Translations under genes and position numbers: made by a program
The notes under the pieces: model-generated
Told to the model about the DNA's origin: nothing
Seen by the model: the letters and a program-made list of their open reading frames with translations, nothing else
The model's database searches: none
In this document: one piece after another, positions 1 through 48,550 of the stretch
Position numbering within the stretch: position 1 is the stretch's first letter
Layout of the letters: each line of letters begins with the position of its first letter
Assembly (NCBI GenBank): GCA_028291455.1
Contig: JAQGHY010000176.1
Coordinates: 1 to 48,550, forward strand
DNA: 48,550 nucleotides
Source of the DNA: Rubritepida sp.
GTDB taxonomy: Bacteria; Pseudomonadota; Alphaproteobacteria; Acetobacterales; Acetobacteraceae
Direction: 5' to 3'

Positions 1-755
1 TCGCCGGCGAGCATCAGCCCCCAGGCGGGCTTCGGCTCGGAGACGCCGAGGCCGAGGAAGGAGAGCGACGCCTCCAGCAGGATGGCCTGCGCGACATAGG
101 CGGTCAGCAGGATCAGGAAGGGCGCCAGCACGTTCGGCGCCATGTGCCGCAGGATGATGTGCGAGGCCGAATAGCCGCCCGCCCGCGCCGCATCGATATA
201 GGGCATGGCGCGAACCGACAGTGCCGCGGAGCGGATGACGCGCGCGGCGCGGGGAATAACCGGGATGGCGATGGCGAAGATCAGGTTGAAGTCGATCCCG
301 CCGACCGAGGCCTTGCCCAGCACCGCCACCACGACGAGCGCCAGCACGATGATGGGGAAGGAGAGGATCACGTCCACGAAGCGCTGGATGATGAGGTCCG
401 CCAGCCCGCCGAAATAGGCCGAGGCGATGCCGAGCAGGCCGCCCAGCGTGCAGCCGATGAAGGAGGAGAAGAAGCCAATGGTGAGCGCCGTCCGCGCGCC
501 GTAGATGATGCGCGTCAGGATGTCTCGCCCGAAGGCGTCGGTGCCGAAGAAGTGCGTCCAGGACGGCGCTTCCAGCATGGAGGCGAAGTCGATCGTCTCG
601 GGCTCGAAGGGCGAGATCACCTCGGCCAGGATGGCGGCCATCCCCATCGCCAGGATGACGAAGAGGCCGGCGGCGCCTAGCGGCTGTTCGCGGATGAAGG
701 CCAGCACCGGATTGCGGCGGCGCGGGGCGGCGAGGGGCAGGGTTGTGGCTGACAT
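1..755 (-). CDS. ABC importer permease, DppC type (3' end cut by window)
   Basis: Inner-membrane permease of a peptide/opine/nickel ABC importer. The reading frame is open from an ATG at 755 to the window edge, so only the first 251 codons are present. The translation begins MSATTLPLAAPRRRNP, followed by a hydrophobic segment (about residues 30-45), the DppC-type block with HFFGTDAFGRD, and a BPD_transp_1 membrane domain. The EAA loop (YIDAARAGG...HMAPNVLAP), which contacts the ATPase, lies near residues 195-220. The start is 12 bases after the stop of the DppB-type permease, so the two form one operon. The substrate cannot be read from the permease. No family 5 receptor for it is visible here; one may lie to the left of the window. 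Confidence 0.9.
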   Translation of the reverse strand, partial: MSATTLPLAAPRRRNPVLAFIREQPLGAAGLFVILAMGMAAILAEVISPFEPETIDFASMLEAPSWTHFFGTDAFGRDILTRIIYGARTALTIGFFSSFIGCTLGGLLGIASAYFGGLADLIIQRFVDVILSFPIIVLALVVVAVLGKASVGGIDFNLIFAIAIPVIPRAARVIRSAALSVRAMPYIDAARAGGYSASHIILRHMAPNVLAPFLILLTAYVAQAILLEASLSFLGLGVSEPKPAWGLMLAG

Positions 756-767
756 GCTCGCGGCTCC

Positions 768-1721
768 TCAGCTGTAGCGCACGCGGGGGTCGAGCACGCC
801 GTAGAGCATGTCGATCACCAGGTTCATGGTGACGAAGACCACAGCCAGCAGCATCACCAGCGACTGGATCAGCACGAAGTCGCTGCGGGAGACGGCGTCC
901 ACGAAGAGACGCCCGATGCCGTTCAGGTTGAACACCTGCTCCGTCACCACGAGGCCGCCGACGAGGAAGGCGAATTCCAGCCCGATCACGGTGACGGCTG
1001 GCAGCAACGCGTTGCGCATGGCGTGGCGGGAGACGACCAGCCGCTCGAACACGCCTTTGGCGCGGGCGGTGCGGATATAGTCCTCGCGCATCACCTCGAT
1101 GATGGAGGAGCGCACCATTCGCGCCACGACGGCGGCGTAGCGATACCCGACCGCGAGGGCCGGCCAGATCAGCTGCGCCATGTTCTGCAGCGGGTCTTCG
1201 AAGAAGGGCGTGTAGGTGACCGGTGGCGACCAGTGGAACACGGTCAGCAGCGTCAGGATCGTCAGCATGCCGAGCCAGAAGGACGGCACCGCGAGGCCGG
1301 CGATTGTGAAGATCCGCACGAGGTAATCGATCCAGGTATCCCGGAACAGCGCGGATATCGTGCCGAGCGGGATGGCGATCAGCACCGAGATGATGGCTGC
1401 CATCACCGACACCTGCAGGGTCAGGCCGATGCGCGTGCCGATCTCCTCCGCAACGGGCCGGCCGGTCCACATGGAATCGCCGAGGTCGAAGGTGACCAGG
1501 CCCGTCATCCAGTTGACGAACTGCGTGGGCAGCGGCCTGTCCAGGCCGAGGCGGGCGCGCTCGCGTGTCAGGATTTCTTCCGTTACGTGGCCGCCATCGG
1601 CGCGCAGCTTCACCTCGACGATGTCACCGGGGAGGACGCGCAGCATGAAGAAGGTCAGCAGCGCCACGCCGAGCAGGGTGGGGACCATCAAGGCGATGCG
1701 GCGGGCGGCGTAGCGGATCAT
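768..1721 (-). CDS. ABC importer permease, DppB type
   Basis: Inner-membrane permease pairing with the DppC-type subunit. The protein is 317 residues, normal for the family. It opens MIRYAARRIALMVPTLLGVA, the typical DppB amino-terminal membrane helix, then a short periplasmic segment (RLGLDRPLPTQF). Several membrane helices follow, with an EAA loop around residues 215-240 (DYIRTARAKG...MRNALLP), and it ends with the family-typical LDPRVRYS. It starts 13 bases after the ATPase gene and ends 12 bases before the next permease. The gene order ATPase-DppB-DppC supports one transcript. Confidence 0.93.
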   Translation of the reverse strand: MIRYAARRIALMVPTLLGVALLTFFMLRVLPGDIVEVKLRADGGHVTEEILTRERARLGLDRPLPTQFVNWMTGLVTFDLGDSMWTGRPVAEEIGTRIGLTLQVSVMAAIISVLIAIPLGTISALFRDTWIDYLVRIFTIAGLAVPSFWLGMLTILTLLTVFHWSPPVTYTPFFEDPLQNMAQLIWPALAVGYRYAAVVARMVRSSIIEVMREDYIRTARAKGVFERLVVSRHAMRNALLPAVTVIGLEFAFLVGGLVVTEQVFNLNGIGRLFVDAVSRSDFVLIQSLVMLLAVVFVTMNLVIDMLYGVLDPRVRYS

Positions 1722-1734
1722 CGGGCGCGCTTCC

Positions 1735-3783
<2,049 letters not shown>

Positions 3784-3800
3784 CCTGCTGGCCCCTCCCT

Positions 3801-3830
3801 TTTCTTATAAAATATATAATGCATTATCGG
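3801..3830. promoter_or_regulatory. AT-rich promoter/operator candidate with 12-bp palindrome
   Basis: A run of about 30 bases almost free of G/C in an otherwise very GC-rich region. It contains the perfect palindrome ATAATGCATTAT (3816-3827) and TATA-like hexamers on both strands. It lies directly upstream of the double-ATPase gene. A promoter with a dimeric-repressor site is the natural reading; GntR-type regulators bind sites of this general shape, but the regulator is not identifiable. Confidence 0.5.
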
Positions 3831-3895
3831 TTCTGCGGCGCAAGGGCGGTCGCCCGGGGGAGTGCTACAGGCCTGGCGACCTATGTCTGGGCTCT

Positions 3896-4900
3896 TCAAT
3901 CGATCCTGATATTCGCCTGCCGCACGATGCGTCCGTGCAGCTCCATCTGCTGCCGCCGGAAGGTCGCGCATTCATCGGGCGAGTTCGCCCGGGTGATGGC
4001 GCCGAGCGTCTTCAGCCGTTCCGCCACGTCGGGCATCTGGATCGTCCGGTTCAGCTCGGAATTGAGGTAACGAATCACCTCCGCCGATGTCCCAGCGGGC
4101 GCGAAGACGCCGTTCCACTCATAGGTCTCGTAGCCAGGCAGGGTATCGGCGATGGCTTCGACGCCGGGGAGAACGTCGACGGGCGTGAGCCCCGCATGGG
4201 CGAGGACGCGCACGTCTTCGTTCTGGATGGCCGCGACCGATCCCGGCACATTGCCGAACTGCAGATCGATGCGCCTGGCCATGAGGTCGGTCCGCGCGGC
4301 CGGCGTGGCGCGGTAGACGATGTGGTTCAGGCGGATGCCGGCCATCTGCGCGAGCAGCTCGATCGAAATGTGCTGCGCCGAGCCGATGCCGGTGGTGCCG
4401 CAATCCAGCCCGTTCCGCGATGCCTTGGCGAAATCGATCATCTCCCTGACCGTGCGCGGGCCGAACCCCTTCGCGACGTCGATCGTGTTCGGCGCCACCA
4501 TGGAGAGGAAGATCGGCATCAGGTCGCGCTCGGTGTCGTAGGGCATGCGCGCGCCGAACAGGGATGGGTTCACCGAATGCGCTGTGGCGTCGTAGAGCAG
4601 CGTGTAGCCATCGGCCGCAGCATGCACGACCGCGCTGCCGGCGATCTGGCCGGCGCCGCCGGGGCGGTTTTCGATGACGAATTGCTGGCCGAGCCGCGCC
4701 GACATTCCCGCGAAGACGATGCGCGAGACGATATCCGCCGTGCCGCCCGCGCCATAGGCGCAGATGACCCGTACCGGCTTGGAGGGATAGGCCGCCTGGG
4801 CGTGCAGGATGCCTGGTGCCGCAAGCATAGCGAGACCGCCAGCGACCACCGACCGGCGGCGGAACAGAGTTCCCGCCGCTTCATCAATTTTGGTTTTCAT
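3896..4900 (-). CDS. Bug/TctC-family periplasmic receptor (tandem copy 1)
   Basis: Periplasmic solute receptor of the tripartite tricarboxylate (Bug/TctC) family; these bind small carboxylates or amides by a Venus-flytrap fold. The protein is 334 residues with a twin-arginine-like leader (FRRRSVVAGG...LHAQA), then family landmarks YPSKPVRVICAYGAGGTAD, QQFVIENRPGGAG, DGYTLLYDA, TLPGYETYEWNGVFAPAGT and the C-terminal RIVRQANIRID. It aligns without gaps to the next gene upstream (5005-6009) at about three-quarters identity by eye. No TctA or TctB membrane subunit lies nearby. It sits between the dioxygenase/dehydrogenase genes and the ABC importer genes on the same strand, so a shared substrate is plausible but unproven. 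Confidence 0.93.
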   Translation of the reverse strand: MKTKIDEAAGTLFRRRSVVAGGLAMLAAPGILHAQAAYPSKPVRVICAYGAGGTADIVSRIVFAGMSARLGQQFVIENRPGGAGQIAGSAVVHAAADGYTLLYDATAHSVNPSLFGARMPYDTERDLMPIFLSMVAPNTIDVAKGFGPRTVREMIDFAKASRNGLDCGTTGIGSAQHISIELLAQMAGIRLNHIVYRATPAARTDLMARRIDLQFGNVPGSVAAIQNEDVRVLAHAGLTPVDVLPGVEAIADTLPGYETYEWNGVFAPAGTSAEVIRYLNSELNRTIQMPDVAERLKTLGAITRANSPDECATFRRQQMELHGRIVRQANIRID

Positions 4901-4930
4901 CGAGCGTTTCCCTTGGTCTTGTTGAATTAG

Positions 4931-4944
4931 GAGCCTTTGGCTTT
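4931..4944 (-). repeat. Leader repeat shared by the two tandem Bug genes (copy 1)
   Basis: GAGCCTTTGGCTTT on the + strand, 31-44 bases upstream of the start at 4900. AGCC/GGCT can pair around a 3-base loop. A nearly identical element stands at the same distance before the paralogous gene, so the duplication included the leader. Confidence 0.55.
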
Positions 4945-5004
4945 CCCGGTCGTTTTTAGCTTCGGCTGTTGCGGGGTTCGATTCAAGCGCCGTTCACCCG
5001 GGAC

Positions 5005-6009
5005 TCAATCGAGGCGGATATTTGCCTGCCGCACGATGCGTCCGTGCAGTTCGGTCTGCTGCCGGCGGAAGGTGGCGCAGTCCTCGGGCGTATTCGCCCG
5101 CGTGACGGCACCCAGCGTCTTCAGCCGCTCCATCACCTCGGGCGTGCGTATCGTCGTGTTCAACTCGGTGTTGAGATAGCCGATCACCTCGGCAGGCGTG
5201 CCGGCCGGCGCGAAGACACCGTTCCACTCATAGGTCTCGTAGCCGGGCAGCGTATCGGCGATGGCCGGAACGCCCGGCAGCACGTCGACGGGAACCACGC
5301 CCGCATGGGCCAGCACGCGCAGGTCGCCGTTCTGGATGGCGGAGACCGAGCCCGGGACATTGCCGAATTGCATGTCGACACGCCCGGCGATCAGGTCGGT
5401 TCGTGCCGCCGGCGCGGCGCGATAGACGATGTGGTTCAGCCGAACGCCAGCCATCTGGCTGAACAACTCGATCGAGAGATGCTGCGCCGAGCCGATGCCG
5501 GTGGAGGCAGCATCCAGCCCATGCGAGGAAGCCTTCGCGAGATCGATCATCTCCTGCACCGTTCGGGCGCGGAAATCCTTCGAGACGTTGATCGTGTTCG
5601 GCGCGACCATGGAGAGGAATACCGGCATCAGGTCGCGCTCCGTGTCGTAGGGCAGGCGGGTACCGAACAGCGCCGGATTCACGGAATGCGAGGTCGCATC
5701 GTAGAGCAGCGTGTAGCCGTCCGCCGGGGAATGCACGACGGCGGTGGTGGCGATGGTGCCCGCGCCGCCGGCACGGTTCTCGATCACGAATTGCTGGCCG
5801 AGCCGGATGGACATCGCCGTGAACAGGATGCGGCAGACGATATCCGCCGTGCCGCCGGCGCCATAGGCGCAGATGACGCGCACCGGCTTGGAGGGATAGG
5901 CGCCCTGGGCGTGCAGGGACCACGGCGCCGCAAGGACCGCCAATCCGCCGCCCAGCACCGAACGCCGTCGCAAAGATGCCCCGACCGCTCCGTTCGATTT
6001 CCTGCTCAT
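5005..6009 (-). CDS. Bug/TctC-family periplasmic receptor (tandem copy 2)
   Basis: Second member of a tandem pair of solute receptors, 334 residues like its partner and alignable to it end to end without gaps. It has a twin-arginine-like leader (LRRRSVLGGG...LHAQG), then YPSKPVRVICAYGAGGTAD, QQFVIENRAGGAG, DGYTLLYDATSHSVNP and RIVRQANIRLD. The ligand-contact regions (GIGSAQH, NHIVYRA, GNVPGSV) are almost unchanged between the copies, so both probably bind the same or very similar ligands. The leader and carboxy-terminal half have diverged only slightly, which points to a recent duplication. The start is ATG at 6009, 96 bases after the dehydrogenase gene. Confidence 0.93.
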   Translation of the reverse strand: MSRKSNGAVGASLRRRSVLGGGLAVLAAPWSLHAQGAYPSKPVRVICAYGAGGTADIVCRILFTAMSIRLGQQFVIENRAGGAGTIATTAVVHSPADGYTLLYDATSHSVNPALFGTRLPYDTERDLMPVFLSMVAPNTINVSKDFRARTVQEMIDLAKASSHGLDAASTGIGSAQHLSIELFSQMAGVRLNHIVYRAAPAARTDLIAGRVDMQFGNVPGSVSAIQNGDLRVLAHAGVVPVDVLPGVPAIADTLPGYETYEWNGVFAPAGTPAEVIGYLNTELNTTIRTPEVMERLKTLGAVTRANTPEDCATFRRQQTELHGRIVRQANIRLD

Positions 6010-6035
6010 GGATGCTTCCTCCGTTTTGTAGCTGA

Positions 6036-6050
6036 GAGCCTTTTGGCTTT
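6036..6050 (-). repeat. Leader repeat shared by the two tandem Bug genes (copy 2)
   Basis: GAGCCTTTTGGCTTT on the + strand, 27-41 bases upstream of the start at 6009. It matches the element at 4931-4944 with one extra T in the loop. Confidence 0.55.
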
Positions 6051-6105
6051 CTCATCGCGATCCGAGCTCGGCTCTCACCGGCGCGGTCTCAGGCCATGTG
6101 CATGC

Positions 6106-7020
6106 TTATCTCGCCAGGGAGTCGGCCGGTGCAATCTTGGTTTCGATCGCCGCCAACGCTTCCTCGTAATCCTTCGGCACCACGCCGCCGAAATGCGCCT
6201 TCATCCCAAGGCCGGTGACCCAGCGGAGGCGCTCGGCCACAGCGCGCGTGACGAAGGGATCCAGCCCGACATTCTCCAGCGTTTCCGCCGACATGTCGGC
6301 CTCCTCGGAGCGCCGCGCCGAGTGGATCGCGTTGGTCGCCAGCATGCCGTTCACGACGCGCGAGAAGGGCTTCGACAGCGTCTTCTCCAGCGAGGCCAGC
6401 ACGGGCGCTTCCAGGCCGTAGCGCCGGGCGCCGAGCATGCACTCCAGCAGCAGCGCCTCCAGGCCCTTCATGACCACGGAGCGGAGGATCTTGATCGCCG
6501 AGGCGTCGCCGATCCGCTCGCTCACGAACTCCATCCGCATGCCGCAGGGCACCAGCGTATCCCGAACGCGCTCCGCGTGGATGCCGGCCACCAGGATCGG
6601 CATAGCGACCCCATCGGCCGGCGTTCCCACGATGGAGCCGTCCACGAAGGAAGCACCGCTCGCCGCCAGCCGTTCGGCGACCTGCTGCTTCACCTGCGGC
6701 GTCGCGGAGGCGATGTCGACGATGAGGTGCTGAGGCCTGAGCAGGCTGGCGAAGGCCTCCGCACTCTTGATCGAGGAGGAGCCGGGCGTCGCACTGATGA
6801 TGCAGTCCGCGCGGCTGGCCAATTCTTGCGGAGACCTCACGAGCTCCACGCCGCATTCGGCGGCACGGCGCTGGATCAGCTCGCTGAAAGGCCCGTCGAA
6901 GGCGTATTTGTCGTAGGCGACAACATGCTCCAGCCCGCCAGCGCGCAGGCCCCGCCCGAGGGTGCTGCCGATCTCACCGAACCCGATGAGCCCGACTCTA
7001 ATTTGTTCTTTGCGTTCCAT
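6106..7020 (-). CDS. NAD(P)-dependent dehydrogenase with DUF1932 domain (6-phosphogluconate/3-hydroxyisobutyrate dehydrogenase-like)
   Basis: Predicted cytoplasmic oxidoreductase of the beta-hydroxyacid dehydrogenase superfamily, 304 residues. The amino-terminal Rossmann fold has GFGEIG at residues 13-18. The mid region DGSIVGTPADG corresponds to the substrate-binding DGxxxG segment, and IKILRSVVMKGLEALLLE holds the expected catalytic lysine of the superfamily. The C-terminal half resembles DUF1932. It lies 12 bases downstream of the dioxygenase gene and upstream of two Bug receptors, so it probably oxidises a hydroxyacid intermediate of the same pathway. The substrate is unknown. Confidence 0.85.
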   Translation of the reverse strand: MERKEQIRVGLIGFGEIGSTLGRGLRAGGLEHVVAYDKYAFDGPFSELIQRRAAECGVELVRSPQELASRADCIISATPGSSSIKSAEAFASLLRPQHLIVDIASATPQVKQQVAERLAASGASFVDGSIVGTPADGVAMPILVAGIHAERVRDTLVPCGMRMEFVSERIGDASAIKILRSVVMKGLEALLLECMLGARRYGLEAPVLASLEKTLSKPFSRVVNGMLATNAIHSARRSEEADMSAETLENVGLDPFVTRAVAERLRWVTGLGMKAHFGGVVPKDYEEALAAIETKIAPADSLAR

Positions 7021-7032
7021 CGTTCCGCCTTC

Positions 7033-7893
7033 TCAGTAGCTCTTGTCGCCCTTGACCGTCGTGCGGTGCATGTAGCGGTCGCCGTGCGCCTTATAGTCGG
7101 CGACGGCGTAATGCATGGCGCAGCGGTTGTCCCAGATCACGAGGTCGTGGCGCTGCCACCGGTGGCGATAGAGGTTCTCCGGCATGGTCGAGTGCTCGAA
7201 GAGGAAGTTCAGGATGGCCTCGCTCTCGGCCTGGGGAATGCCGACGATATGCGAGGTGAAGCCCTTGTTCACGAAGAGTGCCTTGCGCTTGCTCTCGGGG
7301 TGCGTGCGGATCACCGGATGCGTCGCGTTCTTCGCCATCGCCTCCTCGATATTGCCGACATATTCCTTGCCGTAGCTGGTCTTCAGGACGGCGGCGCCGA
7401 GGCTATGCACAACTTGCAGCTCTTCCAGCATCCGCTTCATTGGCGCCGAGAGAGTCTCATAGGCGCGATACATATTGGCGAAGATCGTGTCGCCGCCGAC
7501 TGGCGGAATCTCCAGCGCATGCAGGAGCGAGGCCATCGGCGGCGCGGGCTGCCAGGAGCCGTCGGAGTGCCAGTAGGTGCCCGCATCCTCGCGCCCCTGC
7601 GGCTTGCCGTCGACCTTCTTGTTCGAGACGCGGTAGATTTCGGGATGGCCGGGCAGGTAATAGGCGGAGAGGGCGGTGCCGCCGGCGGCGACGCTCAACT
7701 CCCCGAAGCGCCGGCTGAAGTCGATGTGCTGCTCCGCCGTAATGTCCTGATCGCGGAGGAGGAGGATGCCGTCGGCGTCCAGCCAAGCCTGGCGGACCTG
7801 CTGGAAGACATTGTCCCCGATCTGCTGGGAGAGATCGACGCCGAGCACTTCGGCGCCAAAGCCCGGTGTGACCGGACGAACCGTGAGATCCAT
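7033..7893 (-). CDS. TauD/TfdA-family Fe(II)/2-oxoglutarate dioxygenase
   Basis: Cytoplasmic non-heme iron oxygenase, 286 residues. The facial triad is visible as H109 and D111 in YWHSDGSW, with the distal histidine in WDNRCAMHYAV near residue 260; the following arginine-rich end (YMHRTTVKGDKSY) carries the 2-oxoglutarate-binding arginine region. Family members hydroxylate taurine, alkyl sulfates, phenoxyacetates or other carboxylates; the sequence does not decide among these. It is the first gene of the leftward set, facing a divergent LacI-type regulator across 173 bases that contain an operator-like palindrome. The set probably starts with this oxidation step. Confidence 0.9.
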   Translation of the reverse strand: MDLTVRPVTPGFGAEVLGVDLSQQIGDNVFQQVRQAWLDADGILLLRDQDITAEQHIDFSRRFGELSVAAGGTALSAYYLPGHPEIYRVSNKKVDGKPQGREDAGTYWHSDGSWQPAPPMASLLHALEIPPVGGDTIFANMYRAYETLSAPMKRMLEELQVVHSLGAAVLKTSYGKEYVGNIEEAMAKNATHPVIRTHPESKRKALFVNKGFTSHIVGIPQAESEAILNFLFEHSTMPENLYRHRWQRHDLVIWDNRCAMHYAVADYKAHGDRYMHRTTVKGDKSY

Positions 7894-7974
7894 TTTGTTT
7901 CCTCCTTTGGGCTACGCTCGACAACGCGTCGACGCAAAAACCTGCCATGGCCGGACGGCGAATTCAAGGCTGTC

Positions 7975-7988
7975 TGAAAACGATTTCA
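7975..7988. promoter_or_regulatory. LacI-type operator candidate
   Basis: TGAAAACGATTTCA: 5-base arms TGAAA/TTTCA around a central CG, the layout typical of LacI/GalR-family operators. It lies between the dioxygenase gene (start 7893) and the divergent LacI-family gene (start 8067), where it could control both. Confidence 0.55.
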
Positions 7989-8066
7989 CGACCTGCCAGA
8001 TGGCGGTATCGCGCTGCCGGGGAGGCGAAGTATGTAGGACCGCCCGGATGAAGTGTTGAGGAACGC

Positions 8067-9059
8067 ATGGCGACCGTACGAGATGTCGCGCTTCTGGCTG
8101 GCGTTTCTCCCGCGACCGTCTCACGCGTGCTCAATGGCCGCACCGTCGTCTCGCCCGAGGCGAGGACCAGGGTGCTGGCGGCCGTCAAGGAATTGGACTT
8201 CCAGCCCAATACGATGGCGCAGGGCCTGCGGCTCGGCCGCGGGACCTCGGTGGCGCTGCTGGTCGGCGATATCGAGCAGGGCGTCTATTCAGCGCTGACC
8301 AGGCACATCCAGGAAGCGCTCGCGGAACTCGGGCTGGACCTGCTACTCTACAACCTCGCCCATAGCGAGGAACGGCTGCTCCGTATCCTCGAGCGTGCGC
8401 CCTCGCTGCGCCTGCGCGGCGTCATCATCGCCACCGCGGATGTGATCCCCATTGCGGCGCTGCAGGCGGTGGCGCTCGGCCGCAGCGGCATCGTGGTCCT
8501 CTCGGTGGGGCAGCGGCTGCATCGCCACGGCATCACCTCCATCGTCCATGGAGAGCGGGCGGCGGTCGCCCAATCCGTTGGCTATCTCATCGAGCAAGGC
8601 CGCACGCCCATCGCCTATGTCGGCCGCATCGCCGAATCCGTGACTGGCAGTGATCGTTTCGGCGGCTACAAGGCCGCATTGGCCCGGGCGGGCCTGGCCG
8701 TCGACCGCAATCTCGTCTGGGACGTCGCCTACCGCTACAACGCCGGCTACGAGGCCCTGTCCCGGGCGCTGGATGCGGGCATTGTCATCGGCGGCGTCCA
8801 GGCGGGCAGCGACGAACTCGCGCTCGGTGCCGTCGCGGCAATCCGGGACCGCAATCTTCGGGTGCCCGAGGACATCGCGGTGATCGGGCTCGGCGATATC
8901 GAGCTGGGCGCCCATGCACGCCCCGCGCTGACGACGCTCAGCGCGCACCCAAAGCTGATCGCGGAAAAGGTGAGGCAGATCATCGGCGCCGGGGAGAGCC
9001 GGAAGGTGCCGGCGCTGTCCGTCATCCCAAGGAAGCTGATCCTCCGCCAGTCGGCGTAG
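8067..9059 (+). CDS. LacI-family transcriptional regulator
   Basis: DNA-binding repressor or activator, 330 residues. The amino-terminal helix-turn-helix and hinge helix are clear (VRDVALLAGVSPATVSRVL, about residues 4-22, then the hinge near 50-60 with PNTMAQGLRLGR). A periplasmic-binding-protein-like effector domain fills the rest and ends VIPRKLILRQSA. The gene is divergent from the dioxygenase-dehydrogenase-Bug-ABC set, and a LacI-type palindrome lies in the gap, so local control is likely. The effector is unknown; a sugar or carboxylate intermediate would fit the family. The ATG at 8067 begins the canonical MATVRDVA motif, so the start is secure. Confidence 0.93.
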   Translation: MATVRDVALLAGVSPATVSRVLNGRTVVSPEARTRVLAAVKELDFQPNTMAQGLRLGRGTSVALLVGDIEQGVYSALTRHIQEALAELGLDLLLYNLAHSEERLLRILERAPSLRLRGVIIATADVIPIAALQAVALGRSGIVVLSVGQRLHRHGITSIVHGERAAVAQSVGYLIEQGRTPIAYVGRIAESVTGSDRFGGYKAALARAGLAVDRNLVWDVAYRYNAGYEALSRALDAGIVIGGVQAGSDELALGAVAAIRDRNLRVPEDIAVIGLGDIELGAHARPALTTLSAHPKLIAEKVRQIIGAGESRKVPALSVIPRKLILRQSA

Positions 9060-9085
9060 CAAACGGCCCCCGGCCGGTCGCGAAG

Positions 9086-9421
9086 CTATAGCGCGGCGAG
9101 GGCCCTGACTGCCGCATCATGGGTCGCGACAAGCGCCGCCAGCGTCACATCCGCCTGCTTTACGGCCGCGGCCTCGCTGCGGTCGACGTCGGAGACCTGC
9201 TCCTCCGCATCGGCCACGCCGACTGCGATCTGTTCGCGCAGCTCGTCCAACCGCTCCTTCACCTCGGTGGGATCGGCCTCCGGGGCAGTGCTCCATTCCC
9301 GCACGATGATGTCGACCTCGCGGGCCATGCGGCTGGGCGGAACCGCCTTGGTCGCGAGATCCAGCAGCCGTTGTAATGCAGCCTGAACCGGACGAGCCGG
9401 CGCCTTCTTCCTTGCAGCCAT
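9086..9421 (-). CDS. Small Ala-rich hypothetical protein
   Basis: A 111-residue soluble protein I do not recognise. It has a basic Ala/Lys/Pro-rich start (MAARKKAPARP) and then mainly heptad-like helical sequence rich in Ala, Glu and Asp, including RLDELREQIAVGVADAEEQV, which suggests a helical bundle or coiled coil. A GGAGAGG ribosome site precedes the ATG at 9421, which supports real translation. It is convergent with the LacI-family gene (27 bases between stops). A large inverted repeat lies upstream of its start at 9442-9467. Confidence 0.65.
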   Translation of the reverse strand: MAARKKAPARPVQAALQRLLDLATKAVPPSRMAREVDIIVREWSTAPEADPTEVKERLDELREQIAVGVADAEEQVSDVDRSEAAAVKQADVTLAALVATHDAAVRALAAL

Positions 9422-9441
9422 ATCCGTCGCCTCTCCAGATC

Positions 9442-9467
9442 CGCGCCGCTATAGCACGAGCGGCGCG
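9442..9467. promoter_or_regulatory. Inverted repeat in divergent intergenic region
   Basis: CGCGCCGCT and AGCGGCGCG form perfect 9-base arms around an 8-base spacer. It lies between the small gene starting at 9421 and the Bug gene starting at 9532, so it may be an operator or a 5' leader hairpin. Confidence 0.4.
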
Positions 9468-9531
9468 AGAGGGGATCGCGCGGGGAAGCGTCCTGGGCCT
9501 AGGCTCTTCAGATAAAAAACAGGGGATGGAC

Positions 9532-10494
9532 ATGCTCAAGACCGTGATCTGCTCCGCGATGCTCATCGCGGCCAGCCTGGCGCCGGCGCGCGCGGAATTT
9601 CCGGATCGTCCGTTGAGGATCATCAGTGGTTCCGCCGCCGGAGGCTCGAACGATTTCATCGCCCGCTTCGTCGCCGATACCGTGGGAGGCGTGTTCGGCC
9701 AGCGCATCGTCGTGGAGAACCGGTCGGGGGTGAACGGGGTGATCGGGGCCGAGGCCGTCGTCAACAGCCCGGCCGATGGCTACACCGCCTTCGTCTGCCC
9801 CATGAGCACCATGAGCATCACGCCGCAGCTCATCGGCCCGCCGATGCGCGTCGATCCCGGCGTCGATCTGGCTCCAGTGGCGATGGTGGGCCTGTCGAGC
9901 TACGGCGTCGTCGTCCGCGCCGGCAGCTCGTACCAGAACCTGGCCGATCTCATTGCCGCCGCGCGGGCCAGGCCGGGGCAGCTCACCTTCGGCAGTCCCG
10001 GCGTCGGAGCGGCCCAGCACCTCGGCGGGGAGCTGCTCAAGCAGCTGACCGGCACCGACATGGTGCACGTGGCCTTCCGAGGCGCGGCGCCGGCGATGAT
10101 GGAAATCCTGGCCGGACGGCTCGATTTCAGCCTGACCAACCTCGGCGATGCGGTGCGGCAGATCCAGGGCGGCGACCTGCGCCTGCTGGCGATCGCCGAC
10201 GACACGCCCTCGCCGATCTTTCCCAATGCGCCGACCGTGGCGCAGACCGTGCCGGGGTTCGAGGTGGTCGGCTGGTTCGGCATCTGCGCCCGCCGCGAAA
10301 TCCCCGCGGCGGCGCTGGCTCGCTGGAACAGCGCCATCCGTCAGGTCGTCGCCGATCCGGAACTGCGCCAGCGCCTTGCCGATGGCGGCATCTCGCCCCG
10401 TTACGAGGACGCCGAGACCTTCGCGCGCCGGATCGCGCATGACCGCGAGAACTGGCTTCGCGTGATCCGGGCAGTGAACATCCGGGCGGAGTAG
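9532..10494 (+). CDS. Bug/TctC-family periplasmic receptor
   Basis: Solute receptor of the tripartite tricarboxylate family, 320 residues from ATG 9532. This start is preferred over ATG 9526 because AGGGG (9521-9525) then sits at proper spacing, and it gives a clean Sec signal peptide (MLKTVICSAMLIAASLAPARA). Family marks are FPDRPLRIISGSAAGGSND, RIVVENRSGVNGVIG, DGYTAFVCPM and VPGFEVVGWFGI. It ends VIRAVNIRAE. It is convergent with another Bug gene five bases away. No membrane subunit is adjacent. Ligand unknown. Confidence 0.9.
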   Translation: MLKTVICSAMLIAASLAPARAEFPDRPLRIISGSAAGGSNDFIARFVADTVGGVFGQRIVVENRSGVNGVIGAEAVVNSPADGYTAFVCPMSTMSITPQLIGPPMRVDPGVDLAPVAMVGLSSYGVVVRAGSSYQNLADLIAAARARPGQLTFGSPGVGAAQHLGGELLKQLTGTDMVHVAFRGAAPAMMEILAGRLDFSLTNLGDAVRQIQGGDLRLLAIADDTPSPIFPNAPTVAQTVPGFEVVGWFGICARREIPAAALARWNSAIRQVVADPELRQRLADGGISPRYEDAETFARRIAHDRENWLRVIRAVNIRAE

Positions 10495-10499
10495 CCGGG

Positions 10500-11498
10500 C
10501 TATTCCGCCCGGATGCCCGCGCGCCGGATCAGGTCGCCCAGGCGTGCGAATTCGGCGACGTTGCGGGCCTGGTAGACCTCGGGCGTGCCCGGCAGCGGCA
10601 TGGCGCCCAGCTCGGCCATGCGCGACACCGTCGCGGGCTTTTCCAGACCGGCCCTAAGCGCGGCGTTGGCGCGCGCGATGATTTCCGGCGGGGTGCCCTT
10701 CGGCGCCACGATCCCGAACCACGCCGTAACCTCGTAGCCCGGCAGCGTTTCCGCGATGGTCGCAATCTCCGGCGAGGAGGGCCAGCGGTGGGACGAGGTG
10801 ACGCCGATGGCCACCAGCGAGCCGGAGCGGATATGCGGCATGATGGAGGGGAGGTTGTCGCAGCCGAAATCGATGCGGCCGGGCAGCAGGTCGACCATCA
10901 TCGGCGAACTGCCGCGATAGGGGACGTGGGTGGCCTCGATGCCCGCCATGAGGCGGAACAGCTCGGCCGACAGATGCGTGGAGCCGCCGATGCTGGTTTC
11001 GCCGTAGGACAGCCGGCGGCGCTTGGCGAGTTCGATCAGCCCCGCCGCATCACGCACGCCAAGCGAAGGGTGTGCGCCGATGAGGTTGGGCACCTCCGCG
11101 ATCTGGCAGATCGGCAGGAAATCGGTCAGCGGGTCGTAGCCGGAGTTGCTGTAGAGGTGCGGGTTGATGGCGTTGGTGCCGGGCGAGCCGAGCAGCAGCG
11201 TATAACCGTCGGAGGGGCTTCGCAGCACCGCCTGCGCCGCGATATTGGAGCCGGCGCCGGGGCGGTTCTCCACCACGAAGGGCTGTCCCAGCTCTTCCTG
11301 CAGGATCTGCGCGCCAATGCGGGCGAGGATGTCGGTGGTGCCGCCCGCGGGAAAGCCGACGAAGATTCGGACCGGCCGGTTCGGCCAGGCGGCTTGCGCG
11401 AATGCGGGCGCCGCGAGTAGCGCGCTGCCCGCGGCCAGCAGCGAACGCCGCCGGAAGCCGCGCGCGTGACGCGACGCGATAGGAAGTGAATGGCTCAT
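10500..11498 (-). CDS. Bug/TctC-family periplasmic receptor
   Basis: Solute receptor, 332 residues, with a twin-arginine-like leader (FRRRSLLAAGSALLAAPAFAQ). Family landmarks are WPNRPVRIFVGFPAGGTTD, QPFVVENRPGAGSNIA, DGYTLLLGSPGTNAINP, THVPYRGSSP and LPGYEVTAWFGIVAPKGT. It is not a close copy of its convergent neighbour, so the pair did not arise by recent local duplication. Ligand unknown; no TctA/TctB partner is in the window. Confidence 0.92.
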   Translation of the reverse strand: MSHSLPIASRHARGFRRRSLLAAGSALLAAPAFAQAAWPNRPVRIFVGFPAGGTTDILARIGAQILQEELGQPFVVENRPGAGSNIAAQAVLRSPSDGYTLLLGSPGTNAINPHLYSNSGYDPLTDFLPICQIAEVPNLIGAHPSLGVRDAAGLIELAKRRRLSYGETSIGGSTHLSAELFRLMAGIEATHVPYRGSSPMMVDLLPGRIDFGCDNLPSIMPHIRSGSLVAIGVTSSHRWPSSPEIATIAETLPGYEVTAWFGIVAPKGTPPEIIARANAALRAGLEKPATVSRMAELGAMPLPGTPEVYQARNVAEFARLGDLIRRAGIRAE

Positions 11499-11665
11499 CG
11501 TACCCTCCCAGGCACATTTTGAGCACTATCTGAACGTGACGGCCTTGCTGTCAAACCAGAAGGCGCCGGGAGGGCTGCTATGGAGTTCGAAATGCCGGGC
11601 GCATCGGCCATTTTTAGCGTGCGGTAGTCAAGACTTCGCCTTGGCACCTCTATGCCGCGTCCGAA

Positions 11666-11687
11666 CGAGGGGACCTTCGCCCCCTCG
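11666..11687 (-). terminator. Hairpin after rpoH
   Basis: CGAGGGG and CCCCTCG form a perfect 7-base stem around an 8-base loop, nine bases downstream of the rpoH stop. There is no clear U-tract, so it may be a weak terminator or an mRNA-stabilising hairpin. Confidence 0.4.
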
Positions 11688-11695
11688 CGGATCGG

Positions 11696-12577
11696 TCAGC
11701 CAACGGTCAGGCGACGGTCGACGATCTGCTGCTTCATGCTCTTCTGCAGCTTCTCGAAGGCGCGCACCTCGATCTGGCGCACGCGCTCGCGGCTGATGTT
11801 GTACTGCTTGCTCAGCTCCTCCAGCGTCGTCGGCTCGTCCTTCAGGCGACGCTCGATCAGGATGTGGCGCTCGCGCTCGTTCAGGGTGCGCAGCGCGCCG
11901 TTGAGCATGTCCTTGCGGTTGGTCATGTCCTCCCGCTCGGCCAGCTCCGTCTCCTGGCTTTCGGCGTCGTCCACCAGCCAGTCCTGCCACTCGCCCTCGC
12001 TATCGGCGCGGACGGGAGCGTTAAGGCTGTTGTCGGGCGAGGCGAGGCGGCGGTTCATGCTCACCACGTCCTGCTCCGGCACCGCCAGGGTCTTCGCGAT
12101 CTTGGCGACGGCTTCCGGCTGCAGGTCGCCTTCCTCCAGCGCTCCGATCTGGCCCTTGAGCCGGCGGAGGTTGAAGAACAGCTTCTTCTGCGCGGCAGTG
12201 GTGCCCATCTTCACGAGCGACCAGCTGTGCAGGATGTATTCTTGAATCGCGGCCCGGATCCACCACATCGCATAGGTAGCAAGGCGGAAGCCGCGTTCCG
12301 GATCGAAACGCTTCACCGCCTGCATCATGCCGACGTTGCCTTCGCTGATGAGCTCACCGACCGGCAGTCCATAACCGCGGTAGCCCATGGCGATCTTGGC
12401 AACGAGACGAAGGTGCGAGGTGACGAGCTTGTGCGCTGCCGCTTCATCACCGGCGTCACGCCAGCGCTTCGCGAGGTCGAGCTCCACTTCGGGAGCCAGC
12501 ATTGGGAATTTCCGGATGTCCTGCAGATAGCGGGACAGATTGCCTTCCGGAGCGAGGGGGATGCTTAGCGACGCCAT
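11696..12577 (-). CDS. rpoH: RNA polymerase heat-shock sigma factor RpoH (sigma-32)
   Basis: Alternative sigma factor that directs RNA polymerase to heat-shock promoters. From ATG 12577 the product is 293 residues, normal for alphaproteobacterial RpoH. Region 2 is intact (ELISEGNVGMMQAVKRFDPE, FRLATYAMWWIRAAIQEYI). The diagnostic RpoH box QKKLFFNLRR follows region 2, and region 4 ends with the helix-turn-helix EELSKQYNISRERVRQIEV. An upstream extension to 12823 in the same frame is not RpoH-like and was not used. A hexamer pair TTGCAA/TAAATC with a 17-base spacer upstream on the minus strand could be a promoter. It lies downstream of rluD in the same orientation. Confidence 0.95.
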   Translation of the reverse strand: MASLSIPLAPEGNLSRYLQDIRKFPMLAPEVELDLAKRWRDAGDEAAAHKLVTSHLRLVAKIAMGYRGYGLPVGELISEGNVGMMQAVKRFDPERGFRLATYAMWWIRAAIQEYILHSWSLVKMGTTAAQKKLFFNLRRLKGQIGALEEGDLQPEAVAKIAKTLAVPEQDVVSMNRRLASPDNSLNAPVRADSEGEWQDWLVDDAESQETELAEREDMTNRKDMLNGALRTLNERERHILIERRLKDEPTTLEELSKQYNISRERVRQIEVRAFEKLQKSMKQQIVDRRLTVG

Positions 12578-12785
12578 TGATCTGTGGAGCCTTCCGTCTG
12601 CGCCGTGCCCCACCCCGTGACGGCGGTAGGTACACGTCCTTTTTTGCATAACGCCTCTAGGGCCCTCCCGGCTGCATCCGCCCCGGTCACGGAGGGGGCG
12701 GTTGGAGAAGCCTGGGTTTTGATCGGCACCCCAGTGCGTAGCTTCGTCGAGATTTAAACCCCTTCCGCCATCCTTGCAAGCAAAT

Positions 12786-12802
12786 CCGACCAATTTGGTC
12801 GG
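12786..12802 (-). terminator. Perfect inverted repeat after rluD
   Basis: CCGACCAA-T-TTGGTCGG is a 17-base perfect inverted repeat beginning one base after the rluD stop codon. As RNA it folds to a GC-rich stem followed by AUUUGCUU, fitting an intrinsic terminator between rluD and rpoH. It would let rpoH be driven by its own promoter. Confidence 0.5.
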
Positions 12803-12803
12803 G

Positions 12804-13811
12804 TTACTCGGAGGCGGCCTCAAGCTGGGTCAGAAGACCCTGCATGTCCTTCGGTGGATCGGACCGAAAGGTTAGCATCGCTTTCGTGATCGGATGCTTA
12901 AAGCCAAGGCTGGTGGCGTGCAGCGCCTGACGAGGGAAGGCGAGCAGCGTCTTCCGGAGGTCCTCGGGCAGGAGGCGGCTGGCGGCCGGGATGCGCCGCA
13001 AATAGACGGGGTCCCCCACAAGCGGATGGCTCCGATGCGCCAGATGCACGCGGATCTGGTGGGTCCTCCCCGTCATCAGCTTGCAGCGCAACAGGGCCAC
13101 GGCCCCGAAGAAGCTGCGCTCCGTCGTGTAGCGGGTGACGGCGTGTTTGCCGGAGCTGGCGCCGGCCATCGCGCTGCCGCTGCGCGCGCGGGGCTCGACC
13201 ACGGCCATGCGCTTGCGGTCGGTCGCGTGCCGGCCGATCGCGGCCTCGATCTCATCGGCGGCGGGGCTCGGCACGCCCCAGACCAGCGCAAGATACTCTC
13301 GGTCCAGGTCGCGCGCCGCGAAGGCTTCCGAGAGGGTCTGGTGCGCCTGCTGCGTCTTGGCCACGACCATGATGCCCGAGGTTTCCTTGTCCAGCCGATG
13401 GACGATGCCCGGCCGCTTCTCGCCGCCGATCCCTTCCAGTTCCTCGCCCGCATGGGCCAGCAGGGCATTGACCAGCGTGCCGTCGAGATTTCCCGGCGCG
13501 GGATGGACGACCAGGCCAGCCGGCTTGTCCAGCACGATCAGGTAGGCGTCCTCGTAGAGGATATCGAGGTTCATGGCCTGCGCGATGGGCCTGGCCGGAG
13601 TGGGCGGCGGCGGCGCCAACCGGTAGAGACTGCCGGCGCGCACGGACTGCGCGGGCTCCGTGAGCGGCACACCGTCGCGCGTGAGGTGTCCCTCCTCGAT
13701 GAGCGCCTTGACGCGGGAGCGCGAGAGACCGCCTATCCGCTCGGTGAGGAACCGGTCCAGGCGCGTGCCCTGATCGGCTTCGGTCGCTGTGATTTCATGG
13801 GTTTCGGGCAA
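12804..13811 (-). CDS. rluD: RluD-type 23S rRNA pseudouridine synthase
   Basis: Isomerises uridines in 23S rRNA helix 69 during ribosome maturation. The protein has 335 residues with an amino-terminal S4 RNA-binding domain (about 16-62; GTRLDRFLTERIGGLSRSRV). The synthase domain carries HRLDKETSG at 138-146 with catalytic D141, and GRTHQIRVHLAHRSHPLVGD. The start appears to be TTG at 13811: no ATG is in frame nearby and the S4 domain begins only about 10 residues later. That TTG abuts the ATG of the divergent gene (13812) with no base between. A RluD-RpoH arrangement recurs in alphaproteobacteria (from memory). Confidence 0.92.
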   Translation of the reverse strand: MPETHEITATEADQGTRLDRFLTERIGGLSRSRVKALIEEGHLTRDGVPLTEPAQSVRAGSLYRLAPPPPTPARPIAQAMNLDILYEDAYLIVLDKPAGLVVHPAPGNLDGTLVNALLAHAGEELEGIGGEKRPGIVHRLDKETSGIMVVAKTQQAHQTLSEAFAARDLDREYLALVWGVPSPAADEIEAAIGRHATDRKRMAVVEPRARSGSAMAGASSGKHAVTRYTTERSFFGAVALLRCKLMTGRTHQIRVHLAHRSHPLVGDPVYLRRIPAASRLLPEDLRKTLLAFPRQALHATSLGFKHPITKAMLTFRSDPPKDMQGLLTQLEAASE

Positions 13812-14105
13812 ATGCGGGTACTCAAATTTCTGGTTATATCGATGGGGGTGCTGATCGTCGCCGGCACCGTGGCGCTGGTCGTCCTGCTCGTCCAGCGTTC
13901 GGGCAGCGGGCGGGGGAGCACGGCCCTACCGCCGATGAACCTGAACCTGCCGTCGGGCAGCCGCATTCTGGGCGTGGCCGGTGCCCAGGATCGCTTCGCC
14001 GTCCATGTACAGGGCCCCGAGGGCGACCGCATCCTGTTGCTCGATGCGCGGACCGGCCGGATCGTCGGAGAGATCCTGCCTGGCGCCTCTGTGCCGGTGC
14101 GCTGA
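13812..14105 (+). CDS. Small single-pass membrane protein (DUF6476-like)
   Basis: A 97-residue protein with one amino-terminal membrane helix (about residues 5-27; VISMGVLIVAGTVALVVLLV). A Gly/Ser linker follows, then a small periplasmic or cytoplasmic beta-rich domain with RILGVAGAQDRFAVHVQGPEG and RILLLDARTGRIVGEI. The position beside rluD and the sequence match my memory of the DUF6476 family. The function is unknown. The ATG at 13812 touches the TTG start of divergent rluD, so the two genes' ribosome sites must lie inside each other's coding sequence. Confidence 0.75.
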   Translation: MRVLKFLVISMGVLIVAGTVALVVLLVQRSGSGRGSTALPPMNLNLPSGSRILGVAGAQDRFAVHVQGPEGDRILLLDARTGRIVGEILPGASVPVR

Positions 14106-14121
14106 GAAAGAACTGCGCCCA

Positions 14122-14138
14122 CCCGGGTTGATCCCGGG
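14122..14138 (+). terminator. Hairpin after the small membrane protein gene
   Basis: CCCGGG-TTGAT-CCCGGG, a 6-base GC stem 16 bases past the stop. It has no U-tract, so it is only a weak terminator candidate separating the gene from tRNA-Glu. Confidence 0.3.
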
Positions 14139-14171
14139 AAGAAGCATGGGTAGAAGCACGCCTCTGGCCAT

Positions 14172-14247
14172 GTCCCCTTCGTCTAGAGGCCTAGGACACC
14201 GCCCTCTCACGGCGGTAACGGGGGTTCGAATCCCCCAGGGGACACCA
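14172..14247 (+). tRNA. tRNA-Glu (anticodon CTC)
   Basis: A 76-base cloverleaf with encoded CCA. The acceptor stem GTCCCCT pairs with AGGGGAC. The anticodon arm CCGCC-CTCTCAC-GGCGG carries CTC, reading GAG. The T arm is CGGGG-GTTCGAATC-CCCC-like with the canonical TTCGA. The 3' end of this gene and its downstream flank are repeated at 15247-15336, so the tRNA has served as an integration target. Confidence 0.97.
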
Positions 14248-14323
14248 AACCAGCCCTAAGGGGTTGAGCGGGTTGGGTTTCCAAGTTTCTCAAGGGCCTA
14301 CCGGCCGTCCGTGATACAAACGG
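14234..14323 (+). repeat. Putative att site, tRNA-proximal copy
   Basis: Covers the last 14 bases of tRNA-Glu (CCCAGGGGACACCA) and 76 bases of flank. It matches 15247-15336 over its whole length, with identical total length (90 bases) and scattered substitutions plus compensating small indels. Shared blocks include CCAGCCCTAA and GGGTTTCCAAG. Confidence 0.75.
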
Positions 14324-14332
14324 GGGGTACAT

Positions 14333-14785
14333 ATGGTCCCAGGCATGTCGCGCTCTCAACTGCACTCGAAGACAGGCGCCCTTCGCGGCCAACACGCGGG
14401 CAGGCCATCGAAGTGGATATACGGCGAGGCCGAAGCCCTTCTCTCTGGCCGGGGCATCGTGGCCGACGCGCTGACCTTCGAACGGCTGGCGCGTGCCATC
14501 GTGGATGCTCGGCCTTACGCGGAAGACGTTGGCCTCTCTCTGGCGCGTGGCGATTGGTCTCCCGAACCCCATGGCACGCGCTTTCCGCTGCCCTCCCAAC
14601 ACCCGCCCGCCGTGGCAGCCACGCCAACCAGCACGGCGACCCTCACGACCGACGCCCTAATGGCCTCCTTCGTCCGGGAGAACCCTCAGACCGCGAAGGG
14701 CATGGCAAAGCGCCAAGCCTCCCTCAGGCTGCAGGACCTTCTTTCGGTTCCGATCGGCGAGTATGCAGCAGCTGTGGCCGGGTGA
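14333..14785 (+). pseudogene. Tyrosine recombinase fragment with foreign C-terminal tail
   Basis: An open frame of 150 codons. The middle (LARAIVDARPYAEDVGLSLA, then GDWSPEPHGTRFP, a Pro/Ala/Thr linker, and TTDALMASFVRENPQTAKG) looks like the linker and start of the core-binding domain of DUF6538-type phage integrases. The catalytic domain with its R-H-R-Y residues is absent. The last 19 residues (RLQDLLSVPIGEYAAAVAG) instead match the end of the lipoprotein encoded at 15429-15947 (RPQDLLPKPISEYAAAMAV) at 13 of 19 positions. I read this as a deletion junction between an integrase and a second copy of the lipoprotein gene. The integrase assignment rests on recalled family patterns. Confidence 0.5.
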
Positions 14786-15089
14786 CATCGTGGCGCGCGC
14801 ACCGGAGTTGACGGACAGCCATAAATTCGCGCTACGGATGCTTATTCCGGGGAAATGGTGCTCTGCGGCTTCCCCTGGGGTTCGCGCCCATTTCTGGCAG
14901 GTGCTGTGGGTCGCGCATCCCGGGTTGGTGGAGAGACGCGACCACGATCGCCCCAGCTTTCGTTTGACCGCCGAAGGCGAGCGCCTGCGGACAGAAGATA
15001 TTATCGAACGTTGGGCTCTCGGGAACGAAGACCGTAGGACGGATGGTCTCGATCCCCTGCCGCACCCGATGGAGGACATACCGGAGTAA
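14763..15089 (+). CDS. Hypothetical protein in the relic island
   Basis: A 108-residue open frame overlapping the end of the recombinase fragment by 23 bases. The sequence has no motif I recognise. SFRLTAEGERLRTEDIIERWALG looks like a short winged-helix-like wing followed by a helix, and HFWQVLWVAHPGLVE is aromatic-rich. The base composition is less GC-rich than the flanks, which fits acquired DNA. It could be a surviving cargo gene or chance coding. Confidence 0.35.
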   Translation: MQQLWPGDIVARAPELTDSHKFALRMLIPGKWCSAASPGVRAHFWQVLWVAHPGLVERRDHDRPSFRLTAEGERLRTEDIIERWALGNEDRRTDGLDPLPHPMEDIPE

Positions 15090-15428
15090 CGAGCCTCTCG
15101 AACTGTGGCGGAAAACCTCCACCATGCCCACAGCGATCAGCGGCTGACCCTCATCCCTGCGCGATGCTCTATCCAGAGGTACATCAGGGTAATGCCAAAA
15201 GCGCCTCAGTCGGCCGTAAGACCCAAAACTCAGGACTTCGACCCATCCCAGGGGACACCAATCCAGCCCTAAAGGGCGGGTTGAGCTGGGTTTCCAAGAT
15301 ATTCAAGAGCCTAGCGGGCGTCGGTTGCACAAATGGTCCTGCTTCCTCCGGACTGGGGTGCTGGCGGTGTCTTCCAAAACCATCTGCATTGCTGCCAGTG
15401 TGGTCAGCAATGAAAATGGGAGGACGCC
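15090..15428. other. Gene-free stretch with distal att copy
   Basis: No convincing gene. It contains the second copy of the tRNA-Glu 3' end and flank (15247-15336), preceded by a degenerate TTCGA T-loop-like sequence, and then the upstream region and GGGAGGA ribosome site of the lipoprotein gene. Confidence 0.6.
15247..15336 (+). repeat. Putative att site, distal copy
   Basis: Starts with CCCAGGGGACACCA, identical to the tRNA-Glu 3' end including CCA, and continues through the same downstream flank with substitutions. The preceding bases cannot form the rest of a tRNA. This is the expected footprint of the far end of a tRNA-integrated element. Confidence 0.75.
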
Positions 15429-15947
15429 ATGCGCCGGCGAATAATGGGATTGGGTCTGCTGGCGCTGTCTGGCTGCGTCGGCAGCCATGAAGTGCGCGAA
15501 AGCTCGCTTGCAGTTGGACGCCTCTCCAGGCGAGGGACCGTGTATATAGCCCGGCCGGAAGATGGTCGGTACGGTTCGACGGTCTACCCGGGCTCGGGAG
15601 ACGCGGTGGTCAGCGCCCTGCTTGCCGCGATGCTAAACCGGGTCGCCATGGTGGAAGCAGCCGCCGTGGTTGAGGCTCCAGATCTGGCTTTGGTGAGTGC
15701 CCGAAGCCGCGGCGCAGCGTATCTGCTCCTGCCACTGATTTCCGGCTGGGAGGATCGGGCGACCGAATGGTCCGCTCTGCCGGACCGCATCGAGATCGTT
15801 CTGACGCTTCAGGACGCGGAAAGCGGCGCTATTGTGGATAGGCGGATTATCAGTGCGCGAAGCACATGGTGGACGTTGGGCGGCGACCGTCCGCAGGATC
15901 TGCTACCAAAGCCAATCAGCGAGTACGCTGCCGCCATGGCAGTCTGA
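15429..15947 (+). CDS. DUF4823-type lipoprotein
   Basis: Predicted lipoprotein of 172 residues. The leader MRRRIMGLGLLALSGC has a lipobox with C16 as the lipidation site. The mature part matches my memory of the DUF4823 family: an early RRGTVYIARPEDGRYG strand region, ATEWSALPDRIEIVLTLQDAESG and a conserved end STWWTLGGDRPQDLLPKPI. The function is unknown. GGGAGGA precedes the ATG at 15429 at good spacing. Its last 19 codons are echoed in the recombinase fragment at 14333-14785, so a second copy once existed nearby. Confidence 0.75.
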   Translation: MRRRIMGLGLLALSGCVGSHEVRESSLAVGRLSRRGTVYIARPEDGRYGSTVYPGSGDAVVSALLAAMLNRVAMVEAAAVVEAPDLALVSARSRGAAYLLLPLISGWEDRATEWSALPDRIEIVLTLQDAESGAIVDRRIISARSTWWTLGGDRPQDLLPKPISEYAAAMAV

Positions 15948-16150
15948 ACGCTCCGCAAACGAGGATTCCGGCGCCCTCTTTGAAACTGAAACCCTCCCCC
16001 AAGCGCCTTTCCTCAGGCGGCCAGCTGACCCGTAGGAGTTGGACCGTCGGATGTCCCTTGGACTCTCAGGAAGAGCGATCTGCCCCCATTGCATCTGTCA
16101 TCGGATGATGTGTTCTTCGCGCGTCTGAAGGCAGGCATGGGAGCAACACA

Positions 16151-17125
16151 ATGACGTCCAACCGACGCGATCTTCTGTCAGCCGCCACTGCCACGGCCCT
16201 GCTGGGCTCCCTGCCTCGCATAGCGAGGGCTCAAACCTGGCCGACGCGGCCGATTCGCATGATCGTCGCCTTCGCACCCGGCGGCTTCACCGACATCGCA
16301 GCACGTCTTCTGGCGGAGCGGCTGTCCGCGGCACTGGGCCAGGCGGTTTCCATCGACAATCGTGCCGGCGCCGGCGGCATCATCGGCACGGAGGCCGCGG
16401 CCCGCAGCGCGCCGGATGGTTACACGGTGCTGATGGGGACGATCAGCACCCATGCCATGAACGTCGGCCTCTATCGCACCTTGCCTTACGACCCGGTCGC
16501 GGACTTCGCGGCGGTCTCCGGCGTCGCGACGAGCCCCAACCTTCTGGTGGCCCACCCTTCGACGGGCCTGACAGACGTGGCCGCGCTGATCGCGCGGGCT
16601 AAGGCGCAGCCCGGCGTTCTCACCTTTGCCTCCGGCGGCAATGGCACGTCCAGCCATCTGGCTGGCGAGCTCTTCAAGTCCCTCGCGGGCGTGGACCTGC
16701 TGCACGTGCCCTTCCGCAGCACCGCCCCGGCCGCCTCCGCCCTCGTTGCCGGCCAGGTGGATCTGATGTTCGACACACTGCCGTCGTCCCTGCCGCATGT
16801 GCGCGACGGGCGCCTCAAGGCGCTCGGGCTGACCGCGGCACAGCGCCTCGCGAGCCTGCCAGAACTGCCTACGGTGGCGGAGACGGTGCCGGGCTTCGAG
16901 ATAGGCGTCTGGACCGCCCTCTTTGCACCCACGGGCACACCCCGTGCCATTATCGAGCGGCTGGACGTGGCTACGCGCGAAGCCCTTCCGCAGCTCCAGG
17001 CGCGATTTATCGAATTTGGTCTCGAGCCTTTCTCCGCCGGTCCCGATGAGGTCGCAACCTACCTGCGTGCGGAGATCGCAAAGTGGACTGGCGTCGTACG
17101 TGCGGCGCGCATCACCATCGACTGA
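16151..17125 (+). CDS. Bug/TctC-family periplasmic receptor
   Basis: Solute receptor of 324 residues with a twin-arginine-like leader (SNRRDLLSAATATALLG...RAQ). Landmarks are WPTRPIRMIVAFAPGGFTD, QAVSIDNRAGAGGIIGTE, DGYTVLMGTISTHAMN, LHVPFRSTAP and VPGFEIGVWTALFAPTGT. It ends VRAARITID. It is a single gene closed off by a strong terminator and has no membrane partner near it. Ligand unknown. Confidence 0.92.
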   Translation: MTSNRRDLLSAATATALLGSLPRIARAQTWPTRPIRMIVAFAPGGFTDIAARLLAERLSAALGQAVSIDNRAGAGGIIGTEAAARSAPDGYTVLMGTISTHAMNVGLYRTLPYDPVADFAAVSGVATSPNLLVAHPSTGLTDVAALIARAKAQPGVLTFASGGNGTSSHLAGELFKSLAGVDLLHVPFRSTAPAASALVAGQVDLMFDTLPSSLPHVRDGRLKALGLTAAQRLASLPELPTVAETVPGFEIGVWTALFAPTGTPRAIIERLDVATREALPQLQARFIEFGLEPFSAGPDEVATYLRAEIAKWTGVVRAARITID

Positions 17126-17146
17126 TCGCGTCGCCGAAAAGCCGCC

Positions 17147-17170
17147 GGGGGAGGCTGAACAGCCTCCCCC
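17147..17170. terminator. Bidirectional terminator hairpin
   Basis: GGGGGAGGCT-GAAC-AGCCTCCCCC, a perfect 10-base stem with a 4-base loop between two convergent genes. It is preceded by AAAA on the left side, which gives a U-tract for the leftward transcript. Confidence 0.8.
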
Positions 17171-17181
17171 AACGACGTCTG

Positions 17182-17772
17182 TTACTGGCCGATGCGGCTG
17201 GTGTTGATCCGGTTCACCTCGGCCGCGCCATCATCGTCGAACTTGGTCCAGCCGCCGGCTCGATAGTCGGCCTCGCGGCTGGCGATGTCGACGGGCGAGT
17301 GCCGGTCCAGGACGGCAAGGGCCGCGGCCTCGCGAGTGTCATCGACGCGCAAGGTCACCATGCTGCCACCCCGACGCATGCCCTCGGCATAGACGGGTGC
17401 TTCGTGCTCGCTGACACCGAGGCCGGTCAGGCTGCCGACCGCCCCGCCTGCCGCTGCGCCGGCACCCGCGCCGGTCAGGGTCGCCACGAGTGCGCCCGCT
17501 GCCACGATTGGGCCGATCCCGGGAATGGCGAGCAGTCCCAGCCCGGCAGCCAGGCCGGCACCGCCGCCGAGCAAGGTGCCGAGCGTCGCACCGATGCCCG
17601 CGCCGGATTTGGACTCCTCGGTATGGGCTTCCGTCGACCCATAATGATTGTCCGCGTTGGATGCGACGACGCCGATATCGTCATGCGCAAAGCCGGCTGC
17701 TTCCAGATCACGCACGGTGTTGAGGGCGTGCTCGCGGGTGTCGTAGAGCCTAGATATTGTCTTGGTCGCCAT
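17182..17772 (-). CDS. General stress protein-like (YflT/GSP17M domain) with glycine-zipper core
   Basis: A 196-residue protein. The first 45 residues (ISRLYDTREHALNTVRDLEAAGFAHDDIGVVA) match the YflT-type general-stress domain. Residues about 57-115 are a glycine/alanine-rich hydrophobic stretch with GxxxG repeats, which could form paired membrane helices. A second ferredoxin-like half (MVTLRVDDTREAAALAVLDRH) follows, and the acidic tail ends TSRIGQ. Proteins of this layout are often stress-induced; the precise role is unknown. It shares a strong terminator with the convergent Bug gene. Confidence 0.75.
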   Translation of the reverse strand: MATKTISRLYDTREHALNTVRDLEAAGFAHDDIGVVASNADNHYGSTEAHTEESKSGAGIGATLGTLLGGGAGLAAGLGLLAIPGIGPIVAAGALVATLTGAGAGAAAGGAVGSLTGLGVSEHEAPVYAEGMRRGGSMVTLRVDDTREAAALAVLDRHSPVDIASREADYRAGGWTKFDDDGAAEVNRINTSRIGQ

Positions 17773-17811
17773 GGTGAATCTCCTTGTTGAGCGCGCTCGA
17801 TGCGCGGCGGT

Positions 17812-18222
17812 TCAGCGGGCGACGGGGGCGTTGCCGGTCACGACGTTGCCGTGGAAATCCAGGCCGACGTCGGTTTGGCTGCCATTGCGCATGGCACGGC
17901 CGCGCCAGACGCCCTGATCATCCTTCCGAAGGCCCTGGACATTGGTGTAGCCGGCCGCCTCCATGCGGCTGCGCGCCTGGCCCTCCGTGAAGCTGTTCGC
18001 GCCTTCCGCGGGCATTGTGGTGACCGGCGGCCGGTTCCGGTCGGGTGCGGTTGCGGCGGGGGCGGTTGCGGCGGGGGCCATGGGCGTCCCGCCCTGGATC
18101 GTGGTTCCACCGCCGCGGGGAGCGGTCGGAGAGCCGATCGTGCCAGGCTGATTTTGCGCGAGCGCGATTTGCGATGCCAGAATGGTGGCGGCAAATGCCA
18201 TGGCCGTCGTTGTCAGGCGCAT
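17812..18222 (-). CDS. Secreted PepSY-like domain protein
   Basis: A 136-residue exported protein. GGAGG precedes ATG 18222 by six bases. The signal peptide is MRLTTTAMAFAATILASQIALAQ; a low-complexity Gly/Pro/Ala-Thr linker (including two copies of APAAT) follows. The C-terminal half, EGQARSRMEAAGYTNVQGL then GVWRGRAMRNG and VGLDFHGNV, resembles the short PepSY-type domains common in alphaproteobacteria. A longer upstream reading to 19083 in frame runs antisense through the SDR gene and was rejected. It is 39 bases downstream of the stress-type gene's start and may share its transcript. Confidence 0.8.
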   Translation of the reverse strand: MRLTTTAMAFAATILASQIALAQNQPGTIGSPTAPRGGGTTIQGGTPMAPAATAPAATAPDRNRPPVTTMPAEGANSFTEGQARSRMEAAGYTNVQGLRKDDQGVWRGRAMRNGSQTDVGLDFHGNVVTGNAPVAR

Positions 18223-18484
18223 GAGGGTCCTCCGAGTTTTTTCATCGCGGCTTGCACTGTGCATGCCGTTGGCAGGTAAACGGCGGATGCCGACAGGTGG
18301 TTGAGCATGCCCAAAAATTTGATTTGCCCGGCAGGGTCCTGCGCGGGCGACCCTCCAGGGACCTGACCGCCCGGCCTCCTCGATGCCTCTCACCCGTTTT
18401 CCAGCCCCTCCGGCTGATGGTAGACGAGGGGAAGGCGAGCTCATTCCGCGCCCGCCCCTGACGTTAACGAGAAGCGAGCCAAGA

Positions 18485-19231
18485 ATGACCACGCAAGCCC
18501 GCCAAGTCGCGCTGATCACCGGCGCCGGACGCAACATCGGCCGCGCCGTCGCAATCGGCCTCGCGGGGGACGGGCTGGACGTCGTCATCAACGGCTCGGC
18601 GGATCGCGCCGCAGCGGAGGCTGTGGCAGCGGAAGCGCGCAGCCTGGGCGTACAGGCGCTGGTGGCCATGGGCGACGTCGGGAGCCGGGACGAGTGTGTC
18701 CGCATCGCCGCCGAGGCGCTGGCCGCCTTCGGGAGGGTCGATGTGCTGGTCAACAACGCGGCCCTGCGTCCCCAAAAGCCCTTCTTGGAGATCGGAGCCG
18801 CGGATTGGGCCCGGGTGATGGCGGTGGACCTGGAGGCGGCCGTCTGGCTGTCGCAGGCCTTGCTGCCGGGCATGGTCGACCGCGGCTGGGGCCGGATCGT
18901 GAACTTCACCGGGATGAACGCCATCCAGGGATATTCCGGCCGCGCGCCGGTGTCGGTGGCGAAGCATGGGATATGGGGCCTGACCAAGTCGCTTGCGAAG
19001 GAGTTCGGGTCCAAGGGCGTCACGGTGAATGCCATCTCGCCTGGACCGATCGCAGCGGATGACGATGAGCCGGGTGTGCACACCCACCGTCATGATTCGA
19101 TCCCGAAGGTTCCGGTCGGCCGCATGGGCACGCCTGCTGAGGTTGCGGCGGTGGTGCGCATGCTGGTCGGTGAGGGCGGCGCCTACGTCAACGGCCAGAT
19201 GCTGCAGGTGAATGGCGGCGCGGAGACGTAA
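18485..19231 (+). CDS. SDR-family oxidoreductase with non-canonical active site
   Basis: Short-chain dehydrogenase/reductase fold, 248 residues. The nucleotide site TGAGRNIG (12-19) and NNAA (90-93) are normal, and it ends VNGQMLQVNGGAET like classical SDRs. K160 is present, but the usual Tyr four residues before it is V156 (PVSVAKHG) and the usual Ser is G143 (NFTGMNAIQG). Y150 lies within the same loop and could stand in. The GYSGRAPVSVAKH pattern seems to mark a subfamily rather than random decay, since the rest of the fold is intact. Substrate unknown. Confidence 0.85.
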   Translation: MTTQARQVALITGAGRNIGRAVAIGLAGDGLDVVINGSADRAAAEAVAAEARSLGVQALVAMGDVGSRDECVRIAAEALAAFGRVDVLVNNAALRPQKPFLEIGAADWARVMAVDLEAAVWLSQALLPGMVDRGWGRIVNFTGMNAIQGYSGRAPVSVAKHGIWGLTKSLAKEFGSKGVTVNAISPGPIAADDDEPGVHTHRHDSIPKVPVGRMGTPAEVAAVVRMLVGEGGAYVNGQMLQVNGGAET

Positions 19232-19614
19232 CTTTCGCCTAAGCCAAGTCTCGCCCGCTCTTGGCGTTGTTCACGCGCCGGCGGGGCGCGCGACTTTCGG
19301 TCGGCTCATTGCCGTCTTGTTCCGTGTAGCGCGGCTTAGGCTCCGCAGCTTCGAGGTGACGCGGCCACCTGGGGCAGGCTCCAACAGGTTACTGATACGG
19401 CTGTTTTCCGGGCCGGATCCGCCTCCGACTAAAAGCGCCAGGTTCTCGTTCGTTCAGCTTGCGTTCAGTTTCGACATTGTGTTACGAAGAGCATCAGATG
19501 CGAGTCACTGTCATATAAGCTTGGTTACCGGCGCTGCCATTGGCAGTCAGGGGCCCTGCTGAAGCCTGAGGCGCATGCTGCTTTTTGGTCGACTCAGGCG
19601 TGGAGCTCTCTTGC
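19232..19614. other. Gene-free intergenic region
   Basis: No convincing gene in 383 bases. The only pattern noted is the pair CGTTCAG at 19451-19457 and 19462-19468, two 7-base direct repeats with an 11-base period, as bound by OmpR/PhoB-type regulators. It probably holds the promoter of the glycosyltransferase pair. Confidence 0.45.
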
Positions 19615-20487
19615 ATGTTCGTGCGGATGAATGAGGCGCGGAAGCCGGACGATGCGTCCGTGCCCACGCGGCAAGCCCGCCTCTCCGTATTCGTCTGTGC
19701 GCGCAATGAAGGGAGCATCCTATCCGCCTGTCTCTCGCATCTGCGCTTTGCGGATGAAATCGTGGTCCTGCTTGACCGCAGCGACGACCAGTCTTCCGTG
19801 ATCGCCCATGCTTTGGCCGATCGTGTGATCGAAGGCGCGTTTCCGCTGGAAGGTTCGCGGAGGGCTGCGGCCCAGGCGGCCTGCAGCGGCGACTGGGTTC
19901 TGGAGGTCGACGCCGACGAGCTCATTCCTCTCGAAATGGCCCTCGAAATCCGCGCGGCGATCGCATGCCCGTCGGCCGCTGATTGGTTCCTGCTGCCGCT
20001 CGACAACTATGTCGGCGAACGTCGGGTAAGGCATGGCTGGGGCGGGTCCTTCGGCACGAGCGCCGTTGCCCGGCTCTACCGGCGCGGCGCCAAGGTCTGG
20101 GGCGAGCAGCAGGTGCATCCGACGACGCGGATTGCCGGAAAGTTCGGCGGGCGGCTTCAGCATGCGATCCGGCACAGGGTGGATGACAATGTCTCCGACA
20201 TGCTGCGGCGGCTGGATCGCTACACGCAGCTCAATGCAGCGGACCTGCAGGGAGGCAGGCGGCGCCATGGGCTGGTCTCGAACCTGTTCCGAGGCATCCG
20301 GCGCTTCTGGAAATGCTACGTCACCCGGCGCGGCTACCGGGAGGGCGAGTGGGGCGTGCTCATCGCCCTGATGGCGGCGCTCTACCCACTCCTCTCCGAG
20401 TTGCGGGCGCGCATGGAGCCCACGCTGCTGCCACTCCCGGAAATCCAGCAGATGCCTGCGGCAAAGGCGGGCGAAGCCGCGGCGTGA
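19615..20487 (+). CDS. Family 2 glycosyltransferase (WaaE/KdtX-like)
   Basis: Predicted inverting glycosyltransferase acting on cell-surface polysaccharide or lipid A-core, 290 residues from ATG 19615 (GGAG 10-13 bases upstream). The GT-A fold start LSVFVCARNEGSILSACL is at about 23-40, and the nucleotide-sugar DxD motif is D99-A100-D101 in LEVDADELIP. An EQQVHP segment is typical of WaaE-like enzymes, and a C-terminal amphipathic part (FWKCYVTRRGYREGEWG) may touch the membrane. Its stop overlaps the start of the next gene (GTGA), so the two are translationally coupled. Confidence 0.88.
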   Translation: MFVRMNEARKPDDASVPTRQARLSVFVCARNEGSILSACLSHLRFADEIVVLLDRSDDQSSVIAHALADRVIEGAFPLEGSRRAAAQAACSGDWVLEVDADELIPLEMALEIRAAIACPSAADWFLLPLDNYVGERRVRHGWGGSFGTSAVARLYRRGAKVWGEQQVHPTTRIAGKFGGRLQHAIRHRVDDNVSDMLRRLDRYTQLNAADLQGGRRRHGLVSNLFRGIRRFWKCYVTRRGYREGEWGVLIALMAALYPLLSELRARMEPTLLPLPEIQQMPAAKAGEAAA

Positions 20488-21251
20488 TCGGCTGGTGGCG
20501 GCTCGGCCGCGAACTGGATCGTTGGGCCGCGGCTGGGCATAAGCCGCGGCTGTGGTGGCGGGACGACGATGCCTGCGACGGGACGCCCGCCCTGGAACGC
20601 CTGGTTGAACTGTCCGAGCGCTTCAAGCTCCCGCTGGTTCTGGCGGTGATTCCCCTGGCCGGCCCGCGGGAGGGGCTGCAGCGCCTCGCGGAACTTCTCG
20701 GTGAACGGCGCGCCGTCTTCACATGCCAGCACGGCGTGACGCACGAGAATCGCCGCCATCCGGGGGAGGCCGATACCGAGTTCCGGGCGGACGAAGCGCC
20801 GGAGCGCATCGCAGAAGAGCTTGTTCTCGGCAGGTCGCGCATGGCCGTCTTCCCCGGCCATCTGCCGCTCTACGTGCCGCCCTGGAACGCGGCTCATCGA
20901 GCGCTTTTGGCCGCGCTGCCCTTGGCGGGATTCACGGCCTTCTCAGGGAGTGAGGAAACCGCCTTGCCGGGATTGGCCTTGCGTCAGGCTCATGCCCAAC
21001 TCGACCCGCTCCGCTGGAAGCCCACGCCATGCTTTCGCGGCCATGGGCGCTGCCTGTCGCGACTGCGGCGTCTGCTCCGGACGCGTCGGAGGATGCGCGC
21101 ATGGCGAGAGCCGATCGGACTGCTGACGCATCACCTGGTGCATGATCCGGAGACGTGGATCTTCCTGGAAGGCCTCCTGACGTACCTGCATGCGGATTTG
21201 CGGGTCCAGTGGCCATCGCCGGCCGATATGTTCGGGACCGATTGGTCCTGA
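20484..21251 (+). CDS. Polysaccharide deacetylase-like protein
   Basis: A 255-residue protein starting at GTG 20484, which overlaps the glycosyltransferase stop. WWRDDDA (residues 24-30) corresponds to the metal-binding Asp-Asp motif of NodB-type carbohydrate esterases, and QHGVTHEN supplies the two His positions. PLYVPPWNA resembles the family's later motif with Pro-Pro-Trp. It would remove acetyl or formyl groups from a sugar made or transferred by its partner. There is no signal peptide, so it would act in the cytoplasm. Confidence 0.78.
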   Translation: MIGWWRLGRELDRWAAAGHKPRLWWRDDDACDGTPALERLVELSERFKLPLVLAVIPLAGPREGLQRLAELLGERRAVFTCQHGVTHENRRHPGEADTEFRADEAPERIAEELVLGRSRMAVFPGHLPLYVPPWNAAHRALLAALPLAGFTAFSGSEETALPGLALRQAHAQLDPLRWKPTPCFRGHGRCLSRLRRLLRTRRRMRAWREPIGLLTHHLVHDPETWIFLEGLLTYLHADLRVQWPSPADMFGTDWS

Positions 21252-21258
21252 ACGGGCG

Positions 21259-22116
21259 CTACAGCGGGTGCTGCCTCAGATGCTCCAGCAGCAGTTCCGA
21301 AACCCGCTCCGGCATCTGGTCTGGCGCGTAGTGCCCGACGCCGGGCAGCACCTCGAAGCGGTAGGGCGCATCCACGAAATCAACGGTGCCCTCGGCTGCC
21401 ATGCGGCCGACGGTGTCGTCGGCATCGCCCCAGATGAACAGAGTCGGCACCGATATGATGCCGATGGGCCGATGCACCGTGCCGCGGGCGCGATACCACG
21501 CCAGCGCCGCCTCCATCGCGTCGGGATTGCCAATGACCCCCAGGTGCTTCTCCGTCGCCGCCGGTGGAATGCCATTGTTCGCGTGGCGCGTGCGCAGCCA
21601 TGCGGCGTCGTCAGCCAGCAGCGTGGTGGCCGCGCCCGGGTCCTGGAAGGCCTTGTGGTGGCGCGACCGGTGCGCTTGCTCGGGGTCGTCGCGCATCGCC
21701 TTGTTGAAGGCGCCGGGGTGGGGCCGCGACAGCATGGTCAACGATCCCAGCCGTTCCGGAAAGCTCGCCGCGATGTCCCAGGCCAGGCTGCCGCCCCAGT
21801 CATGCCCGACCAGGTGGAAGCGCCGCGTTCCATGACCCATGGCCGCCACCATCGCGAGCGCATCGTCGATCAGCAACTGGATGTCGTAGAGCGCGTGGTG
21901 CGACGGGTCCGGGCGGGCGCCCGACGAATAACCGCGCTGGTTTGGAGCCACGCCCAGGAAGCCGGCCTCGGCCAGCGCCGGCAACTGGGCGTCGTACAAA
22001 TGCCGTGAGACGCCGAAGCCATGCAGCATGAGCACCAAGGGCGCGTCCGCCTTACCCGCCACGGAGACATCGAACACCAGTCCCGGCTGGGCCTCGATCC
22101 TGCGGTCCTCGATCAT
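21259..22116 (-). CDS. Alpha/beta hydrolase (epoxide hydrolase/haloalkane dehalogenase-like)
   Basis: A 285-residue alpha/beta-hydrolase. The oxyanion element HGFG is at 32-35. The nucleophile elbow GHDWGG (104-109) has Asp106, which is typical of epoxide hydrolases and haloalkane dehalogenases rather than Ser esterases. The acid is probably in FIWGDADDTV and the base in PGVGHYAPDQMP. A cap domain with several His/Arg residues lies between. It is convergent with the deacetylase-like gene (7 bases apart) and divergent from egtB. Natural substrate unknown. Confidence 0.87.
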   Translation of the reverse strand: MIEDRRIEAQPGLVFDVSVAGKADAPLVLMLHGFGVSRHLYDAQLPALAEAGFLGVAPNQRGYSSGARPDPSHHALYDIQLLIDDALAMVAAMGHGTRRFHLVGHDWGGSLAWDIAASFPERLGSLTMLSRPHPGAFNKAMRDDPEQAHRSRHHKAFQDPGAATTLLADDAAWLRTRHANNGIPPAATEKHLGVIGNPDAMEAALAWYRARGTVHRPIGIISVPTLFIWGDADDTVGRMAAEGTVDFVDAPYRFEVLPGVGHYAPDQMPERVSELLLEHLRQHPL

Positions 22117-22450
22117 GCGTTCCCCCCCCCGGCCTTTATTTGACGCCGACTACAGCACTCCGGTGGCCATGGCTCAAGGGAGCACCCTGTTCGTCACCGA
22201 TCGGATTGGGCCGCCTGACTGGCCAAATCGGCAAGGCGCGCCACATGATTGGGGCCTATTCGCCATCCGGCGCCCGCACAGGCCATGCAGCCTTGGCCGC
22301 ATCGGCCCCTGTATCGGAAACGATGGCCGGGTATTCGCGTTGGTATCGGAGAAGCGCTTTGGAAGATGCCTCACGGGTTATCGCACCTGCCGCAGAACTC
22401 GCGGTGTGGACCTTCCACATAAGACGTCCAAGAAGGCCTGGAGCTATCAG
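22117..22450. other. Gene-free divergent region between hydrolase and egtB
   Basis: 334 bases with no supported gene. A short C-run precedes the hydrolase start. Frames extending egtB upstream into this region have no ribosome site and no EgtB-like sequence. It presumably holds the egtB promoter, but I see no clear operator. Confidence 0.4.
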
Positions 22451-23728
22451 ATGAGCACGACGCCCCTTACCCGTTCCTCCGTCGCGCCAGCAGGCCTGGA
22501 GCGTTTCTATGAAAACGTGCGCCTGACGAGCAGAAACCTCGGAGCGCCGCTATCCGACGCCGATGCCACGGTGCAGTCGATGCCGGATGCAAGCCCGGCC
22601 AAATGGCATTTGGCGCATACCACCTGGTTCTTCGAAGCCATGGTCCTGACGCCGTACCTGCGGGGTTACCGCGTCTTCGACGAGAAGTTCAATTTCCTGT
22701 TCAACTCCTACTACGAGACCATCGGCGAGCGGCAGCCGCGGCCGAAACGCGGCATGATGACCCGGCCGGCCCTGGAGGCCATCTACGACTATCGCGACCA
22801 CGTCGATACCGCGATCGGCAGGCTGTTGCGGTCCGGTCCGGACGAAGCCGTATCGAAGCTCATCGAACTCGGCTGCCACCACGAACAGCAACACCAGGAA
22901 CTGCTGCTCACCGATATCCTGCACCTCTTCGCGCAAAATCCTCTGCGGCCTGCCTACAAGGATCCGTCCCCCATTGCGGTCGAAACGGGCGGCTCCCTGC
23001 CACTCCAATACCGGGAGTTTCAAGGCGGCATTGTCGAGATCGGCCATGACGGCGCCGGCTTTGCCTTCGATAGCGAGGGCCCGCGTCACCGGCTCGTGGT
23101 CGAGCCGTTCCGGCTGGCCGACAGGCTGGTGACGAATGCGGAATGGATCGAATTCATCACGGCCGGCGGCTACCGCGACCCGCTGCTATGGCTCTCCGAA
23201 GGCTGGGCGACCGTCCTCGCGAATGGCTGGACCAAGCCGCTCTATTGGGAGGAGCGGGACGGTGAATACTGGACGATGACGCTCAGGGGCGCGCAGCCGA
23301 TCGATCCACAAAGCCCCGTCGCCCATGTGAGCTATTACGAGGCCGACGCCTTCGCGACCTGGTGCGGCCGACGGCTGCCCACCGAAGCCGAATGGGAACT
23401 CGCCGCGGGAGGCGTCCAGCAGTCCGGAAACTTCGCGGATTCCGGCCGGCTGCGGCCCAAGCCCGTCTCGCCGTCCGCGGGCGGCTTGCGCCAGATGTTC
23501 GGCGATGTCTGGGAGTGGACGAGGAGCCCGTTTTCTCCCTATCCGCGCTTCCGCGCGACGGAGGGAGCGGTCGGGGAATACAATGGCAAGTTCATGTCCG
23601 GCCAATACGTCCTGCGGGGCGGTTCCTGCGTGACGCCGGCCGACCATATCCGGGCCACGTACCGCAACTTCTTTCCTCCGCAGACCCGTTGGCAATTCTC
23701 TGGGCTGCGCCTGGCGGAGGACGCCTGA
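22451..23728 (+). CDS. egtB: Ergothioneine biosynthesis protein EgtB (iron-dependent C-S bond-forming sulfoxide synthase)
   Basis: Couples hercynine with a thiol (cysteine or gamma-glutamylcysteine) and O2 to make the sulfoxide precursor of ergothioneine. From ATG 22451 (GGAG seven bases upstream) it has 425 residues. The amino-terminal DinB-like domain carries the iron ligands: H53 or H56 in KWHLAHTTWF and the HxxxHxE set H144-H148-E150 in CHHEQQHQE. The C-terminal FGE-sulfatase-like domain shows RLPTEAEWELAAG, FGDVWEWTRS and YVLRGGSC, ending TRWQFSGLRLAED. Its stop is two bases from that of the convergent permease. egtD lies about 4.3 kb downstream. No egtE (lyase) or egtA is visible. Confidence 0.95.
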   Translation: MSTTPLTRSSVAPAGLERFYENVRLTSRNLGAPLSDADATVQSMPDASPAKWHLAHTTWFFEAMVLTPYLRGYRVFDEKFNFLFNSYYETIGERQPRPKRGMMTRPALEAIYDYRDHVDTAIGRLLRSGPDEAVSKLIELGCHHEQQHQELLLTDILHLFAQNPLRPAYKDPSPIAVETGGSLPLQYREFQGGIVEIGHDGAGFAFDSEGPRHRLVVEPFRLADRLVTNAEWIEFITAGGYRDPLLWLSEGWATVLANGWTKPLYWEERDGEYWTMTLRGAQPIDPQSPVAHVSYYEADAFATWCGRRLPTEAEWELAAGGVQQSGNFADSGRLRPKPVSPSAGGLRQMFGDVWEWTRSPFSPYPRFRATEGAVGEYNGKFMSGQYVLRGGSCVTPADHIRATYRNFFPPQTRWQFSGLRLAEDA

Positions 23729-23730
23729 GT

Positions 23731-24453
23731 CTAACGCCGGTCCGGAAGGGCGCCTCTGGACTGAAATCCCGCCGCCAGCAGCATCGCGCCATCGGCGAGG
23801 AAAGCCAGTGCGGCGGTGGCGGCGGCGCCCTGGAACAGCATGGCCTCGTTCTGCATCTGCAGCCCGATCACGATGGGCGTCCCCAGCGTGGCGGCGCCCG
23901 CCAGCGCCCCCACGGCGGCAGTCGCCATGGCAAGCGTCACCGCACTGCGCAGCGCGGGCAGCAGCAGCGGCCAGACCAGCGGCCATTCCACCTGCCGCAG
24001 GATCTGCGCCGGCGTCAGCCCTATGGCGAGCGCGGCATCGAGCGCTGCGCGCGGCACCGCTTCGACAGCGCCGATCGTGCCGCGCAGTACCGGCATCAGC
24101 CCGTAGAGCACCAGCGCGATCACCGTCGGCGCCGCGCCGAAGCCAAAGCCGGGAAGCGCCAGCGCAACCGCCACCATCGGCGGAACCGCCTGCGCGGCTG
24201 CGGCCAGGGAGTCCACGGGACGGCGCCACGGCGCGCCCAAACTTCGCGTGACCAGCAGCCCCAGCGCGACGCCCAGCACGATGCCGATGCCCGCACCGAT
24301 CACCGCCAGCCGGGCATGCGAACCGGCGAGGGACAGGAGGCGCGGCGTGTCCATCACCCGCGCCTCCGGCCACAGCAGTGACGCCGCCCCGCCGCTGGCC
24401 AGCAGCGCCAGGAGCAGCCCAAGACCGAGCGGCAGGAGCGCAGGTCGGCTCAA
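23731..24453 (-). CDS. yehW: Quaternary-amine-type ABC permease, YehW-like
   Basis: Second inner-membrane subunit of an Opu/OsmF-type importer, 240 residues, matching the length of E. coli YehW. About six hydrophobic helices are visible. The coupling loop AALDAALAIGLTPAQILRQVEWPL corresponds to the EAA motif, and TLGTPIVIGLQMQN matches the family's C-terminal pore segment. The start is TTG 24453, overlapping the ATPase stop (TTGA), so translation is coupled. It is the last gene of a five-gene leftward operon. Confidence 0.85.
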   Translation of the reverse strand: MSRPALLPLGLGLLLALLASGGAASLLWPEARVMDTPRLLSLAGSHARLAVIGAGIGIVLGVALGLLVTRSLGAPWRRPVDSLAAAAQAVPPMVAVALALPGFGFGAAPTVIALVLYGLMPVLRGTIGAVEAVPRAALDAALAIGLTPAQILRQVEWPLVWPLLLPALRSAVTLAMATAAVGALAGAATLGTPIVIGLQMQNEAMLFQGAAATAALAFLADGAMLLAAGFQSRGALPDRR

Positions 24454-25391
24454 GTGCGGCCTCGCCCATCTAGGTCGGCAAAGCGCAACGCACCCACAGC
24501 GCTTCCAGCTTCGGTCACCACAAGCGAGGTCGCGCCATGTTCCAGCATCAGCCGAAGCGCATCGAGCTGGCTGGCGTCGGCGTCTATCTCCGGCGCCATG
24601 GCCTCCGGCTCGCCTGGACGCACGGCGTCGCGCACATGCAGTAGATCGAGCCGTCGCAGCGGGAGGCCCGCCCCGCCCAGCAATTCCCGCACGAAGGGAT
24701 CGGCAGCCATGGCCGTGAGCTCCAGCGGCGAGCCCTGAGCGAGGATACGCCCCTCGCGCATCACCACCAGCAAAGTCGCCAGCTCCAGCGCTTCCTCGGC
24801 ATCGTGGGTGACGAGCAGGATCGTCTTGCCGGTCTCACGGTGGATGGCGGCGAGTTCCCGCCGCAGCGCCCGGCGAACGATGGGATCGACGGCGCCGAAA
24901 GGCTCGTCCATCAGCAGCACCGCGGGATCGGCGGCGAGCGCCCTTGCCAGGCCGACACGCTGCGCCTGGCCGCCGGAGAGCGCATGCGGGTAGCGCCCGG
25001 CCAGCGCCGGATCCAGCTGCAGCATGGTCATCAGCGCATCGGTGCGTTCGGTGATGCGCCGCTTCTCCCATCCCAAGAGCGCGGGGATGATCGCGATATT
25101 CTCCGCCACGGTACGATGCGGAAACAGCCCCACCGACTGGATCGCGTAGCCGATGCCGCGGCGCAGCTCGACGGGATCGCGCGTGGCGATATCCTTGCCG
25201 GCCAGGGTGACCGTGCCGGCACTCGGTACCACGAGCCGGTTCACCAGCCGCATCAGCGTGGATTTGCCCGCGCCCGACGTGCCCACCAGCACGCAAAGCG
25301 CGCCTTCGGGCACATCGAGGTCGATATCGCGCAGCCCGGCACCGTCGCCGAAATTCACGGAGATTCCGGCAAAGCGGATCATTGCCGCCAT
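24450..25391 (-). CDS. yehX: Quaternary-amine-type ABC ATPase, YehX-like
   Basis: Cytoplasmic ATPase of the importer, 313 residues. Walker A is GTSGAGKS (37-44), the signature LSGGQAQRVGLARAL, Walker B VLLMDEPFGAVD, then the H-loop VTHDAEEAL. The C-terminal about 60 residues (LDALRLMLEHGATSLVVTEAG) look like a partial CBS module, as seen in this ATPase family. ATG 25391 is chosen because GGGAGG lies eight bases upstream; ATG 25382 is the alternative and overlaps the upstream stop as ATGA. Longer frames to 26441 are antisense-like artefacts. Confidence 0.9.
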   Translation of the reverse strand: MAAMIRFAGISVNFGDGAGLRDIDLDVPEGALCVLVGTSGAGKSTLMRLVNRLVVPSAGTVTLAGKDIATRDPVELRRGIGYAIQSVGLFPHRTVAENIAIIPALLGWEKRRITERTDALMTMLQLDPALAGRYPHALSGGQAQRVGLARALAADPAVLLMDEPFGAVDPIVRRALRRELAAIHRETGKTILLVTHDAEEALELATLLVVMREGRILAQGSPLELTAMAADPFVRELLGGAGLPLRRLDLLHVRDAVRPGEPEAMAPEIDADASQLDALRLMLEHGATSLVVTEAGSAVGALRFADLDGRGRT

Positions 25392-26506
25392 CGCGCGAGC
25401 CTCCCTTCCACGAGACGCAGCACCCCATCGACGAAGAGCGCCAGCAGGATCACCGGCAGCGCGCCGAGCAGGATGAGGTCGGTGGCGAATTGCGCCATGC
25501 CCTCGAAGACGATGGCGCCAAGGCCGCCCGCTCCGACCAGCCCGCCCAGCGTCATCAGCCCGATACATTGCACCGTGGCGACGCGCAGGCTCGCGAGGAA
25601 GATCGGCAAGCCCAGCGGCACGCGTAGCTCCCAGTCGATGCGCCGCGATGTCATGCCCATGCCTTCCGCCGCCTCCACCAGATCGCGCGGTGCCGCGCCG
25701 AGGCCCACCACGATGCCGCGCCAGAGCGGCAAGCCGGCATAGAGCGCGGTGGCGATCAGGGCCGGCGTAGCACCGATGGTTTCCAGCCCGGCTTCCCGCA
25801 GCCCGGGCACGGCACGCAGCAACGCGCCGAGCAGGGGCATCAGCGCGCCGAACAGCGCAAGGGCGGGTACGACCTGCACCAGCCCCAGGGTCGTGCCGAG
25901 CACGGCCTCGGCCCGGCTTGCGCGAAAACCCCACCAGCCCAGCGGCACGAAAAGAACCAGCGCGAGCGCCAGTGCTGCTGCCGAGAGCAGCATGTGGCGC
26001 AGCAAAGCATCCTGGAGCTGCGGCGCGCGCGCCCGGTACTCCACCGCGAGGGAAAGTGCGTCGAGCGCCCCGCCGAACCACAGCGCGGCAAGCATTGCGA
26101 GCAGAACGAGCGGCATGGTCCTGCGCAGCGCGGCCGCCGGGCGCGCCGCCTCCGTAAGCATCAGCAGCAGGGTCAGGAGAAACAGCCAGAAGCCCGGCCC
26201 GGCCATCACCCGGGCGGCGGGAGGCATGCCTTCCAGCAACGGCGGCGCCGCCGCACCGCTGGCCCAGAGTGCCACGCCGAGCGCGGCAAGCAACGCGGCA
26301 CAGGCCAGTGCCGGCCGGCGCGGCGAGATCGGCACCGCGGCTACGAGTAGCAGCGCCACAGCCGCCACCCAGAAGTGCAGCGCGGCGAAGGACGAGAGCG
26401 CCGTGCCGCTGACCAGACGATTGGGCGCGACCGCAAGCCATCCGAAGCCAAGGAGGCCGAGCAGGGCGAGTGCCGCCAGAACGGGTTGGACCGGCAGTGT
26501 CCGCAT
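25379..26506 (-). CDS. yehY: Quaternary-amine-type ABC permease with extra membrane domain, YehY-like
   Basis: First permease of the importer, 375 residues, close to E. coli YehY and longer than the usual Opu permease. The first about 165 residues add four to five hydrophobic helices. The BPD_transp_1 domain then follows from the RHMLLSAAALALALVLFVPLGW region, with the coupling loop RDLVEAAEGMGMTSRRIDWELRVPLGLP and the end segment GLMTLGGLVGAGGLGAIVFEGM. It starts four bases after the receptor gene and overlaps the ATPase gene start. Confidence 0.9.
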   Translation of the reverse strand: MRTLPVQPVLAALALLGLLGFGWLAVAPNRLVSGTALSSFAALHFWVAAVALLLVAAVPISPRRPALACAALLAALGVALWASGAAAPPLLEGMPPAARVMAGPGFWLFLLTLLLMLTEAARPAAALRRTMPLVLLAMLAALWFGGALDALSLAVEYRARAPQLQDALLRHMLLSAAALALALVLFVPLGWWGFRASRAEAVLGTTLGLVQVVPALALFGALMPLLGALLRAVPGLREAGLETIGATPALIATALYAGLPLWRGIVVGLGAAPRDLVEAAEGMGMTSRRIDWELRVPLGLPIFLASLRVATVQCIGLMTLGGLVGAGGLGAIVFEGMAQFATDLILLGALPVILLALFVDGVLRLVEGRLARWRQ

Positions 26507-26510
26507 GCGC

Positions 26511-27413
26511 TTAGCCCGCCCCGCTCAGAAATGCCTGCGCGACGGCCCGCGGAGGCCGTCCCTCCACCGTGACCAGGGCGTTCAGCCGGCGCAGGGCTGC
26601 GAGGTCGAGGCGTGCGAAGACCGGCGCCAGCAGCCCGGGAATCATGGGAAAGCGCGAGAGCGCATCGGCGCGTATGACGGGGGCGGGCTGGAACACCATC
26701 TGGACTCGATTCTCATCCGTCATCACGACGAGGTCCAGCACGGAGAGCGCTCCATCCGTGCTGTAGACCATGGCGCAATCCACCCCGCCCATGCGCTCGG
26801 CTGCGGCGCGCATGGTTGCCGAGGTATCGCCGCCGGGCAGCATGACGATGCGGCCGCGAGGGAAAAGGAAATCGTAGGCGCTCTCGAAGGCCGGCAGGGC
26901 GGCGGGGCTTTCCACGAACTCCGCTGAGGCAGCCAGGCGCAGGTGCCCTGCATCGGCGGCCCGGGCGAAACCCGCCATGTCGCGCAGGGCCAGCCGCTCG
27001 GCCACGTCGCGCCGCACGGCGATGGCCCATGTGTTGTCGGCGGGGGCAGGGGGCAGCCAGACGATCCGGTTCGCGGTGTCATCGAGCCGGCGGATCAGCG
27101 CATAGCCGGCCGCGGCATCGTGCCAGGCGGGATCGCCCTGGCGGTCGAAGAAGAAGGCGCCGTTGCCGGTGTATTCCGGATACAGGTCGATATCGCCGCT
27201 GAGCAGCGCGGTGCGCAGGACCCGCGTCGGTCCCAGCTGCAAGCGCGACGTTACGGCAACGCCGCCGCTTTCCAGTGCCAGCAAGATGAGATTGCCGAGC
27301 AGCCCGCCCTCGGCATCGGTTTTCGAGGCCACGACCAGCGGCCGCGTCTGGGCCAACGCGCGCGTCGCTGGGGCCATAGCGACCCCAGCAAAGACGGCGC
27401 GGCGGCGGATCAC
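26511..27413 (-). CDS. yehZ: Quaternary-amine-type solute receptor, YehZ/OsmF-like
   Basis: Periplasmic receptor of the importer, 300 residues from GTG 27413. The start is set by the GTGA overlap with the DUF427 stop and by the signal peptide it exposes (MIRRRAVFAGVAMAPATRALAQ). OpuAC/YehZ-type landmarks follow: LVVASKTDAEGGLLGNLI, the hallmark GDIDLYPEYTGNG, PPAPADNTWAIAVR and CAMVYSTDGALSVLDLVVM. Ligands of this fold are trimethylammonium compounds held by aromatic residues. Flanking egtB and egtD suggest ergothioneine, hercynine or a related betaine. No binding-site comparison was possible here. Confidence 0.88.
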   Translation of the reverse strand: MIRRRAVFAGVAMAPATRALAQTRPLVVASKTDAEGGLLGNLILLALESGGVAVTSRLQLGPTRVLRTALLSGDIDLYPEYTGNGAFFFDRQGDPAWHDAAAGYALIRRLDDTANRIVWLPPAPADNTWAIAVRRDVAERLALRDMAGFARAADAGHLRLAASAEFVESPAALPAFESAYDFLFPRGRIVMLPGGDTSATMRAAAERMGGVDCAMVYSTDGALSVLDLVVMTDENRVQMVFQPAPVIRADALSRFPMIPGLLAPVFARLDLAALRRLNALVTVEGRPPRAVAQAFLSGAG

Positions 27414-27757
27414 GCCGGTTCGATTTCGATGCTGACGCGGTCGGGGTAGAAGGCCAGATGACCGGCGATGGACGAAACCGGCTCGAAGGGCGTCTCGTAG
27501 GTCCAGACGGCGTTCTCGGCCTCGGTTCCATCGGCGCGGAGCGAGTAGTAGCTGGCCTCGCCCTTGTGGGGACAAGTCGTGTGGTGCGGGGTGCGGATGA
27601 AGTGCTCCATCACGGCATCCGCGCGCGGGATGTACTGGACGGGGCCGTGGCCTTCTTCGAGAAGGGTCAGCGCATGTTGTGTGTCCGCGACGACGACGCC
27701 TCCGAAAGTTACCTTGAGGCGGCCCGCGGTGGGCAGGATATCGATCCGGTGCGACAT
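27410..27757 (-). CDS. DUF427-domain protein coupled to the importer
   Basis: A 115-residue cytoplasmic protein starting at ATG 27757 with GGGAG eight bases upstream. The DUF427 fold is recognised from RLKVTFGGVVVADT, VQYIPRADAVMEHF, TTCPHKGEASYYSL and VWTYETPFEPVSSIAGHLAFYPDRV. The CPHKGEA block is the family's most conserved part and suggests a ligand or catalytic pocket. The biochemical function is unknown. Its stop overlaps the receptor's GTG, so it is the first gene of the importer operon. Confidence 0.88.
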   Translation of the reverse strand: MSHRIDILPTAGRLKVTFGGVVVADTQHALTLLEEGHGPVQYIPRADAVMEHFIRTPHHTTCPHKGEASYYSLRADGTEAENAVWTYETPFEPVSSIAGHLAFYPDRVSIEIEPA

Positions 27758-28003
27758 AGATTTACTCCCGTTGGGGCGGAGGCTTTCGTTCCTGTCCGAT
27801 ATGGGTAGAGGCTCCGACATTGCCACAGTAGGCGAACTTGATTGGCAGCGGCGTCCTGATCGGCCCTTCTCATCCCAGGCCTTTGACCCATATCCGGCTT
27901 GGGTTCGGACGCGGCCCCTGGTGATGGCCGATTTATCGGCGGTGCCCATGCTGTCGGAGCCACGGCTTTCGAGTTGTTGCTTCGAAACGGCCAACCCGCC
28001 TGT

Positions 28004-28015
28004 CAAACGCGTTTG
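28004..28015. promoter_or_regulatory. Perfect 12-bp palindrome in the egtD/importer divergent region
   Basis: CAAACGCGTTTG, with outer G/C also symmetric (28002, 28017). It lies 38 bases upstream of egtD and about 250 bases from the divergent DUF427 gene. The central CG with A/T arms resembles LacI- or TetR-type operators. No regulator gene is adjacent. Confidence 0.5.
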
Positions 28016-28052
28016 TCGGAATCGGCTTAGTTTGTGACGAGGAACTATCGCT

Positions 28053-29000
28053 ATGCATGACGTCGCGGATCTAATCGACACGTCCTTCTTGACCGACGTG
28101 TTGATGGGCCTTTCCGGCAGACAGAAATCGATTCCGTGTCGATGGTTCTATGATGATCGTGGCTCGGAACTGTTCGAGGATATCACCAGGCTCGCTGAGT
28201 ATTATCCCACCCGGACCGAAACGGGGATCATCCAAGACAACATCCAGGCAATTGCCGGATTTGCGGGATCTGAAATTGCGCTACTCGAATATGGTGCGGG
28301 CGCTGGGATCAAGACGGAACTTCTGCTCGAGAAAATGGACGGCAACTGTCTCTATGTGCCGATAGATATCGCCGGAGATTTTCTCAACCAGACCGTCGAT
28401 CGGATCCGGGCCAAATTCCCCGCGCTGCGGGTCAGGCCGATCACCTCCGACTTCACCATCGATTTCGACATCCCCGACGACGTTCCCACCGAGCGTCGCG
28501 TCGGCTTCTTTCCGGGATCCACCATCGGCAATCTGAGTGCATCGGAAGCGCGGACGTTTCTGGGTCGCATGCGTCGGCATGTGGGCCGTAGCGGCGCGGC
28601 CATCATCGGTGTCGACCTCAAGAAGGACATCGGGACCATCATCGCCGCCTATGACGATAGCCTGGGCGTCACCGCCGCGTTCAATCTCAACCTCCTGACC
28701 CGGATCAACAGGGAGCTCGGCGGCAATTTCCGGCCCGACCTCTTCGAGCATCGCGCCAGCTGGAACGAGACGGACGGTGCCGTGGAAATGCACCTGGTGA
28801 GCCGGGTCGAGCAGTCCGTGACCCTGGCGGATCATCGTTTCCAGTTCGAAGCCGGCGAGACGATCCACACCGAGAGTTCCCGCAAATACGATCCGCAATC
28901 ATTCGCTGCGTTGGCCGATGGAGCGGATTGGGTTGTGGACAGGACCTGGATGGATGCGGACAGGAAGTTCGCCATCTTCGGGTTGCGACCGAAAAGCTGA
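28053..29000 (+). CDS. egtD: L-histidine N-alpha-methyltransferase EgtD
   Basis: Trimethylates histidine to hercynine with three S-adenosylmethionine, the first step of ergothioneine synthesis. It is 315 residues, typical of EgtD. The SAM site is EYGAGAGIKTELLL (79-92), followed by YVPIDIAGDFL, FFPGSTIGNLSASEA, VDLKKD, the hallmark AFNLNLLTRINRELGGNF and the histidine-contact region VEMHLVSR. GAGGA precedes ATG 28053 by eight bases. It diverges from the DUF427-importer operon across 295 bases, so shared regulation is likely. egtB is on the same strand on the far side of the importer. Confidence 0.96.
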   Translation: MHDVADLIDTSFLTDVLMGLSGRQKSIPCRWFYDDRGSELFEDITRLAEYYPTRTETGIIQDNIQAIAGFAGSEIALLEYGAGAGIKTELLLEKMDGNCLYVPIDIAGDFLNQTVDRIRAKFPALRVRPITSDFTIDFDIPDDVPTERRVGFFPGSTIGNLSASEARTFLGRMRRHVGRSGAAIIGVDLKKDIGTIIAAYDDSLGVTAAFNLNLLTRINRELGGNFRPDLFEHRASWNETDGAVEMHLVSRVEQSVTLADHRFQFEAGETIHTESSRKYDPQSFAALADGADWVVDRTWMDADRKFAIFGLRPKS

Positions 29001-29085
29001 TTGCCGGATCGAATCACGGGCCGGCCTTGTAGCACCGGGCGGACTGGATGATAGGATCGCCGAAAACAGGCACCGGGAAACGTCC

Positions 29086-30084
29086 ATGACCAAGCATCGG
29101 AACCCCAGCCGGGGCATCTCTCGCCGAGGCGTCATGATGGCCGGCGCTGGCCTTGCCGGCGTTTCGACGAGCCAGGCTTCCGCCCAGGAAGCGGATTGGC
29201 CCACGCGACCCGTGCGGGTGATCGTGGGTTGGCCACCGGGCGGCACGGCGGACAGTGTCGCCAGGATGTTGTTCAGTGAGACGTCGCAGCGCACACGGCA
29301 GCAGTTCGTCATCGAGAATCGCACGGGCGCGACCGGGATGATCGGCAGCGGCTTCGTCGCATCGGCCCCTGCGGACGGGTATACGATCCTGTACGGGACG
29401 ACGCCGCTCTCGACAGCGGTCCTGTTCCCGCAGATGACCTTCGATCCCGCGCGTGATCTCGTCCCCGTGTTCCGGGCAATCACCGTGCCGCAGCTCCTGC
29501 TGGCGCATCCCGCCGTCGCCAGCAATACGGTCGGGGAGGTCATCGCGGACGCCAAGGCCCGTCCTGGGCTGCAAAACTGGGCATCGGCCGGCAGCGGCGG
29601 CGTGCAGCACCTGGCGCTCGAACTCTTCGCCCGACGTGCGGGCATCCAGGTGAACCATGTTCCATATCGGGGCGGCGGCCCCGCCACGAATGATCTCCTT
29701 GCCGGCCAGGTTCAGTACTATTTCGGCAATGCGGATACGGCGATCTCCTTCGTCACCAGCGGCCGCCTGAAGGCGCTCTGCCATACCGGCGGCAGCCGAC
29801 TCGCATCTCTGCCCGATGTCCCGCCTCTGTCCGACGTGCTGCCCGGATTCGAGACCTATGAATGGAACGGGCTGTTCGTCCCGACGGGAACGGCGTGGGC
29901 GATCGTCATCAAACTCAACCAGATGCTCAACGAGACACTTGCCGCGCCCGCTTTATCCGGACGGCTGGCAGGCCTCGATCTGCAAGCGCAAGCCAATACG
30001 CCCGAGCAGTTCGCTGACTTCTTCCGCGAGCAAAGCACGCGCTGGAACAGCTTCATCCAGGAAGCGGGCATCCGTCTCGAATAG
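29086..30084 (+). CDS. Bug/TctC-family periplasmic receptor
   Basis: Solute receptor of 332 residues with a twin-arginine leader (GISRRGVMMAGAGLAG...SAQ). Landmarks are WPTRPVRVIVGWPPGGTAD, QQFVIENRTGATGMIG, DGYTILYGTTPLS, NHVPYRGGGP and LPGFETYEWNGLFVPTGT; the last is close to the tandem pair at 3896-6009, so a similar ligand class is possible. It starts 85 bases after egtD on the same strand, but nothing links it functionally to ergothioneine. Confidence 0.9.
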   Translation: MTKHRNPSRGISRRGVMMAGAGLAGVSTSQASAQEADWPTRPVRVIVGWPPGGTADSVARMLFSETSQRTRQQFVIENRTGATGMIGSGFVASAPADGYTILYGTTPLSTAVLFPQMTFDPARDLVPVFRAITVPQLLLAHPAVASNTVGEVIADAKARPGLQNWASAGSGGVQHLALELFARRAGIQVNHVPYRGGGPATNDLLAGQVQYYFGNADTAISFVTSGRLKALCHTGGSRLASLPDVPPLSDVLPGFETYEWNGLFVPTGTAWAIVIKLNQMLNETLAAPALSGRLAGLDLQAQANTPEQFADFFREQSTRWNSFIQEAGIRLE

Positions 30085-30101
30085 CGCGAGCCTTCGAGAG
30101 G

Positions 30102-31397
30102 TTACCTCCAGCCGGGCGCGGGCGCCTTGCGAACGCGGCGGCTGACCTCTTCGTAGGAGTCGATGCGATCTTCCCAGAACTCGTCGATCAGGTCCCGGTT
30201 CGCCATGACCCAGGCGGAGACGCGCTCGAAGTCCTGCTGATACAGCCCGCCGCTGACCTGCACGATCATCGGCTCCACCGCCAGAACGGTCAGCCTGTCG
30301 GGTTCGAAACGCGTGCCCGGGGTTACGCCGACCAAAGCGTTGTCCGCGCCATGGCCGCGCCGGAGCCATATGCCCTGCGGCAAGCCCGTGAGGTGGCGAG
30401 GCAGGCAAATGCTGTCCTGGGTGATCTTGTCGGCAGGGTTGTTGGCGGCGGGCGCTGAAGCCGCGGGCACTGCGGGCGGAGCGGGCTGGGCCGGAGGGGC
30501 GATCACAACACTAACAGCCTCGGGTGAGGGCGCGTCCAAGGCTGGCTCAGCCTGCACAAGCGCATCAACCCGCGGCGCTTCTTCCGGGATGCTCACAGCG
30601 ACGGCCTCCTCCTCCTCGGGCGCGGCAAGGCGCACGCTGACGCCCTCGTCGTCGACGGCGAGCGCGATGGAGTGGTCCGCATCGAAGACCATCCGCAGGC
30701 TATCCTCGAAGGCAGTCCTGAACGTAGCGACATTCTGCGAAGGGGTGCCGAAACGGCGGAGCAGGTCCTGCCACGTCGTGGTCGAGATGCGGCCTGCAGC
30801 CTCGCCATGCAGCGAAAGCCGGATCCATGCATAGGCATCCAGCGCCGCCGGCGAGTCCGACAGTTCGCGCACAATGCGCCGGTCCAGCGCGATGGCATGG
30901 TTGGCCAGGCTGGAGAGAAACCGGCTGCCGAGACGGATGCTGGACCGCCATTCCGCGGCGTCTCCGCGCGTTCGGCTTCTCGCGTCGAACACGGTGATCT
31001 CCGGGCCGGTCGGCAAGGTTACCGAGATCTTCGCCGACAGCATGCGATGCAGCTGATCGACCAGATCGCGCGCCGCCTTGCCGCCAAGACCCATCCTCTC
31101 CGCCAGCGTGGCGGCGTTTTCCCCAAGTTCCAGCTCGACATTATTCGCCCGGACCGCAGCGTCGCAGATATGCATCATGATCAGCCGCGGCATGCGCCCG
31201 CTTGGTACGGCGAGTTCCGCCGAGCCCGGCTCGATGCGAAGCGAGGCCGGCCCGATATCGCGCTGCCAGGTTCCCTTGGCGGCGCGGAGCGGCAAGGCCA
31301 TCTCGCAAAATGCGGCGTGAAGCCAAAGGATCGTGTCGTCCGGCTGAACGCCGGCCACCTCGGGCGCAAGGAGGGTCGGGATGGAATTCTGGCTCAT
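30102..31397 (-). CDS. Plasmid RepA-like initiator protein with added C-terminal domain
   Basis: A 431-residue protein. Residues about 65-255 resemble plasmid-encoded RepA (PF04796 type): GRMPRLIMMHICDAAVRANN, EWRSSIRLGSRFLSSL, DSPAALDAYAWIRLSLHG and TTWQDLLRRFGTPSQNVATFRTAFEDSL. A Pro/Ala/Glu-rich linker (about 265-325) joins a second domain ending QQDFERVSAWVMANRDLIDEFWEDRIDSYEEV and RVRKAPAPGWR. I see no iterons, parA or parB nearby, so it may be a domesticated or stranded plasmid gene rather than an active origin. It is convergent with the Bug gene (17 bases). Confidence 0.7.
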   Translation of the reverse strand: MSQNSIPTLLAPEVAGVQPDDTILWLHAAFCEMALPLRAAKGTWQRDIGPASLRIEPGSAELAVPSGRMPRLIMMHICDAAVRANNVELELGENAATLAERMGLGGKAARDLVDQLHRMLSAKISVTLPTGPEITVFDARSRTRGDAAEWRSSIRLGSRFLSSLANHAIALDRRIVRELSDSPAALDAYAWIRLSLHGEAAGRISTTTWQDLLRRFGTPSQNVATFRTAFEDSLRMVFDADHSIALAVDDEGVSVRLAAPEEEEAVAVSIPEEAPRVDALVQAEPALDAPSPEAVSVVIAPPAQPAPPAVPAASAPAANNPADKITQDSICLPRHLTGLPQGIWLRRGHGADNALVGVTPGTRFEPDRLTVLAVEPMIVQVSGGLYQQDFERVSAWVMANRDLIDEFWEDRIDSYEEVSRRVRKAPAPGWR

Positions 31398-31575
31398 GAT
31401 CGCTGTTACTCAGGTTGCGGCGAGATTTAGTCGAGCAGTCCCAGCCGCAAGAAGCGCTTGGGAGGCGGAAGATCGCTGCTATGAGTGGCAGGTGGTAGCC
31501 AGGAAACGTGCCTGAGGGAAGCCCAGATCAGAATCCATGCGCCCGAAGCCGCCGGACGTCACGATAGTGGCCCCG

Positions 31576-32967
31576 TTACCCACCGTGCCTCAGGACGATC
31601 ATCTTGTCCTCCGACATCTCTTCCATGGTCCAGGGGATGCCGCCGATGCCGTAACCCGACTGCCGCCGCCCGGTGAAGGGCATCCAGTCCGTGCGGAAGG
31701 CCGTGTGATCATTCACCATCACCGCCGAGGCATCGAGGCGATGCGCCGCGCGGAGGGCAGGGCCGATATCCGTCGAGAACACGCTTGCCTGGAAGGCGAA
31801 GGGCAGGCTGTTGGCGATGTCGATCGCCGCGTCGAGCTCGCGGAACCCATAGACGCAGGTGACGGGCCCGAAAACCTCCAGCTGTGACAGCTTGGCACCG
31901 GCGGGCGGATCGACCACTACGGCCGGGATCAGCGTCGTCTCGGACAGGCGCCCGCCGCCGAGCAGCCTGCCCCCGCCCGAGACCGCCTCGTCGATCCAGG
32001 AGACCACGCGTTCGGTTTCTCGCGGGCGAATCAAGGGGCCGACCTCGGTCTGCGGCAAGATCGGATCGCCGACACTCAGTGCCGCGACCCGCGCCGCCAG
32101 CCGCTCAACGAAGCTATCCAGGATGTCCGCATGGACGAAGATCCGCTGCACGGACACGCAGACCTGGCCGGCATGGTAGTAGCCGCCCTTCACGATGGGC
32201 TCGATGATGCGCTCGATTGCAGCGCTGCGGTCGACGATGACCGGCGCGGCGCCGCCATGCTCCAGCGCGCAGCGCGTGCCCGGGGGCAGCTTGCTGCGCA
32301 GGTGCCAGCCGACGCGGGCGGAGCCGATGAAGCTCAGGAAGGCCACGCGTGGATCGGTGGCGAGGGCTTCGGCCAGCGCGTTGTCGTTGGTGATGAAGGT
32401 TTGGCACCACCGCTCCTCCAGCCCGGCCTCGCGCAGGAGGGCCACGAGGTCGAGGCAGGACAGGGGCGTGGCCGCGGCTGGCTTGATGATCACCGGGCAG
32501 CCGACGGCGATGGCGGGCGCGATCTGATGGATGATGAGGTTCAGCGGATGGTTGAACGCCGAGATGGCCGCGACGACCCCGATCGGCTCCTTGGTGGTGA
32601 AGGCCCACCGCCCCTCGCTCGCGGGCGTGAGGCCCATGGGGATCTCCTTGCCCGCGAAGTTGCGGATCTCGTCGGCGGCGTCGCGCAGCCCGTCGATCGC
32701 GCGGACCACCTCGATGGCGGCGTCGGTGAAGGGCTTGCCGCCCTCCTGCGCGATGAGCTTCGCAAAATGAGCCTGGCGGCCTTCCAGCAAGGTTGCGGCC
32801 CGCCGCAGCACGGCGCTGCGCTGGTGCGGCTTGAGCCAGCCGTCGCGATCTCGCAGCGTCCGCGCCGCGGTCGCGAGCTTCGTTTCGAGCGTCTGGGCAT
32901 CGTCGGCCGGAACCTCCGCGATCAGCGCCCGGTCGAAGGCCTGCATGACCTGAAGCATATTCGGCAA
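31576..32967 (-). CDS. NAD(P)-dependent aldehyde dehydrogenase
   Basis: Oxidises an aldehyde to its acid. The protein has 463 residues with the complete catalytic set: N139 (FNHP), E236 (ALEHGGAAP, where most relatives have ELGG) and nucleophile C270 (GQVCVSVQR). The nucleotide loop FIGSARVG (213-220) and the end motif GRRQSGYGIGGIPWTMEEM are normal. It resembles lactaldehyde/phosphonoacetaldehyde-type members. It begins two bases after the stop of the ThDP enzyme gene, so the pair forms an operon; the aldehyde may be produced by that enzyme. Confidence 0.9.
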   Translation of the reverse strand: MPNMLQVMQAFDRALIAEVPADDAQTLETKLATAARTLRDRDGWLKPHQRSAVLRRAATLLEGRQAHFAKLIAQEGGKPFTDAAIEVVRAIDGLRDAADEIRNFAGKEIPMGLTPASEGRWAFTTKEPIGVVAAISAFNHPLNLIIHQIAPAIAVGCPVIIKPAAATPLSCLDLVALLREAGLEERWCQTFITNDNALAEALATDPRVAFLSFIGSARVGWHLRSKLPPGTRCALEHGGAAPVIVDRSAAIERIIEPIVKGGYYHAGQVCVSVQRIFVHADILDSFVERLAARVAALSVGDPILPQTEVGPLIRPRETERVVSWIDEAVSGGGRLLGGGRLSETTLIPAVVVDPPAGAKLSQLEVFGPVTCVYGFRELDAAIDIANSLPFAFQASVFSTDIGPALRAAHRLDASAVMVNDHTAFRTDWMPFTGRRQSGYGIGGIPWTMEEMSEDKMIVLRHGG

Positions 32968-32969
32968 GA

Positions 32970-34616
32970 TCAGACCTCCCCGGTGACGGGGAGGCGGTGG
33001 CGCAGTTCCTCGACGAGGACCCGATGGTTCTCCGAATAGTCGATGGGCACGACCACGAGATGCACGCCGCCCCCGGCAAAGGCCTTCTCCAGCGTGGGCC
33101 GGAAATCCTCGATGGCTTCGACCCGCGTTCCCTTCGCGCCGTAGGATTCGGCGTATTTCACGAAGTCCGGATTGTTGAAGGTCATGCCGAAATCGGGAAA
33201 CTGGTCCACGGCCTGCTTCCAGCGGATCATGCCGTAGGCCTTATCCTCGATGACCAGGACGACGAGGTTCAGCCCGAGGCGGACGGCGGTTTCCATCTCC
33301 TGGCTGTTCATCATGAAGCCGCCATCGCCGCAGACGGCCATGACGCGGCGCTCCGGATACAGCATCGCCGCCATCATCGCCGAGGGCAGGCCAGCACCCA
33401 TAGTCGCGAGGGCATTGTCGAGCAGAAGCGTGTTCGCCACCCGCGTCCGGTAATTCCGCGCGAACCAGATTTTGTACATGCCGTTGTCGAGCGCGAGGAT
33501 GCCGTCTGCCGGCATGACTTCGCGCACGTCGTGGACCAGGCGCTGCGGGGTGAAGCGGTCCTCCGTGGCGCGCGCGGCGATCCGCTCAAGGATGCCTTCA
33601 CGCAAGGGCAGTAGCGCCTGGGCATTAGGGATCTTGCCTTCGATGCGATCGGCCAACAGCCGCAGCGACGGCCCGATATCGCCGACGACCTCCGCCTGCG
33701 GGAAATAGACCTGCTCGATATTGGCCGGCATGTATCCGATGTGGATGACCTTCGGACCCTCGGCCCCCATGATGAAGGGCGGCTTCTCCACGGTGTCGTG
33801 GCCGATGGCGATGATGAGATCGGCCCGCTCGATGGCCTCGTGCACATAGTCGCGTTCGGAGAGCGCGGCCGTGCCCATGTAGAGCTCGGTTCCACCCGGA
33901 ACGGTGCCCTTGCCCATCTGCGTCGTGAAGTATGGAATCCTGGTCCGCAACACGAATTGCGCGAGATCCGAAGTCGAACGCGGCCGCGACGCGGCAGCTC
34001 CCAGCATCAGCAGTGGGCGCTTGGCCTCCAGGATCATCTGGGCCGCGCGGTCGAGGGCTTCACCGCTGGCGAGCGGCAATTCCAGCGGGTGCGGCGGGAT
34101 CAGGGCAACGTCCTCGCACTCTTCCGCGGCGATGTCCTCGGGAAGCTCCAGATGGACGGGGCCGGGGCGCTCCTCCTGCGCGATGCGGAAGGCTTCACGC
34201 ACGAGCGTGGGGATCATCAGCGGGGAGACGATCTGGCGGGAGAGCTTGGTCAGCGGCTTCATCGCGGCGACGATGTCGACGATCTGGAACCGCGCCTGGC
34301 GTGACGACAGGATGCCCTTCTGTCCCGTGATCATGATCATCGGCATGGCCCCGAGCAGCGCATAGCCGGCGCCCGTCGAAAGGTTCAGCGCGCCCGGGCC
34401 GAGCGTGGTGATGCAGACCCCCGGCTTGCCGGTGAGTCTGCCGTAAGTGGCTGCCATAAAGGCCGCGGCCTGTTCATGGCGGGTCAGGACAAGCTGGATG
34501 GACGACTTGCGGATGGACTCGACGACGTCGAGGTTTTCTTCCCCGGGAATGCCAAAAATCCGGTCCACGCCCTCATTTTCCAGGGCGGCAACGAGCAGGT
34601 CAGAGCCTTTGGCCAA
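32970..34616 (-). CDS. Acetolactate synthase-like thiamine-diphosphate enzyme
   Basis: A ThDP enzyme of the acetohydroxyacid synthase/2-oxoacid decarboxylase family, 548 residues. TTG 34616 is the start: GGAG lies eight bases upstream and the next residues AKGSDLLVAALENEGV are the normal family beginning. The catalytic Glu is E48 in LTRHEQAAAF. The central domain follows, and the cofactor motif is CGDGGFMMNSQEME through VLVIEDKAYGMIRWKQ. No small regulatory subunit is adjacent, which argues for a catabolic rather than a biosynthetic role. It is operonic with the aldehyde dehydrogenase. Confidence 0.88.
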   Translation of the reverse strand: MAKGSDLLVAALENEGVDRIFGIPGEENLDVVESIRKSSIQLVLTRHEQAAAFMAATYGRLTGKPGVCITTLGPGALNLSTGAGYALLGAMPMIMITGQKGILSSRQARFQIVDIVAAMKPLTKLSRQIVSPLMIPTLVREAFRIAQEERPGPVHLELPEDIAAEECEDVALIPPHPLELPLASGEALDRAAQMILEAKRPLLMLGAAASRPRSTSDLAQFVLRTRIPYFTTQMGKGTVPGGTELYMGTAALSERDYVHEAIERADLIIAIGHDTVEKPPFIMGAEGPKVIHIGYMPANIEQVYFPQAEVVGDIGPSLRLLADRIEGKIPNAQALLPLREGILERIAARATEDRFTPQRLVHDVREVMPADGILALDNGMYKIWFARNYRTRVANTLLLDNALATMGAGLPSAMMAAMLYPERRVMAVCGDGGFMMNSQEMETAVRLGLNLVVLVIEDKAYGMIRWKQAVDQFPDFGMTFNNPDFVKYAESYGAKGTRVEAIEDFRPTLEKAFAGGGVHLVVVPIDYSENHRVLVEELRHRLPVTGEV

Positions 34617-34829
34617 TACATATTCTCCAGATGGACAGGAAGGCTGGTCGAGGCACGACCTTACGACTGACAAATGGTCGGCGGCACCCCAGGCGCAATG
34701 TCGAAGGACCCAGCATCGTCCAATTGCCACCCAACCTGGACATCCCGCAATTTACAGTTCCGTCCTGCCGTGACTACGCTCCATCGGGCATCGCGACACC
34801 GGCCCGTCCCTCAGAAGGAGCTCCGCCCG

Positions 34830-35855
34830 TTGCGCCACGTTCTGCTTGCCCCGCTCGTCGCGGCTGCCGCCGCGCTGCTCCTCTCCGCCATCCCCGCCTT
34901 CGCCGGCACCACGCTCGATGGCGTCCGCCGCAACGGCTACGTGCGCTGCGGCGTCTCCGGCGGTGTGGCGCATATGTCGATGCCGGACAGCGCCGGCCGC
35001 TGGCAGGGCTTCGACACCGAGATGTGCCGTGCCGTCGCCGCCGCCGTCTTCGGTGACGCCGAGAAGGTCCGCTTCGTGCCCACCACCGCGCAGAGCCGCT
35101 TCACCGCGCTGCAGTCCGGCGAGGTGGACATGCTGACGCGCACCACGGCGCTCTCCATCTCGCGCGACAGCACGATGGGCCTCACGCAGACCGTGGCCCA
35201 TTTCTTCACCGGCCAGGGCATCCTGGTGCATCGGCGGACCGGCGCGACGAAGGCCAGCGACCTCAACGGCGCCACCATCTGCGGCACGACGGGTAGCATC
35301 ATCGAGCGCAACCTCGAGGACTACGCGCGGGCCAACAACATCCGCTTCCGCACCATTTCCTTCGACACGCAGCCCGCGGTGTTGGAGGCCTTCCTCGCCG
35401 ATCGCTGCGACGCCATCAGCAACGACATGATCAACCTCTCGGCCAACAGACTGGCCGCGCCCGACCCAGCCTCCCTCGTCCTGCTGCCGGATCTGATCCA
35501 GAAGGAGATGCACGGCATCCTCGTGCGCAACGGCGACCCCGAATGGGCGACGCTGACGCGCTGGACGGTCTTCGCGCTGATCCAGGCTGAGGAGTTCGGC
35601 ATCACCCGCGCGAACGTCGACGAGATCCGCCGCACCTCGACCGATCCATCTGTCCGCCGGTTCCTGGGCTTGATCGAGAATGTGGGTATCGGCTTCGGCG
35701 CCTCCGCCAATTTTGCCTATGACGTCGTTCGCTCCATCGGCAATTACGGCGAGCTTTACGAGCGCACCGCCGGCTCAGGCGGTCTGGGCATGGAGCGCGG
35801 GCCGAACCGGACCTGGACACAGGGCGGGCTGCTCATATCCTGGCTCTGGCAATAA
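34830..35855 (+). CDS. Amino-acid ABC receptor, AapJ-like (orphan)
   Basis: Periplasmic general amino-acid receptor, 341 residues from TTG 34830; AAGGAG (34815-34820) and the signal peptide (RHVLLAPLVAAAAALLLSAIPAFA) fix this start. Family 3 receptor features are TLDGVRRNGYVRCGVSGG, GFDTEMCRAVAAAVFGD, MLTRTTALSISRDS, and AICGTTGS-like TICGTTGSIIE. It ends with the AapJ-type MERGPNRTWTQGGLLISW. The AapQMP permeases and ATPase that normally follow are missing. The next gene is instead an aminotransferase 20 bases downstream. Confidence 0.9.
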   Translation: MRHVLLAPLVAAAAALLLSAIPAFAGTTLDGVRRNGYVRCGVSGGVAHMSMPDSAGRWQGFDTEMCRAVAAAVFGDAEKVRFVPTTAQSRFTALQSGEVDMLTRTTALSISRDSTMGLTQTVAHFFTGQGILVHRRTGATKASDLNGATICGTTGSIIERNLEDYARANNIRFRTISFDTQPAVLEAFLADRCDAISNDMINLSANRLAAPDPASLVLLPDLIQKEMHGILVRNGDPEWATLTRWTVFALIQAEEFGITRANVDEIRRTSTDPSVRRFLGLIENVGIGFGASANFAYDVVRSIGNYGELYERTAGSGGLGMERGPNRTWTQGGLLISWLWQ

Positions 35856-35875
35856 TATTCCAAGGAATGCAAGAA

Positions 35876-37204
35876 ATGCCGCTCGACGCCCCCGCCGCCC
35901 CGCGCAACACGGATCTGGAGACCGCCCTCGCCGAAGCGCGCGAGAGCTATGTCGCCGCCCGCCCGAAGAGCGCCGCCGCCTATGAGCGCGCGCGCCAGGT
36001 CATGCCGGGCGGCAACACGCGCTCGACGCTGTACTACTCGCCCTTCCCGACTGCGATGGAAAGCGGCGAGAGCTGCTACCTCAAGGACATCGACGGCCAC
36101 GACTATCTCGACCTCTGCGGCGAATACACCGCTGGATTGTTCGGCCATTCCGAGGCGCGGATCATCAAGGCGATCGAGGCCGCGATCGGCCGCGGCCTGA
36201 ACCTCGCCGCCGTCGGCGAGCGCGAATCCACCTTCGCCGCGATACTTTGCGCGCGCTTCCCGTCGGTAGAGCTCATCCGCTTCACCAATAGCGGCACCGA
36301 GGCCAATCTACTGGCGCTCTCCGCCGCACGCGCCTTCACGGGCCGGACGCGGCTGCTGGCGATGAATGGCGGCTACCATGGCGGCATGCTGACCTTCGTC
36401 GGCGGCGGCAGCGCGGTGAACGCGCCGTTCCCGGTGACGCTGGCGTCCTACAACGACATCGAGGGCACGTTGGCCCTGATCCGCGAGTTCAAGGACGAGC
36501 TGGCCAGCATCCTGGTGGAGCCCATGATGGGCAGCGGCGGCTGCATTCCCGCTTCGGTCGAATTCCTGACCATGCTGCGCGAGGCCGCGACGGAATACGG
36601 CATCGTCCTGACCTTCGACGAGGTGATGACCAGCCGGCACACCTCCGGCGGGCTGCAGAAGATGCACGGCATCACGCCCGATCTCACGTCGCTCGGGAAA
36701 TACATCGCCGGCGGCATGTCCTTCGGCGCGTTCGGTGGGCGGGCGGACATCATGTCCATGTACGACCCCGCGAACCCCAAGGCGCTGCCGCATGGCGGCA
36801 CCTTCAACAACAACGTGCTCTCGATGTCGGCCGGGCTGGTCGCCATGGGCGAGATCTTCGACGACGGCACTGCCGAGGCCCTGCGTGCGCGGGGCGATTC
36901 ACTGCGCGCCTCGCTGAACGCCGTCTGTGCAAAGCACCGGGTGCCGGTGCAGTTCACCGGCATCGGCAGCATGATCCAGCCGCATTTCCGCACCGGCCCC
37001 ATCCTGCGGCCCTATACCTCCAGCCCGGCCGAGGATGCCCGGCGCGAGCTGTTCTTCCTCGACCTGATGGCCGCGGGCATCTACATCGCGCGGCGCGGCA
37101 TGGTGGCGATGAGCCTGCCCGTCGGCGATGCGGAATGTGAGCGCTACGTGGCGGTGGTGGATGCCTTCTGCGCCTCGCGGAAGCCATTGCTCGGCGACGC
37201 CTGA
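35876..37204 (+). CDS. Class III aminotransferase, glutamate-1-semialdehyde aminomutase-like
   Basis: A PLP enzyme of 442 residues. ATG 35876 is preferred to ATG 35867 because AAGGA sits nine bases before it. The opening QVMPGGNTRSTLYYSPFP matches the aminomutase-like branch. PLP contacts include SGTEAN (139-144) and FDEVMTSR with D248, and the Schiff-base lysine is K275 in SLGKYIAGG. Coupling to an amino-acid receptor argues for amino-acid catabolism rather than heme synthesis. Whether it transfers an amino group out or moves it within the substrate cannot be told. Confidence 0.87.
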   Translation: MPLDAPAAPRNTDLETALAEARESYVAARPKSAAAYERARQVMPGGNTRSTLYYSPFPTAMESGESCYLKDIDGHDYLDLCGEYTAGLFGHSEARIIKAIEAAIGRGLNLAAVGERESTFAAILCARFPSVELIRFTNSGTEANLLALSAARAFTGRTRLLAMNGGYHGGMLTFVGGGSAVNAPFPVTLASYNDIEGTLALIREFKDELASILVEPMMGSGGCIPASVEFLTMLREAATEYGIVLTFDEVMTSRHTSGGLQKMHGITPDLTSLGKYIAGGMSFGAFGGRADIMSMYDPANPKALPHGGTFNNNVLSMSAGLVAMGEIFDDGTAEALRARGDSLRASLNAVCAKHRVPVQFTGIGSMIQPHFRTGPILRPYTSSPAEDARRELFFLDLMAAGIYIARRGMVAMSLPVGDAECERYVAVVDAFCASRKPLLGDA

Positions 37205-37225
37205 TCTCCGCCTTCGCCGGGAAAC

Positions 37226-37510
37226 TCAATAGGACGGGAGAATTCCGGTCGCCTGGTAAGTGTTCCAGCAGGAGGCGGCGACTTCGTCACCGAACTGCTG
37301 CACCGACGAGCCTTGCATGATCGCGCCGGGCAGCGCCGTGGCAGGCGAGGGCGCGGCACCAGCCATCTGGCCGCGCGCGGTGCAGATCTGGCGCGCCTGT
37401 TCGTCCGGCGGATGGGGCGGCTGGACCAGGATCAACTGCTCTCCGGGTGGGCCGGCGGTACAGCCTGCCAGGGTGATCAGGGCCGCTGCCGCCATCGACG
37501 CAATACGCAA
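37226..37510 (-). CDS. Small lipoprotein
   Basis: A 94-residue predicted lipoprotein starting at TTG 37510 (GGGAG nine bases upstream), giving the signal MRIASMAAAALITLAGC with lipobox LAGC. ATG 37495 is an alternative start. The mature part is Pro-rich at first (QPPHPPDEQ) and contains two further cysteines (QICTARG; ASCWNTY) that could form a disulfide. I do not recognise the family. It is convergent with the aminotransferase and divergent from the M20 gene. Confidence 0.65.
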   Translation of the reverse strand: MRIASMAAAALITLAGCTAGPPGEQLILVQPPHPPDEQARQICTARGQMAGAAPSPATALPGAIMQGSSVQQFGDEVAASCWNTYQATGILPSY

Positions 37511-37612
37511 TCCCGCTTCTCCCGCCTGGAGGGGCGACTGTCCACCGGAACGCGTTCGGGGTCCATTGGTGTTGGCTTTGCCGGATGCGAGCGGGCGAGA
37601 GGAGATCGGGTT

Positions 37613-38881
37613 TTGAAACTTGCGGAAGCGGTCACGGCACAGACAGCGCTGGTTCAGCGGCTGCTGGATGGCGTCGCCGCCATCGGTGACGATCCCCCCG
37701 GCATCACCCGCGATGCCTATGGCCGCGGTGAGAACGAAGCCCAGGCGCTGATCGCCGAGGCCGGACGCGCCCTGGGGCTCGAAACCTCCTCCGATGCCGG
37801 CGCCAACCTCACCCTGCGCTGGGCTGCAAGGGAAGCGAAGGCGGCGCCGGTGCTGATCGCCTCGCATCTCGACAGCATCGTCCAGGGCGGCAATTTCGAC
37901 GGTGCGGCGGGCGTCATCGCTGGCATCGGCGCCATCGCCGCGTTGCAGGCCGCAGGCATCGAGCCCCGGCGCGATATCGAGGTCATGGCGCTCCGGTGCG
38001 AGGAATCCGTCTGGTTCGGCCTCGGCCTGATCGGCAGCCGCTGCCTCCTGGCGCGGCTGCCCCCCGGTGCCCTCGACCTGCCGCATGCGCGGTCCGGCCG
38101 CACCCTCGCCCAGAGCATCGCGGCCTGCGGCGGCGATCCCGCGCGGCTGCGCCAGGGGACGCCCCTACGCGACCCGCGCGACATCGGCGCCTACCTGGAG
38201 GTCCATATCGAGCAGGCGCCGCAGCTGGTCGAGGCCGGGGCGCCGGTGGCGATCTGCCTCGCCAATCCCGGCAACGTGCGGCACCCGTTCATCGGCATCA
38301 CCGGCGAGGACGCGCATACCGGACTGCCGCACCGCTTTCGCCGCGATGCGGCGCTGGCGGGCGCCGATCTCTCGCTGGCGCTGGAGCGCATGTGGCTCGC
38401 GGAGGAGGCTGCCGGCCGGCCCATGGCCGTCACCATCGGCCGCTTCCACACGCTGCCGGAGCGGCACAGCCTGACCGCCATCGCCGGAGACTTCGAGCTC
38501 AGCCTCGACCTGCGCGCCTTCAGCGCGGACCACCTGAAGGCCTTGGAGGTCGAACTGGGCGCCATCGCGGCGGAGATCTCCGCGCGGCGCGGCGTAACCA
38601 TCCTCCTGGGCGAGCGTAGTGCTGCCGCGCCGGGGCTGATGGATCCAGGGCTGATCGCCGGGTTGGCCGCCGCGGCCGTGCGCTGCGGCCTGGATGCTCC
38701 CAAGCTGAACAGCCCCGGCAGCCACGACGCCAACAACTTCGCGGCGGCTGGCGTAAAGACCGGCATGCTGCTGGTCAGGAACCGCAACGGCAGCCACAAC
38801 CCGCATGAGGCGATGGAGACCGCCGATCTCATGGCGGCCATCAGCGTGCTCGCGGAGTGGATTGCGAACGGGGACGCATAA
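37613..38881 (+). CDS. M20-family amidohydrolase (N-carbamoyl-L-amino acid hydrolase/allantoate amidohydrolase type)
   Basis: A dinuclear metal hydrolase of 422 residues that cleaves carbamoyl- or ureido-amino acids. The start is TTG 37613 with GGAG eight bases upstream. Metal ligands are visible: H85 (SHLDSIV), D96 (GGNFDGAAG), E130/E131 (RCEESVWFG), H198 (HIEQ) and the C-terminal SPGSHDANNFA. The dimerisation lid domain lies between (EDAHTGLPH...RFHTLPERHS). It may act on the same nitrogen compounds as the nearby receptor and aminotransferase. The exact substrate is not decided by the sequence. Confidence 0.9.
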   Translation: MKLAEAVTAQTALVQRLLDGVAAIGDDPPGITRDAYGRGENEAQALIAEAGRALGLETSSDAGANLTLRWAAREAKAAPVLIASHLDSIVQGGNFDGAAGVIAGIGAIAALQAAGIEPRRDIEVMALRCEESVWFGLGLIGSRCLLARLPPGALDLPHARSGRTLAQSIAACGGDPARLRQGTPLRDPRDIGAYLEVHIEQAPQLVEAGAPVAICLANPGNVRHPFIGITGEDAHTGLPHRFRRDAALAGADLSLALERMWLAEEAAGRPMAVTIGRFHTLPERHSLTAIAGDFELSLDLRAFSADHLKALEVELGAIAAEISARRGVTILLGERSAAAPGLMDPGLIAGLAAAAVRCGLDAPKLNSPGSHDANNFAAAGVKTGMLLVRNRNGSHNPHEAMETADLMAAISVLAEWIANGDA

Positions 38882-38954
38882 AGATCGGCGGCCGGATGGC
38901 GCTCTCCGCACGGGGGCTTCAAAGTCGCCGCGATTTAGAAAATGGGCCAGCCGC

Positions 38955-39920
38955 ATGAGACGCGCCTTCGCATCACTCCTTCTGTCGTTTGCGCTCGCGC
39001 ATCCCGCGGCGGCGCAGCTCGATCCGGCCCGCACCGTGCGGGTGGTCGTGGGCTATGCGCCCGGCGGTGCCTTCGACGTCATGGGCCGCTTGGTCACGGA
39101 TGGCCTGCGCGAGCGCCTCGGCGTCACCGCAATCATCGACAACCGCCCCGGTGCCGGTGGCACCATCGGTTCCGACTACGTAGCCAAGGCGCCGGCCGAC
39201 GGCACGGTGCTGCTCATCGGCGGAGCCGGCACCCATGGCGTGACGCCTGTCGTCCGCCGCAACCTGCCCTTCAATGCCGGCCGGGATTTCACGGCGGTCG
39301 CCAGGTTGGCGGAATTCGCCAATGTCATGGTCGTCGGTGCCGGATCGCCCGCGCGTAGCGTGCAGGAGTTCATCTCGCTGGCTCGCGGGCGCGCCGGCGG
39401 CGTGAACTTCGGCTCCCAAGGCGCCGGCACCTCGATCCATTTGACGGGCGAGTTGTTCCGCCTGCGGACCGGCCTAGAGATGACGCATGTGCCCTATCGC
39501 GGCAGCGCGCCGGCCGTGCTGGACCTGCAGACCGACCGCATCCAGGTGATGTTCGACAACCTGCCCAACGTCTTCGGCCTGATCCAGGGCGGATCGCTGC
39601 GGGCGCTGGCCGTCACCTCCACCCAGCGGGTCGCCTCCCTGCCGGATGTGCCGACCATGGCCGAGGCAGGTGTCCCGGACTTCGTGGTGTCGAGCTGGGT
39701 GGGCGTCTTCGGCCCCGCCGGCCTCTCGCCCGCGACGTTGCGGCAGCTCTCGGACGCCATTGTCGAAACGGTGCGCTCCCCGGCCGGCCAGGCCCGCCTG
39801 CGGACGGTGAGCGCCGAGCCTTCACCCGCGCCCGCCGCCGAGTTCGACACGGCGTGGCGCGGGGATATGCGGCGCTGGGCCGAGGTCGTGCAGGCTGCAC
39901 AAATCGTGGTCGAGGACTGA
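38955..39920 (+). CDS. Bug/TctC-family periplasmic receptor
   Basis: Solute receptor, 321 residues from ATG 38955, with a Sec signal peptide (MRRAFASLLLSFALAHPAAAQ). Landmarks are DPARTVRVVVGYAPGGAFD, VTAIIDNRPGAGGTIGSD, DGTVLLIGGAGTHGV, THVPYRGSAP and VSSWVGVFGPAGLS. It follows the M20 gene on the same strand after 73 bases, so it may deliver that enzyme's substrate. No TctA/TctB genes accompany it. Confidence 0.9.
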   Translation: MRRAFASLLLSFALAHPAAAQLDPARTVRVVVGYAPGGAFDVMGRLVTDGLRERLGVTAIIDNRPGAGGTIGSDYVAKAPADGTVLLIGGAGTHGVTPVVRRNLPFNAGRDFTAVARLAEFANVMVVGAGSPARSVQEFISLARGRAGGVNFGSQGAGTSIHLTGELFRLRTGLEMTHVPYRGSAPAVLDLQTDRIQVMFDNLPNVFGLIQGGSLRALAVTSTQRVASLPDVPTMAEAGVPDFVVSSWVGVFGPAGLSPATLRQLSDAIVETVRSPAGQARLRTVSAEPSPAPAAEFDTAWRGDMRRWAEVVQAAQIVVED

Positions 39921-40115
39921 GAGAGCGGGCCCTGCCGGCGCAGAACTGACCCTAAACCGACACACTCAAAACGTGATCCCGCATGGTAAGAGTTCTCCAT
40001 GAAAAAAGGATTCCGTCCGGGTAGCTCCCGGGCATGCGCCTGACGAGATTGATCCGGCCCAAAAGGCCGATGCCCTCAGGGGCCCATCAATCATCACGAA
40101 CTTCGTCAGGATATC

Positions 40116-40727
40116 ATGTTTTCCCCCCGGGGCGGCTCGCCCCTTATTTACCGACGGATCAGCCGGGCTGATCTTTCGGCCATCGAATTGCTGGATCTCG
40201 ATCCGGAGCAGGTCGCCAAGTTCCTTGGCCCTCTCGCGGATATCCTCGACGTCGTCCGCAAGGGGCCTGTCCACACCCTCATCGGCGTCCAGGCGTCGGG
40301 TGAGCTGATCGGCTTCTACGTCGTCCATCCGGATCATCGGGACGCCTCCTGTTGGTGGCTGGGCTGGCTCGCGATCGCACGCCCGCATCAGGGCTTCGGA
40401 TATGGCCGCGCCATCCTCTCCGCCGCGATGGAGCGGTTGCGCCATATCCCCGGCTGCCGTCGCATCCGGCTGCTGGTGGCTTACGACAACCACGCCGCCC
40501 GCCGCATGTATGACCGCGAGACCTTCCGGCCCGTGGACGTCATGGCCGGCACGGGCGAGCTCGTGCTCGAATGCGACCTGGAGGACGGGCAGCCCTACGA
40601 GGTCGTGACGCCGGGCACCCTGGGCTGTGGCTTTGCAAATCGCGATCCCAGCCACCTCCGCCTGAGGCCCCGGACCGGGCCGCATGCCGCCCGGGTGATC
40701 GGTGTGGAGCGTGGCCCTCCCGCCTGA
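40116..40727 (+). CDS. GNAT-family N-acetyltransferase
   Basis: A 203-residue protein. The acetyl-CoA pyrophosphate-binding motif A is RPHQGFGYGRAI (89-100), preceded by the core strand WWLGWLAIA and followed by VAYDNHAARRMYDRETFRPV (motif B). The about 45-residue C-terminal extension after the fold is unusual and Arg/Pro-rich. AGGA lies just upstream of ATG 40116. It sits 13 bases before the D-aminopeptidase gene in the same direction; modification of an amine such as a D-amino acid is possible but not shown. Confidence 0.82.
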   Translation: MFSPRGGSPLIYRRISRADLSAIELLDLDPEQVAKFLGPLADILDVVRKGPVHTLIGVQASGELIGFYVVHPDHRDASCWWLGWLAIARPHQGFGYGRAILSAAMERLRHIPGCRRIRLLVAYDNHAARRMYDRETFRPVDVMAGTGELVLECDLEDGQPYEVVTPGTLGCGFANRDPSHLRLRPRTGPHAARVIGVERGPPA

Positions 40728-40740
40728 GTGCCGTTGTGCC

Positions 40741-42312
40741 ATGATCGGCGCGATGACATCCCTTTCCGTGCGACTCGAACGCCTGCTTTCAAACCTGCCG
40801 CGCAGCTATGGCGGCCCTGGCGGCGCCGTCGCCGTCCTGCGCGACGGCGAGGTGCTCGCGCGCCACGCCTGGGGCTGGGCCAATGCCGAGCGTCGCATCG
40901 CCTTCACGCCGCAGACGCTGTTCCGCCTGTGCTCCATCACCAAGCAGTTCACCTGCGCGGCGTTGCTGGACGCTTTTCCCGATCCGTCGGTGCTGGACGG
41001 CGACGTGCGCGCGCGATTGCCGCTGCTGGAGCAGGCGGCTCCAGGTGCCGCGCATCTCTGCCACAACCAGTCAGGTCTGCGGGATTACTGGGCGGTGGCC
41101 ATGCTGCACGGCTCGCCCGTCGAATCGCCCTTCGGCGACATCGAGGCGGCCCGCGTCATATCCGGCACCCGAACGCTGCATTTCGCGCCCGGCACGCGCT
41201 TCTCCTACGTGAACCAGAACTTCCGCATCCTGTCGGACATCCTGCAGGAGCGGACCGGCCGCAGCTTCGCGGAACTCTTGCGCAGCCGCATCTTCGAGCC
41301 CGCCGGGATGTCCAGCGCTCAGCTCACCGCCGACACCCGTGCCATGCCCGATGGCACCGAGGGCTATGAGGGCACGCAGGCCGTCGGCTTCCGCGCGGCC
41401 GAGAACCGAATCCTCTGGACTGGGGACGCCGGGATCGGCGCTTCGCTGGACGACATGATTGCCTGGGAGCGCCACATCGACGCGACGCGCGACGATCCGG
41501 ATGCGCTCTACAGCCGGCTGTCCGCCCCGGTGACCTTCGCGGATGGCGCTCCCGCGCCCTATGGCTTCGGCCTTGCCCGCGGGACGGAATTCGGCCGCGC
41601 CGTTACCGGACATGGCGGTGCGCTGCGCGGATGGCGCAGCCATCGCATCCATATGCCGTCCGAGCGCATCTCCGTCGTCGTGCTGTTCAACCATTTCGGC
41701 GACGCGCATGCGGCGGTGCTCGACCTGCTGGCCGCCACTCTGGGCGAGGGCCGGCCGGCGCCGGCGCCCGAGGCACCCGCACCCGGCTGGCTCGGCGCCT
41801 ACATCGAGCCGGAGACGGGGCTCGCCACCCGGATCGATGCGCTGCCGAATGGGCAGGTCCGGTTGCGCTTCGGCCATGGGGCGGAGCGGCTGGACCTCGC
41901 CGCCGACGGCACCGCCGGCAATGGCCGCACCCGGCTGCGCGCGGAGGAGGGCGGGTTGTGGATGGATCGGCCGCAGGAGAACCAAAGCTCCCGCCTCACT
42001 CAGATTGGCGACGCCACCACCACCGGCCTTGCCGGCCGCTACCGCTGCGCGGAGCTGGAGGCCGAGCTGACCGTCACCGATGCCGGCGGCGTGCTTTACG
42101 GCGGCTTCTCCGGCTTCCTGGGCCAGGGCCGCATGGAACTCCTCGATCCCGTTGGGACGGATGTTTGGATGCTGCCCTGCCCGAGGGCGCTGGACCACAC
42201 GCCGCCCGGCGACTGGACGCTGGCCTTCCAGCGCGACGAATCCGGCCGGGTCTGCGGCGTTGAGGTCGGCTGCTGGCTGGCGCGCCGGCTGCCCTACATC
42301 CGGATCGGGTAA
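40741..42312 (+). CDS. dap: D-aminopeptidase (serine peptidase family S12)
   Basis: Releases amino-terminal D-residues, chiefly D-alanine, from peptides and amides. It has 523 residues (519 from ATG 40753), matching the about 520-residue Ochrobactrum anthropi enzyme, which it resembles along its length. The penicillin-binding motifs are S65-I-T-K68 in CSITKQFTC, Y156-V-N158 in FSYVNQNFRIL, and HGGALRGWR as the third motif. Shared blocks include NQSGLRDYW, GDAGIGASLDDMIAWE and, at the end, VGCWLARRLPYIRI. Two C-terminal beta-barrel domains follow, the last with the autoinhibitory-loop region. No signal peptide: cytoplasmic. Confidence 0.93.
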   Translation: MIGAMTSLSVRLERLLSNLPRSYGGPGGAVAVLRDGEVLARHAWGWANAERRIAFTPQTLFRLCSITKQFTCAALLDAFPDPSVLDGDVRARLPLLEQAAPGAAHLCHNQSGLRDYWAVAMLHGSPVESPFGDIEAARVISGTRTLHFAPGTRFSYVNQNFRILSDILQERTGRSFAELLRSRIFEPAGMSSAQLTADTRAMPDGTEGYEGTQAVGFRAAENRILWTGDAGIGASLDDMIAWERHIDATRDDPDALYSRLSAPVTFADGAPAPYGFGLARGTEFGRAVTGHGGALRGWRSHRIHMPSERISVVVLFNHFGDAHAAVLDLLAATLGEGRPAPAPEAPAPGWLGAYIEPETGLATRIDALPNGQVRLRFGHGAERLDLAADGTAGNGRTRLRAEEGGLWMDRPQENQSSRLTQIGDATTTGLAGRYRCAELEAELTVTDAGGVLYGGFSGFLGQGRMELLDPVGTDVWMLPCPRALDHTPPGDWTLAFQRDESGRVCGVEVGCWLARRLPYIRIG

Positions 42313-42374
42313 ATCAGAAAGACATCGCCGTACCCTCCCATTATGTGCAGCATGGCGCCGACTGAGGGCAGAGC

Positions 42375-43586
42375 ATGACGAACGAGATCATCACCACCCA
42401 ATGCTGCGTGGTCGGCGGCGGACCGGCCGGGATGATGCTGGGCGTGCTGCTCGCCAGGGCCGGGATCGACACCGTCGTGCTGGAGAAGCACGCGGATTTC
42501 CTGCGCGATTTCCGCGGCGACACGGTGCATCCCTCCACGCTGCAGGTCGTGCACGAACTTGGCTGGCTTGAGCGGTTTCTCAAGTTGCCGCATCAGCAGA
42601 TCAAGAACCTCGGCCTGCGGATCGCCGGCACCTATGTGCCCCTGGCCGACTTCTCGCACCTTCCCGTGCAGTGCCGCTTCATCGCCTTCATGCCGCAGTG
42701 GGATTTCCTGGATTTTCTGGCCGAGCGCGGTGCCGAAATCCCGGCCTTCCGGTTGCGGCGTCGATCCGAAGCCACGGGCCTCGTGACCGAGGACGGCCGC
42801 GTGGTAGGCGTCACTGTCCAGGAACCTGAAGGGACGCTCACGGTACGGGCGGACCTGGTCGTCGCGGCCGATGGACGGCGATCGGTCCTGCGCGCGGCGG
42901 CCGGGCTCGTGGTGAAGGATCTTGGCGCGCCGATGGACGTGCTCTGGTTGAAGCTCCCCCGCGAGGCTGAGGATCCCGACGCGGTGCTGGGCAATATCAT
43001 CGCCGGCCATGTGCTCGTGCTGATCAACCGTGGGGAGTATTGGCAGTGCGCCTATGTCATCCCTAAGGGCGGGTATGACCAGATCCGTGCGGCCGGGCTG
43101 GATGCCTTTCGGCAGAACCTCGTGCGGGCCGCGCCTATCCTGGCCGGCCGGGTGGAAGCGCTGGAGAGCTGGGATTCGGTCAGCATGCTCACCGTCACCG
43201 TCGACCGGCTGGAGGAATGGTGCCGTCCCGGCTTTCTCTGCATCGGCGATGCCGCGCATGCGATGTCGCCGATCGGCGGCGTCGGCATCAACCTTGCCAT
43301 CCAGGACGCGGTCGCAGCGGCGCGCATCCTCGCCCCGGCGTTACGGAATGGCGCGCCGGGGATCGAAGTGCTGCAGCAGGTGCAGCGCCGGCGCATCTGG
43401 CCGACCCGTGCCACGCAGCGCCTGCAGCTCCTGGCGCAGAACCGGCTCGTCGGCCCGGTGCTGGCGGGCAAGGGTGGAAGCGAGCTGCCGATGCTGCTGC
43501 GTCTGCTCCGCCGGTTCCCCTTCCTGCGCCGCTACCCCGCGCGGCTGGTCGGCATGGGGTTCCGGCCGGAGCACGTCCGGGACTGA
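42375..43586 (+). CDS. FAD-dependent aromatic-ring hydroxylase-like monooxygenase
   Basis: A class A flavoprotein monooxygenase of 403 residues. The three group motifs are present: GGGPAG (14-19) for FAD-ADP, AADGRRSVLR for the DG motif, and CIGDAAHAMSPIGGVGINLAIQDA for the GD motif. It would use NAD(P)H and O2 to hydroxylate a small aromatic or quinone-like compound. It follows the D-aminopeptidase after 62 bases and precedes a DUF72 gene after 38 bases, on the same strand. No ring-cleavage genes are near, so the substrate stays open. Confidence 0.9.
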   Translation: MTNEIITTQCCVVGGGPAGMMLGVLLARAGIDTVVLEKHADFLRDFRGDTVHPSTLQVVHELGWLERFLKLPHQQIKNLGLRIAGTYVPLADFSHLPVQCRFIAFMPQWDFLDFLAERGAEIPAFRLRRRSEATGLVTEDGRVVGVTVQEPEGTLTVRADLVVAADGRRSVLRAAAGLVVKDLGAPMDVLWLKLPREAEDPDAVLGNIIAGHVLVLINRGEYWQCAYVIPKGGYDQIRAAGLDAFRQNLVRAAPILAGRVEALESWDSVSMLTVTVDRLEEWCRPGFLCIGDAAHAMSPIGGVGINLAIQDAVAAARILAPALRNGAPGIEVLQQVQRRRIWPTRATQRLQLLAQNRLVGPVLAGKGGSELPMLLRLLRRFPFLRRYPARLVGMGFRPEHVRD

Positions 43587-43624
43587 CGCCGCAACGACTC
43601 CGCTGATCCCCCGTTGCACCCAGC

Positions 43625-44512
43625 ATGAAGCAAGGCACCGTTCGCATCGGCATCTCCGGCTGGACCTACGCGCCCTGGCGCGGGGTCTTTTATCCGAAGA
43701 AGCTCCCGCACAAGCGTGAGCTCGCCTACGCGGCCAAGCATTTCGGCTCGATTGAGGTCAACGGCACATTCTACGGCCTCCAGCGGCCCGAGAACTTCGG
43801 CCGGTGGCGGGACGAGACGCCCGATGGCTTCGTCTTCGCCATCAAGGGCTCGCGCTACATCACGCATATGCTCAAGCTTCGGGATGTTGAGACGCCGCTG
43901 GCCAACTTCCTGGCCTCGGGCCTGCTGCGGCTGGGGCCGAAGCTGGGGCCGATCCTCTGGCAATTCGCGCCGCAGATGAAGTTCGACCCCGAGCGGTTCC
44001 GGTCTTTCCTCGCGCTGCTGCCACGCGACACTAATGAGGCCCTGAAGCTGGCCCAGCGCCACGATGCGCGGCTGGCCGGTCGCGCCTGGCTCGAAAGCGA
44101 CGTCCAGCAGCCGCTCCGCCACGCGGTGGAGATCCGGCATGACAGCTTCCGCGTACCTGAATTCATCAAGCTGCTGCGCGAATTCGATACGGCGCTGGTC
44201 TGCGCCGATACCGTCGAATGGCCGCTCCTGATGGATCTGACCGCCGACTTCGCCTACGTCCGGCTGCACGGTTCCGAGCAGCTCTATGTGAGCGGCTACG
44301 ACGACGAGGCGCTGGACGGTTGGGCACGCCGCGTGCGGGCTTGGGCCCAGGGCGAGGAGCCCGAGGATGCCGGGCGCGTCCTCGGCCCGACGCGGCGAAA
44401 GCGCCGCGACGTCTTCGTCTTCTTCGACAATGACGCCAAGGTCCGCGCCCCTGCCGATGCCGCTGGGCTTGCCGAGCGGCTCGGCGTCAGGGCGCCGGGA
44501 AGCCCTATCTGA
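43625..44512 (+). CDS. DUF72-domain protein
   Basis: A 295-residue cytoplasmic protein with a TIM-barrel-like DUF72 fold. Landmarks are GISGWTYAPWRGVFYP (9-24), FGSIEVNGTFYGLQRPE, DGFVFAIKGSRYITH, WQFAPQMKFD, VEIRHDSF, DFAYVRLHGSEQLY and VFVFFDNDAKVRAPADA. The function of the family is not established. Its last eight bases overlap the end of the convergent receptor gene. Confidence 0.93.
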   Translation: MKQGTVRIGISGWTYAPWRGVFYPKKLPHKRELAYAAKHFGSIEVNGTFYGLQRPENFGRWRDETPDGFVFAIKGSRYITHMLKLRDVETPLANFLASGLLRLGPKLGPILWQFAPQMKFDPERFRSFLALLPRDTNEALKLAQRHDARLAGRAWLESDVQQPLRHAVEIRHDSFRVPEFIKLLREFDTALVCADTVEWPLLMDLTADFAYVRLHGSEQLYVSGYDDEALDGWARRVRAWAQGEEPEDAGRVLGPTRRKRRDVFVFFDNDAKVRAPADAAGLAERLGVRAPGSPI

Positions 44513-46109
44513 CCTCGACCGTCGTCAGATCCTGGAACCAGGACTGGGCCGAGACGAACCCCTGCACGCGCCGGCTCATCGCCCGCGGATTGGTGTCGTG
44601 CACGATGAACAGCCAGGGCGCGCCATCCACGAGGCGCTCATGCGCCCGGCGGGTGGGGGCCTCGGCCGCCTCGGGCGTGCGCGCCTGCTCCACCTCCGCC
44701 ATGGCCGCGTCGAAAGCTTCGTCGCGCCAATGGCCGGCATTGCTGCCGCGCGGCGAAGAGTTCGCCGAGAGGAACCAGCGCGCCATCTGCGACGTGTCGG
44801 ACGAGACCAGGCTCACATTGGCGGCGTCCACGCCGAGCCAGCCAGCCGCTGTCGGCTCAGCCCGCAGCACGCCCAGCAACACGGTCCATTCCACTACCTC
44901 GAAGGTGACCTGGATGCCGCAATTCTCACGCAGCGACTGTTGGAGCGCCTCGTTCATCGGCAGCGGCTGCATCTGGCCGGAGCCGGAATTGGAGATGCCG
45001 ACCTTGATGCGCAACGGCCGTTGCGCGGTATAGCCGGCCTCTGCCAGCAACTCGCGGCCGCGCGCGGGATCCAGCCGGTAACGGTTGGTGGGCGAGCCGA
45101 AGAGCGGGTTGCGCGCATTGTAGAACCCCACTGAAGGCTCGGCGATGCCGGAGAGCATGGTCGTCAGCCCATCGCGGTCCACGCAGTAGTTCATCGCCTG
45201 GCGCACCCGTACATCCGCCACAGGGCTGCGCGGGTTGCCGGCAGCGAAGACCCACGGCCAGACATGCGGATAGGAGTTCGTGACGACCTGGAAGCCGGCC
45301 GAGCGCAGCGGCGCGAGCGCGTCGGGCGGCGGCGCCTCGATCCAGTCCACCTGACCGCTGCGTAGCGCCGCGACCCGGGTATTGGCGTCGGGCACGGGCA
45401 GCAGGATGACGCGGTTCAGCTTGGCGCGGCGGGCGGTGTCCCAATAGCCGTCGTTGCGCAGCAGCTCGACGGATTGCCGCGGCACGAAGCGTCCGATCTT
45501 GAAGGGACCGGTCCCGGCCGGTGCAGCAGCGACCCGCGACCAGTCGCGCCCCGCCCGCTCCCAGGCCTGAGGCGAGGAGAAGAGGATGTAGGGCATCAGG
45601 TAGGGCAGGTAGCTGAGCGCGCGGTCGGTCCGGACTTCGACGGTCATGTCGTCGATCTTGCGGTAGCCGGCGAAGCCTGCCGTGCGCGGCCGCGTGAAGG
45701 CGGAGCCGGCCGGGTCATAATTCGGCGCGTCCTGCCGGAAGAAGCGGTCGAAGCCCCAGACGGCGGCATCGGCATTCCAGGGAGCGCCGTCATGGAAGGT
45801 GACGCCGGCGCGCAGCTTGAAGCGCCACAGCGTGGGGTCGGTCGCATCCTGCTCCCAGGATTCCGCCAGGCCGGGCCTGGTCCCGGCGAGCGCGTCGGCG
45901 CGCGACAGGTCCCAGAGCACAAGAGATTCAAAGATCGGGTAGCCCAGCCAGCGCAGGCCCTCATAGCCGTTGTTGGGTGCGCCGTTCGTGGTCGGGACGT
46001 CCGTGGCGGTCATGGCGATCCGCAGCGTGCCGGCTTCCTGCGCCTGGGCAGGGGCCACGATGCAGGCGGTCAGCAGCATCGCCGCCGCCAGCTGGTTCAA
46101 CTTGCTCAT
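44505..46109 (-). CDS. Family 5 ABC solute receptor (peptide/opine type)
   Basis: Periplasmic receptor of 534 residues with signal peptide MSKLNQLAAAMLLTACIVAPAQAQ. Family 5 marks are GTLRIAMTATDVPTTNG, the ESLVLWD segment, LAESWEQDATDPTLWRFKLRAGVTFHDG and VRQAMNYCVDRDGLTTM. It ends VQGFVSAQSWFQDLTTVEV. The permease and ATPase partners are not adjacent. The only DppBC-type importer in the window is about 43 kb away at the left edge, and no link between them can be shown. Confidence 0.9.
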   Translation of the reverse strand: MSKLNQLAAAMLLTACIVAPAQAQEAGTLRIAMTATDVPTTNGAPNNGYEGLRWLGYPIFESLVLWDLSRADALAGTRPGLAESWEQDATDPTLWRFKLRAGVTFHDGAPWNADAAVWGFDRFFRQDAPNYDPAGSAFTRPRTAGFAGYRKIDDMTVEVRTDRALSYLPYLMPYILFSSPQAWERAGRDWSRVAAAPAGTGPFKIGRFVPRQSVELLRNDGYWDTARRAKLNRVILLPVPDANTRVAALRSGQVDWIEAPPPDALAPLRSAGFQVVTNSYPHVWPWVFAAGNPRSPVADVRVRQAMNYCVDRDGLTTMLSGIAEPSVGFYNARNPLFGSPTNRYRLDPARGRELLAEAGYTAQRPLRIKVGISNSGSGQMQPLPMNEALQQSLRENCGIQVTFEVVEWTVLLGVLRAEPTAAGWLGVDAANVSLVSSDTSQMARWFLSANSSPRGSNAGHWRDEAFDAAMAEVEQARTPEAAEAPTRRAHERLVDGAPWLFIVHDTNPRAMSRRVQGFVSAQSWFQDLTTVEVR

Positions 46110-46329
46110 CCTGTTCTTCTCTCCCTTTAGGCGTGGATGGACCCGTGCCGCGCGAATGGGAGGTGAAGCTGCGCCACGATCCCGTTCCAGCTTTTCCAGC
46201 CGGCTCGATGCCTGCGGGCATTATCCGCACGCGGTCTGCCACCTGTCGACTCCTTCGCGACGCTGGCTTGCCGTCGACGCGTGAGCGGTTGCAGCATAGG
46301 CATCGCCTTTCCCCATCCGGAACACGCCC

Positions 46330-47172
46330 ATGGACATGACCAGCCCCATTGCCCTGCCGAAATCCGAGGCGCTGGCCCTGCGCTATGGCCCCGTGGCCAT
46401 GCCGGATGCCGGCCCGTGGAACGACCACATCGCGCTGCTGCTGTCGCACCGCTCGGTGCGCGGCTACCGGCCCGACGCCCTGCCGCCCGGCACGCTGGAG
46501 ACGCTGGTCGCCGCAGCGCAGTCGGCCGCCACCAGCTCCAACATGCAGACCTGGTCAGTCATTTCGGTGAGCGATCCCGCCACCAAGGCGGAATTCGCCA
46601 AGATCTCGAACACCCAGAAGCACATCGAGCAATGCCCGCTATTCCTGGTCTGGCTCGCCGATCTCTCCCGCAACGACCGGCTGGGCACGGCCGAGGGTGT
46701 GCAGCAGATGGAGGTGATGCCCTACCTCGAGACCTTCCTGGTGGCGGCGGTCGATGCCGCGATGGCCGCGCAGAATGCCGTTGTCGCGGCGGAATCGCTA
46801 GGCCTCGCCACCGTCTATATCGGCGCGATGCGCAACGATCCGCAGCGCGTCGCGGAGCTGCTGGGCCTGCCTCCGGGCGTCATGGGCGTCTTCGGCCTGT
46901 GCGTCGGCTATGCGGCGCCCGAGGTGCTGAGCGAGGTGAAGCCCCGCCTCTCGCAGCCCGCGGTGCTGTTCCACGGCACCTACGGCAATCCCGAGGAGCC
47001 GGCGCTGCGTGCCGCCTACGACGCGCAGATGGCGGACTTCTCCCAGCGAAACGGCATGGGCCCGGACAGCTGGACCAAGCGCGTGCTGTCCCGCATGGGC
47101 AGGCTGGCCGGCATGAGCGGGCGGGAGAAGCTCTCGGGCATCCTGCATGCCATGGGCTTCCCGCTGCGTTGA
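46330..47172 (+). CDS. NADPH-dependent nitro/flavin reductase, NfsA-like
   Basis: FMN oxidoreductase of the nitroreductase superfamily, 280 residues. The family start LLLSHRSVRGYRPDALP (37-52) carries the FMN-phosphate-contacting arginines; AAQSAATSSNMQTW, AVDAAMAAQNAVVAAESLGLATVYIGAMRN, VFGLCVGY and the PAVLFHGTYG region follow the NfsA/FRP pattern. It reduces nitroaromatics, quinones or flavins with NADPH. It is divergent from the receptor gene (220 bases) and is followed by a strong hairpin. Confidence 0.9.
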   Translation: MDMTSPIALPKSEALALRYGPVAMPDAGPWNDHIALLLSHRSVRGYRPDALPPGTLETLVAAAQSAATSSNMQTWSVISVSDPATKAEFAKISNTQKHIEQCPLFLVWLADLSRNDRLGTAEGVQQMEVMPYLETFLVAAVDAAMAAQNAVVAAESLGLATVYIGAMRNDPQRVAELLGLPPGVMGVFGLCVGYAAPEVLSEVKPRLSQPAVLFHGTYGNPEEPALRAAYDAQMADFSQRNGMGPDSWTKRVLSRMGRLAGMSGREKLSGILHAMGFPLR

Positions 47173-47217
47173 ACCGGCGCATGGAAAAATGTCCCTGAGT
47201 CTCCGTTGGTTAGCTTG

Positions 47218-47240
47218 GACCGGCGGTATTTCCGCCGGTC
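47218..47240. terminator. Hairpin between nitroreductase and tamA-like gene
   Basis: GACCGGCGG-TATTT-CCGCCGGTC, a perfect 9-base stem with a 5-base loop, 45 bases after the nitroreductase stop. It has no U-tract, but the stem is strong. Confidence 0.55.
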
Positions 47241-47390
47241 ATCGGCTTCCCCTCCACCGGCCGGACCCCTTATTGTCACCGCATGGTTCCCCGGTCCGAA
47301 ATCTGTCGGCCAAGAAACCCAAGATCATTCCCGGTGTTGGAATCCCACCGGATGATGTGCCCCGGAGGCACCTTGGGAGAGGAGAAGTGC

Positions 47391-48550
47391 TTGCCCTCTG
47401 GTGCCTATCGCGGCTGGCTCCTGCCGGTCCTTCTCCAGCTTTTGCTGCTCGCCCCCCTCGCGACCAAAGCCCAGGAGGAGCCGCCGACGCTTTCCTACCG
47501 CACCACCGTCGCCCCTACCGGCAACAGCGCGCTCGATGGTTTGCTGCGCGGCACTTCGGGCCTGATCGCCCTGCAGACGCGTGCGCCCACCGATGCGGAG
47601 GGCGTGCTTTCGCGCATCGGTGCAGAAGCGGAAAAGCTGCGACCGGCGCTGGAGAGCGAGGGCTACTGGGCCGCACGGATCGAGGTGGTCGCACCCGGCA
47701 TTGCCCTGGAGCCTGCCGCCATGGCCGCCGCGCCGGCGCCGCTGGCGCTGGAGATCCGCACCACGCTCGGGCCGCGCTACGTCTTCCGCAACATCCAAAC
47801 CAACGGCGCCACGCCAATTCCGCTAACCCCCGGCGAGCCGGCCCGCGCCGACGCCGTGCTGGCGGCGCAGGCAGCAGCGTTGAACGCCATGCGGCTGGAT
47901 GCCCGGCCGCTCGCGCATATCGAACGCGCGGTGACGGTCGACCATGCCGCGCATGCCATGGATGTCGTCTTCACCGCCACGCCCGGTCCCCAGGCGGAAT
48001 TCGCCGACCCCACGGTGACAGGCACACAGCGCGTCAATCCCGAGGTAGTCCGCCGGGTCGCCGCGCTTCGTCTGGCGGAGCGCAGCTTCAGCCCTACGCG
48101 GATCAATGCCGCCCGGGCGGATGTCTCCGCGCTCGGCGCCTTTTCCTCGGTGCGGGTCGACCCGGGCTCGGCGCTGGATGCCGATGGTCGGCTGCCGGTC
48201 AACGTCACCGTGCGGGAGCGGCCGTTCCGCGCGATCACCGCCTCGGCCGGGTACGAGACGAATTACGGCATTTCGCTGCGGGCCGCCTGGGAGCATCGTA
48301 ACGTGCTGGGCGGCGCCGAAAACCTGCGCGTGGAGCTGGAGGGTAGCCGCATCGGCAATGCGTTGGACCGCACCAATGCCCGCGCCGCCGTCATCTGGCG
48401 GCAGCCTTTGCCGCTGGGATACGAGGGCTCGCTGGTGGGCAGCCTGGCCTTCGTGCGGGAGCGGCTGGAGAGCTACGACCGCGACGCCGGGATCTTCAGC
48501 CTGCTCTACGAGCGGCGCCTCTCCGAGCGCTGGACCCTCTCGACCGGGCC
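47391..48550 (+). CDS. tamA: TamA-like outer-membrane assembly protein (3' end cut by window)
   Basis: Omp85-superfamily protein; TamA works with TamB in outer-membrane transport and assembly. The open frame runs off the window after 386 codons. TTG 47391 is the likely start: GGAGAGGAG (47376-47384) is well spaced and the signal peptide MPSGAYRGWLLPVLLQLLLLAPLATKAQ follows. POTRA-type segments come next (ALESEGYWAARIEVV, GPRYVFRNIQTNG, FADPTVTGTQRVNPEVVRRVAALRLAERSFSPTRINAARADVSALGAFSSVRV, DGRLPVNVTVRERP). The barrel begins at SAGYETNYGISLRAAWEHRNVLGGAENLRV. An upstream ATG at 47355 has no ribosome site. Confidence 0.8.
   Translation, partial: MPSGAYRGWLLPVLLQLLLLAPLATKAQEEPPTLSYRTTVAPTGNSALDGLLRGTSGLIALQTRAPTDAEGVLSRIGAEAEKLRPALESEGYWAARIEVVAPGIALEPAAMAAAPAPLALEIRTTLGPRYVFRNIQTNGATPIPLTPGEPARADAVLAAQAAALNAMRLDARPLAHIERAVTVDHAAHAMDVVFTATPGPQAEFADPTVTGTQRVNPEVVRRVAALRLAERSFSPTRINAARADVSALGAFSSVRVDPGSALDADGRLPVNVTVRERPFRAITASAGYETNYGISLRAAWEHRNVLGGAENLRVELEGSRIGNALDRTNARAAVIWRQPLPLGYEGSLVGSLAFVRERLESYDRDAGIFSLLYERRLSERWTLSTG

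Follow-up and report, generated by a model that had tools for sequence, protein, structure and literature searches.

The window, the 48,550-nucleotide stretch of Rubritepida sp. DNA analyzed here, contains egtB and egtD, both on the plus strand, enclosing a five-gene operon on the minus strand. In the established chemistry of these enzyme families, EgtD makes hercynine by trimethylation of histidine and EgtB introduces the sulfur. The egtB gene (22451–23728) encodes a 425-residue hercynine oxygenase (sulfoxide synthase) that passes the TIGR03440 cutoff (570.9 bits; cutoff 360), and egtD (28053–29000) encodes a 315-residue histidine N-alpha-methyltransferase that passes that of TIGR03438 (373.5 bits; cutoff 290.9). 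The operon begins with a gene for a DUF427 protein of 115 residues (27410–27757; PF04248, 110.2 bits against a cutoff of 22.1), with its start codon chosen by homology. It is followed by a periplasmic receptor of the OsmF/YehZ type (26511–27413, 300 residues, GTG start; PF04069, 143.3 bits), a long permease in the YehY position (25379–26506, 375 residues; PF00528, 51.8 bits), an ABC ATPase in the YehX position (24450–25391, 313 residues; PF00005, 113.6 bits), and a short permease in the YehW position (23731–24453, 240 residues, TTG start; PF00528, 65.4 bits). From the short permease to DUF427, successive genes are related by a 4-bp overlap, a 13-bp overlap, a 4-bp gap, and a 4-bp overlap, and only 2 bp separate the ends of the egtB and short permease genes. 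The 295-bp divergent gap between the operon and egtD (27758–28052) is, judging from this geometry, likely to be a promoter region shared by both. No Rfam element reached the gathering score between 20000 and 32000.

The importer thus consists of four separate proteins in YehZYXW order. The corresponding E. coli K-12 genes, osmF-yehY-yehX-yehW, have the same order and measure 918, 1158, 927, and 732 bp. Profile matches and coordinates therefore confirm the first-pass annotation, which had described egtB and egtD as flanking a five-gene minus-strand operon with the order and sizes of E. coli yehZYXW. The surroundings differ: neither DUF427 nor egt genes adjoin yehZYXW in E. coli, whereas here the importer follows DUF427 inside an egtB-egtD pair. 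With 368.4 bits the receptor falls under the 400-bit cutoff of the OsmF equivalog NF049931, as do the receptors of two congeners (393.4 and 389.5 bits), so it is named OsmF/YehZ-type by architecture and similarity and not as an OsmF equivalog. The best NCBIfam match of the ATPase is TIGR01186 (proV subfamily), under its cutoff.

The predicted structure of the receptor (pLDDT 92.2) has E. coli YehZ (4wep) and its relatives as top fold matches, with 48%–50% identity in the fold alignments, and the EgtU structures come next. By sequence alone, precursors of acetylcholine and nicotine sensors are slightly better matches than EgtU. The pocket residues of the family (Lys31, Asp33, Glu35, Tyr81, Asn84, Asn127, Trp129, Glu165, and Tyr217) are present and are the same in E. 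coli OsmF and relatives. Site 241 is Phe in place of the usual Tyr, a substitution also found in two receptors that are not linked to egt genes (L088 and L014). These pocket residues are identical in egt-linked and unlinked YehZ-type receptors, and no signature of the linked receptors was found among the 22 sites compared. Site 32 corresponds to the residue through which EgtU contacts the thione sulfur; linked receptors have Thr, Ala, or Met there, and unlinked ones have Ile, Leu, Ser, Thr, Ala, Met, Phe, or Asp.

EgtU, the receptor of the EgtUV ergothioneine importers (S. pneumoniae; L. monocytogenes BilEB; H. pylori), belongs to the same superfamily and has the same fold. In the pocket it shares Lys, Asn, Glu, and one Tyr of the cage with the receptor here. 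It is, however, a fused permease-receptor with about 25% identity, and its positions G244, F293, Y341, and R379 correspond to D, Y, W, and S; the specificity residues G244 and F293 were mapped to Asp33 and Tyr81 via AfProX, in an alignment that did not include the EgtU sequence itself. The comparison with the EgtU pocket proposed in the first-pass annotation thus did not favor an EgtU-like site: the pocket is that of unlinked YehZ-type receptors, without the EgtU specificity residues. Other cluster 2 transporters also lack the G244/F293 marks, and some, in H. pylori, contribute lower-affinity ergothioneine uptake (PMC9732360).

A generic pocket is what would be expected if the importer were an ordinary one of the YehZYXW type, carrying glycine betaine or similar compounds rather than a histidine betaine, and were either coexpressed with ergothioneine synthesis within a general stress response or brought in betaine to provide methyl groups for the S-adenosylmethionine used by EgtD. 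E. coli YehZYXW is said, in the title of a 2015 report by Lang, to be low-affinity, non-osmoregulatory, and betaine-specific, which fits such a role; low affinity and the lack of osmoregulation nevertheless suggest that the natural ligand may not be glycine betaine. The importer also occurs in genomes without an EgtD match: such a match is missing from 10 of the 15 other genomes in the family whose receptor match is strong (E ≤ 1e-90), and in the 12 other receptor-bearing Spirochaetota genomes none exceeds the EgtD cutoff, with a single weak match of 22 bits (G667). Yet an ordinary betaine importer gives no reason for the repeated presence of DUF427 beside both egtBD and the importer. We consider this explanation, the main rival to the one preferred below, possible but rather unlikely.

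The DUF427 family has a β-tent fold, and its nearest solved structure, 3djm (PF04248), shares invariant Cys, Lys-Gly, and aromatic positions with the window protein. It is termed a domain of unknown function in passages of PMC4287342; passages of PMC6316151, listed as a further DUF427 paper, concern DUF4278 instead. None of the papers searched mentions DUF427 together with ergothioneine. In genomes, DUF427 is a recurrent neighbor both of egtBD and of the importer. It lies at most about 1.6 kb from egtB or egtD, without the importer, on plasmids of Sinorhizobium mexicanum and Rhizobium jaguaris, in Plastoroseomonas hellenica, and in five genomes of the class sample. Conversely, in two Spirochaetota genomes that have no EgtD match (G590 and G661), DUF427 and the importer lie at most 1.5 kb apart with no egt genes beside them. 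The latter arrangement would be accounted for if the importer brought in some other quaternary amine or heterocycle as a substrate of DUF427, with egtBD linked through DUF427 only. This is very unlikely, as Methylocapsa aurea joins the importer to egt genes in a 20.9-kb locus in which no DUF427 was detected.

Within the sampled family, the arrangement was found in this genome only. The importer is absent from all 40 other egt loci examined, and in 38 of them an EgtB match is adjacent to EgtD, whereas here five genes intervene between two proteins that both score above their family cutoffs. In both sampled congeners the importer lies on another contig than the egt genes. None of the 15 other strong-receptor genomes has egt genes in the receptor stretch examined, and an association across the family was accordingly rejected; five of them carry both systems on different contigs. 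The nearest relatives of the importer, from P. hellenica (68%) and G021 (64%), are not egt-linked. The egtB and egtD genes themselves appear to have been acquired, since EgtB is closer to its counterpart on an S. mexicanum plasmid (72% identity) than to those of two congeners (53%–54%) and the GC content of egtD is low (0.585 against 0.672 across the window). EgtD is 55% identical to the S. mexicanum plasmid protein and 46%–47% to those of the congeners. These observations are compatible with chance, meaning that an importer operon of the family type came to lie between egtB and egtD without any functional tie to them.

Recurrence in distant lineages argues against such an accident. In a scan of genome contigs for the receptor, run without reference to egt genes, egtD and egtB were found beside a full importer in three of 14 loci. 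Two belong to Spirochaetales metagenome-assembled genomes, with all genes on one strand in the order egtD-egtB-DUF427-receptor-permease-ATPase-permease (L097) or egtD-egtB-receptor-permease-ATPase-permease-DUF427 (L100) and with the overlaps or short gaps typical of operons. In the third, from M. aurea (L101), the importer is divergent from egtB-egtD. M. aurea is the only named isolate among the four linked loci, the other three being contigs of fragmented or metagenome-assembled genomes. Of the 89 distinct receptors for which 7 kb of context or more was available, four are egt-linked, at three separate places on the receptor tree, and the remaining 85 have no egt genes in the stretch examined. 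With the window excluded, there are two more independent junctions among the 88 other receptors with context. Under rough assumptions that ignore kinship, 0.09–0.31 junctions would be expected by chance within 8 kb (P 0.004–0.04), and 0.006–0.02 within 0.5 kb (P < 0.0002). Independent recurrence in two further lineages, in one as a tight operon, makes chance an improbable explanation. The association of egt genes with the importer put forward in the first-pass annotation is therefore not confined to this strain and holds in distant lineages, but it does not extend to those members of its own family that were sampled.

That a single egt-importer cassette moved from lineage to lineage is unsupported, as linked receptors cluster with local unlinked relatives. 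A shared plasmid cassette was also rejected: comparison of 60 of 141 receptor records with 48 EgtD records gave one in common, a Methylobacterium bullatum plasmid on which the receptor and EgtD genes are about 350 kb apart, and blastn of the whole locus against plasmids returned no record with a single place covering 80%.

The occurrence of importer and egt genes together in three receptor lineages, and of DUF427 as a recurrent egt neighbor in its own right, indicates that the importer is likely to be functionally coupled to egtBD. DUF427 joins the two in two of the three lineages. Its probable role is in the ergothioneine pathway, that is the importer's, and we would give hercynine or ergothioneine an even chance of being its ligand. 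The explanation we prefer, at roughly even confidence, is that the locus is a module for ergothioneine synthesis and uptake with a YehZYXW-type importer for a histidine betaine. EgtD would make hercynine from histidine and EgtB would then add sulfur, while the four-part ABC importer would take in hercynine and/or ergothioneine, whether lost from the cell itself or produced by its neighbors, sparing the costly trimethylation or recapturing the product. DUF427 may perform a cytoplasmic step on the same route, such as the binding or processing of a sulfur-histidine intermediate.

Such an importer would represent a second, four-part architecture for hercynine or ergothioneine uptake and would provide a natural ligand for a widespread system described as a low-affinity betaine transporter. 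The link to egt genes also places DUF427, a family that has a solved structure but no assigned function, in a functional context for the first time. A broader claim, that all YehZYXW-type importers, including that of E. coli, import hercynine or ergothioneine and that DUF427 is dedicated to ergothioneine metabolism, is doubtful; its first part would explain both the weak, non-osmoregulated transport of betaine and the uptake of hercynine by E. coli. E. coli K-12 imports hercynine from the medium, with saturation near 100 μM, by a route that the authors only presumed (PMC9516567). YehZYXW, which this strain has, would be a candidate for this route if the importer carries hercynine or ergothioneine. 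For another betaine carrier, BetP of C. glutamicum, PMC12689799 reports a marginal effect of betP deletion on ergothioneine, and its authors suggest that BetP may import ergothioneine, which counts in favor of the preferred explanation.

Against that explanation, 10 of the 40 family loci also have an ABC ATPase from some other system at a distance of about 3 kb or less from egtD.

The first-pass annotation had egtB and egtD bracketing a complete YehZYXW-type importer, and this is correct as judged by family cut-offs, gene order, sizes and spacing. Both egtB (22451-23728, + strand) and egtD (28053-29000, + strand) scored above their family cut-offs, and the genes between them, encoding a DUF427 protein, an OpuAC-type receptor, a long permease, an ATPase and a short permease, lie on the minus strand with overlaps or a 4-base gap. 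The ends of egtB and the short permease gene are 2 bp apart, and a divergent gap of 295 bp separates the DUF427 gene from egtD. Gene order and sizes of the importer agree with those of E. coli osmF-yehY-yehX-yehW. Although the receptor scored 368.4 bits against the OsmF equivalog model (NF049931), below the 400-bit cut-off, its nearest solved relatives are YehZ-type receptors. A functional link between this importer and ergothioneine synthesis is probable, and it yields a specific, easily tested prediction about the ligand of a YehZ-type importer. Among the open-access titles and abstracts listed for EgtU, for hercynine and egt clusters (20 of 27) and for hercynine uptake, none reports the arrangement; in the open-access papers searched, nothing was found for ergothioneine with YehZ, and ergothioneine with OsmF gave a single paper, on oral cancer nutrition. 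Three ORFs for TctC-type receptors are also present in the window (10500-11498, -; 16151-17125, +; 28918-30084, +), one of which starts inside the 3′ end of egtD and extends downstream.

The linkage is not confined to this strain. Genome contigs were scanned with six short peptide patterns from the window receptor, and 3 of the 14 loci recovered carry egtB, egtD and a full importer. In one Spirochaetales MAG (L097, JABEVK010000008.1), egtD (7377-8339), egtB (8333-9583) and DUF427 (9612-9893) share a strand with the receptor (end at 10885), permease (10855-12024), ATPase (11999-12961) and second permease (12961-13698). In another (L100, JABEVL010000088.1), egtD (6000-6953), egtB (6950-8200), receptor (8244-9200), permease (9170-10375), ATPase (10332-11327), permease (11324-12049) and DUF427 (12058-12366) likewise occupy one strand. 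In both, the genes overlap or are separated by short gaps, as expected of a single transcription unit. The third locus is from Methylocapsa aurea (L101, NZ_JQKO01000012.1), where egtB-egtD is divergent from receptor-permease-ATPase-permease. A separate set of loci (L146-L151, L162 and L163) encodes receptors 55-60% identical to that of the window, followed by two permeases; tblastn found no matching ATPase near these receptors.

To place these cases, 89 distinct receptors with a context of 7 kb or more were counted; four are linked to egt genes and five to DUF427, the window being included in both counts. Receptor matches occur in 49 of 149 genomes of the M. aurea family, in five of seven genomes of the order Spirochaetales and in 11 of 247 of its phylum, and no further egt link was seen in 60 loci of relatives or in nine new Spirochaetota receptor loci. 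A phylum sample of 398 genomes, own genome included, gave receptor matches in 39; linkage within about 1.5 kb was found in none of the 30 checked, six of the remainder (own genome among them) being already in other samples and three lying outside the check. In a FastTree phylogeny, the linked receptors fall at three places: those of M. aurea and the window have unlinked local relatives around them, and the two from Spirochaetales sit beside two unlinked order-mates. If the tree is right, linkage would have arisen about three times, with FastTree local support only and the window placement weakly supported. Besides the window, there are two independent link events among 88 receptors, compared with 0.09-0.31 expected within 8 kb, an assumption-based figure uncorrected for phylogeny. 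This excess over chance is suggestive, not overwhelming, and the operon form of the linkage adds more weight than the event count.

The neighborhood survey of yehZ homologues proposed earlier found the association with egt genes in the Spirochaetales MAGs and M. aurea but not in other sampled members of the window's own family. There, EgtD matches occur in 54 of 150 genomes (51 over the cut-off) and NF049931 matches in 30 of 150, own genome counted in each. The receptor is strongly matched (E ≤ 1e-90) in 15 other family genomes, none of which has egt genes near it in stretches of about 7.6 to 20 kb; five of them, including both sampled congeners, encode EgtD, always on a different contig. Conversely, 40 other egt loci were fetched from 39 of the 53 other EgtD-match genomes, as stretches of 4 to 18 kb. 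An EgtB match adjoins EgtD in 38 and was not seen in two; neither the importer nor DUF427 was found in any of the 40. Ten of these loci (L034, L036-L040, L042-L044 and L048) have ABC ATPases belonging to other systems at about 3 kb or less from egtD, and those of the two loci examined are of the branched-chain (L040) and oligopeptide (L036) types, so that an ABC transporter beside egt genes is unremarkable alone. Among the 289 genomes of a class sample, the receptor is present in nine others (E ≤ 1e-70), and five of these have EgtD, on a different contig or about 350 kb distant. A second, ProX-like receptor type is present in the family (L019-L030; NF049931 E 1e-37 to 1e-43); all 12 genomes with it have EgtD, non-adjacent, versus 54 of 150 overall, a raw count uncorrected for phylogeny.

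The window EgtB is 72% identical to that of a Sinorhizobium mexicanum plasmid typed as conjugative and 53-54% identical to those of two congeners, and the GC content of egtD is 0.585 compared with 0.672 for the window. About 1.1 kb from egtD lies a RepA_C plasmid replication gene (30102-31397, -; PF04796, 42.5 bits). The genome is fragmented (356 contigs, 89.8% complete), and the window, one entire contig of it, may be a plasmid or chromid. The nearest relatives of the importer are in Plastoroseomonas hellenica (68%), a kinship that suggests Acetobacteraceae as the host family, and a genome of the family, G021 (64%). The simplest inference, not a proven one, would have a family-type importer and acquired egt genes united on a plasmid-like replicon.

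Alignment with AfProX and solved YehZ relatives places Lys31, Thr32, Asp33, Glu35, Tyr81, Asn84, Asn127, Trp129, Glu165, Ser169, Tyr217 and Phe241 in the window pocket. The pocket of S. pneumoniae EgtU includes K242, I243, G244, F293, T296, N339, Y341, E375, R379, Y419 and Y443 (PMC9732360). With EgtU mapped via AfProX, its own sequence being outside the alignment, the two pockets share the Lys, the Asn, the Glu and one Tyr, whereas they differ at G244 and F293, assigned to ergothioneine specificity (PMC9732360). Because the pocket, variable sites aside, is the same in linked and unlinked receptors, sequence does not single out an ergothioneine pocket; nor does it exclude one, since cluster 2 transporters other than EgtU lack the specificity marks and some, in H. 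pylori, contribute lower-affinity ergothioneine uptake (PMC9732360). An AlphaFold model of the receptor (13 sequences, pLDDT 92.2, pTM 0.85) matched YehZ-type folds at ranks 1-9 and EgtU from rank 10, before AfProX, OpuBC and OpuCC. In a sequence-only search, precursors of acetylcholine and nicotine sensors rank just ahead of EgtU.

The product of EgtD is hercynine, a betaine. Ergothioneine is described as having a histidine betaine moiety (PMC9732360). In an E. coli K-12 derivative, hercynine uptake is good enough for ergothioneine production to saturate at 100 µM hercynine, and the product builds up to as much as 100 times the medium concentration; promiscuous cation transporters are the presumed route (PMC9516567). 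In C. glutamicum, ergothioneine production was marginally affected by deletion of the betaine carrier gene betP, and BetP is suggested as a possible ergothioneine importer (PMC12689799). The title of a 2015 paper by Lang describes E. coli YehZYXW as betaine-specific, of low affinity and non-osmoregulatory. An importer of this type, found with egt genes in three lineages, is a reasonable candidate for histidine betaine uptake. Counted against this is the ∼10,000-fold discrimination between ergothioneine and hercynine by S. pneumoniae EgtUC (PMC9732360), and neither compound is therefore preferred as the ligand.

The DUF427 search used a profile built on the window protein plus the hits to it. 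The 14 entries listed near egt genes, four of them duplicates, leave 10 distinct EgtD-match loci with DUF427, including the window and two Spirochaetales loci. It accompanies egt genes without the importer on plasmids of S. mexicanum and Rhizobium jaguaris, in P. hellenica (where it diverges from egtB-egtD and is 53% identical to the window DUF427) and in five genomes of the class (G423, about 1 kb away from egtB; G363; G291 and G158, of the same genus; and G274). The five class genomes amount to at least 5 of 80 other EgtD genomes in the class sample, a lower bound and not a rate, 20 of the 80 having been inspected directly and partly picked for a DUF427 match among the PF04248 matches listed; under rough assumptions, the chance expectation within 2.5 kb is about 0.07. 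The S. mexicanum locus (L207, pEmeITTGR7a, 357470-374402) carries egtD, an AraC regulator, DUF427, DUF2171, egtB, TlpA, msrA and msrB, joining ergothioneine and methionine-sulfoxide repair genes on a plasmid typed as conjugative. That of R. jaguaris (L243) has egtB, DUF2171, DUF427 about 1.5 kb further and an AraC homologue, with no EgtD match in the 19-kb stretch. Two genomes without an EgtD match, G590 and G661, have DUF427 close to the importer but no egt genes there; in G590 it is directly upstream, and in G661 it is divergent at a distance of about 1.4 kb. DUF427 and ergothioneine were not found together in the open-access papers searched. A beta-tent fold common to DUF427, MsrB and the cereblon ligand domain is described, with the zinc site systematically missing from DUF427 (PMC4287342). 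The egt-linked proteins look like two subfamilies, that of the window being 33% identical to the S. mexicanum protein; Cys, Lys-Gly and aromatic residues are invariant among them and are also found in 3djm.
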